A stretch of 64,000 nt of DNA from Tenacibaculum sp. SZ-18 (GTDB taxonomy: Bacteria; Bacteroidota; Bacteroidia; Flavobacteriales; Flavobacteriaceae). The position numbers and the translations under genes were made by a program. This document shows, in pieces, positions 1 to 64,000 of this stretch (its first letter is position 1; each line of letters opens with the position of its first letter). The stretch is taken from the NCBI RefSeq assembly GCF_002813915.1, contig NZ_CP019335.1, positions 3,641,777 to 3,705,776 on the forward strand, read 5' to 3'. A model generated the notes under the pieces. It made no database searches. It was not told the DNA's origin and saw only the letters and a list, made by a program, of their open reading frames with translations.

Positions 1-311
1 TCAGATATTATTTCATCTTTCACCAAATAAAGCGCAGGTTCTTTTCTGTATTTCTGTAATGCTGTATTGATCACAATTCGTTTTAACCAACCTTCAAAAG
101 ATCCCTTCGATTTGTATTGATGAATCTTTGCAAAAGCAGTTAAAAAACTATCTTGTAATACATCTTCAGCATCATGTTGATTACGAGAATATTTTAAACT
201 CAAAGCAAAGAGTTTACCAGCATAAAGCTGGTAAACTTGAGATTGTGCCTGGAGGTTGTTTTCCTTACACTTTTTTATGAGCTCTTGTATATTAATCTTC
301 TTCTTCTTAAT
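1..311 (-). CDS. ECF-type RNA polymerase sigma factor, C-terminus beyond the window
   Basis: The readable N-terminal part (about 103 residues) has the sigma-70 region 2 pattern: YQLYAGKLFALSLKYSRN, then DAEDVLQDSFLTAFAKI and GSFEGWLKRIVINTAL. This is an extracytoplasmic-function sigma factor that directs RNA polymerase to a small regulon. The rest lies to the left of the window. No ATG, GTG or TTG is available before the conserved region. An in-frame stop precedes an ATT at 311-309, which overlaps the TAA stop of the upstream lipoprotein by one base, so translation probably starts at ATT by coupling. Family assignment is firm; the start is inferred. Confidence 0.85.
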   Translation of the reverse strand, partial: MKKKKINIQELIKKCKENNLQAQSQVYQLYAGKLFALSLKYSRNQHDAEDVLQDSFLTAFAKIHQYKSKGSFEGWLKRIVINTALQKYRKEPALYLVKDEIIS

Positions 312-1002
312 ATGTTAAAACTGGTAAATCATTTTCACATATTACACCATTTGGTTGAGCTGGTGAATCACATGTTGAAATTACATCCCATTTAATATTA
401 TATTCTTTTTCTTTTTGAGTGTAAAATGCAACTTTTTCTAAAAATAAATTTACATTAATAGAATTTGGATACGCCAAATAACCTTGAGGTCCACCACACG
501 CTTTTGATCCGTAGGCAGTAAAAGACCAATCATTAGCATCCTGACATGTTTCACTCGTTGCCATTGTATAAAGTTTGTTAAATAAATCCATCAATTCTTT
601 AAGATCTGTTTCTTGATCTGCTCTATCATGTGTAATAACTAATTCCTTATTTGTTAGTGAAATTATTCTCCAATGATAATTTCCTGGAAAACCTTCAATA
701 TTAACTTTTATCAAAGTTTTTTCTAATTGGTAAGTTCCTTGAACATCAGAAAAAACTAATTGAGGCGTACCACTCCAATCAGATGTTCTTTCTATAAATT
801 TTCCATCTCTGAAAAACGACACTCCGTATTTTTCATTTGGCAATGTATTCGTTCGTTTAAAAACTGTTTCTCCGTTATTGGAATACTCAAACGTCCAATT
901 CCCCGACAAAAGGTCTTTTGGATCAAAGGTTACATCTTCATCTGTAACTGAACAAGATGAGATAGTAAATACTAGGGTTAAAATGGCTAAAACTCTTTTC
1001 AT
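307..1002 (-). CDS. lipocalin-like lipoprotein of unknown function
   Basis: A 231-residue protein with a lipoprotein signal peptide: MKR, a hydrophobic stretch, then the lipobox ISSC with the acylated Cys at residue 17. After the leader, 'LLSGNWTFEYSNNGE' followed by short beta-rich segments resembles the lipocalin-like domains of Bacteroidota lipoproteins, although no specific family is recognised. A C-terminal part has Cys residues (SETCQDANDW, CDSP, VICEND). It is directly upstream of, and overlaps by a few bases, the sigma-factor gene, so the two are probably co-transcribed. Function unknown; possibly an envelope component linked to the sigma regulon. Confidence 0.75.
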   Translation of the reverse strand: MKRVLAILTLVFTISSCSVTDEDVTFDPKDLLSGNWTFEYSNNGETVFKRTNTLPNEKYGVSFFRDGKFIERTSDWSGTPQLVFSDVQGTYQLEKTLIKVNIEGFPGNYHWRIISLTNKELVITHDRADQETDLKELMDLFNKLYTMATSETCQDANDWSFTAYGSKACGGPQGYLAYPNSINVNLFLEKVAFYTQKEKEYNIKWDVISTCDSPAQPNGVICENDLPVLTY

Positions 1003-1083
1003 TTTCTGTACTTTTAAATATTAATATGTCATGTTATTATTCCTACCTGCAATTGATAAGTTCAACTTATTAATCGAAGAAAC

Positions 1084-1710
1084 TTATAAATTATTAATGT
1101 TAAATTCTAATATTCCATAAAACGCGGCAACAAGATTCTTCTTTAAAAACTTAAGTTTTAAAAGACGATGAAGTCTTGTAGATTCGAATACAGACTCAGA
1201 ATCTACAAGAGAAATTCGATCTGAATCTGGAAAACACCCACTATATGAAATACTAGTTTTTAAAGTATCGTTATTCGGTTCAATATTTGTTATAGAATAA
1301 TTATCTGTTGTTGTGTTGTTATACACATCTTTATCAATTTTGGGCTGATCGTGATTTTTCCAAAGTAATTTTTTATTTGTTGCTTGAGAATCAAAATCTG
1401 GACAAGTATTTAATCCAGCTATTCCTCCAAATTTACACATTAAATTTCCTCCACAATTGTAAACATCTGTTTTAGAATCACTGCAACCTACAAATGAATT
1501 CACACGAATAATACGTTCTTGTTTATACGTGTCTTCATAAATTTCTGTTTTTACCGGAGCAACTGATTGTTCAAGACCAGTTTTAATCTTTTTCAACCAG
1601 AATAATTGTTCAATTGGATTATCAAACGAACTAATTACTTTTATTTCTTCACCCTTGTTACAAGAACCCAAAATAATTGTAAAACAGATAAGTTCTAATA
1701 CAGTTTTCAT
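1084..1710 (-). CDS. hypothetical lipoprotein with a Cys-rich segment
   Basis: A 208-residue protein with a short signal peptide and lipobox LGSC (acylated Cys at residue 17). The middle holds five closely spaced cysteines (VGCSDSKTDVYNCGG, LMCKFGG, NTCPDF), suggesting disulfide bonding outside the cytoplasm. The family is not recognised. It lies 81 bases upstream of the lipocalin-like lipoprotein in the same orientation and may head the same transcript as the sigma factor. Low similarity to anything I know, but a signal peptide and sensible composition support a real gene. Confidence 0.65.
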   Translation of the reverse strand: MKTVLELICFTIILGSCNKGEEIKVISSFDNPIEQLFWLKKIKTGLEQSVAPVKTEIYEDTYKQERIIRVNSFVGCSDSKTDVYNCGGNLMCKFGGIAGLNTCPDFDSQATNKKLLWKNHDQPKIDKDVYNNTTTDNYSITNIEPNNDTLKTSISYSGCFPDSDRISLVDSESVFESTRLHRLLKLKFLKKNLVAAFYGILEFNINNL

Positions 1711-1775
1711 GACTAAACTTTATGGTGTTTACAGATAAGATGTAATTTTTGTCGAAGGGTTGCGTGAAATACTAT

Positions 1776-1783
1776 TATTTTTG
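1776..1783 (+). promoter_or_regulatory. -7 promoter element upstream of the LuxE-like gene
   Basis: TATTTTTG matches the Bacteroidota -7 consensus TAnnTTTG and lies 9 bases before the ATG at 1793. It supports that ATG rather than an upstream in-frame TTG at 1760, which would precede the promoter. Confidence 0.45.
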
Positions 1784-1792
1784 TTCTTGGAA

Positions 1793-2767
1793 ATGAAAAA
1801 CTCAATTTTTAACATACAAACAGAACAAAAATTTCAAGAAGTTGTATTACAAGTTTTTAAACATCAGTTTGAGCATAATTCTGTATATAGATCTTTCTGT
1901 GATTTACTATATGTACATGCTAGTGATGTGAAGAATATTAACGAAATTCCGTTTTTACCAATTCAATTTTTCAAATCTAAAAAGGTAATTTCTTCCTTGA
2001 ATGAGGTTGAAGAAGTGTTCTCGAGCTCAGGAACTACAGGAACTGTAACTAGTAAACATTATGTTACTGATATTTCTCTCTATCAGGAAAGTTATATTAA
2101 AGGATTTCAACATTTTTATGGTGATATTGATGATTATATTATACTTGCTTTACTTCCTAATTATTTAGAAAGGAAAGGTTCTTCATTGGTATATATGGTT
2201 GATGATTTAATTGAAAAATCAAATCATAAAGAAAGCGGATTTTACCTTAATAATCTGGATGAACTTGCTAAAAAGTTATCTCTATTAGACAATAGTGGTA
2301 AAAAGGTGCTCTTAATCGGTGTTTCTTTTGCTTTGCTTGATATGGTAGAACAACATTCTTTCAAGCTTAAAAACACCATTATAATGGAAACTGGAGGTAT
2401 GAAAGGAAGAAGAAAAGAATTGATAAGAACTGAGCTTCATCAATTACTTTCTAATGGTTTTGGAGTTGAAAATATTCACTCTGAATATGGTATGACAGAA
2501 TTATTGAGTCAAGGATATTCGAATGGAAATGGAGTTTTTGCTTGCCCGCCCTGGATGAAAATTCTAACCAGAAACACTGAAGATCCGTTATCAATTCAAA
2601 CTAAAGGAAAAACTGGTGGAATTAATATTATTGATTTAGCGAACTACAACTCTTGTTCGTTTATCGCTACTCAAGACTTAGGAAAAGTACATGCTGATGA
2701 TTCTTTTGAGATTATTGGGAGGTTTGATAATTCAGATATTAGGGGTTGTAACTTAATGGTATTGTAA
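1793..2767 (+). CDS. LuxE/PaaK-family acyl-protein synthetase-like adenylating enzyme
   Basis: A 324-residue protein from the ATG at 1793; an in-frame TTG at 1760 is less likely because the -7 box lies between them. It shows the ANL-type phosphate-binding loop SSSGTTGT (about residues 77-84) and a later acceptor motif, ETGGMKGRRKEL followed by HSEYGMTELLSQGYS. The C-terminus (TQDLGKVHADDSFEIIGR) fits the adenylate-forming fold. LuxE proteins activate fatty acids and pass them to a protein. No luxC, luxD or luxAB is nearby, so its role here is probably acyl activation for a lipid or secondary-metabolite step. Single gene, unknown substrate. Confidence 0.8.
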   Translation: MKNSIFNIQTEQKFQEVVLQVFKHQFEHNSVYRSFCDLLYVHASDVKNINEIPFLPIQFFKSKKVISSLNEVEEVFSSSGTTGTVTSKHYVTDISLYQESYIKGFQHFYGDIDDYIILALLPNYLERKGSSLVYMVDDLIEKSNHKESGFYLNNLDELAKKLSLLDNSGKKVLLIGVSFALLDMVEQHSFKLKNTIIMETGGMKGRRKELIRTELHQLLSNGFGVENIHSEYGMTELLSQGYSNGNGVFACPPWMKILTRNTEDPLSIQTKGKTGGINIIDLANYNSCSFIATQDLGKVHADDSFEIIGRFDNSDIRGCNLMVL

Positions 2768-2809
2768 ATTTTCATAGTCTCCTTCGACTACTTTGAAAAT
2801 TTATTACTT

Positions 2810-3253
2810 ATGAATCGCATTTTTGCTATCGCTATTTTATTCTTTTCCTTCACTATTTTCTCTCAAAAAGAAAATTATAATCTTAAGAAAGGAGCTGTGG
2901 CTAATGGCTATGATGTTGTAGCTTACTTTTCAAACAAAACAGTAAAAGGAAATAAGAAGTTATCTTATTTATATGATAATGTTACTTTCCTGTTTTCAAC
3001 AAAAGAAAACTTAAATACTTTCAAAGGCAATCCAACAAAATATATTCCTCAATATGGTGGATATTGTGCTTATGCGATCGGAGTAAAAGGTGTAAAGGTT
3101 GGAATAAATCCAAAGACTTTTGAAATTAGAGATGGTAAATTATACCTATTCTATAATTCTTGGGGAACCAATACATTGAAATTATGGTTAAATGAAAACC
3201 CCGAAGAACTTAAAATGAAAGCAGATAAAAATTGGTCGAGTTTAGTTAAATAA
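2810..3253 (+). CDS. YHS domain-containing exported protein
   Basis: A 147-residue protein with a clear Sec signal peptide (hydrophobic run ending TIFSQKEN near residue 20). The mature part is one YHS-like domain: GYDVVAYFSNKTVKGNKKLSY, FLFSTKENLNTFKGNPTKYIPQYGGYCAYAIG. YHS domains are small, often metal-associated modules; in exported stand-alone form their role is unknown. It follows the LuxE-like gene by about 40 bases on the same strand and ends before a shared terminator with the convergent MFS gene. Confidence 0.85.
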   Translation: MNRIFAIAILFFSFTIFSQKENYNLKKGAVANGYDVVAYFSNKTVKGNKKLSYLYDNVTFLFSTKENLNTFKGNPTKYIPQYGGYCAYAIGVKGVKVGINPKTFEIRDGKLYLFYNSWGTNTLKLWLNENPEELKMKADKNWSSLVK

Positions 3254-3270
3254 ACGTTTATATAAAAAGA

Positions 3271-3299
3271 AAAGAATCCGTCTTGGATTCTTTTTTTAT
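3271..3299. terminator. bidirectional intrinsic terminator between YHS and MFS genes
   Basis: AAAGAATCC and GGATTCTTT form a 9-bp perfect stem around a GTCTT loop, with a T-run on the plus side and A-run upstream giving a T-run on the minus side. It lies exactly between two convergent genes. Confidence 0.8.
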
Positions 3300-4558
3300 T
3301 TCTCTTGATTTTCAAAATCCTCTGTCAAATCTAATTTTCTTAGTGTAGGATTGAATATTCCTGTAGTTAAAACGGTTATTAAGGTCATTGTTCCACCAAA
3401 AACAACTGCTGTTACAGTTCCCATAAGTTTTGCTGTTAATCCACTTTCAAACGCACCTAATTCATTAGAAGAACCAACAAAAATAGAATTTACAGATGCC
3501 ACTCTTCCTCTCATATGATCTGGAGTTTTTAACTGTAAAATAGTTTGTCTGATTACCATAGATACCCCATCTGTCACTCCACTGAAAAACAGAGCTAACA
3601 ATGATACCCAAAATAGTTCTGATAAACCGAAAACAATAATACATACCCCGAAACCAAAAATAGCTACAAGTAATTTCATTCCAGCGTTTTTACTAACTGG
3701 TATATATGCAGTAATTAACATGGTTAAGAATGCGCCAATAGCAGGAGCCGCACTTAAAAAACCAAATCCTTCTGGTCCAACTTTTAAAATATCTTTGGCG
3801 AAAACAGGTAGCAAAGCTATTGCACCTCCAAATAAAACAGAAATCATATCTAAAGTTAAAGCACCTAATATTACTTTAGAATTTCTTACAAACTGAATAC
3901 CTTCCTTTAAACTTTCAATAACTGGCTCTCCTATTTTTTTATTCATAATTGGTTTTTTCTTTATTGAAAAAAGTAACACTAAAGAAAAAATAACTATAGA
4001 AAATACTACTAATAAAGAGGAATCAACACCAAACCATCCAATAAAAAATCCTCCTGTACTAACACCTAATATTTTTGCTAATTGCCATGTAGAACTATTC
4101 CATGTTGCAGCATTTGTATATAAATTTTTTGGAACTATTAAAGCGACCAAAGAGAAAATCGTTGGACCAAAAAATGAACGTAAAATTCCACCAAAGAACA
4201 CCAAAGCATATATGGAATATAACACACTATTATAATTCCAATTAGCAACAAAATCACGATTGGTTAAAAAATATAAACCTAAGCTAATAAGAGAAAATAA
4301 ACCAATACAAAGCGCCAACAAATTTCGCTTTTCTTTTTGATCTACAATATGACCTGCAAATAAAGCCATGGAAACAGCAGGGATTACCTCCATTAAACCA
4401 ATAATTCCAATTGCAAGTTTAGAGTTAGTTAACTCATAAACCTCATACTCTAAAATTAGAAATTGCATTGACCATCCAAAAACTAGAGCAAAACGTACTA
4501 GTAGAAAAATACTAAACTCTTTATACCTCAGGGAGGCATAAGGATCGACTTTATTCAT
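3296..4558 (-). CDS. MFS transporter, drug-exporter-like
   Basis: A 420-residue integral membrane protein with about 12 hydrophobic segments. It begins YASLRYKEFSIFLLVRFALVFGWSMQ and carries the loop 2-3 motif region AGHIVDQKEKRN. The second half includes MRGRVASVNSIFVGSSNELG, typical of the MFS_3/EntS-like exporter group. It probably exports a small molecule across the inner membrane. The start at 4558 is 4 bases after the stop of the upstream ACT-like gene, so the two form an operon. Substrate cannot be read from sequence. Confidence 0.85.
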   Translation of the reverse strand: MNKVDPYASLRYKEFSIFLLVRFALVFGWSMQFLILEYEVYELTNSKLAIGIIGLMEVIPAVSMALFAGHIVDQKEKRNLLALCIGLFSLISLGLYFLTNRDFVANWNYNSVLYSIYALVFFGGILRSFFGPTIFSLVALIVPKNLYTNAATWNSSTWQLAKILGVSTGGFFIGWFGVDSSLLVVFSIVIFSLVLLFSIKKKPIMNKKIGEPVIESLKEGIQFVRNSKVILGALTLDMISVLFGGAIALLPVFAKDILKVGPEGFGFLSAAPAIGAFLTMLITAYIPVSKNAGMKLLVAIFGFGVCIIVFGLSELFWVSLLALFFSGVTDGVSMVIRQTILQLKTPDHMRGRVASVNSIFVGSSNELGAFESGLTAKLMGTVTAVVFGGTMTLITVLTTGIFNPTLRKLDLTEDFENQEK

Positions 4559-4562
4559 AAGC

Positions 4563-5222
4563 TTAATTCAGCTTTAAATCCATTAAAATTCCGAAGGTTT
4601 CATTTACATCAGACTCCTTTACAACAATCGTCATCTCGTGTGTAGTTGAAATTACTTCTTGTACCGCAATGTTTGCCCAAGCAAACTGCTTTAAAATAAA
4701 ATAATAAATACCTGATTGCTCTAAGTTCTCTTTAGGTAATTTTATAGTTATTGAAGCTAAATCTGTTACGTTATTTATTAAAATTTCTTTCTCGAAAATT
4801 TCAGTAATAAACGGTTGTAAAATAACACTAGCAACAATATTTGTTTCAAATATTCCTTGAGAAATTGTTAAAAACAAATCGTTATTCTCAGAAGCTTTAT
4901 CTAAGATTTTTGCGATTCTTTTAAATAGAGTAGGAGTGTTTTTAAAAGTGAAATCACACAAGTCTGAACGAACGATAACGTCGCCTAAATTTAGTGCTAA
5001 TTTCTTGATGTTTTTTCTAATGCGAAGTTCGTTCACAGGAGACAATCGGTTGATTGCCATCATTACGGCACCTACCTTAACTTCTTTTTTTAATTGTTGT
5101 GCTACCTCAGGTAAAATAACCCTAGCTAAAGATGAAACATTGATAAGTTTTTCGTTAAGAGCTTCTTCAATGAAAGGGGTTTTTCTGATAGTAATTTCAA
5201 CAGCTTCTTGAATCGTTTTCAT
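4563..5222 (-). CDS. conserved protein with ACT-like C-terminal region
   Basis: A 219-residue soluble protein. The N-terminus (KTIQEAVEITIRKTPFIEEALNEKLINVSSLARVILP) is helical and resembles DNA-binding or regulatory helices. The C-terminal half has two beta-alpha-beta units (ITIKLPKENLEQSGIYYFILKQFAWANIAVQEVI and EMTIVVKESDVNETFGIL) that look like the tandem ACT domains of aspartate kinases, without any kinase domain. Such stand-alone proteins recur in Bacteroidota. It may sense an amino acid or similar ligand; this is inference. Probably co-transcribed with the MFS gene. Confidence 0.65.
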   Translation of the reverse strand: MKTIQEAVEITIRKTPFIEEALNEKLINVSSLARVILPEVAQQLKKEVKVGAVMMAINRLSPVNELRIRKNIKKLALNLGDVIVRSDLCDFTFKNTPTLFKRIAKILDKASENNDLFLTISQGIFETNIVASVILQPFITEIFEKEILINNVTDLASITIKLPKENLEQSGIYYFILKQFAWANIAVQEVISTTHEMTIVVKESDVNETFGILMDLKLN

Positions 5223-5316
5223 TTGGTTGTTTAAAAATATACTATTTGTTGTAAAAATATAAAATGTTGTTAATTTTTATTTAACTTTTATTAAAAAATT
5301 TAATAACCTTAATATG

Positions 5317-5346
5317 TTGCCAGTATTTCATTTTAACTTACATTTG
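5317..5346 (+). promoter_or_regulatory. orphan promoter with -33 TTG and -7 TACATTTG
   Basis: TTG at 5317-5319 and TACATTTG at 5339-5346 are 19 bases apart, an excellent match to the Bacteroidota promoter consensus. It points right, but no plus-strand gene begins until dut at 6540; gpsA lies antisense. Downstream sequence has only a 10-codon reading frame. It could drive a small or antisense RNA. Confidence 0.35.
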
Positions 5347-5447
5347 CCCCGAGTTTTATAAAATTTAAAACTTATGGGCGTTAGAGGTCGTTTGAGTTTC
5401 ACTTAAAGTATTATTTAGAAGGGTTTTTATACTTTTAACGATGGAAT

Positions 5448-6443
5448 TTAGTCTAACATGTTAGTTAATTTCTCGAACACATCTTTCGCCTCTTTTTTTC
5501 CGTATAAAATAGAGTACACTGCATCTATTATTGGTGTTTTTGCATCATTTTCTTTATTAATTTTATACGCACTTTTAGTTGCGTAATATCCCTCAGCAAT
5601 CATGTTCATTTCTAATATTGCAGATTTTACTGTATAACCTTTTCCAATCATGTTACCAAACATTCTATTTCTACTAAAAATAGAATATCCTGTTACCAGC
5701 AAATCACCTAAATACACGGAGTTATTAATGTTACGTTTCATTTTATGAACCTTCTTAATGTAACGTTTCATCTCACGAATTGCGTTGCTCATTAATACAG
5801 ACTGAAAATTATCTCCATAACCCAAACCATGTGCAATTCCGGCTGCTATAGCATAAATATTTTTTAACATGGCTGCGTATTCAGTTCCAAAAATATCATC
5901 AGATACTTTTGTTTTAATGTATCTTCCCTTAATGTACTCACTTAACTCTTTTGCTTTTTCTTGATCTTGACAAGCCACGGTTAAATACGATAAACGTTCC
6001 ATTGCAACTTCTTCTGCATGACATGGACCCGCAATAACTCCAATATTCTCATAAGAAATATTGTAATGTTGATGAAAATGTTCTCCTACAATTAAACCAG
6101 ATTCAGGAACAATACCCTTAATCGCTGAAAAGAGAATTTTATTGTCTAAACTTACAGTAAGTTTATCTAACTCAGAATTTAAAAAAGCTGAAGGAATAGC
6201 AAAAATTAATACGTCGTAATTCTTTACTATTTCATTTATATCACTTGAAAGCTCTAATTGTTCAGGATGCAGTTCTGCTGAACTTAAATAATTCGGATTG
6301 TGTTTGTTTCTTTTTATATGCTCAATTGCATAAATACTTCGCATGTACCAACCTACAGTATCACAGTTTTCACAAAGCATTTTTACAATTGCCGTTGCCC
6401 AACTTCCACCACCAATAACTGCTATTTTTTTAAATTTATTCAT
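5448..6443 (-). CDS. gpsA: NAD(P)-dependent glycerol-3-phosphate dehydrogenase
   Basis: A 331-residue full-length enzyme that reduces dihydroxyacetone phosphate to sn-glycerol 3-phosphate for phospholipid synthesis. The Rossmann loop GGGSWATA is at residues 11-18. The family signature appears as AGPCHAEEV (138-146), and the catalytic Lys194 lies in AAMLKNIYAIAAGIAHGLGYGDN. The helical C-terminal domain with the NAIREMKRYI segment is present. Monocistronic; divergent from dut with about 95 bases between them. Confidence 0.95.
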   Translation of the reverse strand: MNKFKKIAVIGGGSWATAIVKMLCENCDTVGWYMRSIYAIEHIKRNKHNPNYLSSAELHPEQLELSSDINEIVKNYDVLIFAIPSAFLNSELDKLTVSLDNKILFSAIKGIVPESGLIVGEHFHQHYNISYENIGVIAGPCHAEEVAMERLSYLTVACQDQEKAKELSEYIKGRYIKTKVSDDIFGTEYAAMLKNIYAIAAGIAHGLGYGDNFQSVLMSNAIREMKRYIKKVHKMKRNINNSVYLGDLLVTGYSIFSRNRMFGNMIGKGYTVKSAILEMNMIAEGYYATKSAYKINKENDAKTPIIDAVYSILYGKKEAKDVFEKLTNMLD

Positions 6444-6539
6444 TCTTGTTGTTTGTTTGCATAATGCTAAATTAATAAATCTATAAGTCTAGTATGAAAT
6501 ACTTCGTATTATTTATATTTGATTTCGTAAAAATATCTT

Positions 6540-6971
6540 ATGAACGTACAAATAATTAATAAATCTAAACATCAAACTCCGGCGTATGAAACTGAAGGCT
6601 CGGCTGGAATGGATTTAAGAGCAAACATAGAGGAAGCCATTGTTTTAAAACCTCTTGAAAGAGTTATTGTTAAAACAGGATTATTTATTGGTTTACCAAA
6701 TGGATATGAAGCACAAGTTAGACCAAGAAGTGGTTTGGCTGCTAAAAAAGGAATTACAGTTTTAAATGCTCCAGGAACAGTTGATGCAGATTACAGAGGT
6801 GAAATAGGAGTGATTTTAGTGAATCTTTCTAACGAAGATTTTACCATTAATGACGGTGAAAGAATTGCACAATTAGTTATTGCAAAACACGAACGTGTGA
6901 ACTGGCAAGAAGTTTCAGAATTAAATGAAACTGAAAGAGGTGCTGGTGGATTTGGAAGTACCGGAGTTTAA
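6540..6971 (+). CDS. dut: deoxyuridine 5'-triphosphate nucleotidohydrolase (dUTPase)
   Basis: A 143-residue trimeric dUTPase that hydrolyses dUTP to dUMP and pyrophosphate, keeping uracil out of DNA. All five motifs are visible: SAGMDLRA (21-28), [11 protein letters not shown] (61-71), [14 protein letters not shown] (77-90), ERIAQLVI (107-114) and the P-loop-like [10 protein letters not shown] (133-142). A -7-like TATATTTG at 6524-6531 is only 8 bases before the ATG, implying a nearly leaderless mRNA. The 3' end overlaps the convergent GNAT gene by 4 bases. Confidence 0.96.
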
Positions 6972-7513
6972 CCCAACTTTTTATACAGCTGACTCATCTT
7001 TCTATATGTATCATGTAATAAATCAAAAGGTAAAAAACAATGTGAATGGTATTGGTATCCTAATTTTTTATAAAAGTTAAACGCTTGTGGTTTTTCATCC
7101 ATAGCATCTAACCATATCAACTCATATTGTTTTTTTATGGCTTTATTTTCTAACCAAGTTAATAACGCTTTTCCTATTCCGTTTCCTTGGGTTTTAGCAT
7201 GTAAATACACTCTGTGAAGTTTCACTGATTTTAAATTCTCTTTTGAATTTGGAAAAGGTTCATTCCAAAGAATTCTAAAATTGCCAATCCGCTCCCCATT
7301 GAAAACTACAAAATAATACTCAGCATTTTCCTGAGCTAACTCCTCCTTAATATTTTCTTTAGAATATTGTGAATGCACATACCAATTACCACCATCTTCC
7401 CAGAAATAATCGTAAGCCAAAGAATAAACTTCTTTCATTAATTGAAAAAGTTCATTACTTGTTGAATTTGTAATAGGTTCTAAACTAATATTTTCGTTGA
7501 TTTGAATTTTCAT
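6968..7513 (-). CDS. GNAT family N-acetyltransferase
   Basis: A 181-residue protein with the GNAT core: [24 protein letters not shown] contains the acetyl-CoA pyrophosphate-binding pattern Q-x-x-G-x-G (QGNGIG), and [19 protein letters not shown] is the usual C-terminal strand-helix. It transfers an acetyl group to an unknown amine substrate. Convergent with dut, overlapping by 4 bases at the stops. Substrate not predictable. Confidence 0.85.
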
Positions 7514-7593
7514 AAATCATATCTATTACGCGGTAAGCTTATTTTTTTACTTTTAAAACATTTAGTTACTCATACCTTTAGTCTAATTAACAT

Positions 7594-7627
7594 AAGAAAA
7601 AAAGCAATTGATTAATTCAATTGCTTT
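7594..7627 (-). terminator. intrinsic terminator of recA
   Basis: AAAGCAATTGA and TCAATTGCTTT form an 11-bp perfect stem with loop TTAAT. On the minus strand it is followed by a run of seven T, about 30 bases after the recA stop. Confidence 0.85.
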
Positions 7628-7654
7628 ATAATTTATGAGTGTTTGAAAATCAAA

Positions 7655-8662
7655 TTATTCTTGATTTTCAATGGCGTCTTTAATTTTAGTTTCCAATTCT
7701 TCCATTAATTCAGGATTATCCTTAATTAGACCTTTAACAGCGTCTCTACCTTGACCTAATTTAGTGTCTCCATAGCTAAACCAAGATCCACTTTTCTTAA
7801 CAATACCTAACTCAACTCCGATATCTAAAATCTCTCCAACTTTAGAAACTCCAGCTCCATACATAATATCGAACTCTGCAGTTTGGAAAGGTGGAGCCAC
7901 TTTGTTTTTAACTACTTTTACTTTCGTACTGTTACCAATAACACGATCGCCATCTTTAATTTGAGTTCTTCTACGAATATCTAAACGAACAGAAGCATAA
8001 AACTTTAATGCATTACCACCAGTAGTTGTTTCAGGATTTCCGAACATTACACCAATTTTTTCACGTAACTGGTTAATGAAAATTACTGTACAATTTGTTT
8101 TACTAATTGTAGCCGTTAATTTACGCAATGCTTGAGACATTAAACGTGCATGTAATCCCATTTTAGAATCTCCCATTTCTCCTTCAATCTCAGATTTTGG
8201 AGTTAATGCTGCAACAGAATCGACAACTACAATATCAATCGCCCCTGAACGAATTAAGTTGTCTGCAATTTCTAATGCTTGCTCTCCATGATCTGGTTGA
8301 GAAATAATTAAATTATCTACATCAATTCCTAAGCTTTCTGCATAAAAACGATCAAAAGCGTGCTCGGCATCAATAAAAGCTGCAATTCCACCTGCTTTTT
8401 GAGCTTCTGCAATTGCATGTAAAGTTAATGTTGTCTTACCAGAAGATTCTGGTCCGTATATTTCAATGATTCTTCCTCTTGGGTACCCTCCAACTCCTAA
8501 GGCCAAATCTAATCCTAAAGATCCTGAAGAAATAGCATCTACATCATCAATCACTTTATCACCCAACTTCATTACTGTTCCTTTCCCGTAAGACTTATCT
8601 AATTTATCTAGAGTAAGTTGAAGCGCCTTTAATTTCGCTTCTTTTTCTTTATCTGCTGCCAT
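7655..8662 (-). CDS. recA: recombinase RecA
   Basis: A 335-residue full-length RecA, the ATP-dependent strand-exchange protein of homologous recombination and the SOS co-protease. The Walker A box GPESSGKTT is at residues 70-78, the Walker B region [12 protein letters not shown] near 142-153, and the L2/ATP-sensing segment includes [18 protein letters not shown]. The short acidic C-terminal tail ends EDxIENQE-like. It is preceded by a long spacer and closed by its own terminator, so it is monocistronic. No LexA-type operator was recognised. Confidence 0.97.
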
Positions 8663-9209
8663 AAGTTATGCTAAAAATTTATCAAAATAAGAACCGCTAA
8701 GTTATGAAAAATGTATAGGATTTATTGTACAAATATTTCAAAATGAAAAGAAGTAATTAACAATTTTAGTTCCTTCTGAATATAAAATTTAACTTTTAAA
8801 TATAATTTCTCATCATACATAAATACGAAACGTTTAATAGGTAATTATTAAACTCTTATCTTATATAGTTGACCTTTATTTAATGTACATAAAATAACGG
8901 GTTTATTATATATATTTAAAATTTACAAATAATTATAAAAATATATCCTTCGTTCTGGACAATAATTTTTTGCTAGTTTTTTATACCAAGGATTTGATAT
9001 ATATTCGTTCGCTTTAGTTTTTACTGGCTATTATTCCAAAAGATAAAGATCGAAAAGGTTTATTTAATAGAAGAAAAATGCCTTCTAACAAGTAATGTTA
9101 CAAAGTAATTTATGAGTACAACTATTCTCAAACAGGTAATTTTTCTTTATTAAGAAAGTAGTTATATACTTGTGCAATAATTTAGTAAAAAATATTCCTT
9201 TACATCGTA
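8663..9209. other. 547-base AT-rich spacer between divergent recA and pseudouridine synthase genes
   Basis: The spacer must hold both divergent promoters. I see no tRNA, no convincing small gene and no repeat. A TATACTTG near 9160-9170 on the plus strand is a weak -7 candidate for the downstream synthase. No LexA-like palindrome was found upstream of recA. Confidence 0.4.
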
Positions 9210-9794
9210 ATGAAAGAACATCGACATTTTATTATTCATAAACCTTTTGGTTTCCTTTCTCAGTTTATTAACAATCAAACTAAGAGAATGAAAAAAATGT
9301 TAGGAGAGTTGCATGATTTTCCTGAAGGAACCATGGCTATTGGAAGATTAGACGTAAAATCGGAAGGTTTATTATTGTTAACAACCGATGGAAAAGTTAG
9401 TGATTACATTACTACGAGAGGTAAAGTAGAAAAAGAATATTACGTACAAGTTGATGGCACTATAAACTCCACTGAAATTGAACAACTTCAAAAAGGAGTA
9501 AAAATTGGAATTAAAGGTGAAAAATACCTAACAAAACCTTGCAAAGTAAAACCTATTGGAACGCCTAATTTACCTGAACGAACAATGAGAATAAGAGATG
9601 ATCGTCACGGACCAACATCTTGGATTTCAATAACATTAAAGGAAGGAAAATACCGACAAGTTCGTAAAATGACTTCAGCAGTTGGTTTCCCAACATTACG
9701 TTTAGTTCGTGTAAGAATTGGAAATATTTTATTAAATGATTTAAAATCTGGTGGAGTAGTGGAAGTTGAAAATTTAATGGAAATGGTTAAGTAA
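9210..9794 (+). CDS. RsuA/RluE-family rRNA pseudouridine synthase
   Basis: A 194-residue enzyme lacking the S4 domain, the RluE-type architecture. The catalytic motif is AIGRLDVKSEGLLLLTTDG (about residues 43-61), with the conserved Asp in GRLD. Later family segments are KEYYVQVDG, LKEGKYRQVRKMTSAVGFPTLRLVRVRIG. It isomerises a uridine to pseudouridine in rRNA, probably 23S as for RluE, but the exact target is not readable. Convergent with ElaA with no spacer. Confidence 0.9.
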   Translation: MKEHRHFIIHKPFGFLSQFINNQTKRMKKMLGELHDFPEGTMAIGRLDVKSEGLLLLTTDGKVSDYITTRGKVEKEYYVQVDGTINSTEIEQLQKGVKIGIKGEKYLTKPCKVKPIGTPNLPERTMRIRDDRHGPTSWISITLKEGKYRQVRKMTSAVGFPTLRLVRVRIGNILLNDLKSGGVVEVENLMEMVK

Positions 9795-10235
9795 TTACTC
9801 TCTAATCATATATATATGTGGAATTCCGTCCTCAATATAATCTTCGCCAACTTTTTGAAAACCATGTGACTCGTAGAACTTTCTTAAATAGGTTTGTGCG
9901 CCAATTTTAATCGTTTTTGTTGAAAACTCTTTATAAACTGTATCAATTGAAAAACTGATCAAATCATGTCCATAACCATATTTTCGTTCTCCTTGTTTTA
10001 CAATTACTCTGCCAATACTAGCAAATTTGTAATAATCAGCAGGCTTGAATAAGCGTGTGTATGCAATTAATTGATTGTTTTTAAAACCTAAAACATGAAG
10101 AGCTTTTTGATCATTACCATCAATATCTTGATATACACAATCTTGCTCAACAACAAATACTTCAGAACGTAATTGCAAAACTGCATACAATTCTGAAGTA
10201 GTTAGTTGATCAAAGGATTTAACTGTAAATTCCAT
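9795..10235 (-). CDS. ElaA-type GNAT N-acetyltransferase
   Basis: A 146-residue single-domain acetyltransferase. The N-terminal signature LYAVLQLRSEVFVVEQDCVYQDIDG is that of the ElaA subgroup, and IGRVIVKQGERKYGYGHDLI is the acetyl-CoA-binding segment. The C-terminus has AQTYLRKFYESHGFQKVGEDY, also typical. Physiological substrate unknown. It lies 3 bases downstream of rpiB and is probably co-transcribed with it. Confidence 0.88.
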   Translation of the reverse strand: MEFTVKSFDQLTTSELYAVLQLRSEVFVVEQDCVYQDIDGNDQKALHVLGFKNNQLIAYTRLFKPADYYKFASIGRVIVKQGERKYGYGHDLISFSIDTVYKEFSTKTIKIGAQTYLRKFYESHGFQKVGEDYIEDGIPHIYMIRE

Positions 10236-10238
10236 GTG

Positions 10239-10670
10239 TTATGAACAAGCAATTTTAGAAACTCTATTTTGGTGACGACCTCCTTCAAATTCTGTTGAAA
10301 GGAAAATCTTTACAAATCCTATTGCTTGTTGTAAAGAAACAAAGCGCGCAGGAATCGTTAAAATATTTGCATTATTATGTTGTCTTGATAAAGCAACTAA
10401 TTCATTATTCCAACATAAAGCAGCTCTAATTCCTTGATGTTTATTAGCTGTCATCTGAGCTCCATTACCGCTTCCACATAAAATAATACCTAAAGAAGCT
10501 TTTCCTGATTCTACTGAGTCAGCTGTTGGATGAATTGTATCTGGATAATCCATACTATCAGAATTATCCGTTCCAAAATTGATTACTTCATGACCTAACT
10601 CTTGTAAAATATTAATGATTTCGAACTTGTAATCAGTTCCAGCGTGATCATTTCCTATCGCAATTGTCAT
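10239..10670 (-). CDS. rpiB: ribose-5-phosphate isomerase B
   Basis: A 143-residue enzyme of the RpiB/LacAB family that interconverts ribose 5-phosphate and ribulose 5-phosphate. It shows the N-terminal IGNDHAGTDYK and the active-site segment GIILCGSGNGAQMTANK with the catalytic Cys65, followed by GIRAALCWN and RQHNNANIL. Full length for the family. First gene of an rpiB-elaA pair; its upstream side is the long spacer discussed as a possible replication origin. Confidence 0.95.
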   Translation of the reverse strand: MTIAIGNDHAGTDYKFEIINILQELGHEVINFGTDNSDSMDYPDTIHPTADSVESGKASLGIILCGSGNGAQMTANKHQGIRAALCWNNELVALSRQHNNANILTIPARFVSLQQAIGFVKIFLSTEFEGGRHQNRVSKIACS

Positions 10671-11227
10671 AATGTGTTGATTTGTGTTGTATTATTGGTC
10701 ACAAAAATACAGTTATTAACGGTTATCAACAGTAATTAACAATTGTTTTTTTGAAAAGTAACGTAATTAACTACAGACAAAACTATTAACCTATATTTCC
10801 AAATTGTTAAGAACTAATCATAAGATTCTAAAAAGAATATTTGTGATTTTTGATTTTTTTTCCAATACAGCGGAGTGGGTGAATTATGCAACTTTTTTTT
10901 TTAGTTTTTAACGAACATTTATCAACATAAAATTTACAATTTATTTACAGTGAACTTAAAATTAACTTTCAATAATAATACGTGAACTATTATTAATAAA
11001 AATTGTTAATAACCTCATCTTATAGTTGATTTTCAATACATATTTATAAGGATAAATTGTTTATTATTTTTGATAAGTCAATAATCAAAATTTGAAAACA
11101 AAAAACAATTCCACAAATTAACACACTATTATAACAAACATATCTTTTTTAAAATTTTAAAGACAAAAAGATATAATAATATAGTCTGTTGATAAGTGTA
11201 AAAAGTGTGAGAATTTAAAGTTTGGTA
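10671..11227. other. 557-base AT-rich spacer with DnaA-box-like motifs, candidate oriC
   Basis: No gene is visible. The 9-mer TTATCAACA, one base from the DnaA box TTATCCACA, occurs at 10723-10731 and 10919-10927 and inverted at 11187-11195. The related TTATTAACA is inverted at 11004-11012. The sequence is extremely AT-rich with long A and T runs, as in duplex-unwinding regions. It sits between leftward rpiB and rightward rnr, with parS-like sites 6.5-15 kb to the right. The origin role is inference; dnaA is not in the window. Confidence 0.4.
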
Positions 11228-11398
11228 TTAAGCAAGTTTCTTTCCTTTTTTAAGTAGGTAAACGGTATCCTGTTTTGTCTTCAATTTTTTTGAAGGCTCC
11301 TTTTTGTTGAGCGTGGTGTTAATACTTACGGCAGTAATCACTATTCCTGCTAGAAATATGAATAAGAAAAAGCTGATTATTTTGCGTAAGTTTTTCAA
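11228..11398 (-). CDS. small single-pass membrane protein (56 residues)
   Basis: A short reading frame starting at TTG 11398: basic start MKNLRKIIS, one transmembrane segment (about residues 8-25, FFLFIFLAGIVITAV), then a hydrophilic, Lys-rich tail ending VYLLKKGKKLA. The arrangement of basic N-terminus, one helix and charged tail is coherent and the codon use looks coding. No family recognised. Divergent from rnr. It could equally be a chance frame, as the start is non-ATG. Confidence 0.45.
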   Translation of the reverse strand: MKNLRKIISFFLFIFLAGIVITAVSINTTLNKKEPSKKLKTKQDTVYLLKKGKKLA

Positions 11399-11530
11399 AG
11401 TAAAGTAATTGTTTCTATAGTATAGACGATAAAATTTAAGAGACGTTACATTTTTCTTAAGTTTTTTTTAAGAAATACTGGTCTATTTATTTCTTCGTAC
11501 TTTGGTTTCTGCAAAACAAACAAGTTTTTT

Positions 11531-13735
11531 ATGCCTAGAAAAAAGAAAATACATAAGAAAAAAGGAAAGGTAATTAAAGATCTTACCCGTAAGATTTTTA
11601 AAGTACTTAATGAAGATTCAAATAAAGGCTTCACTTACAAACAAATAGCAGAAAGATATGGAATTAATAACACTGAGGGGAAAAATCAAATAATTAAAAA
11701 GTTAGGGGAGTTAACTGCAAGTGATAAAATTGTTCAAGTTGAAAAAGGAAAATATAAAATCAATGAAGAGCGAAAATATTATATCGGAACGATGGATTTG
11801 ACTAGTAATGGAAACGGTTATTTCATTTGTGAAGATTTTGAAGAGGACATTTTTGTTCCTTCTGTTAACTTAAATAAAGCATTACAAAACGATTTAGTTC
11901 GAGTATATGTTTATAACAAAAGAAAATCGAATAAATTAGAAGCTGACGTTGTTGAAGTTTTAGAAAGAGCCAAACAAGAATTCGTAGGAACTTTACAAAT
12001 GAGTAAGAATTTTGGTTTTGTAATTCCAGACAATTCAAAAATGTATGCGGATATTTTTATTTCACGTGGAAAAATAAATGGTGCGAATGATGGTGATAAG
12101 GTAGTAGCAAAAATTACTGATTGGCCAGATAATTCAAAAAATCCATTCGGTAAAATTACAGAAACGTTAGGAAGACCTGGTGATCACGATACTGAGATTC
12201 ATTCTATTCTTTTAGAGTATGGTTTGCCATACGAATTTCCTAGTGAGGTGGAAAAAGAAGCAGAGAAATTACCAATAGAAATTACTGATGAAGAAATTAG
12301 TAAACGTAGAGATATGAGATCAGATTTAACGTTCACTATTGATCCAATTACGGCAAAAGATTTTGATGATGCATTGTCATTTAAGGTTTTAGAAAATGGT
12401 AATTATGAAATAGGAATTCATATTGCTGATGTTTCTCATTATGTAAAGCCTAACACTATTTTAGATGACGAAGCTTATGATAGAGCCACTTCAGTATATC
12501 TCGTAGATCGAGTAGTTCCAATGCTTCCAGAAATGTTATCAAACGGAGTTTGTTCGTTACGTCCGAATGAGGAAAAATTAACGTTTTCAGCGGTTTTTGA
12601 AATGGATGAGAGAGCAAACATTTTGAATGAGTGGTTTGGAAGAACTGTTACCTATTCGGATAAACGATTTGCATATGAAGAAGCACAGGTGATTATTGAA
12701 ACAAAGCAAAATAGAATTCCAAGTGAAGTGTCGTTATCTGGAGAGGAATATGAAGTTTCGGACGATATTGTTCAAGCAGTGTTGAAAATGGACGAGCTTG
12801 CCAAGAAAATGCGCAAGAAACGTATGAAATCTGGAGCTATTTCTTTTGACAAAGTAGAAGTTCGTTTTAATTTAGATGAACAAGCAAATCCAATTGGAGT
12901 TTATTTTAAAGAATCAAAAGATGCTAATAAGTTGATTGAAGAATTCATGTTATTAGCAAATAAGAGAGTTGCACAATGTATAGGAAAAGGCAAAGGAGGA
13001 AAGGCTACAAATAAAACATTTATTTATCGTGTGCATGATGAACCCGACGTTGAAAAGTTGGCTGCTCTTCAAAATATAATTAGCAAGTTCGGATATAAGA
13101 TTGATACACAGACCCGTGAAACAACTTCTGAATCCTTAAACAAGTTATTGAAAGATGTTCATGGTAAGGGTGAAGCCAATATGGTAGAAACCTTGGCCAT
13201 CCGATCAATGAGTAAAGCAGAATATACTACACAAAATATCGGTCACTATGGTTTAGCATTTGATTATTATAGTCATTTTACTTCACCAATTCGTCGTTAT
13301 CCTGATGTTATGACTCACAGGTTATTACAACATTATTTGGATGGTGGTTCCTCGCCTAAATTAGAATCTTATGAAGAGCGTTGTAAACATTCTTCTAAAA
13401 TGGAAGAGTTAGCAGCAAAGGCTGAAAGAGATTCAATTAAATATATGCAGGTGAAGTTTATGCAAGATCATAAGGATGAAGAGTTTGAAGGAGTCGTTTC
13501 GGGTGTAACAGAATGGGGTATTTATGTAGAAATTTTATCGAATAAATGTGAAGGTATGGTTCGTATTCGAGATATTAAAGATGACTACTATATTTTTGAT
13601 GAGAAACAGTATGCTGTTATTGGTCAGGCAACAAATGCTATTATTCAATTAGGTGATTACGTCAAGGTTAAAGTAAAGCATACAGACTTAGAACGTAAGC
13701 ATTTAGATTTTGATTTGATTGAACACAATGGATAA
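11531..13735 (+). CDS. rnr: ribonuclease R
   Basis: A 734-residue 3'-5' exoribonuclease of the RNase II/R family that degrades structured RNA. Order: basic N-terminus, winged-helix region (about 15-75), two cold-shock domains (about 85-215), the RNB catalytic domain from about 260, and a C-terminal S1 domain (FEGVVSGVTEWGIYVEIL onward). The RNB active-site motif DPITAKDFDDALSF (271-284) carries the metal-binding Asp residues, followed by IGIHIADVSHYV. Probably the first gene of a short rightward run. Confidence 0.95.
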   Translation: MPRKKKIHKKKGKVIKDLTRKIFKVLNEDSNKGFTYKQIAERYGINNTEGKNQIIKKLGELTASDKIVQVEKGKYKINEERKYYIGTMDLTSNGNGYFICEDFEEDIFVPSVNLNKALQNDLVRVYVYNKRKSNKLEADVVEVLERAKQEFVGTLQMSKNFGFVIPDNSKMYADIFISRGKINGANDGDKVVAKITDWPDNSKNPFGKITETLGRPGDHDTEIHSILLEYGLPYEFPSEVEKEAEKLPIEITDEEISKRRDMRSDLTFTIDPITAKDFDDALSFKVLENGNYEIGIHIADVSHYVKPNTILDDEAYDRATSVYLVDRVVPMLPEMLSNGVCSLRPNEEKLTFSAVFEMDERANILNEWFGRTVTYSDKRFAYEEAQVIIETKQNRIPSEVSLSGEEYEVSDDIVQAVLKMDELAKKMRKKRMKSGAISFDKVEVRFNLDEQANPIGVYFKESKDANKLIEEFMLLANKRVAQCIGKGKGGKATNKTFIYRVHDEPDVEKLAALQNIISKFGYKIDTQTRETTSESLNKLLKDVHGKGEANMVETLAIRSMSKAEYTTQNIGHYGLAFDYYSHFTSPIRRYPDVMTHRLLQHYLDGGSSPKLESYEERCKHSSKMEELAAKAERDSIKYMQVKFMQDHKDEEFEGVVSGVTEWGIYVEILSNKCEGMVRIRDIKDDYYIFDEKQYAVIGQATNAIIQLGDYVKVKVKHTDLERKHLDFDLIEHNG

Positions 13736-13803
13736 TTTTAACATAACTGAAATACTTTATGAAGTATTTTATAGTTTATATTAAGATAAAATGGTCACCT
13801 AAA

Positions 13804-14478
13804 ATGAAACGATTACTATACATTTCAATCCTATTACTTCCTTTTTTATGCTCAGCACAAAGAACTGTTAGAACTATAAAGGATTTTAAAAATTTGAAAG
13901 TTTATAATGGTATTGATATTGAATTAATTCAATCAGATAAACAAGAGCTTATTATAACAGGAGAAAAGGCGGAGAAAGTTAAAGTCAAGGAAAACGGAAA
14001 AACTTTAAAAATAATGCTGCGTTTACCAGAAACGACTGCAGATGGTAAAGTGAAGGTAGTTTTATATTTTAATAAAGATATTGTTGTTATTGACGCTAAT
14101 GAAGGTGTTACGTTAACAAGTAGGAGTATAAAACAAGGTTATATAGAGGTAAAAGCTCAAGAAGGAGCTTTTGTAAATATGGTAATTGAAACAAAGTATC
14201 TATTGGTGAAAGGATCATCAGGAGGAGTTGTAAAGTTAACAGGGACCACTAAAAATGAAGATGTTAAGTTAGATCTAGGAGCGACCTACCATGGTTATAA
14301 GTTGGTGACTAAAAATGTTACTAATGTTAAAGCTGGATCGGGTTCAAAAGCAGAGATTTTGGCAGGTGATAGTTTAAAAGCCAAAGTTAGTTTTGGAGGT
14401 ACTATTTTATATAAAGGTAAACCTGAGTTTTTTAGTGAAAAAAAGGTAATTGGTGGAACAATTGAAGAGCGAAATTAA
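13804..14478 (+). CDS. exported head-GIN (DUF2807) domain protein
   Basis: A 224-residue protein from the ATG at 13804; an upstream in-frame ATG at 13759 would bury the signal peptide. Signal peptide MKRLLYISILLLPFLCSAQ with cleavage after SAQ. The mature protein is a right-handed beta-helix-like repeat: FKNLKVYNGIDIELIQSDKQ, LTSRSIKQGYIEVKAQEGAF, VKAGSGSKAEI. These are hallmarks of the putative auto-transporter adhesin head GIN domain common in Bacteroidota. Role probably periplasmic or surface; unknown. Confidence 0.85.
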   Translation: MKRLLYISILLLPFLCSAQRTVRTIKDFKNLKVYNGIDIELIQSDKQELIITGEKAEKVKVKENGKTLKIMLRLPETTADGKVKVVLYFNKDIVVIDANEGVTLTSRSIKQGYIEVKAQEGAFVNMVIETKYLLVKGSSGGVVKLTGTTKNEDVKLDLGATYHGYKLVTKNVTNVKAGSGSKAEILAGDSLKAKVSFGGTILYKGKPEFFSEKKVIGGTIEERN

Positions 14479-14487
14479 AGTTTTTTC

Positions 14488-14495
14488 TATCTTTG
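14488..14495 (+). promoter_or_regulatory. -7 promoter element of tatA
   Basis: TATCTTTG, a full match to the Bacteroidota -7 consensus TAnnTTTG, 19 bases before the tatA ATG. Confidence 0.6.
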
Positions 14496-14514
14496 TAATT
14501 CAAAATTTTAAAAT

Positions 14515-14700
14515 ATGAAAGCGTTAGCAATATTTTTAGGTATAGTAGGACCATGGCAGATTGCCATTATTGTTGTACTAGTAGTTTTACTTTTTGGAGG
14601 AAAGAAAATTCCAGAATTAATGAAAGGATTAGGAACTGGAATTAAAGAATTTAAAGACGCTACAAAAAAAGAAGAAAATACAGATAATAATAAAGAATAA
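14515..14700 (+). CDS. tatA: Sec-independent twin-arginine translocase subunit TatA
   Basis: A 61-residue TatA/E-family protein that forms the protein-conducting oligomer of the Tat pathway for folded proteins. One N-terminal transmembrane helix (IAIIVVLVVLLF, about 17-28) is followed by the hinge FGGKKIPELMKGLGTGIKEFKDA amphipathic helix and a charged tail. It has its own promoter box and terminator. tatC is not in the window. Confidence 0.92.
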   Translation: MKALAIFLGIVGPWQIAIIVVLVVLLFGGKKIPELMKGLGTGIKEFKDATKKEENTDNNKE

Positions 14701-14730
14701 AAAACCGAGTTAATTAACTCGGTTTTTTTT
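14701..14730. terminator. bidirectional intrinsic terminator after tatA
   Basis: AAAACCGAGTTAA and TTAACTCGGTTTT form a 13-bp self-complementary stem followed by eight T in total. It serves tatA and the convergent band-7 gene. Confidence 0.9.
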
Positions 14731-14746
14731 ATTAACTAAATTCGAT

Positions 14747-15679
14747 TTAGGCATCTTTATCTTTATTCTTATCTCTTGTCTTTTTCATTGCTTCTCCAAT
14801 TTGGTTACTCGCTGCGAAACTAGCTACCATATCATTCAACATATTACTACCGGCTTGAGGAGAATTAGGTAGTAAGATTAAATTACTATTGGTTTCTTCA
14901 CCAATTGACTGTAAGGTATCATAGTGTTGAGTAACAACAATTAAGGCAGAAGCCTCTTGACTGTTGATTCCAACTTTATTTAAAACTTCTACTGATTCTT
15001 CTAAACCACGAGCAATTTCACGTCTTTGATCAGCGATACCTTGACCTTGTAATCTTTTACTTTCTGCTTCAGCTTTTGCCTTTTCAACAATTAAAATACG
15101 TTGTGCATCTCCTTCGTATTGAGCAGCAATTTTTTCACGTTCTGCGGCATTAATTCTGTTCATAGCTTCTTTTACCTGTGAATCTGGATCAATGTCAGTT
15201 ACAAGCGTTTTAATGATGTCATAACCGTATTCCATCATTGCATCATTTAATTCAGCTTTTACAGCAATTGCGATGTCGTCTTTCTTAACGAATACATCGT
15301 CTAATTTCATTTTTGGTACTTCGGCACGAACTACATCGAATACATAACTTGTAATTTGATCATGCGGATAGTCTAATTTATAAAATGCTTCATACACTTT
15401 GTCTCTTATTACTTTATATTGAACAGAAACCTTTAAACGTACAAATACGTCATCTAATGTTTTTGTTTCTACAATTACATCTAACTGTTGAATTTTTAAA
15501 CTTAATTTACCTGCAATTCTATCTACTAAAGGAATTTTTAATTGCAGTCCAGAATGACGAATACTGTGAAAACGTCCGAAACGTTCTATTACAGCGGCTG
15601 TTTGTTGTTTTACAATAAAGAAAGCTGAGATCAAAAGAATAACTCCAATGAAAATAGCTATTGATGAGAATAATGGCAT
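14747..15679 (-). CDS. SPFH/band 7 (stomatin-like, slipin/QmcA) membrane protein
   Basis: A 310-residue protein with one N-terminal transmembrane segment (about residues 5-24) and a band-7 domain beginning QTAAVIERFGRFHSIRHSGL. Family segments include VKTLVTDIDPDSQVKEAMNRINAAEREK and the coiled-coil-forming EAESKRLQGQGIADQRREIA. Such proteins form large rings in membrane microdomains and often control FtsH-type proteolysis. No NfeD partner adjoins it. Monocistronic. Confidence 0.9.
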   Translation of the reverse strand: MPLFSSIAIFIGVILLISAFFIVKQQTAAVIERFGRFHSIRHSGLQLKIPLVDRIAGKLSLKIQQLDVIVETKTLDDVFVRLKVSVQYKVIRDKVYEAFYKLDYPHDQITSYVFDVVRAEVPKMKLDDVFVKKDDIAIAVKAELNDAMMEYGYDIIKTLVTDIDPDSQVKEAMNRINAAEREKIAAQYEGDAQRILIVEKAKAEAESKRLQGQGIADQRREIARGLEESVEVLNKVGINSQEASALIVVTQHYDTLQSIGEETNSNLILLPNSPQAGSNMLNDMVASFAASNQIGEAMKKTRDKNKDKDA

Positions 15680-15796
15680 AGTTTAATTTTTTTAAAGTTG
15701 AATTGTATATAAATATACTTTAATAGTTAGTTATATGACGCAATTTTTTTGATTTGTTACAAATAGTGCTAATTTTACTTAAACTAAATCTATCAT

Positions 15797-16195
15797 ATGG
15801 AACTTATACAAAAGCATGCAACTGAAATTTTATTACTCCTTTTTTTAATCGTTACTTTTCTACAGTCAGGAATAGATAAGGTGACTGATTGGGGAGGGAA
15901 CTTATCCTTTATAAAAGATCATTTTAAAAATTCACCTTTAAAGAATTTTGTGTCGCCATTATTAGCTATAATTTTAATTTTAGAATTAATGGCAGGTGCA
16001 TTGATGTTTGTTGGAGTTTTTCAATTAGCAACAACAGGACAAACTAATCTTGCATTACTTGGTGTAGAATTATCTGCTTTAAGTTTGATATTTTTATTAG
16101 TCGGTCAGAGATTAGCAAAAGATTATGCAGGAGCGATGACTTTGGCAGTTTATTTTATGATTGCCATATTTGGAGTATTTTTATTAAATAAATAA
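15797..16195 (+). CDS. DoxX-like integral membrane protein
   Basis: A 132-residue protein with four hydrophobic helices (about 10-25, 55-75, 85-105, 112-130). The first helix continues into SGIDKVTDWGGNLSFIKDHFKNSPL, the typical loop of the DoxX/DUF6041-like family, and the second begins a LxxxELMAGALMFVG segment. Members are small membrane proteins of uncertain redox or respiratory role. Single gene followed by a strong terminator. Confidence 0.75.
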   Translation: MELIQKHATEILLLLFLIVTFLQSGIDKVTDWGGNLSFIKDHFKNSPLKNFVSPLLAIILILELMAGALMFVGVFQLATTGQTNLALLGVELSALSLIFLLVGQRLAKDYAGAMTLAVYFMIAIFGVFLLNK

Positions 16196-16240
16196 AAATT
16201 ATAGCAAATTATATTATTATCAATTTTAATAATTAATACA

Positions 16241-16279
16241 CCCTTTAAAATTTACGTTTTAAAGGGTTTTTATTTTTTA
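16241..16279 (+). terminator. intrinsic terminator of the DoxX-like gene
   Basis: CCCTTTAAAA and TTTTAAAGGG form a 10-bp perfect stem around TTTACG, followed by TTTTTATTTTTT. Confidence 0.85.
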
Positions 16280-16324
16280 GTAAGGTATTTCTCTTATTAA
16301 TCTTTTATCCTACTTTAAATATTA

Positions 16325-17191
16325 TTAAGAACTCTTTTTTAATAAATATATAGCTGATGAGTATTGTTTTGTTTTACGTGCAGAGAAATTTGATTTTAAA
16401 CCAGTTATAAATGCGTTAATAGGATTCATTTTTCCAGTTTTATATTTTTCAGATAGTAATGAAACATAATAGGAATCAAATTTCATCGGAAGTGTTTTGA
16501 TGAGTTTGAAATCATAATGACTGAATATTTTTTCAATACTCGTTTTAGAGAAATGCCAAATATGACGTGGAACATCAAAAGCTGCCCAGTGATTTTGATA
16601 GTAGTCGGCATCGTAACTTTTATGATTAGGCACTGCAATTATTAAAGTTCCATTTTTATGAAGTAGTGATTTTAATTTAGTAATGTACTGATCTAAATCT
16701 GGAACATGTTCTAAAACATGCCAAAGAGTAATGATGTCAAACTTCTCTTCTGCATCTACTAAATCGTTAATATCTTTTTTTATAACTAATTTTTTAGTTA
16801 AAGATATTTCTCTTGCTTTTTGGTTGGGTTCGATACCAACTGTTGTCCATCCATTAGTTTTACAAACTGATAAAAAATCTCCAGTTCCGCATCCAACGTC
16901 TAAAATTGTTTTATTCGTTTCTGTTAAAGAATTGACTAATTTAAGTTTCTTTTTGAGGGTGAAATTCCTTACTAATTGGTATACTTTGTCAATCATTGAT
17001 TTTTTTGAATCTGTATGAGATATATACTCATCGAAGTCATAATACTTTTCTAAGTTTTGTGGAATAGGTTGAGTTATTAGTAAATCGAATTTATCATTTC
17101 TTACGAGCTTAAATTCCTCTCCTGTTAACGAAAAGTCTTTGGTTGAAATATAATATTCTGAATTTTGTATGAAGTTGTCTTGAGAAATCAA
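16325..17191 (-). CDS. class I SAM-dependent methyltransferase
   Basis: A 288-residue protein. The SAM-binding motif I is ILDVGCGTGDFL (near residues 90-101), with the acidic end of strand 2 in TTVGIEPN and motif post-I FDIITLWHVLEHVPDL. The N-terminal LVRNDKFDLLITQPIP with a following YISHTD segment is characteristic of a Bacteroidota group often found with envelope polysaccharide genes. Substrate unknown. Its promoter region overlaps two parS-like palindromes. Confidence 0.85.
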   Translation of the reverse strand: MISQDNFIQNSEYYISTKDFSLTGEEFKLVRNDKFDLLITQPIPQNLEKYYDFDEYISHTDSKKSMIDKVYQLVRNFTLKKKLKLVNSLTETNKTILDVGCGTGDFLSVCKTNGWTTVGIEPNQKAREISLTKKLVIKKDINDLVDAEEKFDIITLWHVLEHVPDLDQYITKLKSLLHKNGTLIIAVPNHKSYDADYYQNHWAAFDVPRHIWHFSKTSIEKIFSHYDFKLIKTLPMKFDSYYVSLLSEKYKTGKMNPINAFITGLKSNFSARKTKQYSSAIYLLKKSS

Positions 17192-17204
17192 TTATGATAA
17201 TTTA

Positions 17205-17220
17205 TGTTCCACATGGAACA
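17205..17220. other. parS-like site 1
   Basis: TGTTCCACATGGAACA differs by one base from TGTTCCACGTGGAACA, the palindrome bound by chromosomal ParB proteins in several phyla. It lies in the short spacer between mnmG and the methyltransferase gene and has no T-run, so it is not simply a terminator. Confidence 0.55.
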
Positions 17221-17241
17221 ATTAATAAATTTTAGAAATAA

Positions 17242-17257
17242 TGTTCCTCGTGGAACA
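17242..17257. other. parS-like site 2
   Basis: TGTTCCTCGTGGAACA differs by one base from the ParB palindrome TGTTCCACGTGGAACA. It is 37 bases from site 1 and also lacks a T-run. Confidence 0.55.
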
Positions 17258-17280
17258 TAAATTAAGTTGCGTGTGAAAAT

Positions 17281-17312
17281 AAAAAAAACGTTCCACATGG
17301 AACGTTTTTTTT
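17281..17312. terminator. mnmG terminator whose stem is a parS-like palindrome
   Basis: A run of eight A, then CGTTCCACATGGAACG (17289-17304), then eight T. The 14-bp stem plus T-run makes an efficient intrinsic terminator just after the mnmG stop. The core GTTCCACATGGAAC is also one base from the ParB-type palindrome, so it may serve both purposes. Confidence 0.8.
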
Positions 17313-17320
17313 ATTTGTTT

Positions 17321-19198
17321 TTATCTACCCATGTAAACGAGTAAAACGGAAACATCACTTGGTGAGACTCCACTTATTCGACTTGCTTGTGAAATACTTG
17401 TTGGTTTAATTTTTGTTAGTTTTTCGCGAGCCTCATATGATAATGATTTAACTTTTGTATAATCGAAGTTAGAAGGAATAGGAACGTTTTCTAAACGATT
17501 TAATTTATCAGCGTTACTCTTTTCTTTTTCTATATAGCCAGAATATTTTAAATGAATTTCTACTTGTTCGATTATTTCAGAATCTATATTGTTAGAGTGA
17601 ATGAAATAATTTAATTTTTCAATTGAGAGTAAATCATTAAATACTAATTGAGGTCTAGCTGCAATCTTGTAAAGTTTCATAGATTGGTTGATTTGTGTAA
17701 GATTTTTACTAGTTAGTATTGGGTTTATTTCTTCCTTCGTTACACTTAAGTTTTTAATAAAGTTTATAAGTAATTCCGTTTTTTCTTTCTTAGCTTCTAC
17801 TCTATCCATTCTTTCTTTAGAAGCTAAACCAAGTTTGAATGATTTTGGAGTTAGACGTAAATCGGCATTATCCTGTCTTAATAGTGTTCTGTATTCAGCA
17901 CGCGATGTAAACATTCTATATGGTTCTTCAGTTCCTTTTGTTATTAGGTCGTCTATTAAAACTCCAATATATGCTTCACTTCTTTTTAATATAAAAGGTT
18001 TTTTACCTTGAGTTTTTAAGGCTGTATTTATTCCTGCCATTAAACCTTGTGCAGCTGCTTCTTCGTAACCAGTGGTTCCATTTATTTGTCCAGCGAAGAA
18101 TAAATTTTCAACAAGTTTTGTTTCTAGTGAGTGAGTTAATTGAGTAGGCGGAAAATAATCATATTCGATAGCGTATCCGTATCTAAAGAATTTTACATTT
18201 TCAAATCCTGGTATAGATTGGATTGCTTTATCTTGAATATCTTCAGGTAGTGAAGTCGAGAATCCATTTACATAAATTTCTACTGTATTCCATCCTTCTG
18301 GTTCAACGAATATTTGGTGTCTGTCTTTTTCCGCGAAACGATTTATTTTGTCTTCTACAGAAGGACAGTATCTAGGTCCGGTTGATTTTATTCGTCCATT
18401 GAACATTGGTGAACGATCGAAACCTTCTCTTAATAAATCGTGTGTTGTTTGATTTGTATAAGTAAGGTAGCATGAACGTTGTTCGGTTAATGATTTTGTT
18501 ATTGGTAAATAAGAGAATTTTTCTGGGTTATCATCTCCAGGTTGTTCTGTCATTTTTGAATAGTCTAATGATCTTCCATCAACTCTTGGAGGAGTTCCTG
18601 TTTTCATTCTTCCTGATTCAAATCCTTTTTCAATTAAGTCTTCTGTTATACCAGTTGAAGCACCTTCTCCCGCTCTACCACCTCCGAAAGTTTTCTCACC
18701 AATATGGATTAAACCATTAAAAAATGTACCAGCTGTAACGATTACTGTTTTAGCGTTTATAGATAATCCGAGATTCGTTTTTACACCAATAATCTTGTTT
18801 TCGTCGAATATCAGTCCATTAACAGAATCTTGATAGAAGTCTAAATTTTCTGTTTGTTCTAACATGTTTCGCCAACATTCTGCGAATTGCATTCTATCGG
18901 ATTGTGCTCTTGGACTCCACATGGCAGGTCCTTTTGATTTGTTGAGCATTTTAAATTGGATAGCTGTTTTATCTGTGACGATTCCGCTGTATCCACCTAA
19001 AGCATCGATTTCTCGAATGATCTGACCTTTTGCAATTCCTCCCATAGCAGGGTTACAGCTCATTTGAGCAATGTTCTGTAAATTCATTGTAATTAATAAA
19101 GTTTTTGCGCCCATATTTGCGCTGGCTGCTGCTGCTTCACTTCCAGCATGTCCTCCTCCTACTACGATAACATCATACGTTGTTGTGAATAAACTCAT
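17321..19198 (-). CDS. mnmG: tRNA uridine-5-carboxymethylaminomethyl modification enzyme MnmG
   Basis: A 625-residue FAD-dependent enzyme that, with MnmE, installs the carboxymethylaminomethyl group on U34 of certain tRNAs. The FAD-binding GGGHAGSEAA is at residues 14-23. Family signatures CNPAMGGIAKGQ and GTPPRVDGRS are present, and the C-terminal helical domain ends ASRISGVSPSDVSVLLVYMGR. The gene (gidA) is near the chromosome origin in many bacteria. Separate terminators lie on both sides. Confidence 0.97.
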   Translation of the reverse strand: MSLFTTTYDVIVVGGGHAGSEAAAASANMGAKTLLITMNLQNIAQMSCNPAMGGIAKGQIIREIDALGGYSGIVTDKTAIQFKMLNKSKGPAMWSPRAQSDRMQFAECWRNMLEQTENLDFYQDSVNGLIFDENKIIGVKTNLGLSINAKTVIVTAGTFFNGLIHIGEKTFGGGRAGEGASTGITEDLIEKGFESGRMKTGTPPRVDGRSLDYSKMTEQPGDDNPEKFSYLPITKSLTEQRSCYLTYTNQTTHDLLREGFDRSPMFNGRIKSTGPRYCPSVEDKINRFAEKDRHQIFVEPEGWNTVEIYVNGFSTSLPEDIQDKAIQSIPGFENVKFFRYGYAIEYDYFPPTQLTHSLETKLVENLFFAGQINGTTGYEEAAAQGLMAGINTALKTQGKKPFILKRSEAYIGVLIDDLITKGTEEPYRMFTSRAEYRTLLRQDNADLRLTPKSFKLGLASKERMDRVEAKKEKTELLINFIKNLSVTKEEINPILTSKNLTQINQSMKLYKIAARPQLVFNDLLSIEKLNYFIHSNNIDSEIIEQVEIHLKYSGYIEKEKSNADKLNRLENVPIPSNFDYTKVKSLSYEAREKLTKIKPTSISQASRISGVSPSDVSVLLVYMGR

Positions 19199-19221
19199 TG
19201 TTGTAATTACTAGATTTTATA

Positions 19222-19254
19222 AAATAAAAAAAACCGTTCCACGTGGAACGGTTA
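19222..19254 (-). terminator. ybeY terminator whose stem is a perfect parS-like palindrome
   Basis: CCGTTCCACGTGGAACGG (19234-19251) is a perfect palindrome containing GTTCCACGTGGAAC, the exact core of the ParB site. On the minus strand it is followed by TTTTTTTTATTTTAT, giving a terminator. The ybeY TAA overlaps the base of the stem. Confidence 0.75.
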
Positions 19255-19665
19255 CAAATTTACGGTTTTTAAACAACTATTTTCTTTGTCTCGCATTAAT
19301 TGTTTTTCTTCATCAGTCTTGTCTTTGTATCCCATGTAATGTAAAATACCATGAATGATTACCCGATGTAATTCCTCATTAAAAGTAACATTAAATGTTT
19401 TAGCATTTTCTTCTACTCGAGGTATTGATATAAATATATCTCCACTTAATAATTTACTAATCGTGTAATCGAAACTTATAATATCTGTTAAGGTGTCGTG
19501 TTGTAGAAATTCTACGTTTATTTTATGTAGGTATTCATCATCACAGAATATATAGTTGATTTCCCCTACTTCGAAGTTTTCATTTTCTGCACAGTTTATA
19601 ATCCATTTCTTAATTTCAGTTTCGTCGTCTAAATTGAAATCAGTTTCGTAGTTAAAAGCTATCAT
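19252..19665 (-). CDS. ybeY: endoribonuclease YbeY (rRNA maturation)
   Basis: A 137-residue metallo-endoribonuclease for 16S rRNA 3' maturation and ribosome quality control. The zinc motif is HRVIIHGILHYMGYKDKTDEEKQLM; the usual third ligand His of HGxLHLxGYDH is replaced by the KDK variant, as in other Bacteroidota members. The upstream LTDIISFDY segment is conserved. It follows the 118-residue frame by 3 bases overlap and is probably in one operon with it. Confidence 0.93.
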   Translation of the reverse strand: MIAFNYETDFNLDDETEIKKWIINCAENENFEVGEINYIFCDDEYLHKINVEFLQHDTLTDIISFDYTISKLLSGDIFISIPRVEENAKTFNVTFNEELHRVIIHGILHYMGYKDKTDEEKQLMRDKENSCLKTVNL

Positions 19666-20018
19666 TTAATTGTATTTGTTTGGAATATGAACTCTTTTAT
19701 TTTTTTAGAATATCCTATATATCTGAACGAATTTTTTAAAAAACAACTTGACTCGTGTTTAATATTTTGTATTCCTTCTAGTGTGTCAATGTATTTTTTT
19801 TTATTTATTTCTTTATAAATAGTTTCTGAAGTATCCTCTTGATTAATATTTCCATTTGAATCTATAGTTATTTCGAAATACCTTTCTGGTGTATTTAAAA
19901 ATGAGATATCGAAATACTCTGAAGGATTAGGTCCGAATCTACTAGGAAGATTCACTTTTTTTGTTGCATATGAAATTGATTTTGCCATCTCATGAATTGT
20001 TGATGATGCCACCACCAA
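19662..20018 (-). CDS. frame following the secreted protein, probable C-terminal extension by frameshift
   Basis: A 118-codon frame, in -1 relative to the upstream gene and overlapping its last 67 bases. Read through the overlap, the upstream protein would continue ...VNLPSRFGPNPSEYFDIS into about 97 more residues ending at 19662. As an independent gene it would start at an internal Met (MAKSISYATKK, near 19988) and have no signal peptide. A slippery A-AAA-AAG precedes the upstream stop, so a fused product or an old indel is more plausible than a separate protein. No family recognised. Confidence 0.5.
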   Translation of the reverse strand: MVVASSTIHEMAKSISYATKKVNLPSRFGPNPSEYFDISFLNTPERYFEITIDSNGNINQEDTSETIYKEINKKKYIDTLEGIQNIKHESSCFLKNSFRYIGYSKKIKEFIFQTNTIK

Positions 20019-21082
20019 TCGTTATAATATCCATAATTGATATCAACGTAATCAACCCTGATTCGAACGTTATTCGAATTAGTTTTATTTACCGTAATTG
20101 TAGGGTGGAATTTATTTTTTCCTGCATTTTTAAGAAAGTCTACCATTCCTTTAAAATGTGCGTTTTTCAAAATTTTTGAATTTAACTTTGAGTTTAAAGA
20201 AATAGTATTGAGTTGCTTATTTTGTGAAACATTAAAAATTTTGATTGCTCCAGATTTTTTATCCAGTGAAAGAAAATATAGATGATTATTATTATAATAT
20301 GAGATTGATTTTTTATATCGCTTGTCACCATTATTATTTTCGAATGTCAAAATTTTACTAGGTATAATTTTATTATTATTTAAAGAAATAGTCAGAACTG
20401 AACATTGGTTTTTATTGGAATCGTCTTTCGTAAAGATAATTTTATTATTATCCAAATATGCTTTTAATTCAGATGTAGATCCATTAGTAACAAACTCGTC
20501 TGTTTTAATAGTATTTATAATTGATCCTTTAAAGAATTTTTTTACAGGGTCTTTTTTGTTAAAATATATATATTTACTCACTGCTTCTTTATCAATTCCA
20601 TTAAAGGATTTAGTTTGTAACGTATCTTTTATTTTGTATATAAGTACTGATCTATCCTTGGTTCTAAATGAACCTTCAAGACCTGTGTTTGAAATAGTAG
20701 TGTTTTCGGATATATTTTTATTATTTAAATCGTAGACAATCTTTTTTAAATATCTCTTGCTATATTGTTCATAAGAGAATAACACAATTAAATGAGACTC
20801 AGTTGTGTGAAATGATGTAATGCCTAAGTTATTGAAATGGGAAAAGCTTTCTAATTTCTTCACTGAATTTCCATCATATAAAAACCCTAGAGTTTCTTTT
20901 GTTTTAGTTTTTTTATTTTTAGTAAAAATCAAATGAAATGAAGTGTTGTCGAATAAATCCCCAGAAAAGGTATTCTCTACTTTATAGTGTTTGTCTAATT
21001 TTATTGATTGAGTAATTATTTCATTAGCAAATATATTTGTACTTATAAATATAAGGACAACCAAAACCGTGTTTTTTAGCAT
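19952..21082 (-). CDS. hypothetical secreted protein, possibly frameshifted at its 3' end
   Basis: A 376-residue protein with a signal peptide (MLKNTVLVVLIFISTNIFANE, cleavage about residue 19). The mature part is beta-rich with FHLIFTKNKKTK, LYFLSLDKKSGAIKIFN segments reminiscent of propeller-like repeats, but no family is recognised. The end is unusually aromatic and Gln-rich (NDWWWHHQQFMRWQNQ) and stops after AAAAAAAG-TGA. Lies 13 bases downstream of DUF4175. Confidence 0.7.
   Translation of the reverse strand: MLKNTVLVVLIFISTNIFANEIITQSIKLDKHYKVENTFSGDLFDNTSFHLIFTKNKKTKTKETLGFLYDGNSVKKLESFSHFNNLGITSFHTTESHLIVLFSYEQYSKRYLKKIVYDLNNKNISENTTISNTGLEGSFRTKDRSVLIYKIKDTLQTKSFNGIDKEAVSKYIYFNKKDPVKKFFKGSIINTIKTDEFVTNGSTSELKAYLDNNKIIFTKDDSNKNQCSVLTISLNNNKIIPSKILTFENNNGDKRYKKSISYYNNNHLYFLSLDKKSGAIKIFNVSQNKQLNTISLNSKLNSKILKNAHFKGMVDFLKNAGKNKFHPTITVNKTNSNNVRIRVDYVDINYGYYNDWWWHHQQFMRWQNQFHMQQKK
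19955..19961 (-). promoter_or_regulatory. possible -1 ribosomal frameshift site A-AAA-AAG
   Basis: On the minus strand the last sense codons are CAA AAA AAG followed by TGA. A-AAA-AAG is the heptamer used in E. coli dnaX. A 6-bp hairpin, GAATCT with AGATTC, begins within 2 bases. A -1 slip enters the 19662-20018 frame. Confidence 0.35.
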
Positions 21083-21095
21083 TTTTTAATTTAAT

Positions 21096-24000
21096 TTATT
21101 GATTTTTATTAAAGTATTCTTGAACTTTCTTTTTGTAGTTTTTTCGCAAAGGTAGTGATTGTCGGTTTAGAATTTCTGTTTGATTGTAAAACTGTTTTTT
21201 AAATTGAAGCTCTTTTATCTTATTCCTGTTATATTCTATTATATTGGTGTTTGATTTACGCTTCTTTTCTTTACCCTGCTCAAAGGTAGCTTTATCGAGT
21301 TTTAGTAATTCGTAGTTTAATTTCTGCATTCTTTGTAATGTGTTTTGATTAAAACCACGCTCTAAAATTTGATTTTCTAATTGCTCCATTTCCTTTAAAG
21401 CTTTCTTAGCCTTACCATCTTTTAATCCTCCTTCTTTAATTGCGTTCTCTAATTCTTGACGAAGTTTTGATTGCTCCTTATAAATCTGATATAAGTCTCC
21501 ATCTAAATCTTCGTTTGGATTACCTTCTCCTTTTTGTCCCTGTTGTCCTTCTTTTTGACCCTTTTTTCCATCTTTCCCTTTATCGGGTTTGCCTTGTTGA
21601 CCTTTCTTTTGCATACCTTTCTTCATCTGTTCTGATAATCCTTTTTGTTTTTGGATGATATCAGGTAAACTAAATGATTCACCTTTTTTACCCTTTCCAG
21701 ATCCACTTCCAGGTTTAGGATTTTGCATTGCATCTAAAGTATTACTTAGCATATTTACCAATTCATTTGTTGCTGTCATAACATAACGTTGGTTAGATGT
21801 TCCTCTTCTAAATCTACTTTCTGAAAAATTTTCTAGGCTTAAGTCTAAGTTGTAATGTGCCGTTGCTAAGTGTTCTTGAATAGCAGAACTTATCTCTGGA
21901 ACGCGCATTGATAAAACATATAAACTATCATCGATATGTTCAAAATAGGTTTTAAGTTGGTTTTGTTTTCTAATTTTCTCACCAAATTCAGGGTGCGATG
22001 AACTAGATTTTAAGTACCAATCCATTAAATTTTCCTGATCAAATGAAAACGTAATTAAATTTTCAACAACGCTTCTTAAATCTTCCATATTCTCTTCTTG
22101 CATCGCACTACTCATCATTTGCATAGATTGTTGCATTTTTTTACTCATCTGCTGCATTTTTTGAGATGCTTTCTTCTGATTCTTTTTCGCGTTGTTGTTA
22201 TCCTTTTTTTCTAGGTTTTCTTCTGCTTTTTGTAATTCCTCTTTAGTTTCCTTTTGTAATTCCTCAGTTTTAGGAATGTCCATAGGTTCCTTTAATTTCT
22301 CATTTTCCTTTTTTAAATTATCAATATCTTTTTTAATGTTTTCGAACTCTTTACTTATCTCCTTTTGCTTCTCTGTTAGTTCTTTATTTTCTTCTTCAGC
22401 TTTCTGTTTTGAGTTCGGATTATTTGATTTGTTCTCATTCTTATTTTCTTTTTCTTCTTTCTTATTGGCCAAATCTTCTTGCTTCTTTGATAATTCATTC
22501 AATTTATCCGCAATCTGATTCATTTTTTGTTCTACATAGTAGCGTTTAGCTAATTCTAAAACACGTTCCAAACTTTTTTCTTGTTGTTTGTTTTGTTGTG
22601 CAAGTTCTTTACTTTTCTTTAGCAGATCTTCTTTGTTAAGTTTTTCTGCCATTTTCTTGATTTCATCTAAAAGCTTTTTCTGTTTTTCTAATTTCTTTAA
22701 TTCTTCAATTCGCTTTTGTAATTGTTCTTTTTTCTCTTGTAAACTCTGGTTTTTTTCTTTTTTCTCAGAAAAATTTTCTTGTAACTTATCCGCCTGGCGT
22801 TGCATCATTTTTTTGTATAGCTCCTGACGCTTAATTACATTTTCAATTTTCTTTTGATCGTTCCAGTTCATATTCTTCTTGTTTTGAAGATCAAACTGTA
22901 ATTGCTCTAGTTCTTTTTTATTCTTTTGTTGGTTGTCAATTGAATTTTGAATATTTTCTAAGTAATTCTGTTGTTCTTGTAATAATTCATTCTCAATTTC
23001 TTCTGCGGTTTTTTTACGATATGAAAACTTTCTACTTGTCGCAGGTTTCGATCCATTAACTGCATCGTTATCTGAAATACGAAAGAATAATTCGTAATCT
23101 ATACCCTCCTTTAAATCTAAATTATCAGGGAAAGATGTGAAGAAAGTTTGTACAGTTTCATTCGTTATCTTAATAGTTTTTGAATTTTGAACATTTGGAT
23201 TTTGAATGTCGTAATAAATCATCTCTAATTCAGAGAAGCCGTAATCATCAGAAATTTGTCCTGCAAAGTACGCTGGTCCACGGGAAATACTGTCGATATT
23301 GGATTTAACAGTAATATTTGGTGATTCGTCGCGAATTGTATTCACTGTAAATTCCAGTTTTTCATAGTCTGTTAACTTTTTGTTCGATGTACTTATTGAA
23401 TAATTAATATTTTCAATTATTCTTTGTTCATAATTAAATTTATTATCGGATTCCTTTTTAAAAAATTTTATATAATTATTTGATTCATAATATTTTACAG
23501 AATCTGTTTGGATGGTTGTAACAATCCATTTTAACAATGTTCCTTGTGGAACATTGATATTTGTTGCGTTTGGAAGTATCTCATTTTTCTTTCCTACATA
23601 TTTAGGATAGTTCAATTCCATACTAATATTTTGGATATTCGGAGTCTTAACAATATCAATAGTATATAACAGAGATTTTATAGAATTGGCTTGAACATAA
23701 AATTGAGTTGCTTCGTTAATTTCATCAAAAGTGTAAGAAAATAGTCCACCTCCGTTATTATCTAGATAATACTCCTGTCCAGTGAAATGGATTTTTGCTT
23801 CTTCAGGAAGTACCTCTCCTTTGGTTTCGAAATATACGGTGAACGAATTTCCTTGAATGGCCTCTAGGTTTGGTGTTGTTAAATGAAAGCTAAAAGGAGC
23901 TGGTTGTTGATATGCTATATTATGATTGACAACACGATTAAAACTTTGATTTAATTTATTAGAATTTCCCGACACTAAAGTTCCGACCCATATAATGATA

Positions 24001-24476
24001 GGAATTGCTAAATATTTGAGGTATTTTAAATTTACAGAGAAGTTAACCGCGTTTGTAAAAGGAATTGGTTCTAAATGATTTGCTTTTTGTTCAATACTGG
24101 CAGCTAATAATTCAGAATCGTTTGAAGTATTTTTAAGTTGTAAAACATTTAAAAGTTTGTCCTTTACTTCAGGAAAATGCTCACCAATTATTTTCGATGA
24201 TTCTTCTTGAGAGATTCCTTTACGTAATCCGAACAATTTAAAAATAGGAAAAAGAATAAATCTTATTAATAAAGTTAATTCAACCAATATAAATAACCAG
24301 AAAAGGAAAGTTCTCGATTTTGGCTCTAACCATAAAAAATATTCAACAAATAGTGTGATGAAGAAATAAAGTAATCCCAATGTAATAAAGAGTATACTTC
24401 CCCTTATTAATTCATTGGTGTAATACTTCTTGCTAAATTGCTGTAATTTCTGTTCGATTAATGAAAATTTGCTCAT
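21096..24476 (-). CDS. DUF4175 family protein, large membrane protein with long coiled coil
   Basis: A 1126-residue protein. Two hydrophobic helices near the N-terminus (about 30-75) and one near 150-165 anchor it in the inner membrane. It continues with a beta-rich domain (about 180-480), a long Lys/Glu/Gln-rich coiled coil (about 490-760) and a low-complexity Gly/Lys/Gln tail region near 930-1000. This architecture is the DUF4175 family, usual in Bacteroidota next to Bat/aerotolerance-type genes. Function unknown. A parS-like palindrome lies inside the gene. Confidence 0.85.
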   Translation of the reverse strand: MSKFSLIEQKLQQFSKKYYTNELIRGSILFITLGLLYFFITLFVEYFLWLEPKSRTFLFWLFILVELTLLIRFILFPIFKLFGLRKGISQEESSKIIGEHFPEVKDKLLNVLQLKNTSNDSELLAASIEQKANHLEPIPFTNAVNFSVNLKYLKYLAIPIIIWVGTLVSGNSNKLNQSFNRVVNHNIAYQQPAPFSFHLTTPNLEAIQGNSFTVYFETKGEVLPEEAKIHFTGQEYYLDNNGGGLFSYTFDEINEATQFYVQANSIKSLLYTIDIVKTPNIQNISMELNYPKYVGKKNEILPNATNINVPQGTLLKWIVTTIQTDSVKYYESNNYIKFFKKESDNKFNYEQRIIENINYSISTSNKKLTDYEKLEFTVNTIRDESPNITVKSNIDSISRGPAYFAGQISDDYGFSELEMIYYDIQNPNVQNSKTIKITNETVQTFFTSFPDNLDLKEGIDYELFFRISDNDAVNGSKPATSRKFSYRKKTAEEIENELLQEQQNYLENIQNSIDNQQKNKKELEQLQFDLQNKKNMNWNDQKKIENVIKRQELYKKMMQRQADKLQENFSEKKEKNQSLQEKKEQLQKRIEELKKLEKQKKLLDEIKKMAEKLNKEDLLKKSKELAQQNKQQEKSLERVLELAKRYYVEQKMNQIADKLNELSKKQEDLANKKEEKENKNENKSNNPNSKQKAEEENKELTEKQKEISKEFENIKKDIDNLKKENEKLKEPMDIPKTEELQKETKEELQKAEENLEKKDNNNAKKNQKKASQKMQQMSKKMQQSMQMMSSAMQEENMEDLRSVVENLITFSFDQENLMDWYLKSSSSHPEFGEKIRKQNQLKTYFEHIDDSLYVLSMRVPEISSAIQEHLATAHYNLDLSLENFSESRFRRGTSNQRYVMTATNELVNMLSNTLDAMQNPKPGSGSGKGKKGESFSLPDIIQKQKGLSEQMKKGMQKKGQQGKPDKGKDGKKGQKEGQQGQKGEGNPNEDLDGDLYQIYKEQSKLRQELENAIKEGGLKDGKAKKALKEMEQLENQILERGFNQNTLQRMQKLNYELLKLDKATFEQGKEKKRKSNTNIIEYNRNKIKELQFKKQFYNQTEILNRQSLPLRKNYKKKVQEYFNKNQ
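23538..23553. other. parS-like palindrome inside DUF4175
   Basis: TGTTCCTTGTGGAACA, two bases from TGTTCCACGTGGAACA, within a longer inverted repeat CAATGTTCC...GGAACATTG (23535-23556). It is inside coding sequence, so it is not a terminator. Confidence 0.45.
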
Positions 24477-25014
24477 AATAAATACCTTCTTATGTAAAAT
24501 TAAGTAATAAAAACTACTTGCGAGCGAAGCTATCTTCTGAAAAGAAATAGATTTCTGTTAAAAAACAGCTAAAAATATTTCTTTCATAAGAATTGAACTA
24601 AAATTATATGTGTATTACAATAGCTCTGAATATCGTTTAATCGTAGTCTCTAAATAAATTGATAACCAAATTATTAAACATTCTAATCTTTAAGAAAGAG
24701 CATAAATGAAGGAATAAGCGAAAGCAAAAACCGTTTCATCATGACACATCATAAACATTATTGAGAAATTAAATATGATGATATTGTTGAATTTCAATAT
24801 AAGAGAATTATTTAGTTTCATCACTAGAAGGTTAATCTTGTATTGGAATTTTTTGTCTAGATATATGTTCTATCTGTTCTTTTAAATAAGAATGGAGGCA
24901 GAAATATTATATGTAAATAAAGCTGCTTATTTAGGTTTATTGTTCTCTATAAAAAAACAACATTTTTGTAAGGTTTTAAAAATTGAACAAACTAACTTTT
25001 AAAATATAAATAAC
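24477..25014. other. 538-base AT-rich spacer between divergent genes
   Basis: It holds the promoters for DUF4175 (leftward) and the outer-membrane protein (rightward). Only very short frames are present (two of about 36 codons on the plus strand), neither with convincing features. No repeat or RNA gene was recognised. Confidence 0.4.
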
Positions 25015-25848
25015 ATGAAGAAATTAGCCTACTTATTACTTTTTATTGTTTCATTGACTACTTATGCCCAAAGTCCTTGGACCCAGAAAAAAGGAGAAGC
25101 TTATATACAATTAAGTATGACAACCATTCCCAAATATTCTACACTTTTTGGAAATCCTGAGTACAATACGGAAAGAAAAGTAAGTGATAATACATTACAA
25201 TTTTATGCTGAGTATGGTTTATCCGACAAAACAACGTTAATTGTGAACTTACCTCTTAAAATTTTGGCGAGTAATGAGTTAACAAGTACAACAATTTCTC
25301 CTTTCACTACAGAAGATTCTAAAACGGCATTAGGAAATATTCAATTAGGTGTTAAACATAATTTTTATAATAAGAAATGGTTAATTTCTGGTCAGTTATT
25401 AATGGAAGCAAATACAGGTACTTATGAAGATGCTTCTGGTTTAAGAACTGGTTATGATGCTTGGACTCTAACACCAACAGTGATTATTGGAAGAGGATTT
25501 GATAAATGGTATATTCAAGGGTTTACCGGTGTTGATATTCGTACAAATGACTATAGTTCAGCATTTAAAATTGGTGGTGAAGCTGGATATAAAGCATTGG
25601 ATTGGTTATGGGTTGCTGGTTTCTTAGACGGAGTTGCTTCTTTTCAAAACGGAGATGTAATTGATCCACGAAACAATAGATTAACAGGTTTATATGTAAA
25701 TAACCAGAGCTATGCAGCCTTTGGTTTTAAGCTGATAGCTGAATTTGATCGAAATTTTGGAGCTAACGTTGGTTTAGGTGGTGCATTTGATGGAAGAAAC
25801 GTGGCTAAATCTCCTGCAATTTCATTAGGGTTATACTACAAACTTTAA
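25015..25848 (+). CDS. outer-membrane beta-barrel protein, transporter-like
   Basis: A 277-residue protein with a signal peptide (MKKLAYLLLFIVSLTTYAQS, cleavage after YAQ). The mature part has alternating amphipathic strands: YIQLSMTTIPKYSTLFG, TLQFYAEYGLSDKTTLIVNLPL, GNIQLGVKHNFYNKKW, and it ends SLGLYYKL with an aromatic/hydrophobic C-terminal strand. This resembles the phenol-degradation meta-pathway/FadL-like barrel proteins, but the ligand is unknown. Single gene with its own terminator. Confidence 0.75.
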   Translation: MKKLAYLLLFIVSLTTYAQSPWTQKKGEAYIQLSMTTIPKYSTLFGNPEYNTERKVSDNTLQFYAEYGLSDKTTLIVNLPLKILASNELTSTTISPFTTEDSKTALGNIQLGVKHNFYNKKWLISGQLLMEANTGTYEDASGLRTGYDAWTLTPTVIIGRGFDKWYIQGFTGVDIRTNDYSSAFKIGGEAGYKALDWLWVAGFLDGVASFQNGDVIDPRNNRLTGLYVNNQSYAAFGFKLIAEFDRNFGANVGLGGAFDGRNVAKSPAISLGLYYKL

Positions 25849-25873
25849 CTTATTAATTATCCTAAATAACTCT

Positions 25874-25900
25874 AAAAAGGTTTCTCGTGAAACTTTTTTT
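25874..25900 (+). terminator. terminator with a parS-like stem
   Basis: AAAAAGGTTTC and GAAACTTTTTTT pair around TCGT. The core GTTTCTCGTGAAAC (25880-25893) is one base from GTTTCACGTGAAAC, the classical B. subtilis parS core. It is placed where a terminator for the barrel-protein gene is expected. Confidence 0.7.
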
Positions 25901-25939
25901 GTGCACTATTTTTCAGTTTTTTTCTTGATGTTTTAAAAC

Positions 25940-25947
25940 TATCTTTG
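25940..25947 (+). promoter_or_regulatory. -7 promoter element of gltX
   Basis: TATCTTTG, full match to TAnnTTTG, 20 bases before the gltX ATG. Confidence 0.6.
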
Positions 25948-25967
25948 CGCTTTAAAAAAAAATACAA

Positions 25968-27491
25968 ATGTCTGAAAATGTTAGAGTGCGTTTCGCACCA
26001 AGTCCAACTGGACCATTACATATGGGAGGCGTTAGAACCGCTTTGTACAATTACTTATTTGCTAAAAAGCATAACGGTACTTTTGTGTTACGTATTGAAG
26101 ATACCGACCAAACTCGATATGTTGCTAATGCAGAAAAGTATATTATTGACTCTTTAGAATGGTGTAACATTCCTTTTGATGAAGGACCAGGAAAGAATGA
26201 AAAGTACGGACCGTACAGACAGTCAGAAAGAAAACATTTATACAAACAATACGCTGATCAATTAATAGAAAATGGTTGGGCGTATTATGCGTTTGATACT
26301 GCTGAAGAATTAGATGCACACAGAAAAGATCACGAAGCGAATGGTAAAACATTCATTTATAATTGGCATAATCGTGAGAAAGGAAAGTTAGTTAACTCAT
26401 TGATTTTAAGTAAAGAAGATGTTGAAAAACGTATTGAAAACGGAGACAAATATGTAGTTCGTTTTAAAACTCCACAAGATGAAACTTTAATTTTAAAAGA
26501 TGAAGTCCGTGGAACTATTAAAATTGACACTAATTCATTAGACGATAAGGTTTTATTTAAATCTGATGGGATGCCAACGTATCACTTAGCGAACATTGTT
26601 GATGATCATTTAATGAAAATCTCACACGTAATTCGTGGTGAAGAATGGTTACCTTCTCTTCCACTACACACTTTACTATACAAAGCTTTTGAATGGGAAG
26701 CGCCAAAATTTGCGCATTTATCTTTAATTCTTAAGCCTGTTGGAAAAGGAAAATTAGGAAAAAGAGATGGAGATAAACTAGGATTTCCAGTATTTCCTTT
26801 ACAATACACAAATGAAGAAACCGGAAATGTAACACGTGGATACAAGGAAGACGGATATTTTGCAGAAGCTTTTGTAAACTTATTGGCTTTATTAGGATGG
26901 AATCCAGGAACAGAGCAAGAATTATTCTCTTTAGAAGAATTAACCCAGGCTTTTGATTTGGCTAGAGTAAGTAAATCTGGAGCGAAGTTTAGTCCGGATA
27001 AAGCGAAATGGTTCAACCAACAATATTTACAGCAAAAGTCAGCTGAAGAATTAACGGAATTGTTCTTGCCAATCTTGAATTCACAAGGTGTTGAAGCTGA
27101 TAAAAACTATGTTCAAAAAGTAGTTGGTTTAGTAAAAGAAAGAGCAAATTTCGTGAACGATTTAACAGAATTATCGAATTTCTTTTTTATAGATCCGTCA
27201 GAGTATGATCCAAAAGCTGCTAAGAAACAATGGAAGGAAAACACTGGAGAATTAATGTCTGAATTAGTTACTGTAATTGAGGGAATTGAAGATTTTTCTA
27301 TTGAAAATGCACAGACTGAAATCAAAGGATGGATTACTTCGAAAGAAATTGGCTTTGGTAAAGTAATGCAGCCTTTAAGATTAAGCTTGGTAGGAAAATT
27401 AGCTGGCCCAGATTTGTTTGAAATTATGACAATGATAGGTAAAGAAACAACTATCAAAAGAATACAAAACGCAATAGCGAACTTAAGCTAA
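25968..27491 (+). CDS. gltX: glutamate--tRNA ligase
   Basis: A 507-residue class I aminoacyl-tRNA synthetase that charges tRNA-Glu. The HIGH-type motif is PSPTGPLHMGG (11-21), and the KMSKS-type loop is KGKLGKRDGDKLG (near 260-272). The insertion domain and the C-terminal anticodon-binding helices are full length. Promoter box and terminator flank it, so it is probably monocistronic. Confidence 0.96.
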   Translation: MSENVRVRFAPSPTGPLHMGGVRTALYNYLFAKKHNGTFVLRIEDTDQTRYVANAEKYIIDSLEWCNIPFDEGPGKNEKYGPYRQSERKHLYKQYADQLIENGWAYYAFDTAEELDAHRKDHEANGKTFIYNWHNREKGKLVNSLILSKEDVEKRIENGDKYVVRFKTPQDETLILKDEVRGTIKIDTNSLDDKVLFKSDGMPTYHLANIVDDHLMKISHVIRGEEWLPSLPLHTLLYKAFEWEAPKFAHLSLILKPVGKGKLGKRDGDKLGFPVFPLQYTNEETGNVTRGYKEDGYFAEAFVNLLALLGWNPGTEQELFSLEELTQAFDLARVSKSGAKFSPDKAKWFNQQYLQQKSAEELTELFLPILNSQGVEADKNYVQKVVGLVKERANFVNDLTELSNFFFIDPSEYDPKAAKKQWKENTGELMSELVTVIEGIEDFSIENAQTEIKGWITSKEIGFGKVMQPLRLSLVGKLAGPDLFEIMTMIGKETTIKRIQNAIANLS

Positions 27492-27518
27492 TTTCAATTG
27501 TAAAATCAAAATATTAAG

Positions 27519-27556
27519 GCGCTACTGAGAATTTCTTAGTAGCGTTTTATTTTTTG
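27519..27556 (+). terminator. intrinsic terminator of gltX
   Basis: CGCTACTGAGAA and TTCTTAGTAGCG form a 12-bp stem with one G-T pair, followed by TTTTATTTTTT. Confidence 0.85.
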
Positions 27557-27566
27557 TTTCTTTGTA

Positions 27567-28541
27567 ATGAAATCAAGAAAAAGAAACATGTTTACCACTA
27601 CAGTAAAGAGTACTCAAGAGGAAGATATTTCAATTTTAATTCAAAAAGATAATCACACGTGGAACTATTTGTGCGATTGTGGTGAAGCTAGCGGTTTAAC
27701 AATAAAGGAAATACAAAATATTAAGGCCTTATTTATCAGCCATACACATATAGATCATTTTATAAATTTTGATAGCATTATTCGTCATCAAATAGGAATT
27801 GAAAGACGTGTAATTATCTGTGGACCAATTGGAATAGCAAAACAAGTACAAGCTAGGTTATTAGGTTATACGTGGAACCTTATTGAAGAAAAGTCGATTA
27901 TTTATGAAGTTCGGGAGTTGAACGTCCAGAATGAATATGAGGTCTTCGAATTACAACCACCACTTTGGAAATTAGAAAAGCAAGAAATCGTTACCAATGA
28001 TTTTGTTTTCAAAAATGAGGATTTTCAAGTATCAGCTGTATTGCTAGATCACAAAATTCCTACTGTTGCCTATAAATTTGAAGAAAAAGAAAAGATAAAA
28101 ATTAATTTAAGCAAAGCAGATTTTAAACCAGGAAAATGGGTTAAGGATTTAAAATATGCCTTTGAAAATAAGGAGTTGGATAATGAAATTACGATAGACG
28201 AATCATTATATCGAGCTAAAGATTTATTCTATTTATTGGAGGTTCAAAAAGGTGATTCTGTTGGAATTATAATGGATCACGCGCCAAGCAAGGAAAACCA
28301 TGATAAAATAATTTCACATTTTAATTTTTGTGAAACTGTTTTAATTGAGTCATTTTATGTAAATGAAGATAAGGAGCTTGCGCTTAAAAACTTCCATAGC
28401 TACGCTGAAAAATCTGGTATAGTTGCGCGACAAGCTCAAGTTAAAAATCCCATTCCTGTTCATTTCTCTAGGAAATACAATGCACAACAAATAAATCAAT
28501 TGAAAGAGGAATTTTATCGAGCTTTTCATCAATCAGAATAA
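27567..28541 (+). CDS. MBL-fold metallohydrolase, ribonuclease Z-like
   Basis: A 324-residue protein with the metallo-beta-lactamase motif SHTHIDHF (about residues 61-68; the HxHxDH signature), an upstream CDCGEASGL strand and the late LLDHKIPTVAYKF and MDHAPSKENH elements. The organisation is that of RNase Z/ElaC-like enzymes, which process tRNA 3' ends, but there is no clear exosite arm, so tRNase Z activity is not certain. The start is an ATG at 27567; a second in-frame ATG is at 27588 (MFTTTVKS). Next to and upstream of the DUF481-like gene with no gap. Confidence 0.75.
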   Translation: MKSRKRNMFTTTVKSTQEEDISILIQKDNHTWNYLCDCGEASGLTIKEIQNIKALFISHTHIDHFINFDSIIRHQIGIERRVIICGPIGIAKQVQARLLGYTWNLIEEKSIIYEVRELNVQNEYEVFELQPPLWKLEKQEIVTNDFVFKNEDFQVSAVLLDHKIPTVAYKFEEKEKIKINLSKADFKPGKWVKDLKYAFENKELDNEITIDESLYRAKDLFYLLEVQKGDSVGIIMDHAPSKENHDKIISHFNFCETVLIESFYVNEDKELALKNFHSYAEKSGIVARQAQVKNPIPVHFSRKYNAQQINQLKEEFYRAFHQSE

Positions 28542-29300
28542 ATGAACAAAATGAAAAAATATATTCTTATTGCTTTTGTGTTTTTTCCGTCTGTATTACA
28601 ATCTCAAATTATAAACGTTGAAAGCGTTCGACGTGCAACCGACACGATTGGATGGTCGGGATATACTAGTTTGATTCTTGAACTGGTAAAGAATAAAAAT
28701 ACCATTTTTGGGATTTCAAACAGAACAAGAATTCAATACAAAGGAAACAAGCATTTATGGCTATTTTTAAATGACTTTGATTTTCGTAAGACAAATGATG
28801 AAAATTTTGTAAATAGAAATGCTCAGCATGTCAGATATAATTATAGATTTGAAAAAAAGCTTTCCTTTGAGGCCTTTTTACAGTCTCAAACAGACGAAAT
28901 ATCAGCAATACGGTTTAGAGGACTTTTAGGATGCGGAATTCGATTTAAAGTATCTAAAAAAGAGAAATATAAGCTCTATTTAGGTACTTTAATAATGTAC
29001 GAACATGAAAATATTGTCTCTACAACAGAACCAAATAATCGCGACTGGAGAAAAAGCACTTATTTTTCTATGAGTTTATATCCTAAAAGTAATATATCTA
29101 TTGTAAGTACTACTTATTTTCAACCGAGGTTTGATAGGGTTTCAGATTTCAGAATATCTAGTCAAAATACTATTGCTTTTGAAATCGTTAAAAAATTAAT
29201 GTTCACTGCAAACTTCACGTATCAATATGATGAATTTCCAGTAATAGGAGTTCCAAAAGAACAGTATCGATTCACTAACGGATTGCTGTATAGTTTTTAA
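28542..29300 (+). CDS. DUF481-like outer-membrane barrel protein
   Basis: A 252-residue protein with a signal peptide (MKKYILIAFVFFPSVLQSQ after a short N-terminal MNK). The mature part consists of amphipathic strands with many Tyr/Phe and Arg: FGISNRTRIQYKGNKHLW, GCGIRFKVSKKEKYKLYLGT, ending YRFTNGLLYSF with the C-terminal Phe typical of outer-membrane proteins. Similar to the DUF481 (YdiY-like) family. It directly follows the MBL-fold gene and may be co-transcribed with it. Confidence 0.65.
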   Translation: MNKMKKYILIAFVFFPSVLQSQIINVESVRRATDTIGWSGYTSLILELVKNKNTIFGISNRTRIQYKGNKHLWLFLNDFDFRKTNDENFVNRNAQHVRYNYRFEKKLSFEAFLQSQTDEISAIRFRGLLGCGIRFKVSKKEKYKLYLGTLIMYEHENIVSTTEPNNRDWRKSTYFSMSLYPKSNISIVSTTYFQPRFDRVSDFRISSQNTIAFEIVKKLMFTANFTYQYDEFPVIGVPKEQYRFTNGLLYSF

Positions 29301-29693
29301 AAATTTATTAGAATTATCTTATCTGAATAAGTACTATTTTTCTAATTATTCTAAAATTTTAAATGTTTTATGTTAGTATTAATAAAAAAGGAGTTCTAAT
29401 TATCTAACTGTCCAGATTCATTTTCTTGAAATATCAGATACATTTTTGCTTTAACCAACTGCGTTCAAGTTTTTGTATCATATCGAAAATTCATTTTCAA
29501 ATTCTTAAAGAAGCATTACAAACTAAGTAATTGAAATTAAATATATAACTGTTATATTATACAAAGAAATATTAAGTACTAAATCTGAAGAAAATACAAT
29601 TTCTCGTTTTTTTAAAAATATTATTCATAATGATTAATTATATATTAAACCTTTATCTGAATAAATAGTCATATGGTTATAAAATCCTTAATC
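29301..29693. other. about 390-base AT-rich spacer
   Basis: No gene, RNA or repeat is recognised between the DUF481-like protein and the esterase. It presumably contains the esterase promoter; I see no clear -7 consensus box immediately upstream of 29694. Confidence 0.35.
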
Positions 29694-30692
29694 ATGAAAA
29701 ATTTACTAGTTGTATCCGCTTTAACAATATTCTTTATGGCATGTAATTCTACAGACTCAAATGAAGTTCCAGTTCAAAATGGACAAGCTCCAACGGTTAC
29801 TGAACAAGCAACTTATGAAGTGCTTGTAATGAAAGATATTGTCTATGCAGAAGGATTAAGTCATGAAAATATTAACAGTACAGCATCTTCTGTTAAGCAA
29901 TTAAAATTAGACGCATACGTTCCTGATAATACTTTACTAAACCGACCTGCGGTGCTATTAATTCACGGAGGAGGTTTTAAAGGAGGATCTAAAGATGTAT
30001 CACAAATGACGCATTTAGCAAATTACTTTGCAGAAAGAGGTTGGGTAGCATTTTCTATTAATTATCGACTACAAGCAGATTTAGGAACAATTCCTGAAGA
30101 ATGGAAAACGTATATTGAAAATAATAGTGCTTTCATTGCAGATGTTGAACAAGCATATGCTTTATATCCAGCCAGTAGAGATGCTAAAGCAGCTTTACGT
30201 TGGGTGTTTGCAAACGCTCAAACTTATAATATAAACCCTGATTATGTTTCAGTGGGTGGTGGTTCTGCCGGAGCAGTTTCTGCAATAATGTTGGGAGTTA
30301 CTGAAGCAGAAGATTATTACAGTGAAATTGATGCGACAACTGATCCGACCTTAGCGACCACTAATGAAAATGAAATCACAAAAGTTCGCGCTATTCTAGA
30401 TTTCTGGGGAAGTGGTTCAACAGCAAGATTAATAAATGATTTGTATGGAAAACAACGTTTTGGAACAAACGATGCACCTATTATAATTATGCATGGAACC
30501 GAAGATACAACGGTTTTATTTTCTGAGGCAGAAACATTACGCGACCAATATATAAATTCTGGTGTACCGTATGAATTTTATCCGTTAGAAGGAAAAGGAC
30601 ATGGACCATGGAGTGCAACTGTTAACGGTAAAAGTTTAGAAGGTTTGTGTTTTGATTTTATGGTAAAACAAATGAGCTTAATTAAGCAATAA
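29694..30692 (+). CDS. alpha/beta hydrolase lipoprotein (esterase-like)
   Basis: A 332-residue protein from the ATG at 29694, chosen because it gives a clean lipoprotein signal (MKNLLVVSALTIFFMAC, lipobox FMAC). It shows the oxyanion-hole HGGG (91-94), the nucleophile elbow GGGSAG with Ser191, the acid in HGTEDTTV and the His in GKGHGPW. These are carboxylesterase/lipase motifs of the HSL-like family. Anchored to a membrane by its lipid; substrate unknown. It precedes the TPMT-like gene by 25 bases. Confidence 0.85.
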   Translation: MKNLLVVSALTIFFMACNSTDSNEVPVQNGQAPTVTEQATYEVLVMKDIVYAEGLSHENINSTASSVKQLKLDAYVPDNTLLNRPAVLLIHGGGFKGGSKDVSQMTHLANYFAERGWVAFSINYRLQADLGTIPEEWKTYIENNSAFIADVEQAYALYPASRDAKAALRWVFANAQTYNINPDYVSVGGGSAGAVSAIMLGVTEAEDYYSEIDATTDPTLATTNENEITKVRAILDFWGSGSTARLINDLYGKQRFGTNDAPIIIMHGTEDTTVLFSEAETLRDQYINSGVPYEFYPLEGKGHGPWSATVNGKSLEGLCFDFMVKQMSLIKQ

Positions 30693-30716
30693 TTAAGTAA
30701 TTTTAGTAGCATAGTA

Positions 30717-31316
30717 ATGAAATTGGAGACAAAAAAATATTGGTCACAACGTTATCAAGAAAATAATACAGGATGGGATTTAGGAGCACCTTCTCCTCCA
30801 TTACAATATTATGTGAATCAACTAACGGATAAGAATCTTACAATTTTAATTCCTGGTGCCGGTAATTCGTATGAATCGGAGTATTTATTTAATAACGGAT
30901 ATACAAATGTTCATGTTCTTGATATAGCTAAAGAACCAATAGATGCTTTTGCTAAAAGAAATCCAAATTTTCCCGTGGAACAATTACATGAAAAGGACTT
31001 TTTTGAGTTTGAAGGTCAGTTTGATTTGATATTAGAACAAACTTTTTTCTGTTCTTTTCCACCATTACTAGAAACCCGAAAAGCATATGCGCAAAAAATG
31101 CATGAACTTTTAAAACCGAACGGAAAGTTAGTAGGATTATGGTTTAATTTCCCATTAACGGGCGATATAGAAAAACGTCCTTTTGGTGGTGATATAGACG
31201 AATATTTGAATTATCTCTCACCGTATTTTGAAGTTCAAAGTTTTGAAGCTTGCTACAACTCTATTCCATCAAGACAAGGAAGTGAATTGTTTGGTATTTT
31301 TAGAGTAAAAAAATAA
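30717..31316 (+). CDS. TPMT-family SAM-dependent methyltransferase
   Basis: A 199-residue protein with the thiopurine methyltransferase-family N-terminus YWSQRYQENNTGWDLGAPSP and the SAM motif LIPGAGNSYESEYL. Later elements are FFEFEGQFDLILEQTFFC and PFGGDIDEYL. Bacterial members methylate small thio-, seleno- or halide compounds; which one is unknown here. Probably co-transcribed with the esterase lipoprotein. Confidence 0.85.
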   Translation: MKLETKKYWSQRYQENNTGWDLGAPSPPLQYYVNQLTDKNLTILIPGAGNSYESEYLFNNGYTNVHVLDIAKEPIDAFAKRNPNFPVEQLHEKDFFEFEGQFDLILEQTFFCSFPPLLETRKAYAQKMHELLKPNGKLVGLWFNFPLTGDIEKRPFGGDIDEYLNYLSPYFEVQSFEACYNSIPSRQGSELFGIFRVKK

Positions 31317-31338
31317 CCGTCTTTATTTACAAGACGGT
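31305..31338 (-). terminator. terminator of the minus-strand lipoprotein gene
   Basis: ACCGTCTT and AAGACGGT form an 8-bp stem; on the minus strand it is followed by TATTTTTTT. It overlaps the stop region of the convergent methyltransferase gene. Confidence 0.65.
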
Positions 31339-31360
31339 CATTAAATTTATCAGTTATTTA

Positions 31361-32089
31361 TTAAATTGAATAGGTTCCTGGATTTCTAAGTGTTAAGATT
31401 AAAATATCATTGAGTTCTTGAGTATAATCAAAATAGCTTGGAATAAAGTCTTTGTGGGTATCCGACATTTTTAGTCCATCATCGTATAAGCCTGTGTCCA
31501 TATCCCATAAATTGATTAGATATTGTTTATGATTCAAGTACTGCGAAAAGTTTAAATAACCAAATAAAATATCTTTATTAGGTGCATGAATATCCCAATC
31601 ATAAGTGTTTGAAATTTGATGTAAATAAGTGTCAAAATCTATTGTTAATACACCATAATTTCTTTTCAAAGGATCGGGTATAGCTGAAGATACTGGTGGT
31701 GTAGGTTCTCCTTTTGGAGTTGTGCCCCAATTAAATTTAAGATACTCTGATCTGAATGCCAATTTAAAAGAATTTTTATCATTACTTAAAAGTGTTCTTA
31801 AGCTGATTTTTTGTTCTTTCCCATTTAATTCTTGAAATAAATATTCTCTAGCATCATGATCATTCAGTAATGTTAAACCTATTAAATATGATGTCATGTA
31901 CATCATGTTTTCTTCCTCAAGAATTGAATAAGGTATGGAAATACCTTTTGGAGAATTACTTTTTATAGATTGATTTGTAATGACTTTTTCTTTTTCAAAT
32001 GTTTCTAACATTTGCAGACTTTCTTTTTCTTCTGAACATGACAATAAAATCAAAGTCATGCTTAAAATTACTAATCGTACATATTTCAT
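31361..32089 (-). CDS. hypothetical lipoprotein
   Basis: A 242-residue protein with a signal peptide and lipobox LLSC (MKYVRLVILSMTLILLSC, acylated Cys at residue 18). The mature part is mixed alpha/beta with no recognised family; a repeated pattern of aromatic-rich segments (DIHAPNKDILFGYL, YDDGLKMSDTHKDFI) is seen. It lies downstream of the LytTR regulator gene in the same orientation, 95 bases away, with its own terminator. Confidence 0.7.
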   Translation of the reverse strand: MKYVRLVILSMTLILLSCSEEKESLQMLETFEKEKVITNQSIKSNSPKGISIPYSILEEENMMYMTSYLIGLTLLNDHDAREYLFQELNGKEQKISLRTLLSNDKNSFKLAFRSEYLKFNWGTTPKGEPTPPVSSAIPDPLKRNYGVLTIDFDTYLHQISNTYDWDIHAPNKDILFGYLNFSQYLNHKQYLINLWDMDTGLYDDGLKMSDTHKDFIPSYFDYTQELNDILILTLRNPGTYSI

Positions 32090-32184
32090 GTTATTATAAT
32101 TTTTAGTATGGCAATAAAAGTACTATGGAATTCTATACTAGATGAAACGAGTTCAAATTCGCCCGAATTCACTTCAAATTTGTT

Positions 32185-32925
32185 TTAAGATTTAAATATT
32201 AAATTTAAAACGTCATCTTTTCTTCTGGTTGCAACAGGAATTCTATCTCCGTATTTAGTTACTAAAAATCCTTCGTTTAAATATTTAGTAATGTGTGACC
32301 TATTTATTAGGTAGGATTGATGACATTTTAGGAATATATTATTATCCAAGAGCGGTTGTAATTTTTTCATGGATTTAGACACCAATACTTGCTCATTTTT
32401 AAGGTGAAACGTAGTATAGTTTCCTTCAGATTTACAAAAAATAATATCTTCAAAATTTAGAATATGTTGCGCCTCTAAAGTCTTTACAACAATTTTATTA
32501 TGTACTTTATTTTTGTAGAAATTACTCGCAACATCCACTAAATTTCCATTACTTTTTGCTTCATTTTTTTGTTGAATTGCCTTTGAAATTGATTCTTTAA
32601 GCTCATCTTCATCAATTGGTTTTAACAGATAATCTAAAGCCCCAAGTTTTATAGCTTTAATGGCATGCGAATCGTAACCAGTCACAAAAATAATATCAAA
32701 ATTAATTTCCGGTAGCATAGACAGTATTTCAAAACTAGAACCATCACCTAAATCTACGTCTAAAAACACTAGATCTGGTTGATGAGTTAAAATTGCCTTT
32801 ACTCCTTCTTTTACGGACTTTGCTTCGCCTACAATTGATACTTCATCAACAAAATTTTTATTGATTAATTGTTGCAATTCTTTTCTTACATGTTGTTCAT
32901 CCTCAATTAGTAACCCTCGTAGCAT
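32185..32925 (-). CDS. LytTR-family response regulator
   Basis: A 246-residue two-domain regulator. The receiver domain has the acidic pair in LLIEDEQ, the phospho-acceptor Asp56 in LVFLDVDLG, and the conserved Lys in YLLKPIDEDEL. The C-terminal LytTR DNA-binding domain starts near residue 137 (VVKTLEAQHILNF, FCKSEGNYTTF, KCHQSYLINRSHI). It is 3 bases downstream of the histidine kinase, so the pair is one operon and a cognate two-component system. Confidence 0.93.
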   Translation of the reverse strand: MLRGLLIEDEQHVRKELQQLINKNFVDEVSIVGEAKSVKEGVKAILTHQPDLVFLDVDLGDGSSFEILSMLPEINFDIIFVTGYDSHAIKAIKLGALDYLLKPIDEDELKESISKAIQQKNEAKSNGNLVDVASNFYKNKVHNKIVVKTLEAQHILNFEDIIFCKSEGNYTTFHLKNEQVLVSKSMKKLQPLLDNNIFLKCHQSYLINRSHITKYLNEGFLVTKYGDRIPVATRRKDDVLNLIFKS

Positions 32926-32928
32926 AAT

Positions 32929-34755
32929 TTATCGTTCTGAATATGGTATTTTGATTTCAATTTTAGTTCCTTTTCCTGTTTCATTGTTTGAAATTTTTAG
33001 TTTTTCTCCTGTCGTTTTAAACAAAAACTGATCAATTAAATACATCGATGAATTCTTTTTGAGATCCGATTTTTGCATTCCAACACCATTGTCTTCAATA
33101 CAACAAGTTATGAACTCTTTTTGTTTTGAAATTTCAATGTATAAATTCCCCTTAATTTCTAGTTTTCCAAACCCATGAATAATTGCATTTTCTGCAAAAG
33201 GTTGCAATAGCATTGGCGGAATAAAGAGTTCATTTTCTGTGGTGATTTTATTTTCAATTTCATAGTCAAAACGGTCAGGAAATCGGAACTTTTGTAACTC
33301 AATGTAATCCTCTAACGATTGCAATTCATCCTCTAAAAGCACATAATCTTGAGTAGAATTATCGAAAACAGTTCGTAATAATCGAGAAAGTTTCACAATG
33401 TATTTTGAATACTGATTTGGATTACTTTCCACATTTTGTTTAATCATACTCAGGCTATTGAATATAAAATGAGGATTCATTTGTGAGCGAAGTAATCGCT
33501 GTTGTAATAAGAAGTTTTGTTTTTCTATTTTGAATCTTCGTTGACGATAAAAATTCAGAACCAAAACAGTAATTACAATTAAAATAAGAAGTAGCGCAAT
33601 CAGAATATACTGGTTTCGTTCAAACTTTAAACTTTTCACTTCTGCCTTACTCTTCTCTTCTTGTAAGTTTTTCTCATTTTCGTAAGACTCCTTTAAAACC
33701 TGTAGTTCATTATTAATTCTTGTATCACTACTTTTTTGTAGGAATGAGAATAGTGAATCTAATCGAGATGAGGTGTATTTAAAATCCTTTTTTTGCTTGT
33801 AGGAAATTTCGAGATTTGTACGTAAAGCTTCTTGCTGATCGGTAAAATTTAAACGATGCATTCCTATGCTAAAAACTGAGTCTAAATAAATTTTTGATTG
33901 CTGATAATTATTCAATTTCGAATACATAACGCCAACATTTAAATAACAATTGGCAACCTCTTGAAGGCTAACTCTAGGATCAAGTTGTTTGGAATATGTG
34001 AGCGCTTTTTTATAAGCATTTAGCGCGTTAACAAACTTTTTTGTGCTGTTGTATGAATAGCCTTGTGCACTGTATAATTGATATTTTCTCTGTGTATCTA
34101 ATAAATGTTCATAAGGTAAAACGCTATGAAGTTCTTGTTGAGCTTCATCATTTCTAGATAAGCTATTTAGAGTCGGCACTCTATCTAAACTTGATACCAA
34201 ATAGTTTCCAGTATCCTTTGCTTTTAAAAAGAACTCTTTAGCTTTTGCATTTTCCACTAAAGCTTCATTAGGTTTTCCTAAAGCAGTCTGTAGACTTTGA
34301 TTGTTGTGATGGATAAATGCTCTATTTTTATAATCCGTACTATCTAACAGTTTTGCCATTTTCTCATTGACCCCAGCAGCATTTAAATAATCGTTTTTTC
34401 TTCTAAAATATATTGCTTCTAATGCTCTGAAGAATAGCATCTCTCTACTGTTTGTAATCTTTTCTTTACTAAAAGAAGTAGCAAAAATTAAACGCTCAAT
34501 AGCAGCGTCATAATTTTGTAAACGATCATGAAAACGAGAAGTCATATAAGCATACTCAGCTTGTAAAGAGTCAGATAGTTTTTCTGTTGGAATTTTTTCC
34601 AAAATATTGAGGTAGAAAGCAAGAGAATCTTTTGATAAACCTTGTCTTGTTTTTTTGAAGAAAAAATCGGGCGATAAGAAATCAAATGATTGGTGTTCTT
34701 TTTTACATGAAACAACAGCAATAAGTAGAAAAAAAAACCCAATAATCTTTTCCAT
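32929..34755 (-). CDS. TPR-containing LytS-type sensor histidine kinase (lipoprotein-like N-terminus)
   Basis: A 608-residue sensor. The N-terminus has a lipobox-like VVSC (MEKIIGFFFLLIAVVSC). It continues with tetratricopeptide repeats (about 60-330), a short coiled coil, one transmembrane helix (ILIALLLILIVITVLVLNF, about 382-400), the His_kinase box RSQMNPHFIFNSLS with His429, and the HATPase box PFAENAIIHGF with DNGVGM. TPR sensors of this sort probably detect periplasmic protein or peptide signals; the ligand is unknown. Cytoplasmic phosphotransfer goes to the adjacent LytTR regulator. It is divergent from the peptide genes. Confidence 0.93.
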   Translation of the reverse strand: MEKIIGFFFLLIAVVSCKKEHQSFDFLSPDFFFKKTRQGLSKDSLAFYLNILEKIPTEKLSDSLQAEYAYMTSRFHDRLQNYDAAIERLIFATSFSKEKITNSREMLFFRALEAIYFRRKNDYLNAAGVNEKMAKLLDSTDYKNRAFIHHNNQSLQTALGKPNEALVENAKAKEFFLKAKDTGNYLVSSLDRVPTLNSLSRNDEAQQELHSVLPYEHLLDTQRKYQLYSAQGYSYNSTKKFVNALNAYKKALTYSKQLDPRVSLQEVANCYLNVGVMYSKLNNYQQSKIYLDSVFSIGMHRLNFTDQQEALRTNLEISYKQKKDFKYTSSRLDSLFSFLQKSSDTRINNELQVLKESYENEKNLQEEKSKAEVKSLKFERNQYILIALLLILIVITVLVLNFYRQRRFKIEKQNFLLQQRLLRSQMNPHFIFNSLSMIKQNVESNPNQYSKYIVKLSRLLRTVFDNSTQDYVLLEDELQSLEDYIELQKFRFPDRFDYEIENKITTENELFIPPMLLQPFAENAIIHGFGKLEIKGNLYIEISKQKEFITCCIEDNGVGMQKSDLKKNSSMYLIDQFLFKTTGEKLKISNNETGKGTKIEIKIPYSER

Positions 34756-34938
34756 AAAAAATAAAAATAAAACTAAAGTTACTAATTTTTAAAAATAGAA
34801 ATGTTAAAAAACAATAAATACCTAGCGTATATGAAGTGATTGCTTACAAATCTGAATTTCTATGATAATACTAATGCTTTCGGTTTAAATTGCCTTCAAA
34901 ATTGTAGTGAATTGAATCACTGACAAAAATTTATACTT
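34756..34938. promoter_or_regulatory. divergent intergenic region between sensor kinase and peptide gene
   Basis: The 183-base gap carries the start signals for both the leftward kinase gene and the rightward peptide gene. It includes an imperfect inverted element around 34902-34920 (GTGAATTGAATCAC). LytTR proteins bind direct repeats near their targets, so the region is a natural place for autoregulation. No firm operator was defined. Confidence 0.35.
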
Positions 34939-35139
34939 ATGAAAAAAATAATTTTAAACTTAGGAAAAGTGTTGGATAGAACCACACAAAGAAATTTGCA
35001 TGGAGGAGGAGCATCATTACGTTGCCAATCAAATAGTGACTGTTGTAATTATAAACATAATAGTTCTTATGGCTATTTATGTTACAACGGTACTTGCGCC
35101 CCTGGAATCTTTGGAGATGTAAATCCCTGTGGATTGTAA
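34939..35139 (+). CDS. GG-leader Cys-rich small peptide 1
   Basis: A 66-residue peptide. The leader MKKIILNLGKVLDRTTQRNL ends in HGGG, matching the shared leader of peptides 2 and 3 (M-K-K-x-I-L-x-L-G-K-x-L-x-K-x-x-Q-x-x-x-x-GG). The remaining 43 residues carry seven Cys, including the DCC pair (CQSNSDCC, YLCYNGTCAP, NPCGL), a spacing like small disulfide-knotted peptides. The leader type resembles bacteriocin-like precursors processed by C39 peptidase-ABC exporters. No exporter or modification enzyme is in the window. Own terminator. Confidence 0.8.
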   Translation: MKKIILNLGKVLDRTTQRNLHGGGASLRCQSNSDCCNYKHNSSYGYLCYNGTCAPGIFGDVNPCGL

Positions 35140-35150
35140 CATCTAAATTT

Positions 35151-35176
35151 AGGAGCTAATATTTAGCTCCTTTTTT
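35151..35176 (+). terminator. intrinsic terminator of peptide 1
   Basis: GGAGCTAA and TTAGCTCC form an 8-bp stem around TAT, followed by six T. The peptide gene is thus its own transcription unit. Confidence 0.85.
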
Positions 35177-35278
35177 GCGCTTTTGAATTGAGATAAAGCA
35201 AATGTAATATAGGTAAAAGATATTTTTTTTACCTCTAATTTCGGAGTAGACAATTAATATTAGAAACACATTTTAACT

Positions 35279-35449
35279 ATGAATAATTTAAAAAACTTAG
35301 GAAAAGAACTTGACAAAAAAGCATTAAAATCGATTAATGGAAGCGGCAGAACTTGTGATGGAATAAGGTATTGTTACACTGGCAACCACAATCCAATGGG
35401 AAATCCTATATGTGTTCCATGTGGAGAAGAAGAACCACCTAAAAAATAA
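35279..35449 (+). CDS. GG-leader Cys-rich small peptide 2 (56 residues)
   Basis: A 56-residue peptide with leader MNNLKNLGKELDKKALKSIN, followed by GSG, clearly related to the other two leaders (LGKxL-DKKA-LKSING). The core has four Cys in CxxGIRYC and CVPC spacing and an acidic-basic end. The processing site is GSG rather than GG, so cleavage may differ. It shares a transcript with peptide 3, as only the latter has a clear terminator. A short GACAG/CTGTC stem follows the stop but lacks a T-run. Confidence 0.75.
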   Translation: MNNLKNLGKELDKKALKSINGSGRTCDGIRYCYTGNHNPMGNPICVPCGEEEPPKK

Positions 35450-35511
35450 GACAGAGCTATTGACTGTCTATAAATGATCAATAAAAAAGTTAATTTAAAT
35501 AAAATGATGAA

Positions 35512-35694
35512 ATGAAAAAATCAATTTTGACCCTAGGGAAATCATTAAGTAAAGAAGCACAACAATCAGTATCTGGAGGATTTGGAGTATTTTTCAACAC
35601 TTGTCCTGGTAAAACTGAATTTGAGTGTTTAAGAAGACCACAATGTGCTTGGATGGGTAACAAATGTGTTACCGATACTCCTCATATCGTGTAG
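35512..35694 (+). CDS. GG-leader Cys-rich small peptide 3
   Basis: A 60-residue peptide with leader MKKSILTLGKSLSKEAQQSV ending SGG, the best match to the MKKxILxLGKxL-type leader widespread in Flavobacteriaceae. The 36-residue mature part has four Cys (NTCPGK, EFECLRRPQC, GNKC) and a Trp (CAWMG). It is followed by its own terminator. Probably exported and processed at the Gly-Gly; bactericidal or signalling role is inferred from the leader type only. Confidence 0.8.
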   Translation: MKKSILTLGKSLSKEAQQSVSGGFGVFFNTCPGKTEFECLRRPQCAWMGNKCVTDTPHIV

Positions 35695-35706
35695 AAGAAT
35701 CAATCA

Positions 35707-35740
35707 AAAAGAGCTATCCATCAGGGTAGCTTTTTTATTT
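35707..35740 (+). terminator. intrinsic terminator of peptide 3
   Basis: GCTATCC and GGGTAGC (one T-G pair) around loop ATCA, followed by six T, 12 bases after the stop. Confidence 0.8.
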
Positions 35741-35805
35741 CCTAGAAAACCTCTGAATATTAAGTTCTCAAAATTCAGTAAATTAGAGAAATTAAAACTA
35801 CACAT

Positions 35806-36282
35806 ATGAGGTACTTTTTATTTATTGTTTTATTTATTGTTTTAAGCTCATGTTCTACATCGGTTGTTGAAGATACTACCAATACTCCACAGGATAAAAT
35901 TATATGGACAGGTCCGAAATTAACTTTCACCAAAATGGCAAATACTGATGCTACGAACCCACAAAATCAAGATCAAATAACGCCAAGTGTAGCGATAACT
36001 AGAGGCACCTCTGGGGGTCAGATATATAATATAAAATTAGAAAGTTCACCGAATAAAGATGCAAGTCCATTAGGAACAAAATGGGCTATTGGAAATATTT
36101 CAAATGTAGATGATCTTACTTTTAAATCATTCAGAAGTGCCGTAGGTTCTCCCAAAGACGTAGTTGGTAAAAATTTAGTTTTATTTATAGAGCAAGAACA
36201 AATTTATTTATCTGTAATGTTTACAAGTTGGGGACAGGGAATGAGTGGTAGTTTTTCTTACGAACGCTCTACAGAAAACTAA
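35806..36282 (+). CDS. small hypothetical lipoprotein
   Basis: A 158-residue protein with lipobox SSC (MRYFLFIVLFIVLSSC). The mature part is beta-rich, with IYLSVMFTSWGQGMSGSFSYERST near the C-terminus, a pattern seen in uncharacterised Bacteroidota lipoproteins. No named family. It follows the GG-leader peptides on the same strand and precedes the repeat array, so it may belong to the same accessory locus. Confidence 0.65.
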   Translation: MRYFLFIVLFIVLSSCSTSVVEDTTNTPQDKIIWTGPKLTFTKMANTDATNPQNQDQITPSVAITRGTSGGQIYNIKLESSPNKDASPLGTKWAIGNISNVDDLTFKSFRSAVGSPKDVVGKNLVLFIEQEQIYLSVMFTSWGQGMSGSFSYERSTEN

Positions 36283-36478
36283 TTTTTTAAGTTTTATAAA
36301 ACTATCGCTTCTTTTAACCAATAGTGACTTACGTTGAGCTCTGAATATTTGCTCATAATTTCACTCGATATAACAACTCCGTCATTGCGAAGGTTTGAAT
36401 AAACCTTCAGCAATCTCACTTTAAATTCAAAGATTACTTCGTCATTCTTCCTCGTAATGACGATTAAAATAAAAACTT

Positions 36479-36914
36479 GTCATTGCGAAAGTTTGAATAA
36501 ACCTGAAGCAATCTCCCCTTTGATTCAAAGATTACTTCGTTCTGTTGTCAAACTAAATTTGGCACAAGCCTCGTAATGACGATTAAAATAAAAACTTGTC
36601 ATTGCGAACGAAATACAATGCAGTGAAGCAATCTTCACATCGATTGAGAGACTGCTTCGTCATTCTTCCTCGTAATGACGATTAAAATAAAAACTTGTCA
36701 TTGCGAAAGTTTGAATAAACCTGAAGCAATCTCCCCTTTGATTCAAAGATTACTTCGTTCTGTTGTCAAACTAAATTTGGCACAAGCCTCGTAATGACGA
36801 TTAAAATAAAAACTTGTCATTGCGAACGAAATACAATGCAGTGAAGCAATCTCCCTTTAGATTCAAAGATTACTTCGCCATTCTTCCTCGTAATAACGAG
36901 CAAAATAAAAACTT
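36479..36914. repeat. higher-order tandem block 1 (119 + 99 bp pairs)
   Basis: Palindromic elements start at 36479, 36598, 36697, 36816 and 36915, i.e. spacings of 119, 99, 119 and 99. The long form has the head GAAAGTTTGAATAAACC and a tail with CTGTTGTCAAACTAAATTTG; the short form has the head GAACGAAATACAATGCAG and a tail with ATTCTTCC. Confidence 0.85.
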
Positions 36915-36950
36915 GTCATTGCGAACGAAATGTAATGCAGTGAAGCAATC

Positions 36951-37180
36951 TGCCTATCGTGGAACAATTAACTTATAAATGATACTTAAATCGTAACTAA
37001 AACCATGGACCTCAGAAGATCAACGTTAAGAAAATTGAGTGCAAATTCGTTGAAAATGAAATCTGTTTGAGGCAATGCCGAGTTATTTTATTTTAGAATT
37101 TGGGCGAAGATTTTTAGTAGATTTTCTGAAGTCTTGATTTTTGTTTCTTTGTATCAAGACAAAGAATGAGAACAACAGAC
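36951..37180. repeat. 230-bp unit, copy 1
   Basis: Runs from TGCCTATCGTGG to AACAACAGAC just before GTCATTGCGA. It ends with two overlapping, mutually exclusive hairpins: GTCTTGAT/ATCAAGAC (37131-37138 with 37153-37160) and TTCTTTGT/ACAAAGAA (37145-37152 with 37159-37166). Confidence 0.9.
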
Positions 37181-37476
37181 GTCATTGCGAGCGATAGCGA
37201 AGCAATCTCCCCTTTGATTCAAAGATTACTTCGTCCTGTTGTCAAACTATATTTGCCACAAGCCTCGTAATAACGAACGAAATTTAATGCAGTGAAGCAA
37301 TCTTCGCATCGATTGAGAGATTACTTCGTCATTCTTCCTCGTAATGACGATTAAAATAAAAACTTGTCATTGCGAGCGATAGCGAAGCAATCTCCCTTTA
37401 GATTCAAAGATTACTTCGTTCTGTTGTCAAACTAAATTTGGCACAAGCCTCGTAATGACGATTAAAATAAAAACTT

Positions 37477-37912
37477 GTCATTGCGAAAGTTTGAATAAAC
37501 CTGAAGCAATCTCCCCTTTGATTCAAAGATTACTTCGTTCTGTTGTCAAACTAAATTTGGCACAAGCCTCGTAATGACGATTAAAATAAAAACTTGTCAT
37601 TGCGAACGAAATACAATGCAGTGAAGCAATCTTCACATCGATTGAGAGACTGCTTCGTCATTCTTCCTCGTAATGACGATTAAAATAAAAACTTGTCATT
37701 GCGAAAGTTTGAATAAACCTGAAGCAATCTCCCCTTTGATTCAAAGATTACTTCGTTCTGTTGTCAAACTAAATTTGGCACAAGCCTCGTAATGACGATT
37801 AAAATAAAAACTTGTCATTGCGAACGAAATACAATGCAGTGAAGCAATCTTCACATCGATTGAGAGACTGCTTCGTCATTCTTCCTCGTAATGACGATCA
37901 AAATAAAAACTT
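37477..37912. repeat. higher-order tandem block 2 (119 + 99 bp pairs)
   Basis: Elements start at 37477, 37596, 37695, 37814 and 37913: the same 119/99 alternation as in block 1, with nearly identical sequence, showing that the 218-bp pair has been amplified as a unit. Confidence 0.85.
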
Positions 37913-37948
37913 GTCATTGCGAACGAAATGTAATGTAGTTAAGCAATC

Positions 37949-38178
37949 TGCCTATCGTGGAACAATTAACTTATAAATGATACTTAAATCGTAACTAAAA
38001 CCATGGACCTCAGAAGATCAACGTTAAGAAAATTGAGTGCAAATTCGTTGAAAATGAAATCTGTTTGAGGCAATGCCGAGTTATTTTATTTTAGAATTTG
38101 GGCGAAGATTTTTAGTAGATTTTCTGAAGTCTTGATTTTTGTTTCTTTGTATCAAGACAAAGAATGAGCACAATAAAC
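37949..38178. repeat. 230-bp unit, copy 2
   Basis: Nearly identical to copy 1, same length and boundaries, ending CACAATAAAC before GTCATTGCGA. Confidence 0.9.
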
Positions 38179-38313
38179 GTCATTGCGAACGAAATACAAT
38201 GCAGTGAAGCAATCTCCCTTTAGATTCAAAGATTACTTCGTCATTCCTCCTCGTAATGACGATTAAAATAAAAACTTGTCATTGCGCACGAAATGCAATG
38301 CAGTGAAGCAATC

Positions 38314-38543
38314 TGCCTATCGCGGAACAATTAACTTATAAATGATACTTAAATCGTAACTAAAACCATGGACCTCAGAAGATCAACGTTAAGAAAATTG
38401 AGTGCAAATTCGTTGAAAATGAAATCTGTTTGAGGCAATGCCGAGTTATTTTATTTTAGAATTTGGGCGAAGATTTTTAGTAGATTTTCTGAAGTCTTGA
38501 TTTTTGTTTCTTTGTATCAAGACAAAGAATGAGCACAATAAAC
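38314..38543. repeat. 230-bp unit, copy 3
   Basis: Same unit, with CGCGGAAC in place of CGTGGAAC at the left end. Confidence 0.9.
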
Positions 38544-38699
38544 GTCATTGCGAACGAAATACAATGCAGCGAAGCAATTTCCCTTTAGATTCAAAGATTA
38601 CTTCGTCCTGTTGTCAAACTAAATTTGACACAAGCCTCGTAATGACGATTAAAATAGAAACTTGTCATTGCGAACGAAATACAATGCAGTGAAGCAATC

Positions 38700-38929
38700 T
38701 GCCTATCGTGGAACAATTAACTTATAAATGATACTTAAATCGTAACTAAAACCATGGACCTCAGAAGATCAACGTTAAGAAAATTGAGTGCAAATTCGTT
38801 GAAAATGAAATCTGTTTGAGGCAATGCCGAGTTATTTTATTTTAGAATTTGGGCGAAGATTTTTAGTAGATTTTCTGAAGTCTTGATTTTTATTTCTTTG
38901 TATCAAGACAAAGAATGAGCACAACAAAC
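38700..38929. repeat. 230-bp unit, copy 4
   Basis: Same unit; TTTTTATTTC replaces TTTTTGTTTC before the terminal hairpin, leaving both stems intact. Confidence 0.9.
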
Positions 38930-39076
38930 GTCATTGCGAGCGATAGCGAAGCAATCTCCCTTTAGATTCAAAGATTACTTCGTCCTGTTGTCAAACTAAA
39001 TTTGACACAAGCCTCGTAATGACGATTAAAATAGAAACTTGTCATTGCGAACGAAATACAATGCAGTGAAGCAATC

Positions 39077-39306
39077 TGCCTATCGTGGAACAATTAACTT
39101 ATAAATGACACCTAAATCGTAACTAAAACCATAGAAATCAGAAGATCAACGTTAAGAAAATTGAGCGCAAATTCGTTGAAAATAAAATCTGTTTGAGGCA
39201 ACGCCGAGTTATTTTATTTTAGAATTTGGGCGAAGATTTTTAGTAGATTTTCTGAAGTCTTGATTTTTGTTTCTTTGTATCAAGACAAAGAATGAGCACA
39301 ACAAAC
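39077..39306. repeat. 230-bp unit, copy 5
   Basis: The most divergent copy (e.g. CCATAGAAATCAG for CCATGGACCTCAG), yet still exactly 230 bases. Confidence 0.9.
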
Positions 39307-39561
39307 GTCATTGCGAACGAAATGCAATTCAGCGAAGCAATCTCTCCTTTGATTCAAAGATTACTTCGTTCTGTTGTCAAACTAAATTTGACACAAGCCT
39401 CGTAATGACGATTAAAATAGAAACTTGTCATTGCGAACGAAATACAATGCAGCGAAGCAATCTCCATATCGACTTTAAGATTACTTCGTCATTCTTCCTC
39501 GTAATGACGGTCAAATTAAATCCTCGTCATTGCGAACGAAATGTAATGCAGTGAAGCAATC

Positions 39562-39791
39562 TGTCCATCGTGGAACAATTAACTTATAAATGATACTTAA
39601 ATCGTAACTAAAACCATGGACCTCAGAAGATCAACGTTAAGAAAATTGAGTGCAAATTTGTTGAAAATGAAATCTGTTTGAGGCAATGCCGAGTTATTTT
39701 ATTTTAGAATTTGGGCGAAGATTTTTAGTAGATTTTCTGAAGTCTTGATTTTTATTTCTTTGTATCAAGACAAAGAATGAGAACAACAGAC
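39562..39791. repeat. 230-bp unit, copy 6
   Basis: Same unit; begins TGTCCATCG instead of TGCCTATCG and, like copy 1, ends AACAACAGAC. Confidence 0.9.
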
Positions 39792-40037
39792 GTCATTGCG
39801 AGCGATAGCGAAGCAATCTCCCCTTTGATTCAAAGATTACTTCGTCCTGTTGTCAAACTAAATTTGACACAAGCCTCGTAATGACGATTAAAATAAAAAC
39901 TTCGCATTGTGAACGAAATACAATGCAGTGAAGCAATCTTCGCATCGATTGAGAGATTACTTCGTCATTCTTCCTCGTAATGACGATTAAAATAGAAACT
40001 TGTCATTGCGAACGAAATGTAATGCAGTGAAGCAATC

Positions 40038-40267
40038 TGCCTATCCTGGAACAATTAACTTATAAATGATACTTAAATCGTAACTAAGACCATGGACCTC
40101 AGAAGATCAACGTTAAGAAAATTGAGTGCAAATTCGTTGAAAATGAAATCTGTTTGAGGTAATGCCGAGTTATTTTATTTTAGAATTTGGGCGAAGATTT
40201 TTAGTAGATTTTCTGAAGTCTTGATTTTTGTTTCTTTGTATCAAGACAAAGAATGAGCACAACAAAC
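40038..40267. repeat. 230-bp unit, copy 7
   Basis: Same unit; TATCCTGG replaces TATCGTGG at the left end. The array finishes with one palindromic element after this copy. Confidence 0.9.
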
Positions 40268-40601
40268 GTCATTGCGAGCGATAGCGAAGCAATCTCCCCT
40301 TTGATTCAAAGATTACTTCGTCCTGTTGTCAAACTAAATTTGACACAAGCCTCGTAATGACAATCATCCACTACTACACTAAACTGTTAAAACCAAATAC
40401 ACTGCATTTTCGAATTAATAAATTTTTGTATGTTTAAACCACGAAAAAAGATAAAGTAATAGACCAGTCCCCCTGTTCCTTTTTATTTTTCCTAATAAAA
40501 TTTATTTTTAATCTAGAGCAGACGTGGATATTCAGTTGTATGGAAGTTTGTCCCAAACTTATTCTTTATATGTACACGTTGACCATCTTAAAAATTAAAA
40601 C

Positions 40602-42092
40602 ATGGAACTGATTGAAATTCAGAAATTAATTAGATACATAGAAGAAAATACTAGAGCCGATAAAGTTTCAGGAATAAAATTTATTGACCCAAGAAATTTT
40701 AAATCTAAAATTCAAGGAAAGCAGAATTATGTTGTATTTGGAAGAAGAGGAGCAGGAAAAAGCACTTTATTAAAAACACTTATTTCTCAGAGAGAAAATT
40801 TTTCAATCTATGTAAATTTGGAGGATTATAAGGATATTACGTTTCCAAATATTATTATTAAAGTTCTTGTAAGATTTTTTGAAGGTTCTATAAAAAAGCT
40901 AGATAAAGATATTTCTTTTTGGCAATTCAAAAAATGGAAAGGAAAAATAAGGTTGAAGAAAAATCTAAAAAAACTAGTTGTTTATTTAAATAAGAAGATT
41001 GCTAGTCCAGACTCCATTGATGAAAGAAGAAAATATAAAACAACACAACAAGATGCTGGAAATATCAGTGGTAAAGCTTTAGATATTGGAGTCGCACTTT
41101 CTTCTTCTGAGTCAGCTGAAAGTGAGATTGAACATCAATGGAAAATTGATAAACTAAATGAGTTAAAAACTTCCATCGACAATATTAAGGACTTAATACA
41201 AGGAATATCAGAACTAACTGACAAGCAAATAATATTGGTTCTAGATGACTTTTACTTTATTCCCAAAACGATACAACCATATCTGATAGATTATTTCCAT
41301 CGATTATCTAAATCCAATGATTTCTATTTAAAAGTAGGAACCGTTAAACATAGAACCAATCTTTATAAACAGTCAAGGGAAAGCTATATTGGTATGGAGT
41401 TGAATGCTGATGTTTATGATATTGATTTAGATTATACACTTGATAAATGGAATGAATTAAAAAGATTTATGAGAGATTTACTAGAATCTGCAATTAGTTC
41501 TTCCCAAGCAAAGGTTAATATTAACGATATATTTAATGAACAAGGATTTGATCAACTGTGTATTGCATCAGGAGGTGTACCAAGAGATTTCCTTGTTTTA
41601 TTTATTAAGTGTTGTTCTACTCTTAATGAAAGTTCAAATAGAATTAATGTTCCTAATGTTCGTGAAGTAGCGATTGAAAACTACACAAACAAAAAGAACG
41701 CACTTGAAAAGGACTCTCTCGAGGAGACGAATATTCTAGAGAATATAATGTCATTTATTCGGGATAAAGTTTTTACTGAAAAACGTACAAACGTATTTCT
41801 AATCGAGAATGGTAGTCTGGAACAGAATGTATCTGTAAAGACAATAATTAAAGAATTAATAGATCTTAGGTTTGTTCATATTATTGATAACAATACTAGT
41901 GCTGCACCATCGGATGGTAAGAGATACTCTGCTTATTTACTTGATGTAAGTTTATATACTAATGGACGTCCGAGAAACTTCAAAGAAATCGAACCTGATA
42001 CTAAGAGAAGAAGGGATGATATAAGAAGTTCACCAAGAATTACAGTATTAAGTCTGAGTGAAATAATAAAAAAAGGCGTGCATAACGAGTAA
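40602..42092 (+). CDS. orphan P-loop ATPase (AAA/STAND-like)
   Basis: A 496-residue protein with Walker A GRRGAGKST (47-55), Walker B IILVLDDFYFI (Asp215-Asp216) and a later SGGVPRDFLVLF motif (about residue 325) as in Orc1/Cdc6-like and STAND-type ATPases. A helical N-terminal and a winged-helix-like C-terminal part flank the core. No effector domain is seen. It stands alone between the repeat array and mfd. Many stand-alone ATPases of this sort belong to defence or mobile loci, but nothing here proves it. Function unknown. Confidence 0.75.
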   Translation: MELIEIQKLIRYIEENTRADKVSGIKFIDPRNFKSKIQGKQNYVVFGRRGAGKSTLLKTLISQRENFSIYVNLEDYKDITFPNIIIKVLVRFFEGSIKKLDKDISFWQFKKWKGKIRLKKNLKKLVVYLNKKIASPDSIDERRKYKTTQQDAGNISGKALDIGVALSSSESAESEIEHQWKIDKLNELKTSIDNIKDLIQGISELTDKQIILVLDDFYFIPKTIQPYLIDYFHRLSKSNDFYLKVGTVKHRTNLYKQSRESYIGMELNADVYDIDLDYTLDKWNELKRFMRDLLESAISSSQAKVNINDIFNEQGFDQLCIASGGVPRDFLVLFIKCCSTLNESSNRINVPNVREVAIENYTNKKNALEKDSLEETNILENIMSFIRDKVFTEKRTNVFLIENGSLEQNVSVKTIIKELIDLRFVHIIDNNTSAAPSDGKRYSAYLLDVSLYTNGRPRNFKEIEPDTKRRRDDIRSSPRITVLSLSEIIKKGVHNE

Positions 42093-42174
42093 TAAGTAAT
42101 AAAGTATTTAAATTTAGTATATTACAGAGTATAAACTGTAAACCCAACAATTTCCTCACAAAATATAATCCCCG

Positions 42175-42182
42175 TATCTTTG
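42175..42182 (+). promoter_or_regulatory. -7 promoter element of mfd
   Basis: TATCTTTG, full match to TAnnTTTG, 16 bases before the TTG start of mfd. Confidence 0.6.
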
Positions 42183-42198
42183 CAAAAATTAATTATCG

Positions 42199-45100
42199 TT
42201 GAGTAAGCAAACCATTGTAAACTACTACCAAAATGCTACAAAGGTAGCTTTGGTACAACAGGCGCTACAACAAGAGAAACACCATTTTCAACTTTCGAAT
42301 TTGGTCGGCTCTTCGTTGTCTTTTGTCATATCCGAAACTTTTAAAACTGTTGATAAACCCTACTTGTTTATTTGTAACGATAAAGAAGAAGCGGCCTATT
42401 ATTTAAACGACCTTGAGCAATTACTTGGAGAGAAAAATGTACTGTTTTATCCCGGTTCGTATCGTCGTCCCTATCAAATAGAAGAAACCGACAATGCCAA
42501 TGTATTATTGCGTTCGGAAGTACTCAACCGAATCAATTCTCGTAAAAAACCAGCGATAATTGTTACCTATCCAACAGCACTTTTTGAAAAAGTAGTGACG
42601 AAAAAAGAGCTGGAGAAAAACACATTAAAAGTTACCAAAGGAGAAAATTTATCACTTGATTTTATCAACGAAGTGTTATTCGAGTACAATTTCAATCGTG
42701 TAGATTTTGTTACCGAACCTGGAGAGTTTTCGGTACGTGGAGGAATTGTAGATGTGTTTTCGTTTTCAAATGATGAACCTTACAGAATTGAGTTTTTTGG
42801 TGATGAGGTAGACAGCATCCGAACATTCGATGTAGAAACACAATTGTCAAAAGAGAAATTCTCGAAAGTGAGTATTATGCCAAATGTTGAAAACAAGGCA
42901 TTGCAAGAATCAAGAGAAAGTTTCTTGAAATACATTTCTTCAAAAACGGTACTGCTTGTAAAAAACAAAGATTTACTCACTGGAAATCTCGATAAATTTT
43001 TCCGCAAAGCGGAAGTAGAATTTGAAAAACTGTCGAAAGAAGTTCAGCATTCAAAACCATCAGAATTGTTTTGTAACGGAACTACTATTGAAAGTCAGTT
43101 GTCTGATTTTAATATCGGGTTTTTAGATAAAACAGATTGCGAGCAAAAGATTGAATTCGCGGTTCGCTCCCAGCCTTCTTTTAACAAACAATTCGATTTG
43201 TTAATTGAAGATTTAAATGTGCATCACAGCAAAGGATACGCGAACTATATTTTCTGTGCGAATGAAAAACAAGCACAACGTTTCCATGATATTTTTGATG
43301 ACGCCGATGAAGAGGTTCATTATGAAACGGTGGTTTTCCCAATTTATCAAGGATTTATAGATGAAGATCAGAAGATTGTATGTTATACCGATCATCAAAT
43401 CTTTGAGCGTTATCACAAATTCCGATTAAAAAATGGCTACGCCAAAAAGCAATCCATCACGCTAAAGGAACTAACCAATCTTGAAAAAGGCGATTATGTA
43501 ACGCATATCGATCACGGAGTTGGACGCTTTGCTGGATTACAAAAAATTGATGTTGACGGAAAGAAACAAGAAGCAATTAAGTTAATCTATGGCGATCGCG
43601 ATATTTTGTACGTGAGTATTCACTCTTTACACAAAATTTCGAAGTTCAATGGAAAAGATGGAAAGGCTCCAAAAATATTTAAGTTAGGTTCAAATGCTTG
43701 GAAGAAAATCAAGCAGAAAACCAAAACTCGAGTTAAAGAAATTGCCTTTAACTTAATTCAATTATACGCAAAACGTAAGTTAGAAAAAGGATTTGCTTTT
43801 GGTCCAGATACGCATATGCAACATGAGTTGGAAGCAAGTTTCTTATTCGAAGATACTCCAGATCAATTTTCAGCAACGCAAGATGTAAAAGCTGATATGG
43901 AAAAAGATCAACCGATGGATCGCTTGGTTTGTGGAGATGTTGGTTTCGGAAAAACAGAAGTTGCCATTCGTGCCGCATTTAAAGCCGTTGACAACGGAAA
44001 ACAAGTTGCTGTTTTGGTTCCAACAACAATATTAGCTTTTCAGCATTTTAAGACATTTTCAGAACGTTTAAAGCATTTTCCTGTACAAATCGATTACCTG
44101 AACCGTTTCAGAACTGCAAAACAAAAGAGAGGTGTTTTAGAAGGGATTTCAGACGGATCTGTAGATATTGTAATTGGAACGCATCAGTTAACCAACAAAA
44201 ATGTTCAGTTTAAAGATTTAGGATTACTAATTATTGATGAAGAACAGAAGTTTGGAGTTGCCGCAAAAGATAAGTTGAAAACCATCAAGGAAAATGTAGA
44301 TACCTTAACCTTAACGGCTACGCCAATTCCAAGAACATTACAGTTCAGCTTAATGGCTGCTCGTGATTTATCTGTGATTAAAACGCCACCACCAAACCGT
44401 CATCCGGTAGAAACAAATGTGGTGCGATTGTCTGAAGAAATTATGCGTGACGCAATTTCGTATGAAATTTCACGTGGAGGTCAGGTTTTCTTTATTCACA
44501 ACCGAATTGAAAACATTAAAGAAGTAGCTGGAATGTTACAACGTTTGGTTCCTGCTGCAAAAATTGGAATCGGACACGGACAAATGGAAGGGAAAAAGTT
44601 AGAGGAATTAATGCTAGCTTTTATGAACGGCGAGTTTGATGTATTGGTTTCTACCACGATTATTGAAAGTGGATTGGACGTGCCAAATGCGAATACAATT
44701 TTCATTAACAATGCCAATAACTTCGGATTATCAGATTTACACCAAATGCGTGGTCGTGTAGGTCGATCGAATAAAAAAGCATTTTGTTACTTCATTACGC
44801 CTCCGTATCATATGATGACGGAAGAAGCGCGTAAACGTATTCAAGCTTTAGAAATGTTCTCTGAATTAGGAAGTGGATTAAACATTGCCATGAAAGATTT
44901 AGAAATTCGTGGTGCTGGAGATTTATTAGGTGGAGAACAAAGCGGATTTATCAATGATATTGGTTTTGATACGTATCAGAAAATCTTAAAAGAAGCCATT
45001 GAAGAACTGAAAGAAAACGAGTTCAAAGATTTATATCCAGTGGACGAAAATGCTGGTCCGAAAGAGTATGTAAAAGAAGTTCAAATTGATACTGATTTTG

Positions 45101-45528
45101 AAATTCTATTCCCGGATGATTATGTTAATAATATCTCAGAACGTTTGAATTTATATAAGCAATTGAGTGATTTAAATGAGGAAGAAGAATTACAAACATT
45201 CGAGAAAAATATCATTGATCGTTTTGGAGAATTCCCAACACAGGTACAAGATTTACTAGATTCTGTCCGAATTAAATGGTTAGCAAAATCATTAGGGTTA
45301 GAGAAAGTAATTTTAAAGCAAAAACGTTTGGTAGGATATTTTGTGTCAGATCAACAATCGGACTTTTATCAAACCGAAGCATTTACAAGAATGTTGAAAT
45401 ATGTACAGCAAAATTCGAAAAGCTGTGTAATGAAGGAAAAACAAACCAAAAAAGGATTACGATTGTTAATCACATTTATAAAAATTGATTCCGTTAAAAA
45501 GGCACTAACTACTTTAGAGAAAATTTAA
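42199..45528 (+). CDS. mfd: transcription-repair coupling factor
   Basis: An 1109-residue Mfd, which removes RNA polymerase stalled at DNA lesions and recruits UvrA. It has the UvrB-like N-terminal part, the RNA polymerase-interaction segment GDYVTHIDHGVGRFAGL (from about residue 431), Walker A GDVGFGKTE (579-587), the DEEQKFG box (near 680), TATPIPRTL, and a C-terminal TRCF domain. The start is TTG (MSKQTIV), with the -7 box 16 bases upstream. A decayed copy of its 3' end lies about 2.6 kb downstream. Confidence 0.97.
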   Translation: MSKQTIVNYYQNATKVALVQQALQQEKHHFQLSNLVGSSLSFVISETFKTVDKPYLFICNDKEEAAYYLNDLEQLLGEKNVLFYPGSYRRPYQIEETDNANVLLRSEVLNRINSRKKPAIIVTYPTALFEKVVTKKELEKNTLKVTKGENLSLDFINEVLFEYNFNRVDFVTEPGEFSVRGGIVDVFSFSNDEPYRIEFFGDEVDSIRTFDVETQLSKEKFSKVSIMPNVENKALQESRESFLKYISSKTVLLVKNKDLLTGNLDKFFRKAEVEFEKLSKEVQHSKPSELFCNGTTIESQLSDFNIGFLDKTDCEQKIEFAVRSQPSFNKQFDLLIEDLNVHHSKGYANYIFCANEKQAQRFHDIFDDADEEVHYETVVFPIYQGFIDEDQKIVCYTDHQIFERYHKFRLKNGYAKKQSITLKELTNLEKGDYVTHIDHGVGRFAGLQKIDVDGKKQEAIKLIYGDRDILYVSIHSLHKISKFNGKDGKAPKIFKLGSNAWKKIKQKTKTRVKEIAFNLIQLYAKRKLEKGFAFGPDTHMQHELEASFLFEDTPDQFSATQDVKADMEKDQPMDRLVCGDVGFGKTEVAIRAAFKAVDNGKQVAVLVPTTILAFQHFKTFSERLKHFPVQIDYLNRFRTAKQKRGVLEGISDGSVDIVIGTHQLTNKNVQFKDLGLLIIDEEQKFGVAAKDKLKTIKENVDTLTLTATPIPRTLQFSLMAARDLSVIKTPPPNRHPVETNVVRLSEEIMRDAISYEISRGGQVFFIHNRIENIKEVAGMLQRLVPAAKIGIGHGQMEGKKLEELMLAFMNGEFDVLVSTTIIESGLDVPNANTIFINNANNFGLSDLHQMRGRVGRSNKKAFCYFITPPYHMMTEEARKRIQALEMFSELGSGLNIAMKDLEIRGAGDLLGGEQSGFINDIGFDTYQKILKEAIEELKENEFKDLYPVDENAGPKEYVKEVQIDTDFEILFPDDYVNNISERLNLYKQLSDLNEEEELQTFEKNIIDRFGEFPTQVQDLLDSVRIKWLAKSLGLEKVILKQKRLVGYFVSDQQSDFYQTEAFTRMLKYVQQNSKSCVMKEKQTKKGLRLLITFIKIDSVKKALTTLEKI

Positions 45529-45973
45529 AAAGAAAACTCGAACTGAAAGGTTCGAGTTTTTTAATGACTGATTTTGAGTAAAGTTTTGTGGAAGTTTATA
45601 ATTGCTCTTATACGAGGTTTATCTTAGAGTATTTTTTATAGAATAAGATCTGAGATTAAGATACGTATAATATGGTCACAAACTAATAGACAGGAAAATA
45701 ACTAACGAGAATAGCCAATTAAACTAACATAATGTATTGAAAATCTGATTTTAAGATTTCATAATCTTGTCAAACTTTAATTGCAAAATGAAAAAGAATT
45801 ATTATTTTTAGGTTTAAAGGAGGTCATAAACTTATTGGTTTCTTTTCAATATTTTGCTTCTAGAATTACACTACAGAAAAGCATTTTGAGAGTAAGTTCA
45901 AGATTTAGCGAAAGCTTAATTGTAATCTTTAGTATCAGTCAATCAACAACAACAAATTAAATAAAAAATTAAA
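45529..45973. other. 445-base spacer between mfd and the amidohydrolase gene
   Basis: It begins with the mfd terminator; the remainder is AT-rich and without recognisable genes. From 45579 rightward the sequence has no counterpart after the second mfd end, marking the left edge of the inserted segment. Confidence 0.4.
45533..45562 (+). terminator. intrinsic terminator of mfd
   Basis: AACTCGAAC and GTTCGAGTT form a 9-bp perfect stem around TGAAAG, followed by T's. A slightly damaged copy exists near 48120-48150. Confidence 0.85.
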
Positions 45974-47860
45974 ATGGTTCATAACGAAAAAGATCTAATT
46001 CCTATTAAGAACGTCATTCTTACTCTAAGTTTAATCGTAGCATTTCACTTTACTAAAGCTCAGACTTTACAGGATATAGGGGGTAATTTTCAAGCTTCTC
46101 CTTTAGTATCTATTTACACGGCAAAAGAGATTATTACTATGAATCCTGAGAAACCAAAAACACAAGCTGTTGCCGTGGTTAATGGCAAAGTGTTAGCAAC
46201 GGGTACAGTTAAAGAACTTCAAGATTTAGTAGGAAACCAACCTATTAGAATTGACAACACGTTTAGCGATAAAGTTATTGTTCCTGGATTCATTGCACAA
46301 CATGATCATCCTGTTCTTGCTGCGCTTACCATGGCCTCAGAAATATTATCCATTGAAGATTGGGTATTACCATCAGGCACAGTAAAGGCAGTGAAAGACA
46401 AACCCGATTTTATGAAACGCATGGAAATGGCGGATAAAAAATTATTAGATCAGGATGAGCCATTAATTTCGTGGGGTTATCATCCAAGTTTCTTTGGATC
46501 ATTAACTAAGTCAGATTTAGATAAAATTAGTAAAACAAGACCAATATTGGTTTGGATGCGAAGCTGCCATGAGATTGTAATGAATACAAAGGCATTAACT
46601 CTTTATCAAGTCAATCAGGAATTTATAAAAACTTGGGGAGAAACACCGCAAAGACAATCGAACTTAAACGATGGTCGTTTTTGGGAACAAGGAATGTTTG
46701 CTGTCGCTCCTAAAATTGCTACGGTGCTTGCTACTCCAAAAAAATTGAAAGAAGGTTTAGAGATAACGCGTGATTTTATGCACTCTAAAGGTGTCACATT
46801 TGGAAATGAGCCTGGGGGAATATTAGTAAAACAGTTACAAGATGCGGTAAATGCAATTATGTCAGACAATAGTATGCCTTTTCGATGGAGTTTTATGGCA
46901 GATGGGAAAACGTTGTGTGATAAATATAAAGATGATAATCAGGTTATTGAAGAAGCAGAAAAACTAGAATCATGGTATTATGGTAAGACATCACTTGCGA
47001 AAAAGCAAGTTAAGCTTTTTTCAGATGGTGCTATTTATTCACAACTTATGCAAGTTAGAGAGCCTTATTTAGACAAGCATAAAGGTGAGTGGATGACTGA
47101 TAAAGATGTTTTTGAAAGAGCTTTTAGAATTTTTTGGGATGCTGGTTATCAAATTCATATTCATGTTAACGGAGATGCTGGACTGGATAGAGTTCTAAAT
47201 ACATTAGAATTAAATATTCGCAGAAATCCGAGATTTGATCACAGAACTGTTATTGTACACTTTGCTGTTAGTCAAAAAGATCAAGTAGCTCGTTTAGCTA
47301 AACTAAATTGTATTGTTAGTGGAAATCCATATTATACTTCTGCCTTGGCAGATAATTACAGCATATTCGGATTAGGACCTAAAAGAGCTAATAGTATGGT
47401 TAGAATGGGTGATGTTGAAAGAGCTGGAGTTTCTTATTCATATCATAGTGATATGCCTATGGCTCCTGCAGATCCACTTTTTTTAATGTGGTGCGGGGTG
47501 AATCGAATTACAACAAGTGGAAGAGTTGCAGATCCTAACCAAAGAGTAAGTCGGGAAGGTGCTTTAAAAGCAGTGACGATTGATGCGGCCTATTCTCTTA
47601 AAATGGAAAACCAAATTGGTTCAATCGAGTCAGGAAAACTTGCAAACTTTACAATATTAGATGATAACCCAATTACTTGTAATCCTCTAGAAATTAAAAA
47701 TATAAAAGTTTGGGGAACAGTTGTTGAAGGCGTTAAGCAACCAGTAAAAATTAATAATCAAACAAACAAAGTAGGTTATTTAGATTACTATAATTTAGAT
47801 TCGTTTGGTTACGCAGCTTTTGATCATTTTAAAAGAATTATTAACTGCAGAAAGAAATAA
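45974..47860 (+). CDS. exported amidohydrolase family protein (YtcJ-like)
   Basis: A 628-residue protein with a signal peptide after a 12-residue N-terminal extension (NVILTLSLIVAFHFTKAQT, cleavage after KAQ). The amidohydrolase-3 signature appears as VPGFIAQHDHPVL; FIDxHxH is the usual form. Later metal-ligand elements are HIHVNGDAGLDRVL and YHSDMPMAPADPLF. The gene encodes a metal-dependent hydrolase of unknown substrate acting in the periplasm. It is the only gene between the two copies of the mfd 3' end, so it may have arrived with the insertion. Confidence 0.85.
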   Translation: MVHNEKDLIPIKNVILTLSLIVAFHFTKAQTLQDIGGNFQASPLVSIYTAKEIITMNPEKPKTQAVAVVNGKVLATGTVKELQDLVGNQPIRIDNTFSDKVIVPGFIAQHDHPVLAALTMASEILSIEDWVLPSGTVKAVKDKPDFMKRMEMADKKLLDQDEPLISWGYHPSFFGSLTKSDLDKISKTRPILVWMRSCHEIVMNTKALTLYQVNQEFIKTWGETPQRQSNLNDGRFWEQGMFAVAPKIATVLATPKKLKEGLEITRDFMHSKGVTFGNEPGGILVKQLQDAVNAIMSDNSMPFRWSFMADGKTLCDKYKDDNQVIEEAEKLESWYYGKTSLAKKQVKLFSDGAIYSQLMQVREPYLDKHKGEWMTDKDVFERAFRIFWDAGYQIHIHVNGDAGLDRVLNTLELNIRRNPRFDHRTVIVHFAVSQKDQVARLAKLNCIVSGNPYYTSALADNYSIFGLGPKRANSMVRMGDVERAGVSYSYHSDMPMAPADPLFLMWCGVNRITTSGRVADPNQRVSREGALKAVTIDAAYSLKMENQIGSIESGKLANFTILDDNPITCNPLEIKNIKVWGTVVEGVKQPVKINNQTNKVGYLDYYNLDSFGYAAFDHFKRIINCRKK

Positions 47861-48005
47861 TATTCCCAATCTCATGTCTGTTCAAGATAGAATAGGATTT
47901 GATAGTGAGTTTCAAACATTATACCTTTTTTAAGGAGGAGTAATTTTAATTTAAGAAGAGAAAATATAACTACAGGATAAATGAGACTTATAAATGCTTA
48001 AAGAA
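47861..48005. other. AT-rich junction after the amidohydrolase gene
   Basis: It carries the end of the inserted segment before the decayed mfd copy; no gene or repeat is recognised. Confidence 0.35.
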
Positions 48006-48165
48006 GAAAAGCTGCGTAATGAAGGAAAAACAAACCAAAAACGGATTAAGATTATTAGCCACATTTATAAAATTGATTCCGTTAAAAGGCATTAACCATT
48101 TTAGAGAAAATTTAAAATGAAAACTCGAGCTGAAAGGTTCGAGTTTTTTAATGACTGATTTTGAG
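48006..48165 (+). pseudogene. decayed second copy of the mfd 3' end with its terminator
   Basis: This 160-base stretch matches 45417-45578 (the last ~37 codons, stop and terminator of mfd) at roughly 90% identity by eye, with two single-base deletions that break the reading frame. Beyond both edges similarity stops. It could be the relic of the original mfd end, replaced when a segment with a related mfd end was inserted, or a duplication. Confidence 0.85.
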
Positions 48166-48221
48166 CGATCTTTTAAAGAAAAACTGTATCTTTTTGTGTG
48201 AAAATATTTAAAAGAAAAACT

Positions 48222-49313
48222 ATGAAAAAGCAACAATGGCTATTATTATGCTTAGTACTAATGAGCACTTTTGTGTTCGCAACTCGACAAACTCCAGATC
48301 ATTTAATCGTTGGAAACGATAGTCTTAAGCTAAATATCGGTTGGGGACATCCATCTCCGTTACAAACATATTTTCGTCAAAATAAGGATATCAAAAATCC
48401 ATTTAGAATGATTTCAACTGCAAACTATCGAGGTCATATTGCTACATGGAATATAGAAAACAGTAGGTTTTATTTGATAGGTTTAGATGTTGATGGAACA
48501 AAACATAAACCAACAGATTTCAGTATTAAATCAGAAAATTCAGGATTTTCCAACGAGAAAAGAGTTTTTGCAGATTGGTTTACTGGCGTTATTGAATGTC
48601 GAAAAATTAATAAAGATTGGAGTGTTGCTTATACGGTGTACTATTATGTTAAACAGGGAATTGTGGAAAGAGAAGCTCAAATTACCAATAAAGAGCTAGA
48701 AAGGTTACAAGAATTCACTGCAAAAGATACCACCAATACTGAGCTCCTTTCAAAATATTCAATGTTGTATTTGAATCAATCATACATTTCATTTTACTTC
48801 AGATTGTATGAGAGAGAAATGGTTGCTGTTAAAGGAAAAAAAGGTCAATTATTAGGAAAAGAAGAACGAAGCTTAGTTTTAGATAATTACAAAAGTGATT
48901 ATTCCGATTGGCCATTTAATTGGGAAAGTGAAACGTATGTCGGTGCACCAAATGGAAGTTATGTTATTGAAGATGGTAAATTGTTATTAGAATCTTTAGA
49001 ATTATTATCTGGATTAAGTTTTGATGGCCCTGAAAAATCAGAATTGAATATCAAGGAATTTTTTAAAGGCAAAGAGTTTTATAAGGACAAGCTTTTTGCT
49101 AATTGGGTTTCAGGTGTTTTTATCATCAATTTTGGAAAAGAAGAAAAAGGAGAATTTGGAATGATGCGTTTCAAAGTCAAATCTTCATCAATCTATAAAA
49201 TAGAAAATGGAGTTGTCAAAGAATCTTATGAATTACCTAAGAATAAGAAGGATTTAGAAAATATAGAGAACGACCAATTAAAAGACTTGGTAAAAGAGTT
49301 TCAAAATCAATAG
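48222..49313 (+). CDS. hypothetical exported protein
   Basis: A 363-residue protein from the ATG at 48222; an upstream in-frame GTG at 48198 would put residues before the signal peptide. Signal peptide MKKQQWLLLCLVLMSTFVFA. The mature part is beta-rich with Trp/Tyr-rich segments and no recognised family. A -7-like TATCTTTTTG lies at about 48188-48197. First gene after the mfd scar; it may be co-regulated with the TlpA-like genes that follow. Confidence 0.7.
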   Translation: MKKQQWLLLCLVLMSTFVFATRQTPDHLIVGNDSLKLNIGWGHPSPLQTYFRQNKDIKNPFRMISTANYRGHIATWNIENSRFYLIGLDVDGTKHKPTDFSIKSENSGFSNEKRVFADWFTGVIECRKINKDWSVAYTVYYYVKQGIVEREAQITNKELERLQEFTAKDTTNTELLSKYSMLYLNQSYISFYFRLYEREMVAVKGKKGQLLGKEERSLVLDNYKSDYSDWPFNWESETYVGAPNGSYVIEDGKLLLESLELLSGLSFDGPEKSELNIKEFFKGKEFYKDKLFANWVSGVFIINFGKEEKGEFGMMRFKVKSSSIYKIENGVVKESYELPKNKKDLENIENDQLKDLVKEFQNQ

Positions 49314-49336
49314 TTCTTACGACAATCTAAAAAGCT

Positions 49337-49344
49337 TAACTTTG
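49337..49344 (+). promoter_or_regulatory. -7 promoter element of the first TlpA-like gene
   Basis: TAACTTTG matches TAnnTTTG, 22 bases before the ATG. Confidence 0.5.
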
Positions 49345-49366
49345 TAGCGATTAAAAAAGAAAGCTA

Positions 49367-50701
49367 ATGAAAAAATTAGGTGTTGTTTTGTTGTCAATTT
49401 TTGTTTTTACAACAAGTATATCAGCTCAAAAAATCAAAGGAATTATTAATAATGCAAGTAGTGAAACCAAGTTTTCACTTCGAACAATTGGAGATAGAAC
49501 AATCAAAGAAATTCCTATAGAAAATGGAACTTTTGAAGTTGATAATTTAAACTTAAAAGAAGGATTTTACTTAATCCGAAAAGACAACAGTACAGAGCAT
49601 GTGTATTTAAAACCAAATGATGAACTTATCATTAGTTTCGATGCTCAAAAATTTGACGAAACTTTGTCTTATGCTGGTGAAGGTTCAGAAGCAAATAATT
49701 ATTTGGTAATAAAAGGGAAACTAGAGCAGGAACGTAAAAAAGATACTGATAAATTTTACGAAGGAAATGAGCAAGATTATAAAAGGAAAATTCTTGCCAT
49801 TGAAAAAGAAATAAAAATCTTATTGGCTAAGGTAAATAGTGAAAGTTTCCGGAAAGAAGAAGAGAAAAATATAAGATTCGGCTACTTATTTGACATTTAC
49901 AATTACCCGAATATGATGAAATTTAACTTCGGGAAGAAAGTAACAGTTCCTGAAAGTTTCTTTGCTGCACTAGAAGATGTGAACTTTGATAATGCAGTCA
50001 ACTATTTAAAATATCCTTACTACAGATATTTAGCAGGAACTAAGTGGAAAAAGGATGTTGAAAACGCTGATAGCTTTGAAGAAATGAGCAGTGTAATTGA
50101 AAAAATTCGCTCGAAACATATTTTTGTTGATGTGATAATCAACTCTTTTTATCGAATAGCCGATACACCAGAGAAATCTAAAATGCATTTTAAGTTAATT
50201 GAAAAGTTTGTTCCGAATAAGGAATTTATAAAACAAGCGAAGGCAGAATATGAAAAAGTAAAGGCTACATCAAACGGTAAAAAAGCACCAAACTTCAAGT
50301 TTAATGATCGTAATGGAAAGCCTGTTGAATTAGCGAAATTCAAAGGTAAATATGTACTCATTGATATCTGGGCAACGTGGTGTGTTCCATGTTTAAAACA
50401 AGTACCTTATTTAAAAAAGTTAGAGGAAAAATATCACAATAAAAACATTGTATTTGTGGGTATTTCAGTTGATGATAAAGACGAATATAAATTGTGGAAA
50501 GAAACTTTAGACAAGAAGAAAATGGGTGGAGTTCAACTATTTGCAGACAAGTCTTTTGAGTCTGATTTTGTTGATGCATTTGGTGTCGCTTCAATTCCAA
50601 GGTTTATTTTAATTTCTCCTGAAGGCACTATTGTGGAAAGTCATTTTAGCAAACCATCACATAAAATTACTGAAGAAAAACTAGATGCCTTGTTGAAGTA
50701 A
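49367..50701 (+). CDS. TlpA-family thiol-disulfide protein with N-terminal DUF4369-like domain (first copy)
   Basis: A 444-residue exported protein with a signal peptide (cleavage about residue 21, ISAQK). The N-terminal half (about 25-280) is the beta-rich/helical region typical of DUF4369-TlpA fusions. The C-terminal thioredoxin fold has WATWCVPCLKQVP with the redox pair Cys339 and Cys342, and the cis-Pro in ASIPRF. It probably reduces or oxidises periplasmic thiols. A paralogue follows after one gene. Confidence 0.88.
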   Translation: MKKLGVVLLSIFVFTTSISAQKIKGIINNASSETKFSLRTIGDRTIKEIPIENGTFEVDNLNLKEGFYLIRKDNSTEHVYLKPNDELIISFDAQKFDETLSYAGEGSEANNYLVIKGKLEQERKKDTDKFYEGNEQDYKRKILAIEKEIKILLAKVNSESFRKEEEKNIRFGYLFDIYNYPNMMKFNFGKKVTVPESFFAALEDVNFDNAVNYLKYPYYRYLAGTKWKKDVENADSFEEMSSVIEKIRSKHIFVDVIINSFYRIADTPEKSKMHFKLIEKFVPNKEFIKQAKAEYEKVKATSNGKKAPNFKFNDRNGKPVELAKFKGKYVLIDIWATWCVPCLKQVPYLKKLEEKYHNKNIVFVGISVDDKDEYKLWKETLDKKKMGGVQLFADKSFESDFVDAFGVASIPRFILISPEGTIVESHFSKPSHKITEEKLDALLK

Positions 50702-50712
50702 ACCGTTTAATT

Positions 50713-51246
50713 TTGAGAGATAAGCCATATATATACATAGTATTTTTACTTCTCATTTGTGCTTTTGTTGGTAGATTACTAACTTTTTTTAGTTCAAATT
50801 TCGAGTTAATTGAAACAGGTAGTATCATAGAAAGTTTCTGCTTAAATGTTGCTTATGTAGCAGGTTGGGTATTGATGTTATCAAATGGAACTTTTATTGG
50901 AACTATATACTTTAAAATTACTCAGGGATTAATGTCAATCGTTATTGTTGGAGCACTTTTAAAAATTATGCATTATAAATTATATGCTGATTATTTAATT
51001 GTTTTTGGTTTGGTGGGAATTTTAATTGCATATAGTATAAGTTTCCATAAAAAACCGATTAAAAAGAGATTAGACTATTTAAAACTTACTTGGGTAATTT
51101 TATTACTAAGTAGCACAGTTTTAATTTTTCTACACGTTTTATCCAAGGATTATCGACTGGTGGCAGATATTGTTTTTTGGATATTATTGTTAGACTTTTG
51201 TACCACGAAAACTAACCTTTTCAAAAAGCAAAAGTCTTATTCATAA
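50713..51246 (+). CDS. hypothetical membrane protein between TlpA paralogues
   Basis: A 177-residue protein starting at TTG, 12 bases after the first TlpA-like gene. Five hydrophobic helices are visible (about 5-20, 40-57, 65-85, 92-110, 125-145). No family recognised. Sandwiched between two thioredoxin-fold genes on the same strand, it may be their membrane partner, which is inference from position only. Confidence 0.65.
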   Translation: MRDKPYIYIVFLLLICAFVGRLLTFFSSNFELIETGSIIESFCLNVAYVAGWVLMLSNGTFIGTIYFKITQGLMSIVIVGALLKIMHYKLYADYLIVFGLVGILIAYSISFHKKPIKKRLDYLKLTWVILLLSSTVLIFLHVLSKDYRLVADIVFWILLLDFCTTKTNLFKKQKSYS

Positions 51247-51315
51247 GCTATTTTAATAATAGTAGCTTTTGGTGTTATTTTTAATGATGAACCAATAGGT
51301 TTAAATGTTAGGTAA

Positions 51316-52680
51316 ATGAAACGAATACTCACAATAGTTTTTATAGGTTTAACAAGTGTAATATATGGACAACGATTGTCTTTTAATATTACCAACGATT
51401 CTATTAAAAAAGAATTTTACCTAACGAAAATTACCAATGAAATTGTAGAAACAATTACCATTGAATCGTTCAATTTTAATGTGGATATTAACCTTGATGA
51501 AGGCTATTACTTTCTGAAAAAAGAAGACGAAAAAACATTATTATATTTGAAAAGGAACGACGAGTTTACGATTTCTTTCGATGGAGAAAACTTTTTAAAG
51601 TCACTTACTTTTTCTGGGAAACGAGGTGCAGGAAGAAACACATATTTGCACAGTAAAAATATAGAATTGTTAGATCAAGATGGAAATTTGAATACCTTTT
51701 ACAAGAGAAATTTTTATGAAGGAAATGAGAATAAATACGTACGTCGTCTAGATCAATATTACAAAGGTTTTTACGGAACAATTTTCGGGAGTGGATTTGA
51801 GGAGAGTTTTATAAATGAGGAATCTAAAAATTTGCAATATGGCTATTACTTGGACATTTTAAAGTTTGAAAAAGCCAAAAAGTACTATGATTTTAAAGAC
51901 AGTATTCAGATTTCAAAAGCGTATTTAGCACCTCTAAGAAGTGTTCTTTTTGATAACCAATTGTTTTCTGATCGTTACCAATCGTACAACGATCTTGCAG
52001 TTTTGAAATGGCAAATAGATATAGAAAAAACTAATAATTATTCGGTAATGAAAGGAATCATTGCTTCTATTAGAACCGAAGCAATTCAGAAAGCGTTATT
52101 GGTGCGTTTGTATGAAACAATGGCGAAAGATGACCCAAATAGAATGCGTGCTTATTTGGATTTAATCAAAGCCTACTCAAAAGACAACCAATTAATTGCA
52201 AGATCGAAAGCAAAACTTTCAGTTATTGCACAAGAAGAAGCGGAAAAAAATCTTTCTAGATTTTCATATTTAAACACCAACGGAGAAGAGGTAAAATTAG
52301 CTGATTTTAAAGGTAATTACATTTTTCTATATCTATGGGCAACTTTTTGTAAAGATTGCGTAAACGAGTTTAAAAACATCGAAAAACTTAGAGATAATTT
52401 TGAAGATAAAAACATAGTATTTGTTGGTGTTTCTGTAGATAAAAAAGAAGACTTCGATAAATGGTCTGGTTTGGTAAATGAATCAGGAATTAAAACAAGT
52501 GCTATGCAATTGTTTTTTGATGATGCAAGATCAAAACTTATCAAAGCTTATGAAATTTCTTCTATTCCAGCCTTAGTACTATTATCTCTAAAAGGAGAAA
52601 AAATGAAAATTGATATCAAAGAAATCGATTCAAAGAAGACACAACGTTCTCTAAGAAAACTGTTTGATAAATTGGAGTAA
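51316..52680 (+). CDS. TlpA-family thiol-disulfide protein (second copy, CKDC)
   Basis: A 454-residue paralogue of the first TlpA-like protein, with a signal peptide (MKRILTIVFIGLTSVIYGQ). The C-terminal thioredoxin fold has LWATFCKDCVNEF, redox pair Cys345 and Cys348, and the cis-Pro in SSIPAL. The CKDC centre is more polar than CVPC in the first copy, so their redox potentials probably differ. Similar length and layout (beta-rich N-terminal half) point to tandem duplication. Confidence 0.88.
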   Translation: MKRILTIVFIGLTSVIYGQRLSFNITNDSIKKEFYLTKITNEIVETITIESFNFNVDINLDEGYYFLKKEDEKTLLYLKRNDEFTISFDGENFLKSLTFSGKRGAGRNTYLHSKNIELLDQDGNLNTFYKRNFYEGNENKYVRRLDQYYKGFYGTIFGSGFEESFINEESKNLQYGYYLDILKFEKAKKYYDFKDSIQISKAYLAPLRSVLFDNQLFSDRYQSYNDLAVLKWQIDIEKTNNYSVMKGIIASIRTEAIQKALLVRLYETMAKDDPNRMRAYLDLIKAYSKDNQLIARSKAKLSVIAQEEAEKNLSRFSYLNTNGEEVKLADFKGNYIFLYLWATFCKDCVNEFKNIEKLRDNFEDKNIVFVGVSVDKKEDFDKWSGLVNESGIKTSAMQLFFDDARSKLIKAYEISSIPALVLLSLKGEKMKIDIKEIDSKKTQRSLRKLFDKLE

Positions 52681-52765
52681 ATTACAATTCTTTTAAACAG
52701 TCTTGTACAGGTAAGAACGAAATTAATAACTAACTTTCGCATTTCAATCCGCTAAAAATAGTGCC

Positions 52766-53632
52766 TTGCAAAACAATTATTTAGAAAAACTTCTAGGTTT
52801 AATCGTAGCAACATTTTTCATCAGTACTTCTGGTGTATTAGGAAGATACATTAGTATGCCTTCTGAAGTTATTATTTTTTTCAGAGCAACTTTTGCGATG
52901 ATCATTTTGTTTGTGTTTTTAAAATACAAACGTGTCGATTTTAAATTGAAATCTAGTAAACATAAACTTCCGTTTTTAGTTGCAGGAGTATTTATGGGAG
53001 TTCATTGGGTAACTTATTTTTATGCATTAAAACTCTCGAACGTTGCAATTGGAATGTTATCGTTATATACATTTCCAGTGATGACCGCCTTTTTAGAACC
53101 TGTTTTTTTAAAGGTAAAATTCAATCCGATTTACATTGTTTTGGGAATTTTAGTGTTATTAGGATTGTATATTTTATCACCGGATTTCACATTCGAAAGC
53201 ACTACGGTTCAAGGAATCTTATTCGGATTAGTTTCAGCCCTGTGTTATTCGATCCGAATTTTAATTTTAAAGCAATATGTGCACCAATACAATGGTGTAT
53301 TACTCATGTTTTATCAAACGATTATTATAAGTATTTGCTTGTTCCCTACTCTATTTTTCATGGATACTTCAGAGTTTCAAAGTCAACTACCATACTTACT
53401 TTTGTTAGCATTTTTAACCACAGCAATTGGTCATAGTTTAATGGTCTATTCTTTACAGTTTTTTACGGCATCAACTACCAGCATTATCAGCAGTATTCAA
53501 CCTATTTTTGGAATAATTTTGGCCTTCATTTTTTTGAGTGAAATACCCACTGTAAATACGTTTTTGGGAGGAGGTTTAATACTAGCAACTGTATTAATTG
53601 AAAGTATTAGAAGTAAGAGAAGTAAAAAGTAA
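52766..53632 (+). CDS. EamA family (DMT) transporter
   Basis: A 288-residue permease with ten predicted helices in two EamA repeats (first FFISTSGVLGRYISMPSEV, second FGLVSALCYSIRILILKQYV). The start is TTG (MQNNYLEKLL). Related to drug/metabolite exporters of the RhaT/YdcZ type; substrate unknown. It follows the TlpA pair by about 85 bases and may be transcribed with them. Confidence 0.88.
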   Translation: MQNNYLEKLLGLIVATFFISTSGVLGRYISMPSEVIIFFRATFAMIILFVFLKYKRVDFKLKSSKHKLPFLVAGVFMGVHWVTYFYALKLSNVAIGMLSLYTFPVMTAFLEPVFLKVKFNPIYIVLGILVLLGLYILSPDFTFESTTVQGILFGLVSALCYSIRILILKQYVHQYNGVLLMFYQTIIISICLFPTLFFMDTSEFQSQLPYLLLLAFLTTAIGHSLMVYSLQFFTASTTSIISSIQPIFGIILAFIFLSEIPTVNTFLGGGLILATVLIESIRSKRSKK

Positions 53633-53643
53633 GTTCTAGCAAA

Positions 53644-54729
53644 TTATTTGAACCCTCGTAAAGAAACATCTTCATAGTTTCTTCTAACAAAATCTAAAGC
53701 ACTTTCTAAAACTTCGCCCATTCCTTTACTTTTTTTGAAAGAAATATCACTTGTAAAATCAAAAATTTCCATTTTTAATTTCTCGATATTTTCATTAGTA
53801 GAAATTTCATCATTTTTCATGCAAAAAACCAACTCGTTAATTCGGTCTTCGGAAGATAAAATACGTTTGGCAACTATAGAGCGTTCTTCTAGTTTATACT
53901 GCTCAATCGAGTTTTCGAGTAGCTTATCTCCTACCAGTTTTACCATTGGATAATTTTCTTTAAAAAATTGTGGATAGTACACTTTAAATTTTCCTTCAAA
54001 ACACTGCTGATCGAAGTCAATGGCTCTTATTTTATAAACAACATTATCAAAATCGTGGGTCGGAACAATTACATAATTGTACGATCTCATATCTCCTAAC
54101 AAACGAATCATACAACGCTCATTAAATTTTACAAACTCTTTTGCAATTTGTGATTTTTGAGATTCAGTACAGGTTTGTAAAATCTCTTTAATAAAAGTAT
54201 CACCTGGAATTCCTGCAATGTGTTCTTCAATTAAAGTATCCTTGTAAACAAGAAAGTTTAAATTATAGGGAGATAAAATATGTTCTAATTCTAAACCATA
54301 AACTCTTGAAGCATCGGTCTTTTTTACATAGAAGTATGTGTAATTATCATTTAAAACATTACGGACTTTTACACGAAAGGGTTTCGAGTTTCCAAACGTA
54401 CAAAAATCGACACAGTCGATATTTAAATATTGAATATTGTCCTCGTTTCCATTCGAATGTAGAATATTGTAAACTTTCTTTAAACTAAGATCTATTTCTT
54501 CTCTGTCAAACTCCGAATAGTATACACGAACCCACAAAGTATCTTCATCGTTTTTATCATACACAACAACCGATCCCTGAAAGCGTAATAAATCCTCGTA
54601 AAAAATTGGAATTTTAATATTCCTACTGTGTTCAATCAAGTATTCATTTAAAAAATGATTGATTGGAAACGCAGGTTTCTTTTTAGACATTAATTTTTCT
54701 TCGGAATGCATGAGTGGGTCTTTTTTCAA
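53644..54729 (-). CDS. conserved hypothetical protein with kinase-like C-terminal motifs
   Basis: A 361-residue soluble protein without signal peptide. The second half has a kinase-like arrangement: EEHIAGIPGDTFI, then RLLGDMRSYNYVIVPT (D..xxN, like a catalytic loop) and YKIRAIDFDQQCFEG (like the metal-binding DFD/DFG). This is reminiscent of atypical kinases such as the HipA or aminoglycoside-phosphotransferase folds, but no P-loop is clear. The start has several possible Met codons (MKKDPLMHSEEKLMSKKK). Function unknown. Confidence 0.65.
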   Translation of the reverse strand: MKKDPLMHSEEKLMSKKKPAFPINHFLNEYLIEHSRNIKIPIFYEDLLRFQGSVVVYDKNDEDTLWVRVYYSEFDREEIDLSLKKVYNILHSNGNEDNIQYLNIDCVDFCTFGNSKPFRVKVRNVLNDNYTYFYVKKTDASRVYGLELEHILSPYNLNFLVYKDTLIEEHIAGIPGDTFIKEILQTCTESQKSQIAKEFVKFNERCMIRLLGDMRSYNYVIVPTHDFDNVVYKIRAIDFDQQCFEGKFKVYYPQFFKENYPMVKLVGDKLLENSIEQYKLEERSIVAKRILSSEDRINELVFCMKNDEISTNENIEKLKMEIFDFTSDISFKKSKGMGEVLESALDFVRRNYEDVSLRGFK

Positions 54730-54794
54730 ATGTAAGCAATTAAACGAAGATTTTTGGAATAGAATTTGTTTCGAGTATGCGAAACTACACTACT

Positions 54795-55715
54795 ATGAAA
54801 AACTATAAAATTACCATTCCTGAACCGTGTCATGAAAACTGGAACCAAATGACTTCAGTTGAGAAAGGACGTTTTTGTAATTCTTGTTCAAAAACAGTGA
54901 TTGATTTTACTAAGAAATCTCCAAAACAAATTCAGGAGTACTTGCAACATAATCAAGGAAAACGAGTATGCGGACATTTTTATAAAAGGCAATTAGATAG
55001 TATTGTTATTGAATTACCGAGTACCATTTTTGAGAGAGAATTTTCATTTCAAAAGATGTTTGTTTTATTGATTTTAGTGGTAATGGGAACCAGTTTGTTG
55101 AGCTGTAAAACGGAAGGTAAAACTCAGAAAATTGAGAAAATAATTCTGAAAGATTCTATGGAAACATCGGAAAAAACCATAGACAGTTTGTTCTCAATTA
55201 TACAAAAGGAATCAACTATAAAGAAGAATGAAAAGAGTATAAAAGTACCAGAAAATGATAGCACTATAACAGTTTTGGGAGCACTACCTCCACCACCTAA
55301 AACTACGGGAATTGTAGTTGAACTCACAGGTGAGCCAGTTCTTGAAGAATATGACGAACCTCATTATTTTTCACTTATTGATAAAGTTCCGAGATTCAAA
55401 GGTGTAGTAAAAAGAGAAAATGAATCTTGGACAGAAAACTTTGAAAGAACGATGAAGGAATATGTAGTTAAAAACTTTCATAACGAGTCGTATCAAAATC
55501 TTGGATTAGCTACTGGGAAAAGGAAAATATTCATTCAAATTGTAATAGGTAATGTAGGTAATGTTGAAGAAATAAAAGTGAGAGCTCCTCATCCAAAATT
55601 AAGAGAAAAAATACAATTAATATTGAAGAAACTTCCTCAATTTATTCCTGGAGAAAATGATAAGAGACCAGTAAAAGTCAAGTATAATTTACCGATAAAT
55701 TTGATGATTGAGTAA
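54795..55715 (+). CDS. energy transducer TonB-like protein with N-terminal Cys-rich domain
   Basis: A 306-residue protein from ATG 54795; an in-frame ATG 18 bases upstream is weaker. The N-terminus carries PEPCHENWNQM, GRFCNSCSK and RVCGHFYKR, a possible metal-binding set. One transmembrane helix (about 97-115), a Pro-rich linker (LGALPPPPKT) and a C-terminal TonB-like domain (VRAPHPKLREKIQLILKKLP, YNLPINL) follow. TonB proteins pass proton-motive force to outer-membrane receptors. The Cys-rich domain is typical of a flavobacterial subgroup. Confidence 0.8.
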   Translation: MKNYKITIPEPCHENWNQMTSVEKGRFCNSCSKTVIDFTKKSPKQIQEYLQHNQGKRVCGHFYKRQLDSIVIELPSTIFEREFSFQKMFVLLILVVMGTSLLSCKTEGKTQKIEKIILKDSMETSEKTIDSLFSIIQKESTIKKNEKSIKVPENDSTITVLGALPPPPKTTGIVVELTGEPVLEEYDEPHYFSLIDKVPRFKGVVKRENESWTENFERTMKEYVVKNFHNESYQNLGLATGKRKIFIQIVIGNVGNVEEIKVRAPHPKLREKIQLILKKLPQFIPGENDKRPVKVKYNLPINLMIE

Positions 55716-55716
55716 G

Positions 55717-56832
55717 TTAAACTTCGAACATTTTACCAGGTAATGTTTTAACTGCTCCTTTCAGTTCCATTTGAATTAGTAATGATGATAATTTGTAAAC
55801 AGGAATTTCACAGTCCAATGCAATGACATCTAGCAATTCCTTTCCGTTATGTTGCAAATAATCATAAACCTTTTGTTCTTCGAGTGACAAGTCAATAAAA
55901 AGCGAGGTTTGTTTTGGAGCTGATTTCTTTGGAATATCCCAGTTTAACATTGCAATAATATCATCAGCTGAACTGAGTAAATGAGCTTGGTTGTTTTTTA
56001 TAAGATTGTTGCAGCCTTTGCTGTAAACATCATCAAACCTTCCAGGTAAAGCAAATACATCGCGATTATAGGAATTAGCAATATCTGCTGTAACCAATGA
56101 GCCTCCTTTTTCTGCAGATTCAATTATAATAGTTGCTTGTGATATTCCAGCAACAATACGATTGCGTTTCAAAAAATTTTCTCGCATTGGTTTTTCATGA
56201 TGCCAGAATTCGGTAATAAAACCACCATTGTTCATTACATCTCTCATATATTTTTTGTGAGTTTTCGGATATATATCATCCAACCCATGAGCTAAAACAG
56301 CAAGTGTTTGTAATTTGTTTTCAAAAGCAGCTTTGTGAGCGCAAATATCTGTTCCATATGCATATCCGCTTACAATAATTGGATGATGAGAAGCCAATTG
56401 AGCAATAAGATCATTACAAAATGAACGACCATAATTGGTTAGATTTCGAGTTCCGACAATTGAAATAATTTTTTCCTGATCCCAATTAATTTTTCCGTCA
56501 TGAAATAATAGTAAAGGTCCATCAACACAGTGTTGTAATCTTGTTGGATACGATGATTCTAGAAAATAACTGAAATTAATTTTTCCATCAACAATGTATT
56601 TTAATTCCTCTTCTACCCGATTTAAAAATGATGTTTTTTGAAGCTGTTTAATAACGAATTCACCAATTCCGTCAATTTTTAATAAACTCGAATTTCGTTC
56701 TTTAAATATTTGTTGAGCTGATCCAATATGTCGGATTAATTTTTTAGCAATAATAACACCAATGTTCGGTGTAGCTTGCAGTCGAAGTACTGCAAATAAT
56801 TCTTCTTCTAGCATGTTCTCTTTTAATAGCAT
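55717..56832 (-). CDS. dprA: DNA-processing protein DprA (Smf)
   Basis: A 371-residue protein that loads RecA onto incoming single-stranded DNA in transformation. N-terminal helix-hairpin-helix (TPNIGVIIAKKLIRHIG), Rossmann core with VGTRNLTNYGRSF, SGYAYGTDICAHKAA, GGFITEFWHHEKP, RNRIVAGIS and SAEKGGSLVTADIA, and a C-terminal winged-helix (about 300-371). The start may be the internal Met (MLEEELFAV). Its presence suggests competence or plasmid uptake functions; other com genes are not in the window. Confidence 0.93.
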   Translation of the reverse strand: MLLKENMLEEELFAVLRLQATPNIGVIIAKKLIRHIGSAQQIFKERNSSLLKIDGIGEFVIKQLQKTSFLNRVEEELKYIVDGKINFSYFLESSYPTRLQHCVDGPLLLFHDGKINWDQEKIISIVGTRNLTNYGRSFCNDLIAQLASHHPIIVSGYAYGTDICAHKAAFENKLQTLAVLAHGLDDIYPKTHKKYMRDVMNNGGFITEFWHHEKPMRENFLKRNRIVAGISQATIIIESAEKGGSLVTADIANSYNRDVFALPGRFDDVYSKGCNNLIKNNQAHLLSSADDIIAMLNWDIPKKSAPKQTSLFIDLSLEEQKVYDYLQHNGKELLDVIALDCEIPVYKLSSLLIQMELKGAVKTLPGKMFEV

Positions 56833-56898
56833 AGCAAAAGTACAATTTTTCTGAGATATTTATAGACTTGCTTTTTTGGAAAAACCGACCAAAAAAAT

Positions 56899-56906
56899 TA
56901 ACTTTG
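56899..56906 (+). promoter_or_regulatory. -7 promoter element of the HU/SPOR gene
   Basis: TAACTTTG matches TAnnTTTG only 5 bases before the ATG at 56912, which suggests a very short leader or leaderless mRNA. Confidence 0.45.
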
Positions 56907-56911
56907 TAGTT

Positions 56912-57835
56912 ATGACATTGAAAAGCTATATACAAGATTTATTATATCGTTATGATTGTGTGATAGTTCCAGGTTTTGGAGGTTTTATTGCTAACAAAAT
57001 TGGAGCAACGATTGAAGGTAGTAAAATTTACCCTCCTTCAAAAAGAATATCATTTAATGCACAATTAAATCATAATGATGGTTTATTTGTGAATCATGTA
57101 GCAGCTATTGAAAAGATTACCTTTAACCAAGCCAATGACAAAGTAGCTAAGGTTGTTTCTGAATGGAAGAAGCATCTACAAACTCAATCTTTAATGATTG
57201 ATGGAATTGGAACCATTACAACAAATACCGAAAACCAGTTAAACTTTGAACCAAGTGGTGAGGTAAATTTTGATCTAAATTCATTCGGTTTGACACCGGT
57301 TTCAGATGTTGAAAAAGTTGAAGTTCCTATTTTAGTTGACACGAAAACAAAAGTGTTAACTCCTAAGGTTGAGGTTAAAGAAAATGAACCACATAAAGTC
57401 GTAGAATCTCGTAATTTCTTAAAATATGCAGCAGGTGCGGCCATACTAGTGGCGGGTATTCTAGGAGTAAACAAATACAACGAAAACATTAGTTTAGAAG
57501 AATTAGCGAAAGAGCAAGACGCTATTGAACAAAAAATACAAAAAGCAACATTTATTATTGACGACCAACTTCCAACAGTTAGTTTGAATGTTGCCAAAGA
57601 AAATAACCAAGTTCATATTATTGCTGGTGCTTTTCAGTTAGAGAAAAACGCTCATAAAAAGATTAATGAATTAAAGAACAAAGGTTACGAAGCTGAAATT
57701 TTAGGTAAAAATCAATGGGGGCTTACACAAGTTTCTGTTGGAAGTTTTGCTACTAAAGAAGCTGCGGACGAAGTTATTGAAGAAATCAGAACTAAAATTT
57801 CTGCTGATGCTTGGATTTTGGTACAAGAAGACTAA
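56912..57835 (+). CDS. HU-like/SPOR domain protein, cell-envelope associated
   Basis: A 307-residue protein from ATG 56912, preferred over 56876. The N-terminal HU/CCDC81-like region (about 1-115) includes YIQDLLYRYDCVIVPGFGGFIAN and NHNDGLFVNHV; a transmembrane helix (about 179-196) follows, and the C-terminal SPOR domain (about 235-307; VHIIAGAFQLEKNAHKKI and LTQVSVGSFATKEAADEV) binds denuded peptidoglycan. This chimera is typical of Bacteroidota and is thought to act at septa. Divergent from dprA. Confidence 0.88.
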   Translation: MTLKSYIQDLLYRYDCVIVPGFGGFIANKIGATIEGSKIYPPSKRISFNAQLNHNDGLFVNHVAAIEKITFNQANDKVAKVVSEWKKHLQTQSLMIDGIGTITTNTENQLNFEPSGEVNFDLNSFGLTPVSDVEKVEVPILVDTKTKVLTPKVEVKENEPHKVVESRNFLKYAAGAAILVAGILGVNKYNENISLEELAKEQDAIEQKIQKATFIIDDQLPTVSLNVAKENNQVHIIAGAFQLEKNAHKKINELKNKGYEAEILGKNQWGLTQVSVGSFATKEAADEVIEEIRTKISADAWILVQED

Positions 57836-57887
57836 TGTTTCCACTTTTAATTACCTCTAGTTTTTAGTTCTTTCAAGGAGCTTTCTA

Positions 57888-57895
57888 TATCTTTG
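57888..57895 (+). promoter_or_regulatory. -7 promoter element of the thioesterase
   Basis: TATCTTTG, full match to TAnnTTTG, 15 bases before the ATG at 57911. It overlaps an in-frame TTG at 57893, making that TTG an unlikely start. Confidence 0.6.
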
Positions 57896-57910
57896 CGGAA
57901 AATTTTAAAG

Positions 57911-58423
57911 ATGAGAGCAAAGCATCCAAGAGAATCATTAACTATACTTACCGATTTAGTTTTACCTGGAGAAACAAACTATTTAGATAATCTTTTTGGG
58001 GGAGAGTTACTGGCAAGAATGGATCGTGCATGTAGTATTGCGGCAAGAAGACATTCGAGAAGAATTGTTGTAACAGCTTCTGTGAATCATGTTGCATTTA
58101 CTAAATCAGTTCCTGTAGGAAGTGTTGTGACTCTTGAAGCAAAAGTATCTAGAGCTTTCAGATCATCAATGGAGGTTTTTGTTGATGTTTGGATTGAAGA
58201 TCGTCAATCTGGTGAGAAAACTAAAGTTAACGAAGGTATCTATACATTCGTAGCTGTAGATGAAACAGGAAAGCCTGTGCCGATTGCTCAAATTGAACCA
58301 GAAACCGATTTAGAAAAATTAAGATATGACGGTGCACTTCGTAGAAAACAATTAAGCTTGGTTTTAGCGGGTAAAATGAAACCAAATGAAGCTACAGAAC
58401 TTAAGGCTTTATTTATGGATTAG
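57911..58423 (+). CDS. acyl-CoA thioesterase, hotdog fold
   Basis: A 170-residue single hotdog-domain protein from ATG 57911 (an upstream TTG at 57893 is inside the promoter). It shows GETNYLDNLFGGELLARMDRA with the catalytic Asn/Asp region, SVNHVAFTKSVPVGSVV and FRSSMEVFVDVWIED as in YciA/BACH-type thioesterases, which cleave long or medium acyl-CoA. Its stop overlaps the convergent AI-2E family gene by about 11 bases. Confidence 0.88.
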   Translation: MRAKHPRESLTILTDLVLPGETNYLDNLFGGELLARMDRACSIAARRHSRRIVVTASVNHVAFTKSVPVGSVVTLEAKVSRAFRSSMEVFVDVWIEDRQSGEKTKVNEGIYTFVAVDETGKPVPIAQIEPETDLEKLRYDGALRRKQLSLVLAGKMKPNEATELKALFMD

Positions 58424-59459
58424 AACGGCTTATCTTATCTATTTCTCCGTTTTCAGATAACATAATAGCAATGGATCGTGTTTTTTCAAATTGGGAAAAT
58501 ACGATAATCATTATTACCGTGATTGGTACAGATAAAACCATTCCGGTAATTCCCCAAATTTTCCCCCAAACAGCCAAGGAAAGTATAGTAACTAACGGAC
58601 TTAAGTTTAAAGACTTACCGAAGAGTCTTGGTTCTAAAATATTTCCTACAACTACTTGAATTGCACCAACAGCAATTACAATTATTAAAAATGGTGTAAA
58701 CTCACCAAATTGTAGTAAACTGAATATTGCTGGAAAAACAGTTCCAACTAATGAACCAATGGTAGGAATATAATTCAGTAAGAATATTAAAAACGCCCAA
58801 AAAGGAGCACTATCAATTCCAACAAAAAGTAATACAAAATAACTTAATATTCCTGTTAATAAACTAACGTAAGTTTTTAGTCGAATGTAGTTAGAAATAG
58901 AATCTTCGATTTTATCGAGCATCCCTTTCACACTTTGGTAATTGTTACCATTCGTTAAGATCATAAATAACTTTTTAACGAAACTTTTCTCTTCTAAAAA
59001 CAAGAAAAGGGCATAAATGATAATCATAAAAGTATCACCTAACAATCCACTAACTCCATTAGCAATATCACCTAATACAGAACCATAATCGAAATCGCCA
59101 ATTACAGATTTTATTGAAGTTAAAATATCAACATTTAAATAATTACCTAAATCGGTAATAATTTTTTGAATATTGGGTTCGTATTTGTCGTAAGAATTGG
59201 TAACGTTTGTAACACTGTTGGTAATAATTTCAGAAACAAAACCAAAAGCTAAAATGATTAACGTAAACACAATTACGTTACTTAACCATTTAGGTATAAA
59301 CTTTTTTGCAAAAGGAATTTTATAAATGGATTTTCGAATTTCTCTTGTGAAAAACCAAAATATCACAGCAAAAATGAAGGGTATTAAAATCCCTTTTCCA
59401 ATAACTAAAATAGCAATGATTGCTGTAGTTACAATTATAAAGTTTGAAGCTTTGTTCAT
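58413..59459 (-). CDS. AI-2E family transporter (PerM-like)
   Basis: A 348-residue membrane protein with about eight helices and the family regions LLFVGIDSAPFWAFLIFLLN, YIPTIGSLVGTVFPA and ILEPRLFGKSLNLSPLV, typical of the TqsA/PerM family. Some members move autoinducer-2 or ions; most are unassigned. It is the last gene of the leftward run starting at the sugar nucleotidyltransferase, 1 base after the M23 gene. Confidence 0.9.
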   Translation of the reverse strand: MNKASNFIIVTTAIIAILVIGKGILIPFIFAVIFWFFTREIRKSIYKIPFAKKFIPKWLSNVIVFTLIILAFGFVSEIITNSVTNVTNSYDKYEPNIQKIITDLGNYLNVDILTSIKSVIGDFDYGSVLGDIANGVSGLLGDTFMIIIYALFLFLEEKSFVKKLFMILTNGNNYQSVKGMLDKIEDSISNYIRLKTYVSLLTGILSYFVLLFVGIDSAPFWAFLIFLLNYIPTIGSLVGTVFPAIFSLLQFGEFTPFLIIVIAVGAIQVVVGNILEPRLFGKSLNLSPLVTILSLAVWGKIWGITGMVLSVPITVIMIIVFSQFEKTRSIAIMLSENGEIDKISRSNP

Positions 59460-59460
59460 T

Positions 59461-60669
59461 TTAGTTGGCTCTAATCCAATCAGAAGGGTTTAATCTATTT
59501 CTATTTTTGAAAAGTACAAAAACCAGATCTGTTTTTCCTGTAATTTTATCGGTAAAAACTTTACCTACAGCGTCTCCAGTTTTTACAGCTTGTCCTTTTT
59601 TTACATATATTTCTCTTAGGTTCGAATAAGTAGTAATATAATCACCGTGTTGAATCATTACCGTTTTAGTTCCTTTTTCTGATTTTGTAATTGTTAAAAT
59701 TTTCCCATTGAAGATACTTTTAGCAGTATCTCCTTTTTTTCCACGGATATGAAGTCCAGTACTATTAATTGTAATTGATCTAAAAGTCGGATGTGGTTGA
59801 ACACCGAATTTACGTGTAATAACACCATCTAAAGGCCAAGGTAAATATCCTTTATTCTGTTCGAAATTTGCTTTCAATGCTTTCTCGGCTTTACTTAGTA
59901 AGAATTCGCCTTTTTTAGCCTTACCTTTTTTTCCTTTATTCGCTTTTGCAATAGCAGCTCTAATGGCTTTATCAATTTTTTTCGCTACCGCTTTTTCCTC
60001 TCTAATTTTCTTTTGAAGTTGTTTTTTGTACTTGCTTTCTTGAGTTTTTATTTTAGTAACAAGTGTTTCTTGCTCTTCTTTCTCGTTTTCAATCTTTTTT
60101 TTCTGGTTTTTTTCTGTATTAAGTAAAACCTTCTTCTGATTTTTCTTTTTCGTAAGTGAATCGTTTAGCCTCTTAATTTCCTCAGTTTTAGTAATAACAC
60201 GTTGGCCTTGTTTTTTGCGGAAATTTTTATATTGCTCAATATATTTGATTCGTTTGTAGGCTTGTAAGAAGTTTTCAGAAGAAAGTAAAAACATAGTTTT
60301 ACTCTGTTGTGACTTACTCTTATAAGACTTAAAGACCATAGCTCCATAGTCAGTTTTTAACTTAGCAAGCTCTAAATTATTTTTTTCAATTTTCTTTTCG
60401 TTCTGTTTAATTTCCTTCGAAAGTTCTTCTGATTCCAGTTCAATTGTTTCAATTAAACGTTCACGAACAGTTATTTTCTGACTTAAATCTTTTAAGTCAT
60501 CTAAGGCATCTGTTTTTTCTTTATTCGTTTCAGAAAGTAACGTGTTGATTTTTTTAATCTCCTTGTTGAGCTTTTTACGGCGATTTTCGAGTTCTTTTCT
60601 GGATTGCCCTTGTAATGAAGTTCCAATAAAAAGAAAACTTAAAAATAATATGTAAAAAAAACGTTTCAC
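59461..60669 (-). CDS. EnvC-like murein hydrolase activator (degenerate M23 domain)
   Basis: A 402-residue exported protein: signal peptide (MKRFFYILFLSFLFIGTSLQGQS), a long coiled coil (about 25-250) and a C-terminal LytM/M23 domain (about 275-400). The metallopeptidase ligands are degenerate: the usual HxGxD region reads GLHIRGKKGDT and the LHFE-type motif reads LVFVLF. Such inactive LytM proteins activate amidases at the septum, as EnvC does. It follows DUF4292 with a 1-base overlap. Confidence 0.9.
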   Translation of the reverse strand: MKRFFYILFLSFLFIGTSLQGQSRKELENRRKKLNKEIKKINTLLSETNKEKTDALDDLKDLSQKITVRERLIETIELESEELSKEIKQNEKKIEKNNLELAKLKTDYGAMVFKSYKSKSQQSKTMFLLSSENFLQAYKRIKYIEQYKNFRKKQGQRVITKTEEIKRLNDSLTKKKNQKKVLLNTEKNQKKKIENEKEEQETLVTKIKTQESKYKKQLQKKIREEKAVAKKIDKAIRAAIAKANKGKKGKAKKGEFLLSKAEKALKANFEQNKGYLPWPLDGVITRKFGVQPHPTFRSITINSTGLHIRGKKGDTAKSIFNGKILTITKSEKGTKTVMIQHGDYITTYSNLREIYVKKGQAVKTGDAVGKVFTDKITGKTDLVFVLFKNRNRLNPSDWIRAN

Positions 60670-61436
60670 TATAGTTCTATTTCTTTATAACCCAAAGGTA
60701 TCTTAAACGGCATTTCTAAATTCTTATTAAACTCAATTGAACGTAAGTTTAAATCAATATTAGTGAATTTATTTTTTTCTGTTGCTCTAATTTGAATCTT
60801 TTCAGGGAAGAAAACGTTATTCTTTTCTATATAATTAGGATATAAAACATCTAATCGTTGGTTTTTAAGTGGGTTTAAAACATATTGCTTTGTCAACTTA
60901 AAATGCTTTGGACTAATATGGTAGAAAATATCAAAAAGCAAAGTTTGATTCTTAGGATACAATTTATAAGATTGATCAATAATTTCAACTTCTTGTTTGT
61001 TTTTTTTAAGGTTGTAAATCGCTTGACCTAAGAGCATATTTTGTAATTGAGTGAAATTAATATCTACACCCAATAGTTTTTTTAACATAGAAAAATCTCC
61101 TTCAAAATAGTTTCTCTTATAAGGAGAATAAAAACTGACTTTTTCTGGAGTTATCTTAGCTTTAAAAACAGTAATAAGTTTGGTTCCTTTCAACCAAATA
61201 ACTTCATCTTTTATCATTTTCATTTTAACTGAAAATCCAAGGTTTTCATTGGCATCTTTATAGTTTACTTTTAGCTTTGCATCAACCGTTTTAGGAAAGT
61301 TTAAGTTGTTGTGCTTTCGAATAATTTTTCTTGATGACATTTTAGCAACTTCACTAGTTGATTTCACAACATTTCGAGAAGATTTACAAGAACCAAAAGC
61401 AAGTAATCCAACTAAAAGATAACGATATAATTTCAT
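60669..61436 (-). CDS. DUF4292 lipoprotein
   Basis: A 255-residue protein with lipobox FGSC (MKLYRYLLVGLLAFGSC). The mature part is a half-barrel pattern (LKVNYKDANENLGFSVKMKMI, VIWLKGTKLITVFKAKITPEKVSFYSPYKR) as in the DUF4292 family; its fold is similar to LolA/LolB-type lipid-binding proteins, so a role in outer-membrane lipoprotein handling is possible. Sits between the TPR gene and the EnvC-like gene in one operon. Confidence 0.85.
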   Translation of the reverse strand: MKLYRYLLVGLLAFGSCKSSRNVVKSTSEVAKMSSRKIIRKHNNLNFPKTVDAKLKVNYKDANENLGFSVKMKMIKDEVIWLKGTKLITVFKAKITPEKVSFYSPYKRNYFEGDFSMLKKLLGVDINFTQLQNMLLGQAIYNLKKNKQEVEIIDQSYKLYPKNQTLLFDIFYHISPKHFKLTKQYVLNPLKNQRLDVLYPNYIEKNNVFFPEKIQIRATEKNKFTNIDLNLRSIEFNKNLEMPFKIPLGYKEIEL

Positions 61437-61439
61437 GTA

Positions 61440-62360
61440 TTATTTACGTTTTTTTTGATATTTGTTCACGTTTTTAGAATCACCAAGCCCTTGGTAGGCT
61501 TTAATTAGTTCATTATAAAAACGATTTGTTAATGCTTTATCATCAATTACAAAATCAATACCATTTTGCAGACTTTCAACTGCTTTTTTAAATTGTTTGT
61601 TTTTATTTAACGCTTTTCCGTTCATTAAGTACACAATAGGTTGTGCAGGGAACAAAGACAGTCCTTGTTCACTATAAATTAATAACGAGGCATCATTTTC
61701 CTTATCTAATGAATCTAGCAATTTTGTTAAAACTTGAAAGGACTTGTTTTTTTTAAAGAGAGTCTTTAAATTTTCTTTTTTTGTATTTTGAGTTATTGCT
61801 TCTAGCTTTCTGGTTTTTGCCATTGGAAACATACTTCTTTTGATAGCACGAAGACGTGAATCTAACATTTTAGCCTCAGCAAGTTCATCTAAAAGGCGAA
61901 TTGCTGATTGCCTGTCATTGTTTTGTAGATGAAGAAAAACAAGAGCACGTTTTTTCTTTGGAAATTTTTTAGCTATTATTTTTTGAGTTTTAATAGCATC
62001 AGGGAAGTTTCTGTTTTTTTTATGAATAGCAACAATGTGCTCTAATATCCAAAGATTATCTTTCTCTTGAGAAAGAGCCTCTTCTCCATAGATTAGAGCT
62101 TCTGGAGTTTTATTGAGATAATAATAATTTTTTGATAATTCAAAAAGTACTGCTTTATTGTTTGGAAGAATTGTGTTACATTCTTCTAAATAATCAATAG
62201 CTTTCTGATAATTGTTTATTGCTTTTTCCGTTATTGCTTCAAAGAAAAACTCTTCGAATTTCAACATTTTTTTCTCGCTGACACTGGCATCTAAAACAAT
62301 ACTGTCTTGAGCGAATGAGAATTGAGAAATAAAAAAAATCAATAAACACCAACGTAAAAT
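61440..62360 (-). CDS. exported tetratricopeptide-repeat protein with uncertain start
   Basis: A protein of about 306 residues with a signal peptide (RWCLLIFFISQFSFAQ) and TPR-like helix pairs (AINNYQKAIDYLEECNTILP, NKAVLFELSKNYYYLNKTPEAL, and so on). The frame extends back to ATG 62462 inside the upstream gene, but the signal peptide requires a start near ATT 62360 or TTG 62342; no ATG or GTG is available there. Probably a periplasmic scaffold, located between the nucleotidyltransferase and DUF4292 genes. Confidence 0.75.
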   Translation of the reverse strand: MLRWCLLIFFISQFSFAQDSIVLDASVSEKKMLKFEEFFFEAITEKAINNYQKAIDYLEECNTILPNNKAVLFELSKNYYYLNKTPEALIYGEEALSQEKDNLWILEHIVAIHKKNRNFPDAIKTQKIIAKKFPKKKRALVFLHLQNNDRQSAIRLLDELAEAKMLDSRLRAIKRSMFPMAKTRKLEAITQNTKKENLKTLFKKNKSFQVLTKLLDSLDKENDASLLIYSEQGLSLFPAQPIVYLMNGKALNKNKQFKKAVESLQNGIDFVIDDKALTNRFYNELIKAYQGLGDSKNVNKYQKKRK

Positions 62361-62370
62361 ATTGGTGTTT
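62344..62370 (-). promoter_or_regulatory. hairpin at the start of the TPR gene
   Basis: AAACACCAA and TTGGTGTTT form a 9-bp perfect stem with a 9-base loop that contains the putative ATT start; T8 follows after five bases. It looks like a terminator or attenuator for the upstream gene and would hide the TPR start. Confidence 0.45.
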
Positions 62371-62391
62371 AATGTATTGTTTTGTTGTGTA

Positions 62392-63408
62392 TTATATAAG
62401 TTCTGTATAATCACCGATGCTAATTGATGTAAACTCTCCGTTATATTTTGCATAATTACCAATCATGGCATTGTCGAAATTAGCATTACTAATTTGAACA
62501 TTAGTTTGAATTAAAGAGTTGGTAATAGTAGCATTTTCTACTACACTATTTTCTCCAATTGAAACATAAGGACCAATTTTAGCATTCTTGAGAACGACAT
62601 TTTTTCCAATGTAACATGGCTGAATGATTTCTGAATTTTCTAGAACAGCATCTTTGGAAACTAAGTTATTCCCATCAGCTTCTTCAAAAGTTAAAACTTG
62701 TTTATTAGTATCAACGGTTGGGTCCTTCTTTCCACAATCCATCCAGGCATTTACTTTTCCTGGTATAAATTTAGCACCTTGTTTTTTTAAAGACTCTAAA
62801 ACATTTGTTAATTGATACTCATTATTTTCTTTCAAGTCGTTATCAATTAAATATTGTATTTCTTCTTTTACTTTATCTCCATCTTTAAAATAATAAATTC
62901 CGATGATTGCTAAATCAGAAACAAAATGTTTTGGTTTTTCTATAAAATCAGTGATGAAACCATCTTCTAATTTTACAACACCAAAAGCACTTGGGTCTTC
63001 AACTTGTTTTACCCAAATAGCTCCGTCAGCATTCGCGTCGAGAGTGAAATCAGCTTTAAATAAGGTGTCTGCATACGCTACAACGCAAGGCCCACTTAAT
63101 GAGTCTTTCGCACAGTAAATTGCGTGAGCAGTTCCTAGAGCTTCCTCCTGAACATAAACAGATCCTTTTGCACCTAACCCTTTGGCAATTTTGATAAGTT
63201 TATCTTTCGTGTCAGATGGGAAACCTTTTTTTGCTGGACCGATAACAAAAGCAATCTCTTCAATTTTTTGATCAATTACTTTACTGATGTCTTCAACTAG
63301 TCGTTGAACAATGGTTTTTCCAGCAATTACGGTTAAAGGTTTTGGCGTTGTTAAAGTGTGAGGTCTCAAGCGAGAACCAATACCTGCCATTGGAACAATA
63401 ATCTTCAT
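62392..63408 (-). CDS. sugar nucleotidyltransferase with left-handed beta-helix
   Basis: A 338-residue enzyme. The N-terminal nucleotidyltransferase motif is MKIIVPMAGIGSRLRPHTL with the signature G-x-G-x-R-L and the Lys in TPKPLTV; EEALGTAHAIYCAK and VVAYADTLF follow. The C-terminal hexapeptide repeats (about 250-338) form a left-handed beta-helix. It transfers a nucleotide to a sugar 1-phosphate (glucose-1-phosphate thymidylyl- or uridylyltransferase group); which one is not certain. First gene of the leftward envelope run. Confidence 0.9.
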   Translation of the reverse strand: MKIIVPMAGIGSRLRPHTLTTPKPLTVIAGKTIVQRLVEDISKVIDQKIEEIAFVIGPAKKGFPSDTKDKLIKIAKGLGAKGSVYVQEEALGTAHAIYCAKDSLSGPCVVAYADTLFKADFTLDANADGAIWVKQVEDPSAFGVVKLEDGFITDFIEKPKHFVSDLAIIGIYYFKDGDKVKEEIQYLIDNDLKENNEYQLTNVLESLKKQGAKFIPGKVNAWMDCGKKDPTVDTNKQVLTFEEADGNNLVSKDAVLENSEIIQPCYIGKNVVLKNAKIGPYVSIGENSVVENATITNSLIQTNVQISNANFDNAMIGNYAKYNGEFTSISIGDYTELI

Positions 63409-63468
63409 TAATTCTTTCTTTTGTTTTTCAGTGATGCAATATACTACTTAATTAGGGTAAAATAAATT

Positions 63469-64000
63469 TTAAACTTCTTTTGGTACTGCATCTATTAAGG
63501 TTTTGGTATATTCATTTTTAGGGTTTTTGTATAGTTCGTCGGCTTCACCAATTTCTGTAATTTCTCCTTTGTTCATTACTATGACATTGTCAGACATATA
63601 CTTAACTACCGATAAATCGTGAGAAATAAAAAGGTAGGTAAAACCGAAATCTTTCTTCAAATCATTTAATAAATTTAAAACTTGAGCTTGAACCGAAACA
63701 TCTAATGCAGAGACGGATTCGTCACAAATAATAAATTTAGGTTGTAGCGCTATTGTTCTTGCAATTCCAATTCGTTGTCTTTGTCCTCCTGAAAATTCGT
63801 GAGGAAATCTGTTGAAATGCTCTTCTTCCAAACCTACTTTTTTAAGAACTTCAATAACATAATTTTTTCTCTCTTTGTATGAAGTCAGTATATTGTGAAC
63901 TTTCATCGGTTCAATAATAGCTTCTCCAACAGGAATCCTAGGATTCAATGAAGAAAACGGATCCTGAAAAATAATTTGAATTTCTTTTCTCAGCTTTTTT
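63469..64000 (-). CDS. oligopeptide-type ABC transporter ATP-binding protein, N-terminus beyond the window
   Basis: At least 177 residues are visible, the C-terminal part of a DppF/OppF-type ATPase. The Q-loop segment IQIIFQDPFSSLNPR begins near the edge; the ABC signature is FSGGQRQRIGIARTIAL, and the Walker B is KFIICDESVSALDVS, followed by the H-loop LFISHDLSVVKYM. The tail YTKTLIDAVP is typical of this family. It powers peptide or nickel import. The gene continues to the right of the window. Confidence 0.92.
   Translation of the reverse strand, partial: KKLRKEIQIIFQDPFSSLNPRIPVGEAIIEPMKVHNILTSYKERKNYVIEVLKKVGLEEEHFNRFPHEFSGGQRQRIGIARTIALQPKFIICDESVSALDVSVQAQVLNLLNDLKKDFGFTYLFISHDLSVVKYMSDNVIVMNKGEITEIGEADELYKNPKNEYTKTLIDAVPKEV

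What the first reader, a model, noticed from the sequence alone, without database searches (positions are those of the whole stretch)
32185..36282. GG-leader Cys-rich peptide cluster divergent from a TPR-LytS/LytTR two-component system
Three small peptides (66, 56 and 60 residues) share one leader type (M-K-K-x-I-L-x-L-G-K-x-L-x-K-x-x-Q plus GG or GSG) but have unrelated Cys-rich cores with 7, 4 and 4 Cys. They are directly divergent from a LytTR regulator and TPR sensor kinase and followed by a lipoprotein. GG leaders with LytTR-type regulation recall peptide quorum sensing or bacteriocin loci of Firmicutes, but the exporter and any modification enzymes are absent, so the genes could be a satellite set using an exporter elsewhere. 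To my knowledge this layout in a flavobacterium has no described function.
Basis: partly seen in the sequence, partly recalled or inferred. Interest (0 to 1): 0.75.

Follow-up and report, generated by a model that had tools for sequence, protein, structure and literature searches.

The report
Sensor-controlled, remotely exported disulfide peptides
A marine bacterium carries three small cysteine-rich secreted peptides next to the two-component sensor that probably switches them on, while the machine that trims, exports and probably oxidises them sits elsewhere in the genome, an arrangement kept in related species whose purpose (weapon or signal) is still untested.

Summary
A lipoprotein downstream of the regulator (31361-32089) also belongs to the unit.

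The predicted exporter exists. The same genome has a C39 PCAT plus HlyD, a VKOR-thioredoxin protein, a TlpA-like lipoprotein and five peptides with the same leader. The unit is syntenic in Tenacibaculum agarivorans, where the exporter is again on another contig. In other genera the same kinase, regulator and lipoprotein lie on one strand with such an exporter.

A direct repeat with a 21-bp period (TGAA-N17-TGAA), the geometry of LytTR sites, lies between regulator and lipoprotein in 21 of 29 loci. It also precedes window peptide 1, and the VKOR gene in 8 of 9 regulator-linked loci against 0 of 25 others. The window genome's exporter lacks it.

Peptide cores are under purifying selection. Most likely this is a regulated satellite of a flavobacterial disulfide-peptide export system. 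A bacteriocin-type role is favoured over a pheromone role, but neither is shown. It is a new variant of a known kind.

The parts
31361..32089 (-). Lipoprotein (LP, 242 aa) downstream of the regulator; third member of the kinase-regulator-lipoprotein triad
   Evidence: Homologues follow the regulator in the 29 loci counted. AlphaFold2 model mean pLDDT 74.6 with no PDB fold match.
32147..32181 (-). LytTR-type operator (direct repeat TGAA-N17-TGAA, 21-bp period) in front of the lipoprotein gene
   Evidence: 31.7 bits with the operator profile, but this site is one of the 21 used to build it. One of 8 genome-wide hits of the IUPAC form. Equivalent site in 21 of 29 regulator-lipoprotein gaps.
32185..32925 (-). 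Response regulator with receiver and LytTR DNA-binding domains
   Evidence: Pfam Response_reg E 2.3e-19, LytTR E 1.8e-17.
32929..34755 (-). LytS-type histidine kinase: lipoprotein signal with Cys17, TPR region, one TM segment near residue 383, His_kinase and HATPase domains
   Evidence: Pfam His_kinase E 4e-22; TPR and HATPase hits below the gathering cut-off. Cys17 invariant in 18 aligned relatives. TM peak at 383.
34832..34861 (+). LytTR-type operator in the divergent kinase/peptide-1 gap
   Evidence: Conserved in window, T. agarivorans and MAR_2009_124. 19.9 bits with a profile trained only on other sites; genome-wide hit.
34939..35139 (+). Peptide 1: GG leader (23 aa) and 43-aa core with 6 Cys
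   Evidence: Leader E 2.3e-10 with exporter-only profile. Orthologues in T. agarivorans, MAR_2009_124 and two further proteins, one of them cut short. Core dN/dS 0.08 against T. agarivorans.
35151..35171 (+). Terminator-like hairpin with T tail after peptide 1
   Evidence: consensus match only; suggests peptides 2 and 3 are a separate transcript.
35279..35449 (+). Peptide 2: GS-type leader and 34-aa core with 4 Cys
   Evidence: Not significant alone (E 0.2); orthologues E 3e-8 and 1.8e-5; GS and all 4 Cys conserved.
35512..35694 (+). Peptide 3: GG leader and 37-aa core with 4 Cys, invariant PHIV end
   Evidence: Leader E 1.6e-11. Six relatives; four Cys and PHIV invariant in 7 of 7 rows, the window's included.
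35806..36282 (+). Second lipoprotein (158 aa) after peptide 3; candidate immunity or accessory protein
   Evidence: Orthologue in the same place in T. agarivorans (L176 7247-7726, 56% identity). No family above cut-off.

Best explanation
The locus is a sensor-controlled satellite of a flavobacterial disulfide-peptide export system. Three precursors with a GG/GS leader are made at the locus. The C39-ABC exporter (PCAT) and HlyD adaptor encoded elsewhere in the genome cut the leader and export the cores. The VKOR-thioredoxin protein encoded beside the exporter most likely forms their disulfides. The divergent two-component system has a lipid-anchored TPR sensor outside the cytoplasm and a LytTR regulator that binds direct repeats with a 21-bp period; it controls the lipoprotein gene and at least peptide 1. 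I commit to a bacteriocin-type antagonistic role, with the lipoproteins as candidate self-protection. Status of each step. Shown by sequence: gene content, exporter cassette, shared leader, synteny, purifying selection, conserved repeat. Inferred: export in trans (about 0.8), oxidation (about 0.75), repeat as the LytTR site (about 0.85). Guessed: antagonism (about 0.5) and lipoproteins as immunity (about 0.35).
For: Exporter: PCAT 728 aa with C39 E 1.6e-37, HlyD, VKOR+thioredoxin with WCTLC and CGHC motifs, TlpA-like lipoprotein and five same-leader Cys-rich peptides in the same genome. The PCAT aligns over its length with the solved bacteriocin transporter 4ry2 and with ComA 8hf4. Leader; the three lanthipeptide precursors of another C39 system in the genome score at most 1.4 bits. 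Synteny: whole unit in T. agarivorans with the exporter on another contig. MAR_2009_124 has two of three peptides with kinase, regulator and lipoprotein, and an 88% identical exporter about 0.58 Mb away. The triad is on one strand with VKOR, PCAT and HlyD in L051, L055, L057, L060, L089, L091, with VKOR and a peptide in L097, and divergent from the cassette in L015. Co-occurrence: kinase in 11 of 299 family genomes, VKOR in 36 of 299, both in 7 of the 11 (hypergeometric P 4.8e-5, own genome included; only up to four candidates a genome were scored). Operator: 21 of 29 regulator-lipoprotein gaps. A profile from those sites scores 15.3-29.3 upstream of VKOR in 8 of 9 regulator-linked loci, against at most 6.7 in the 25 others. 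Geometry matches published LytTR repeats, 9 bp separated by 12 bp (PMC6193735, passages). Disulfides: 66 of 81 distinct peptides have an even core Cys count. Selection.
Against: The window genome's exporter operon has no operator (best 2.6 upstream of VKOR), nor do those of T. agarivorans (6.7) and MAR_2009_124 (6.2), so in the split arrangement exporter expression is not explained by this regulator. Peptides 2 and 3 have no operator of their own in the window (5.3 and 2.2) and a terminator-like hairpin follows peptide 1. Overall only 5 of 17 leader-ORF rows at regulator-linked loci without exporter score above 14. The triad is not tied to peptides. In G134 and G193 it occurs with no VKOR (E up to 1e-20), no PCAT (E up to 1e-120) and no leader peptide nearby. 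In G261 and G324 a PCAT is present but no VKOR, again without leader peptides at the triad. G185 and G232 have the cassette but their triads carry no leader peptides. In L051, L055 and L057 the small GG ORFs of the cassette match the leader profile weakly or not at all (E 0.3 to 2.1 or none). G012, whose triads have peptides, has no VKOR and only a 38% PCAT (67% complete). T. aiptasiae has three VKOR proteins but no PCAT hit. 8 of 29 regulator-lipoprotein gaps lack a full repeat, and shuffles match them in 13 to 97 of 100. Conserved cores do not fit the fast diversification common in bacteriocins (recalled). No activity, transcription or mass data exist here.
Confidence: 0.65

Rival explanations
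1. The peptides are pheromones. Secreted, disulfide-bonded cores are sensed by the extracytoplasmic TPR domain of the adjacent kinase, possibly with the lipoprotein as co-receptor, and the LytTR regulator raises peptide 1 and the lipoprotein: an autoinducing loop like ComC-ComDE (recalled), but with a lipid-anchored TPR sensor.
For: Peptide cores are conserved (core dN/dS 0.08, 0.05, 0.17 against T. agarivorans; PHIV end invariant). The operator lies in the kinase/peptide gap in three species. The kinase has an invariant lipobox Cys (18 aligned) and one TM segment. In some genomes sensor, peptides and exporter lie together.
Against: Up to ten dissimilar peptides lie at one exporter (L177) while there is one sensor per locus. 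The triad also occurs without any leader peptide. TPR hits are below Pfam cut-offs. No ligand evidence.
Confidence: 0.3
2. The two-component system is an envelope or competitor sensor that only happens to control peptide export in some lineages. Its primary output is the lipoprotein, a protective or envelope protein, and the peptides are one of several attached outputs.
For: The operator is most widespread in front of the lipoprotein (21 of 29). Some triads without leader peptides carry two or three tandem lipoproteins (L049, L050, L058, L063, L094). Some triads sit beside DUF6443/RHS proteins.
Against: The operator is also found in front of VKOR in 8 of 9 linked loci and of peptide 1 in the window. 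The kinase is enriched in genomes with the VKOR.
Confidence: 0.35
3. The peptides are not cleaved or exported; they are cytosolic small proteins or decaying relics of the export cassette.
For: No exporter beside them; peptide 2 has GS instead of GG.
Against: Purifying selection on all three, a leader shared with exporter-adjacent peptides, mostly even Cys counts in the family, synteny in T. agarivorans, and an exporter in the genome.
Confidence: 0.05

Closest known systems
Bacteroidetocins (class IIf bacteriocins) of Bacteroidales, PMC6671954
   Same: GG-type leader, small mature peptide with four Cys, evidence for disulfides, and a thiol oxidoreductase encoded nearby (passages read); they kill Bacteroidales.
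   Different: No sequence relation was tested. Here the cores are many and dissimilar, the system is flavobacterial, and a LytTR two-component system with its own probable operator is attached. Killing is untested here.
LytTR-controlled bacteriocin genes of streptococci (HdrRM/BrsRM LRS, PMC6193735; ComDE recalled)
   Same: LytTR regulator, direct repeats of about 9 bp separated by 12 bp, control of bacteriocin genes (passages read).
   Different: A two-component system with a lipid-anchored TPR sensor in a Gram-negative; the operator sequence is TGAA-N17-TGAA; a lipoprotein is the most widespread target.
PCAT/AMS exporters with C39 peptidase (bacteriocin transporter 4ry2, ComA 8hf4)
   Same: Match over nearly the full length, C39 domain included.
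   Different: Accompanied by VKOR-thioredoxin and TlpA-like oxidoreductases; probably serves peptides from distant loci.
NCBIfam bacteriocin leader models TIGR01847, NF047798, NF038153
   Same: Weak matches at the leader of peptides 2 and 3. Of seven related peptides scanned, one (L057) passes TIGR01847 (18.8 against 15.7 bits).
   Different: The window peptides are below the curated cut-offs or without a match.

Membership tests
GG-leader peptides exported by a C39 PCAT | Leader with GG/GA/GS at the cut | tested here: met
   Peptides 1 and 3 by profile; peptide 2 through orthologues. That GS is accepted is recalled.
GG-leader peptides exported by a C39 PCAT | Cognate C39-ABC exporter in the genome | tested here: met
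   exporter-adjacent peptides share the leader.
GG-leader peptides exported by a C39 PCAT | Cleavage and secretion observed | not testable with these tools
   Needs mass spectrometry of culture fluid.
Bacteriocin | Kills or inhibits other bacteria | not testable with these tools
   No assay possible.
Bacteriocin | Match to curated bacteriocin-leader models | tested here: not met
   TIGR01847 12.9 against 15.7 and NF047798 11.5 against 23.5 for peptide 2, NF038153 10.7 against 22 for peptide 3, none for peptide 1.
Bacteroidetocin (class IIf) | Sequence relation to known bacteroidetocins | not tested
   No bacteroidetocin sequence was compared; only general features from passages of PMC6671954.
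LytTR two-component system | Receiver plus LytTR domain regulator with LytS-type kinase | tested here: met
LytTR two-component system | Direct-repeat operator of 9 bp + 12 bp at target genes | tested here: met
   Binding itself not tested.
Peptide quorum-sensing system | The secreted peptide activates the adjacent kinase | not testable with these tools
   Needs reporter or binding assay.
Class I lanthipeptide | LanB/LanC dehydratase and cyclase beside the precursors, L1a leader | tested here: not met
   None seen by eye among the ORFs listed for window 28000-40500 (seven of them family-scanned) or in L007 (nine proteins scanned). NF038153 is below cut-off. A separate lanthipeptide-like cluster exists in L008 (by eye) whose leader does not match.

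The most novel reading that the evidence does not exclude
A Gram-negative peptide-signalling system: folded, disulfide-bonded peptides exported by a PCAT and oxidised by a dedicated VKOR are sensed by a lipid-anchored, extracytoplasmic TPR domain of a LytS-type kinase, which through a LytTR operator regulates the peptides, a co-receptor lipoprotein and, where all lie together, the exporter. It would be an outside-facing counterpart of the cytosolic TPR peptide receptors (RRNPP, recalled) of Firmicutes.
Probability: 0.25. Interest if true: 0.88.

Novelty: new variant of a known kind. Interest (0 to 1): 0.66.

Why it matters
Secreted peptides of marine flavobacteria are little described. This work links a regulator, its probable operator sequence, a dedicated oxidation and export machine and a conserved lipoprotein into one module present across several genera. 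It gives a short list of tests (one operator, three peptides, one sensor) that would decide whether these bacteria talk or fight with disulfide-bonded peptides. The operator also provides a handle to find other members of the regulon.

Tried and rejected
Tried without result. Curated families for the window peptides and lipoproteins gave nothing above cut-off. A strict codon pattern for the leader found nothing. Solved-structure search with peptide 1 gave three weak hits: two adrenergic-receptor chains and, at E 3.4, a 38-residue neurotoxin; the Cys arrangement recalls an inhibitor-cystine-knot peptide, but this is not evidence. The lipoprotein profile had one chance-level hit among solved sequences and its model no fold match.

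Papers. Searches of the open-licence library: 13 of 13 listed; 20 of 7,540; 15 of 25; 15 of 126; 6 of 6; 10 of 11; 10 of 71; none; 10 of 18. No listed title or abstract start describes this module; beyond that nothing is claimed. Passages only were seen of PMC6671954, PMC10352776 (no LytTR, VKOR, TPR, disulfide or thioredoxin in its text), PMC5524665 (a reference only), PMC4227749 and PMC6193735.

Considered and rejected: lanthipeptide origin (different leader, separate cluster in L008); control of the window genome's exporter by this regulator (no operator); fast diversification of the cores within Tenacibaculum; RHS proteins as regulon members (apart from the lipoprotein site of L046, only background-level hits of 12.7 and 11.1 bits in L058 and none above 11 in L052).

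Rows dropped before counts: L088 and L096 as duplicates of L047 and L063. The 29 regulator-lipoprotein gaps are those where a lipoprotein was recognised within 400 bases on the same strand; loci without one were not counted. The TGAA positions of the profile are fixed by how the 21 sites were chosen. An earlier count said 22 of 29; searches give 21 of 29. Of the 17 peptide rows one (L176 8111) is not among the peptides listed for L176. L076, which has a weaker LytTR pair nearby, was counted among the 25 unlinked VKOR loci. The 18 kinases are chosen from the 37. Of 46 VKOR places, 27 are in fetched stretches. Genomes and loci are related by descent, so the P values are nominal.


Full report
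What is in the window. Seven genes make one unit. On the minus strand, read from the centre outwards: a 608-aa sensor kinase (32929-34755), a LytTR response regulator (32185-32925) and a 242-aa lipoprotein (31361-32089). On the plus strand: three small peptides of 66, 56 and 60 aa and a 158-aa lipoprotein. Pfam confirms the regulator and kinase; TPR hits stay below the cut-offs. The kinase starts with a lipoprotein signal whose Cys is invariant in 18 aligned relatives and has one strong membrane segment near residue 383. The TPR part should therefore lie outside the cytoplasm; this is inference from the sequence.

The exporter is elsewhere in the same genome. The window lies in a single-contig genome of 4,024,179 bases. 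Of five C39 hits, two belong to a cassette at about 38.0-46.3 kb: VKOR-thioredoxin protein (534 aa, with a C39-like start), peptide, TlpA-like lipoprotein, PCAT (728 aa), four more peptides, HlyD. Its five peptides begin MKKSIL and end the leader in GG. If the contig is circular the distance to the window unit is about 0.39 Mb. A profile made from these five leaders alone picks window peptides 3 and 1 as first and second of 187 ORFs, with a clear gap to the rest. Peptide 2 is not significant by itself, but its orthologues in two relatives are. A profile with all eight leaders finds 15 places with E below 0.01 in the genome, the eight training sequences among them. One of the other seven, at 1392718, sits beside a second copy of the kinase-regulator-lipoprotein triad. 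The genome's lanthipeptide-like cluster has its own C39 exporter and a leader that does not match.

Relatives. The closest named kinases are from Tenacibaculum, so the window is most likely from that genus (inference; the genome itself is unnamed). T. agarivorans has the whole unit in the same order, with the exporter cassette on another contig beside, on one side, the same neighbours as in the window genome. Tenacibaculum sp. MAR_2009_124 has kinase, regulator, lipoprotein and peptides 1 and 2, with the exporter about 0.58 Mb away on a contig of the same length. In other genera the triad is followed on the same strand by VKOR, small peptides, PCAT and HlyD (L051, L055, L057, L060; L089, L091), or by VKOR and a peptide (L097). 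In L051, L055 and L057 the small GG, Cys-rich ORFs have leaders of another type that our profile sees weakly or not. In L092 the cassette precedes the triad. In L015, a same-genus genome, the triad is divergent from the cassette. Among the same 299 family genomes, VKOR (E up to 1e-40) is in 36, the kinase (E up to 1e-60) in 11, and both in 7 of the 11 (P 4.8e-5, not corrected for descent, own genome counted in both; at most four candidates per genome were scored, so the counts are lower bounds).

A probable operator. The gap between kinase and peptide 1 (peptide 2 in MAR_2009_124) holds a block conserved in three species, built as TGAA-N17-TGAA, two repeats 21 bases apart. The same repeat lies just after the regulator gene and before the lipoprotein in 21 of 29 loci; dinucleotide shuffles of each of these gaps reach the full match in 0 to 6 of 100, while the other eight gaps are matched by 13 to 97 of 100 shuffles. 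The TGAA letters are fixed by the choice of sites, but a C six letters before the second TGAA is the same in 21 of 21 without having been chosen, and an AT-rich flank is shared, while most of the spacer carries little information. A profile from these 21 sites was then applied to promoters not used to build it. Upstream of VKOR, the 9 loci linked to the two-component system score 29.3, 27.3, 25.2, 25.1, 17.1, 16.2, 16.2, 15.3 and 10.0, while the best of 25 VKOR loci without it scores 6.7. Upstream of leader peptides, 5 of 17 rows at regulator-linked loci without exporter score above 14, against none of 67 elsewhere (best 9.8). In the window genome the short form has 8 hits in 4 Mb, three of them at the two triads; the reversed control pattern has 5. 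Published LytTR sites are 9-bp direct repeats separated mostly by 12 bp (PMC6193735, passages), the same 21-base period. Binding is untested.

What the operator does not cover. The window genome's exporter operon and those of the two split relatives have no site (2.6, 6.7, 6.2). Window peptides 2 and 3 have none, and a terminator-like hairpin follows peptide 1; in T. agarivorans a 14.2-bit site precedes peptide 2. So the direct regulon in the window genome is probably small: the lipoprotein, peptide 1 and perhaps the kinase itself.

Nature of the peptides. Of 81 distinct peptides collected, 66 have an even and 15 an odd number of core Cys, mostly 4 or 6 (related sequences, so the P value is nominal), which fits disulfide bonds and the VKOR and thioredoxin CxxC proteins that travel with the exporter. 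Window against T. agarivorans, core dN/dS is 0.08, 0.05 and 0.17 for peptides 1, 2 and 3, against 0.49 and 0.26 for the leaders of 1 and 3; the synonymous count is saturated for the leader of 2 and near saturation for its core. Peptide 3 has six relatives in the protein collection with all Cys and the PHIV end invariant. Within Tenacibaculum the cores are thus conserved, while within one genome they are dissimilar to each other.

Function. The machinery points to secretion. For antagonism: many dissimilar peptides per exporter locus (ten in L177), one of seven scanned relatives passing a curated bacteriocin-leader model, lipoproteins that could be immunity proteins, and the likeness to bacteroidetocins, which have GG leaders, four Cys and a neighbouring thiol oxidoreductase and kill Bacteroidales (PMC6671954, passages). 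For signalling: conserved cores, a sensor with an outside TPR domain next to them, and the operator between sensor and peptide. A third view is that the lipoprotein is the main output, because the operator is most widespread there and triads exist without leader peptides or exporter (G134, G193). The lipoprotein model (mean pLDDT 74.6) matched no solved fold. I favour antagonism slightly; the data do not decide.

Results against. T. aiptasiae has the triad, a peptide and three VKOR proteins but no PCAT hit; its triad contig is only 4,867 bases long, so the assembly may be cut there. G012 (67% complete) has two triads with peptides but no VKOR and only a 38% PCAT. G261 and G324 have a PCAT but no VKOR and no leader peptides at their triads. 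G185 and G232 have the cassette, but no leader peptides at their triads. Eight of 29 regulator-lipoprotein gaps lack a full repeat.

Novelty. GG-leader peptides with PCAT exporters, LytTR regulation of such peptides, and disulfide-bonded Bacteroidota bacteriocins are known kinds. Not met in the listings of the paper searches (partly capped, open-licence library only) are the link of a lipid-anchored TPR kinase, a LytTR regulator and a lipoprotein to a VKOR-PCAT peptide cassette, the TGAA-N17-TGAA operator, and the conserved split between regulated satellite peptides and a distant exporter.

Noticed in passing
L017 3590-7483 (G000:C1 about 1392590-1396483): A second kinase-regulator-lipoprotein triad with one GG-leader peptide in the same genome, with its own operator between regulator and lipoprotein.
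   Followed up: partly
L008 6790-16379: By eye a class I lanthipeptide-type cluster: LanB-like protein, LanC-like proteins, a luciferase-like oxidoreductase, C39 exporter and three similar precursors with a KGG leader; not family-scanned.
   Followed up: no
L006 502-16556: By eye a split LanB-like pair beside a TolC-HlyD-PCAT set and a second ABC protein, with a candidate precursor at 502-675 (-).
   Followed up: no
G000:C1:3884344, 1255734, 878367, 1229701, 2806789, 1890821: Six further GG-leader peptides scattered in the genome. Neighbours were only read by eye: a TPR-like frame beside 2806789 and a propeller-like frame beside 1229701, not classified.
   Followed up: partly
L046, L052, L058: Triads, or a kinase-regulator pair, next to large secreted DUF6443/RHS-type proteins, possible polymorphic toxins.
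   Followed up: partly
L049, L050, L058, L063, L094: Two or three tandem copies of the triad lipoprotein without peptides matching the leader profile; L094 has another kind of small GG, Cys-rich ORF at 13503-13745.
   Followed up: no
L092 12553 (+): Operator of 26.7 bits downstream of the triad lipoprotein and before a 145-aa secreted Cys-rich protein, a possible further target.
   Followed up: no
window 36360-40500: Many near-identical dispersed repeats beginning GTCATTGCGA (repetitive ORFs).
   Followed up: no
window 49367-50701 and 51316-52680: Two proteins with weak similarity to the exporter-associated TlpA-like lipoprotein (61 and 45 bits).
   Followed up: no
L007 10696-12297: The VKOR-thioredoxin protein begins with a C39-like domain that matches only from profile position 21 and has no Cys before residue 196, so it lacks the peptidase Cys; it may bind leaders without cutting (the inference is mine).
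   Followed up: no
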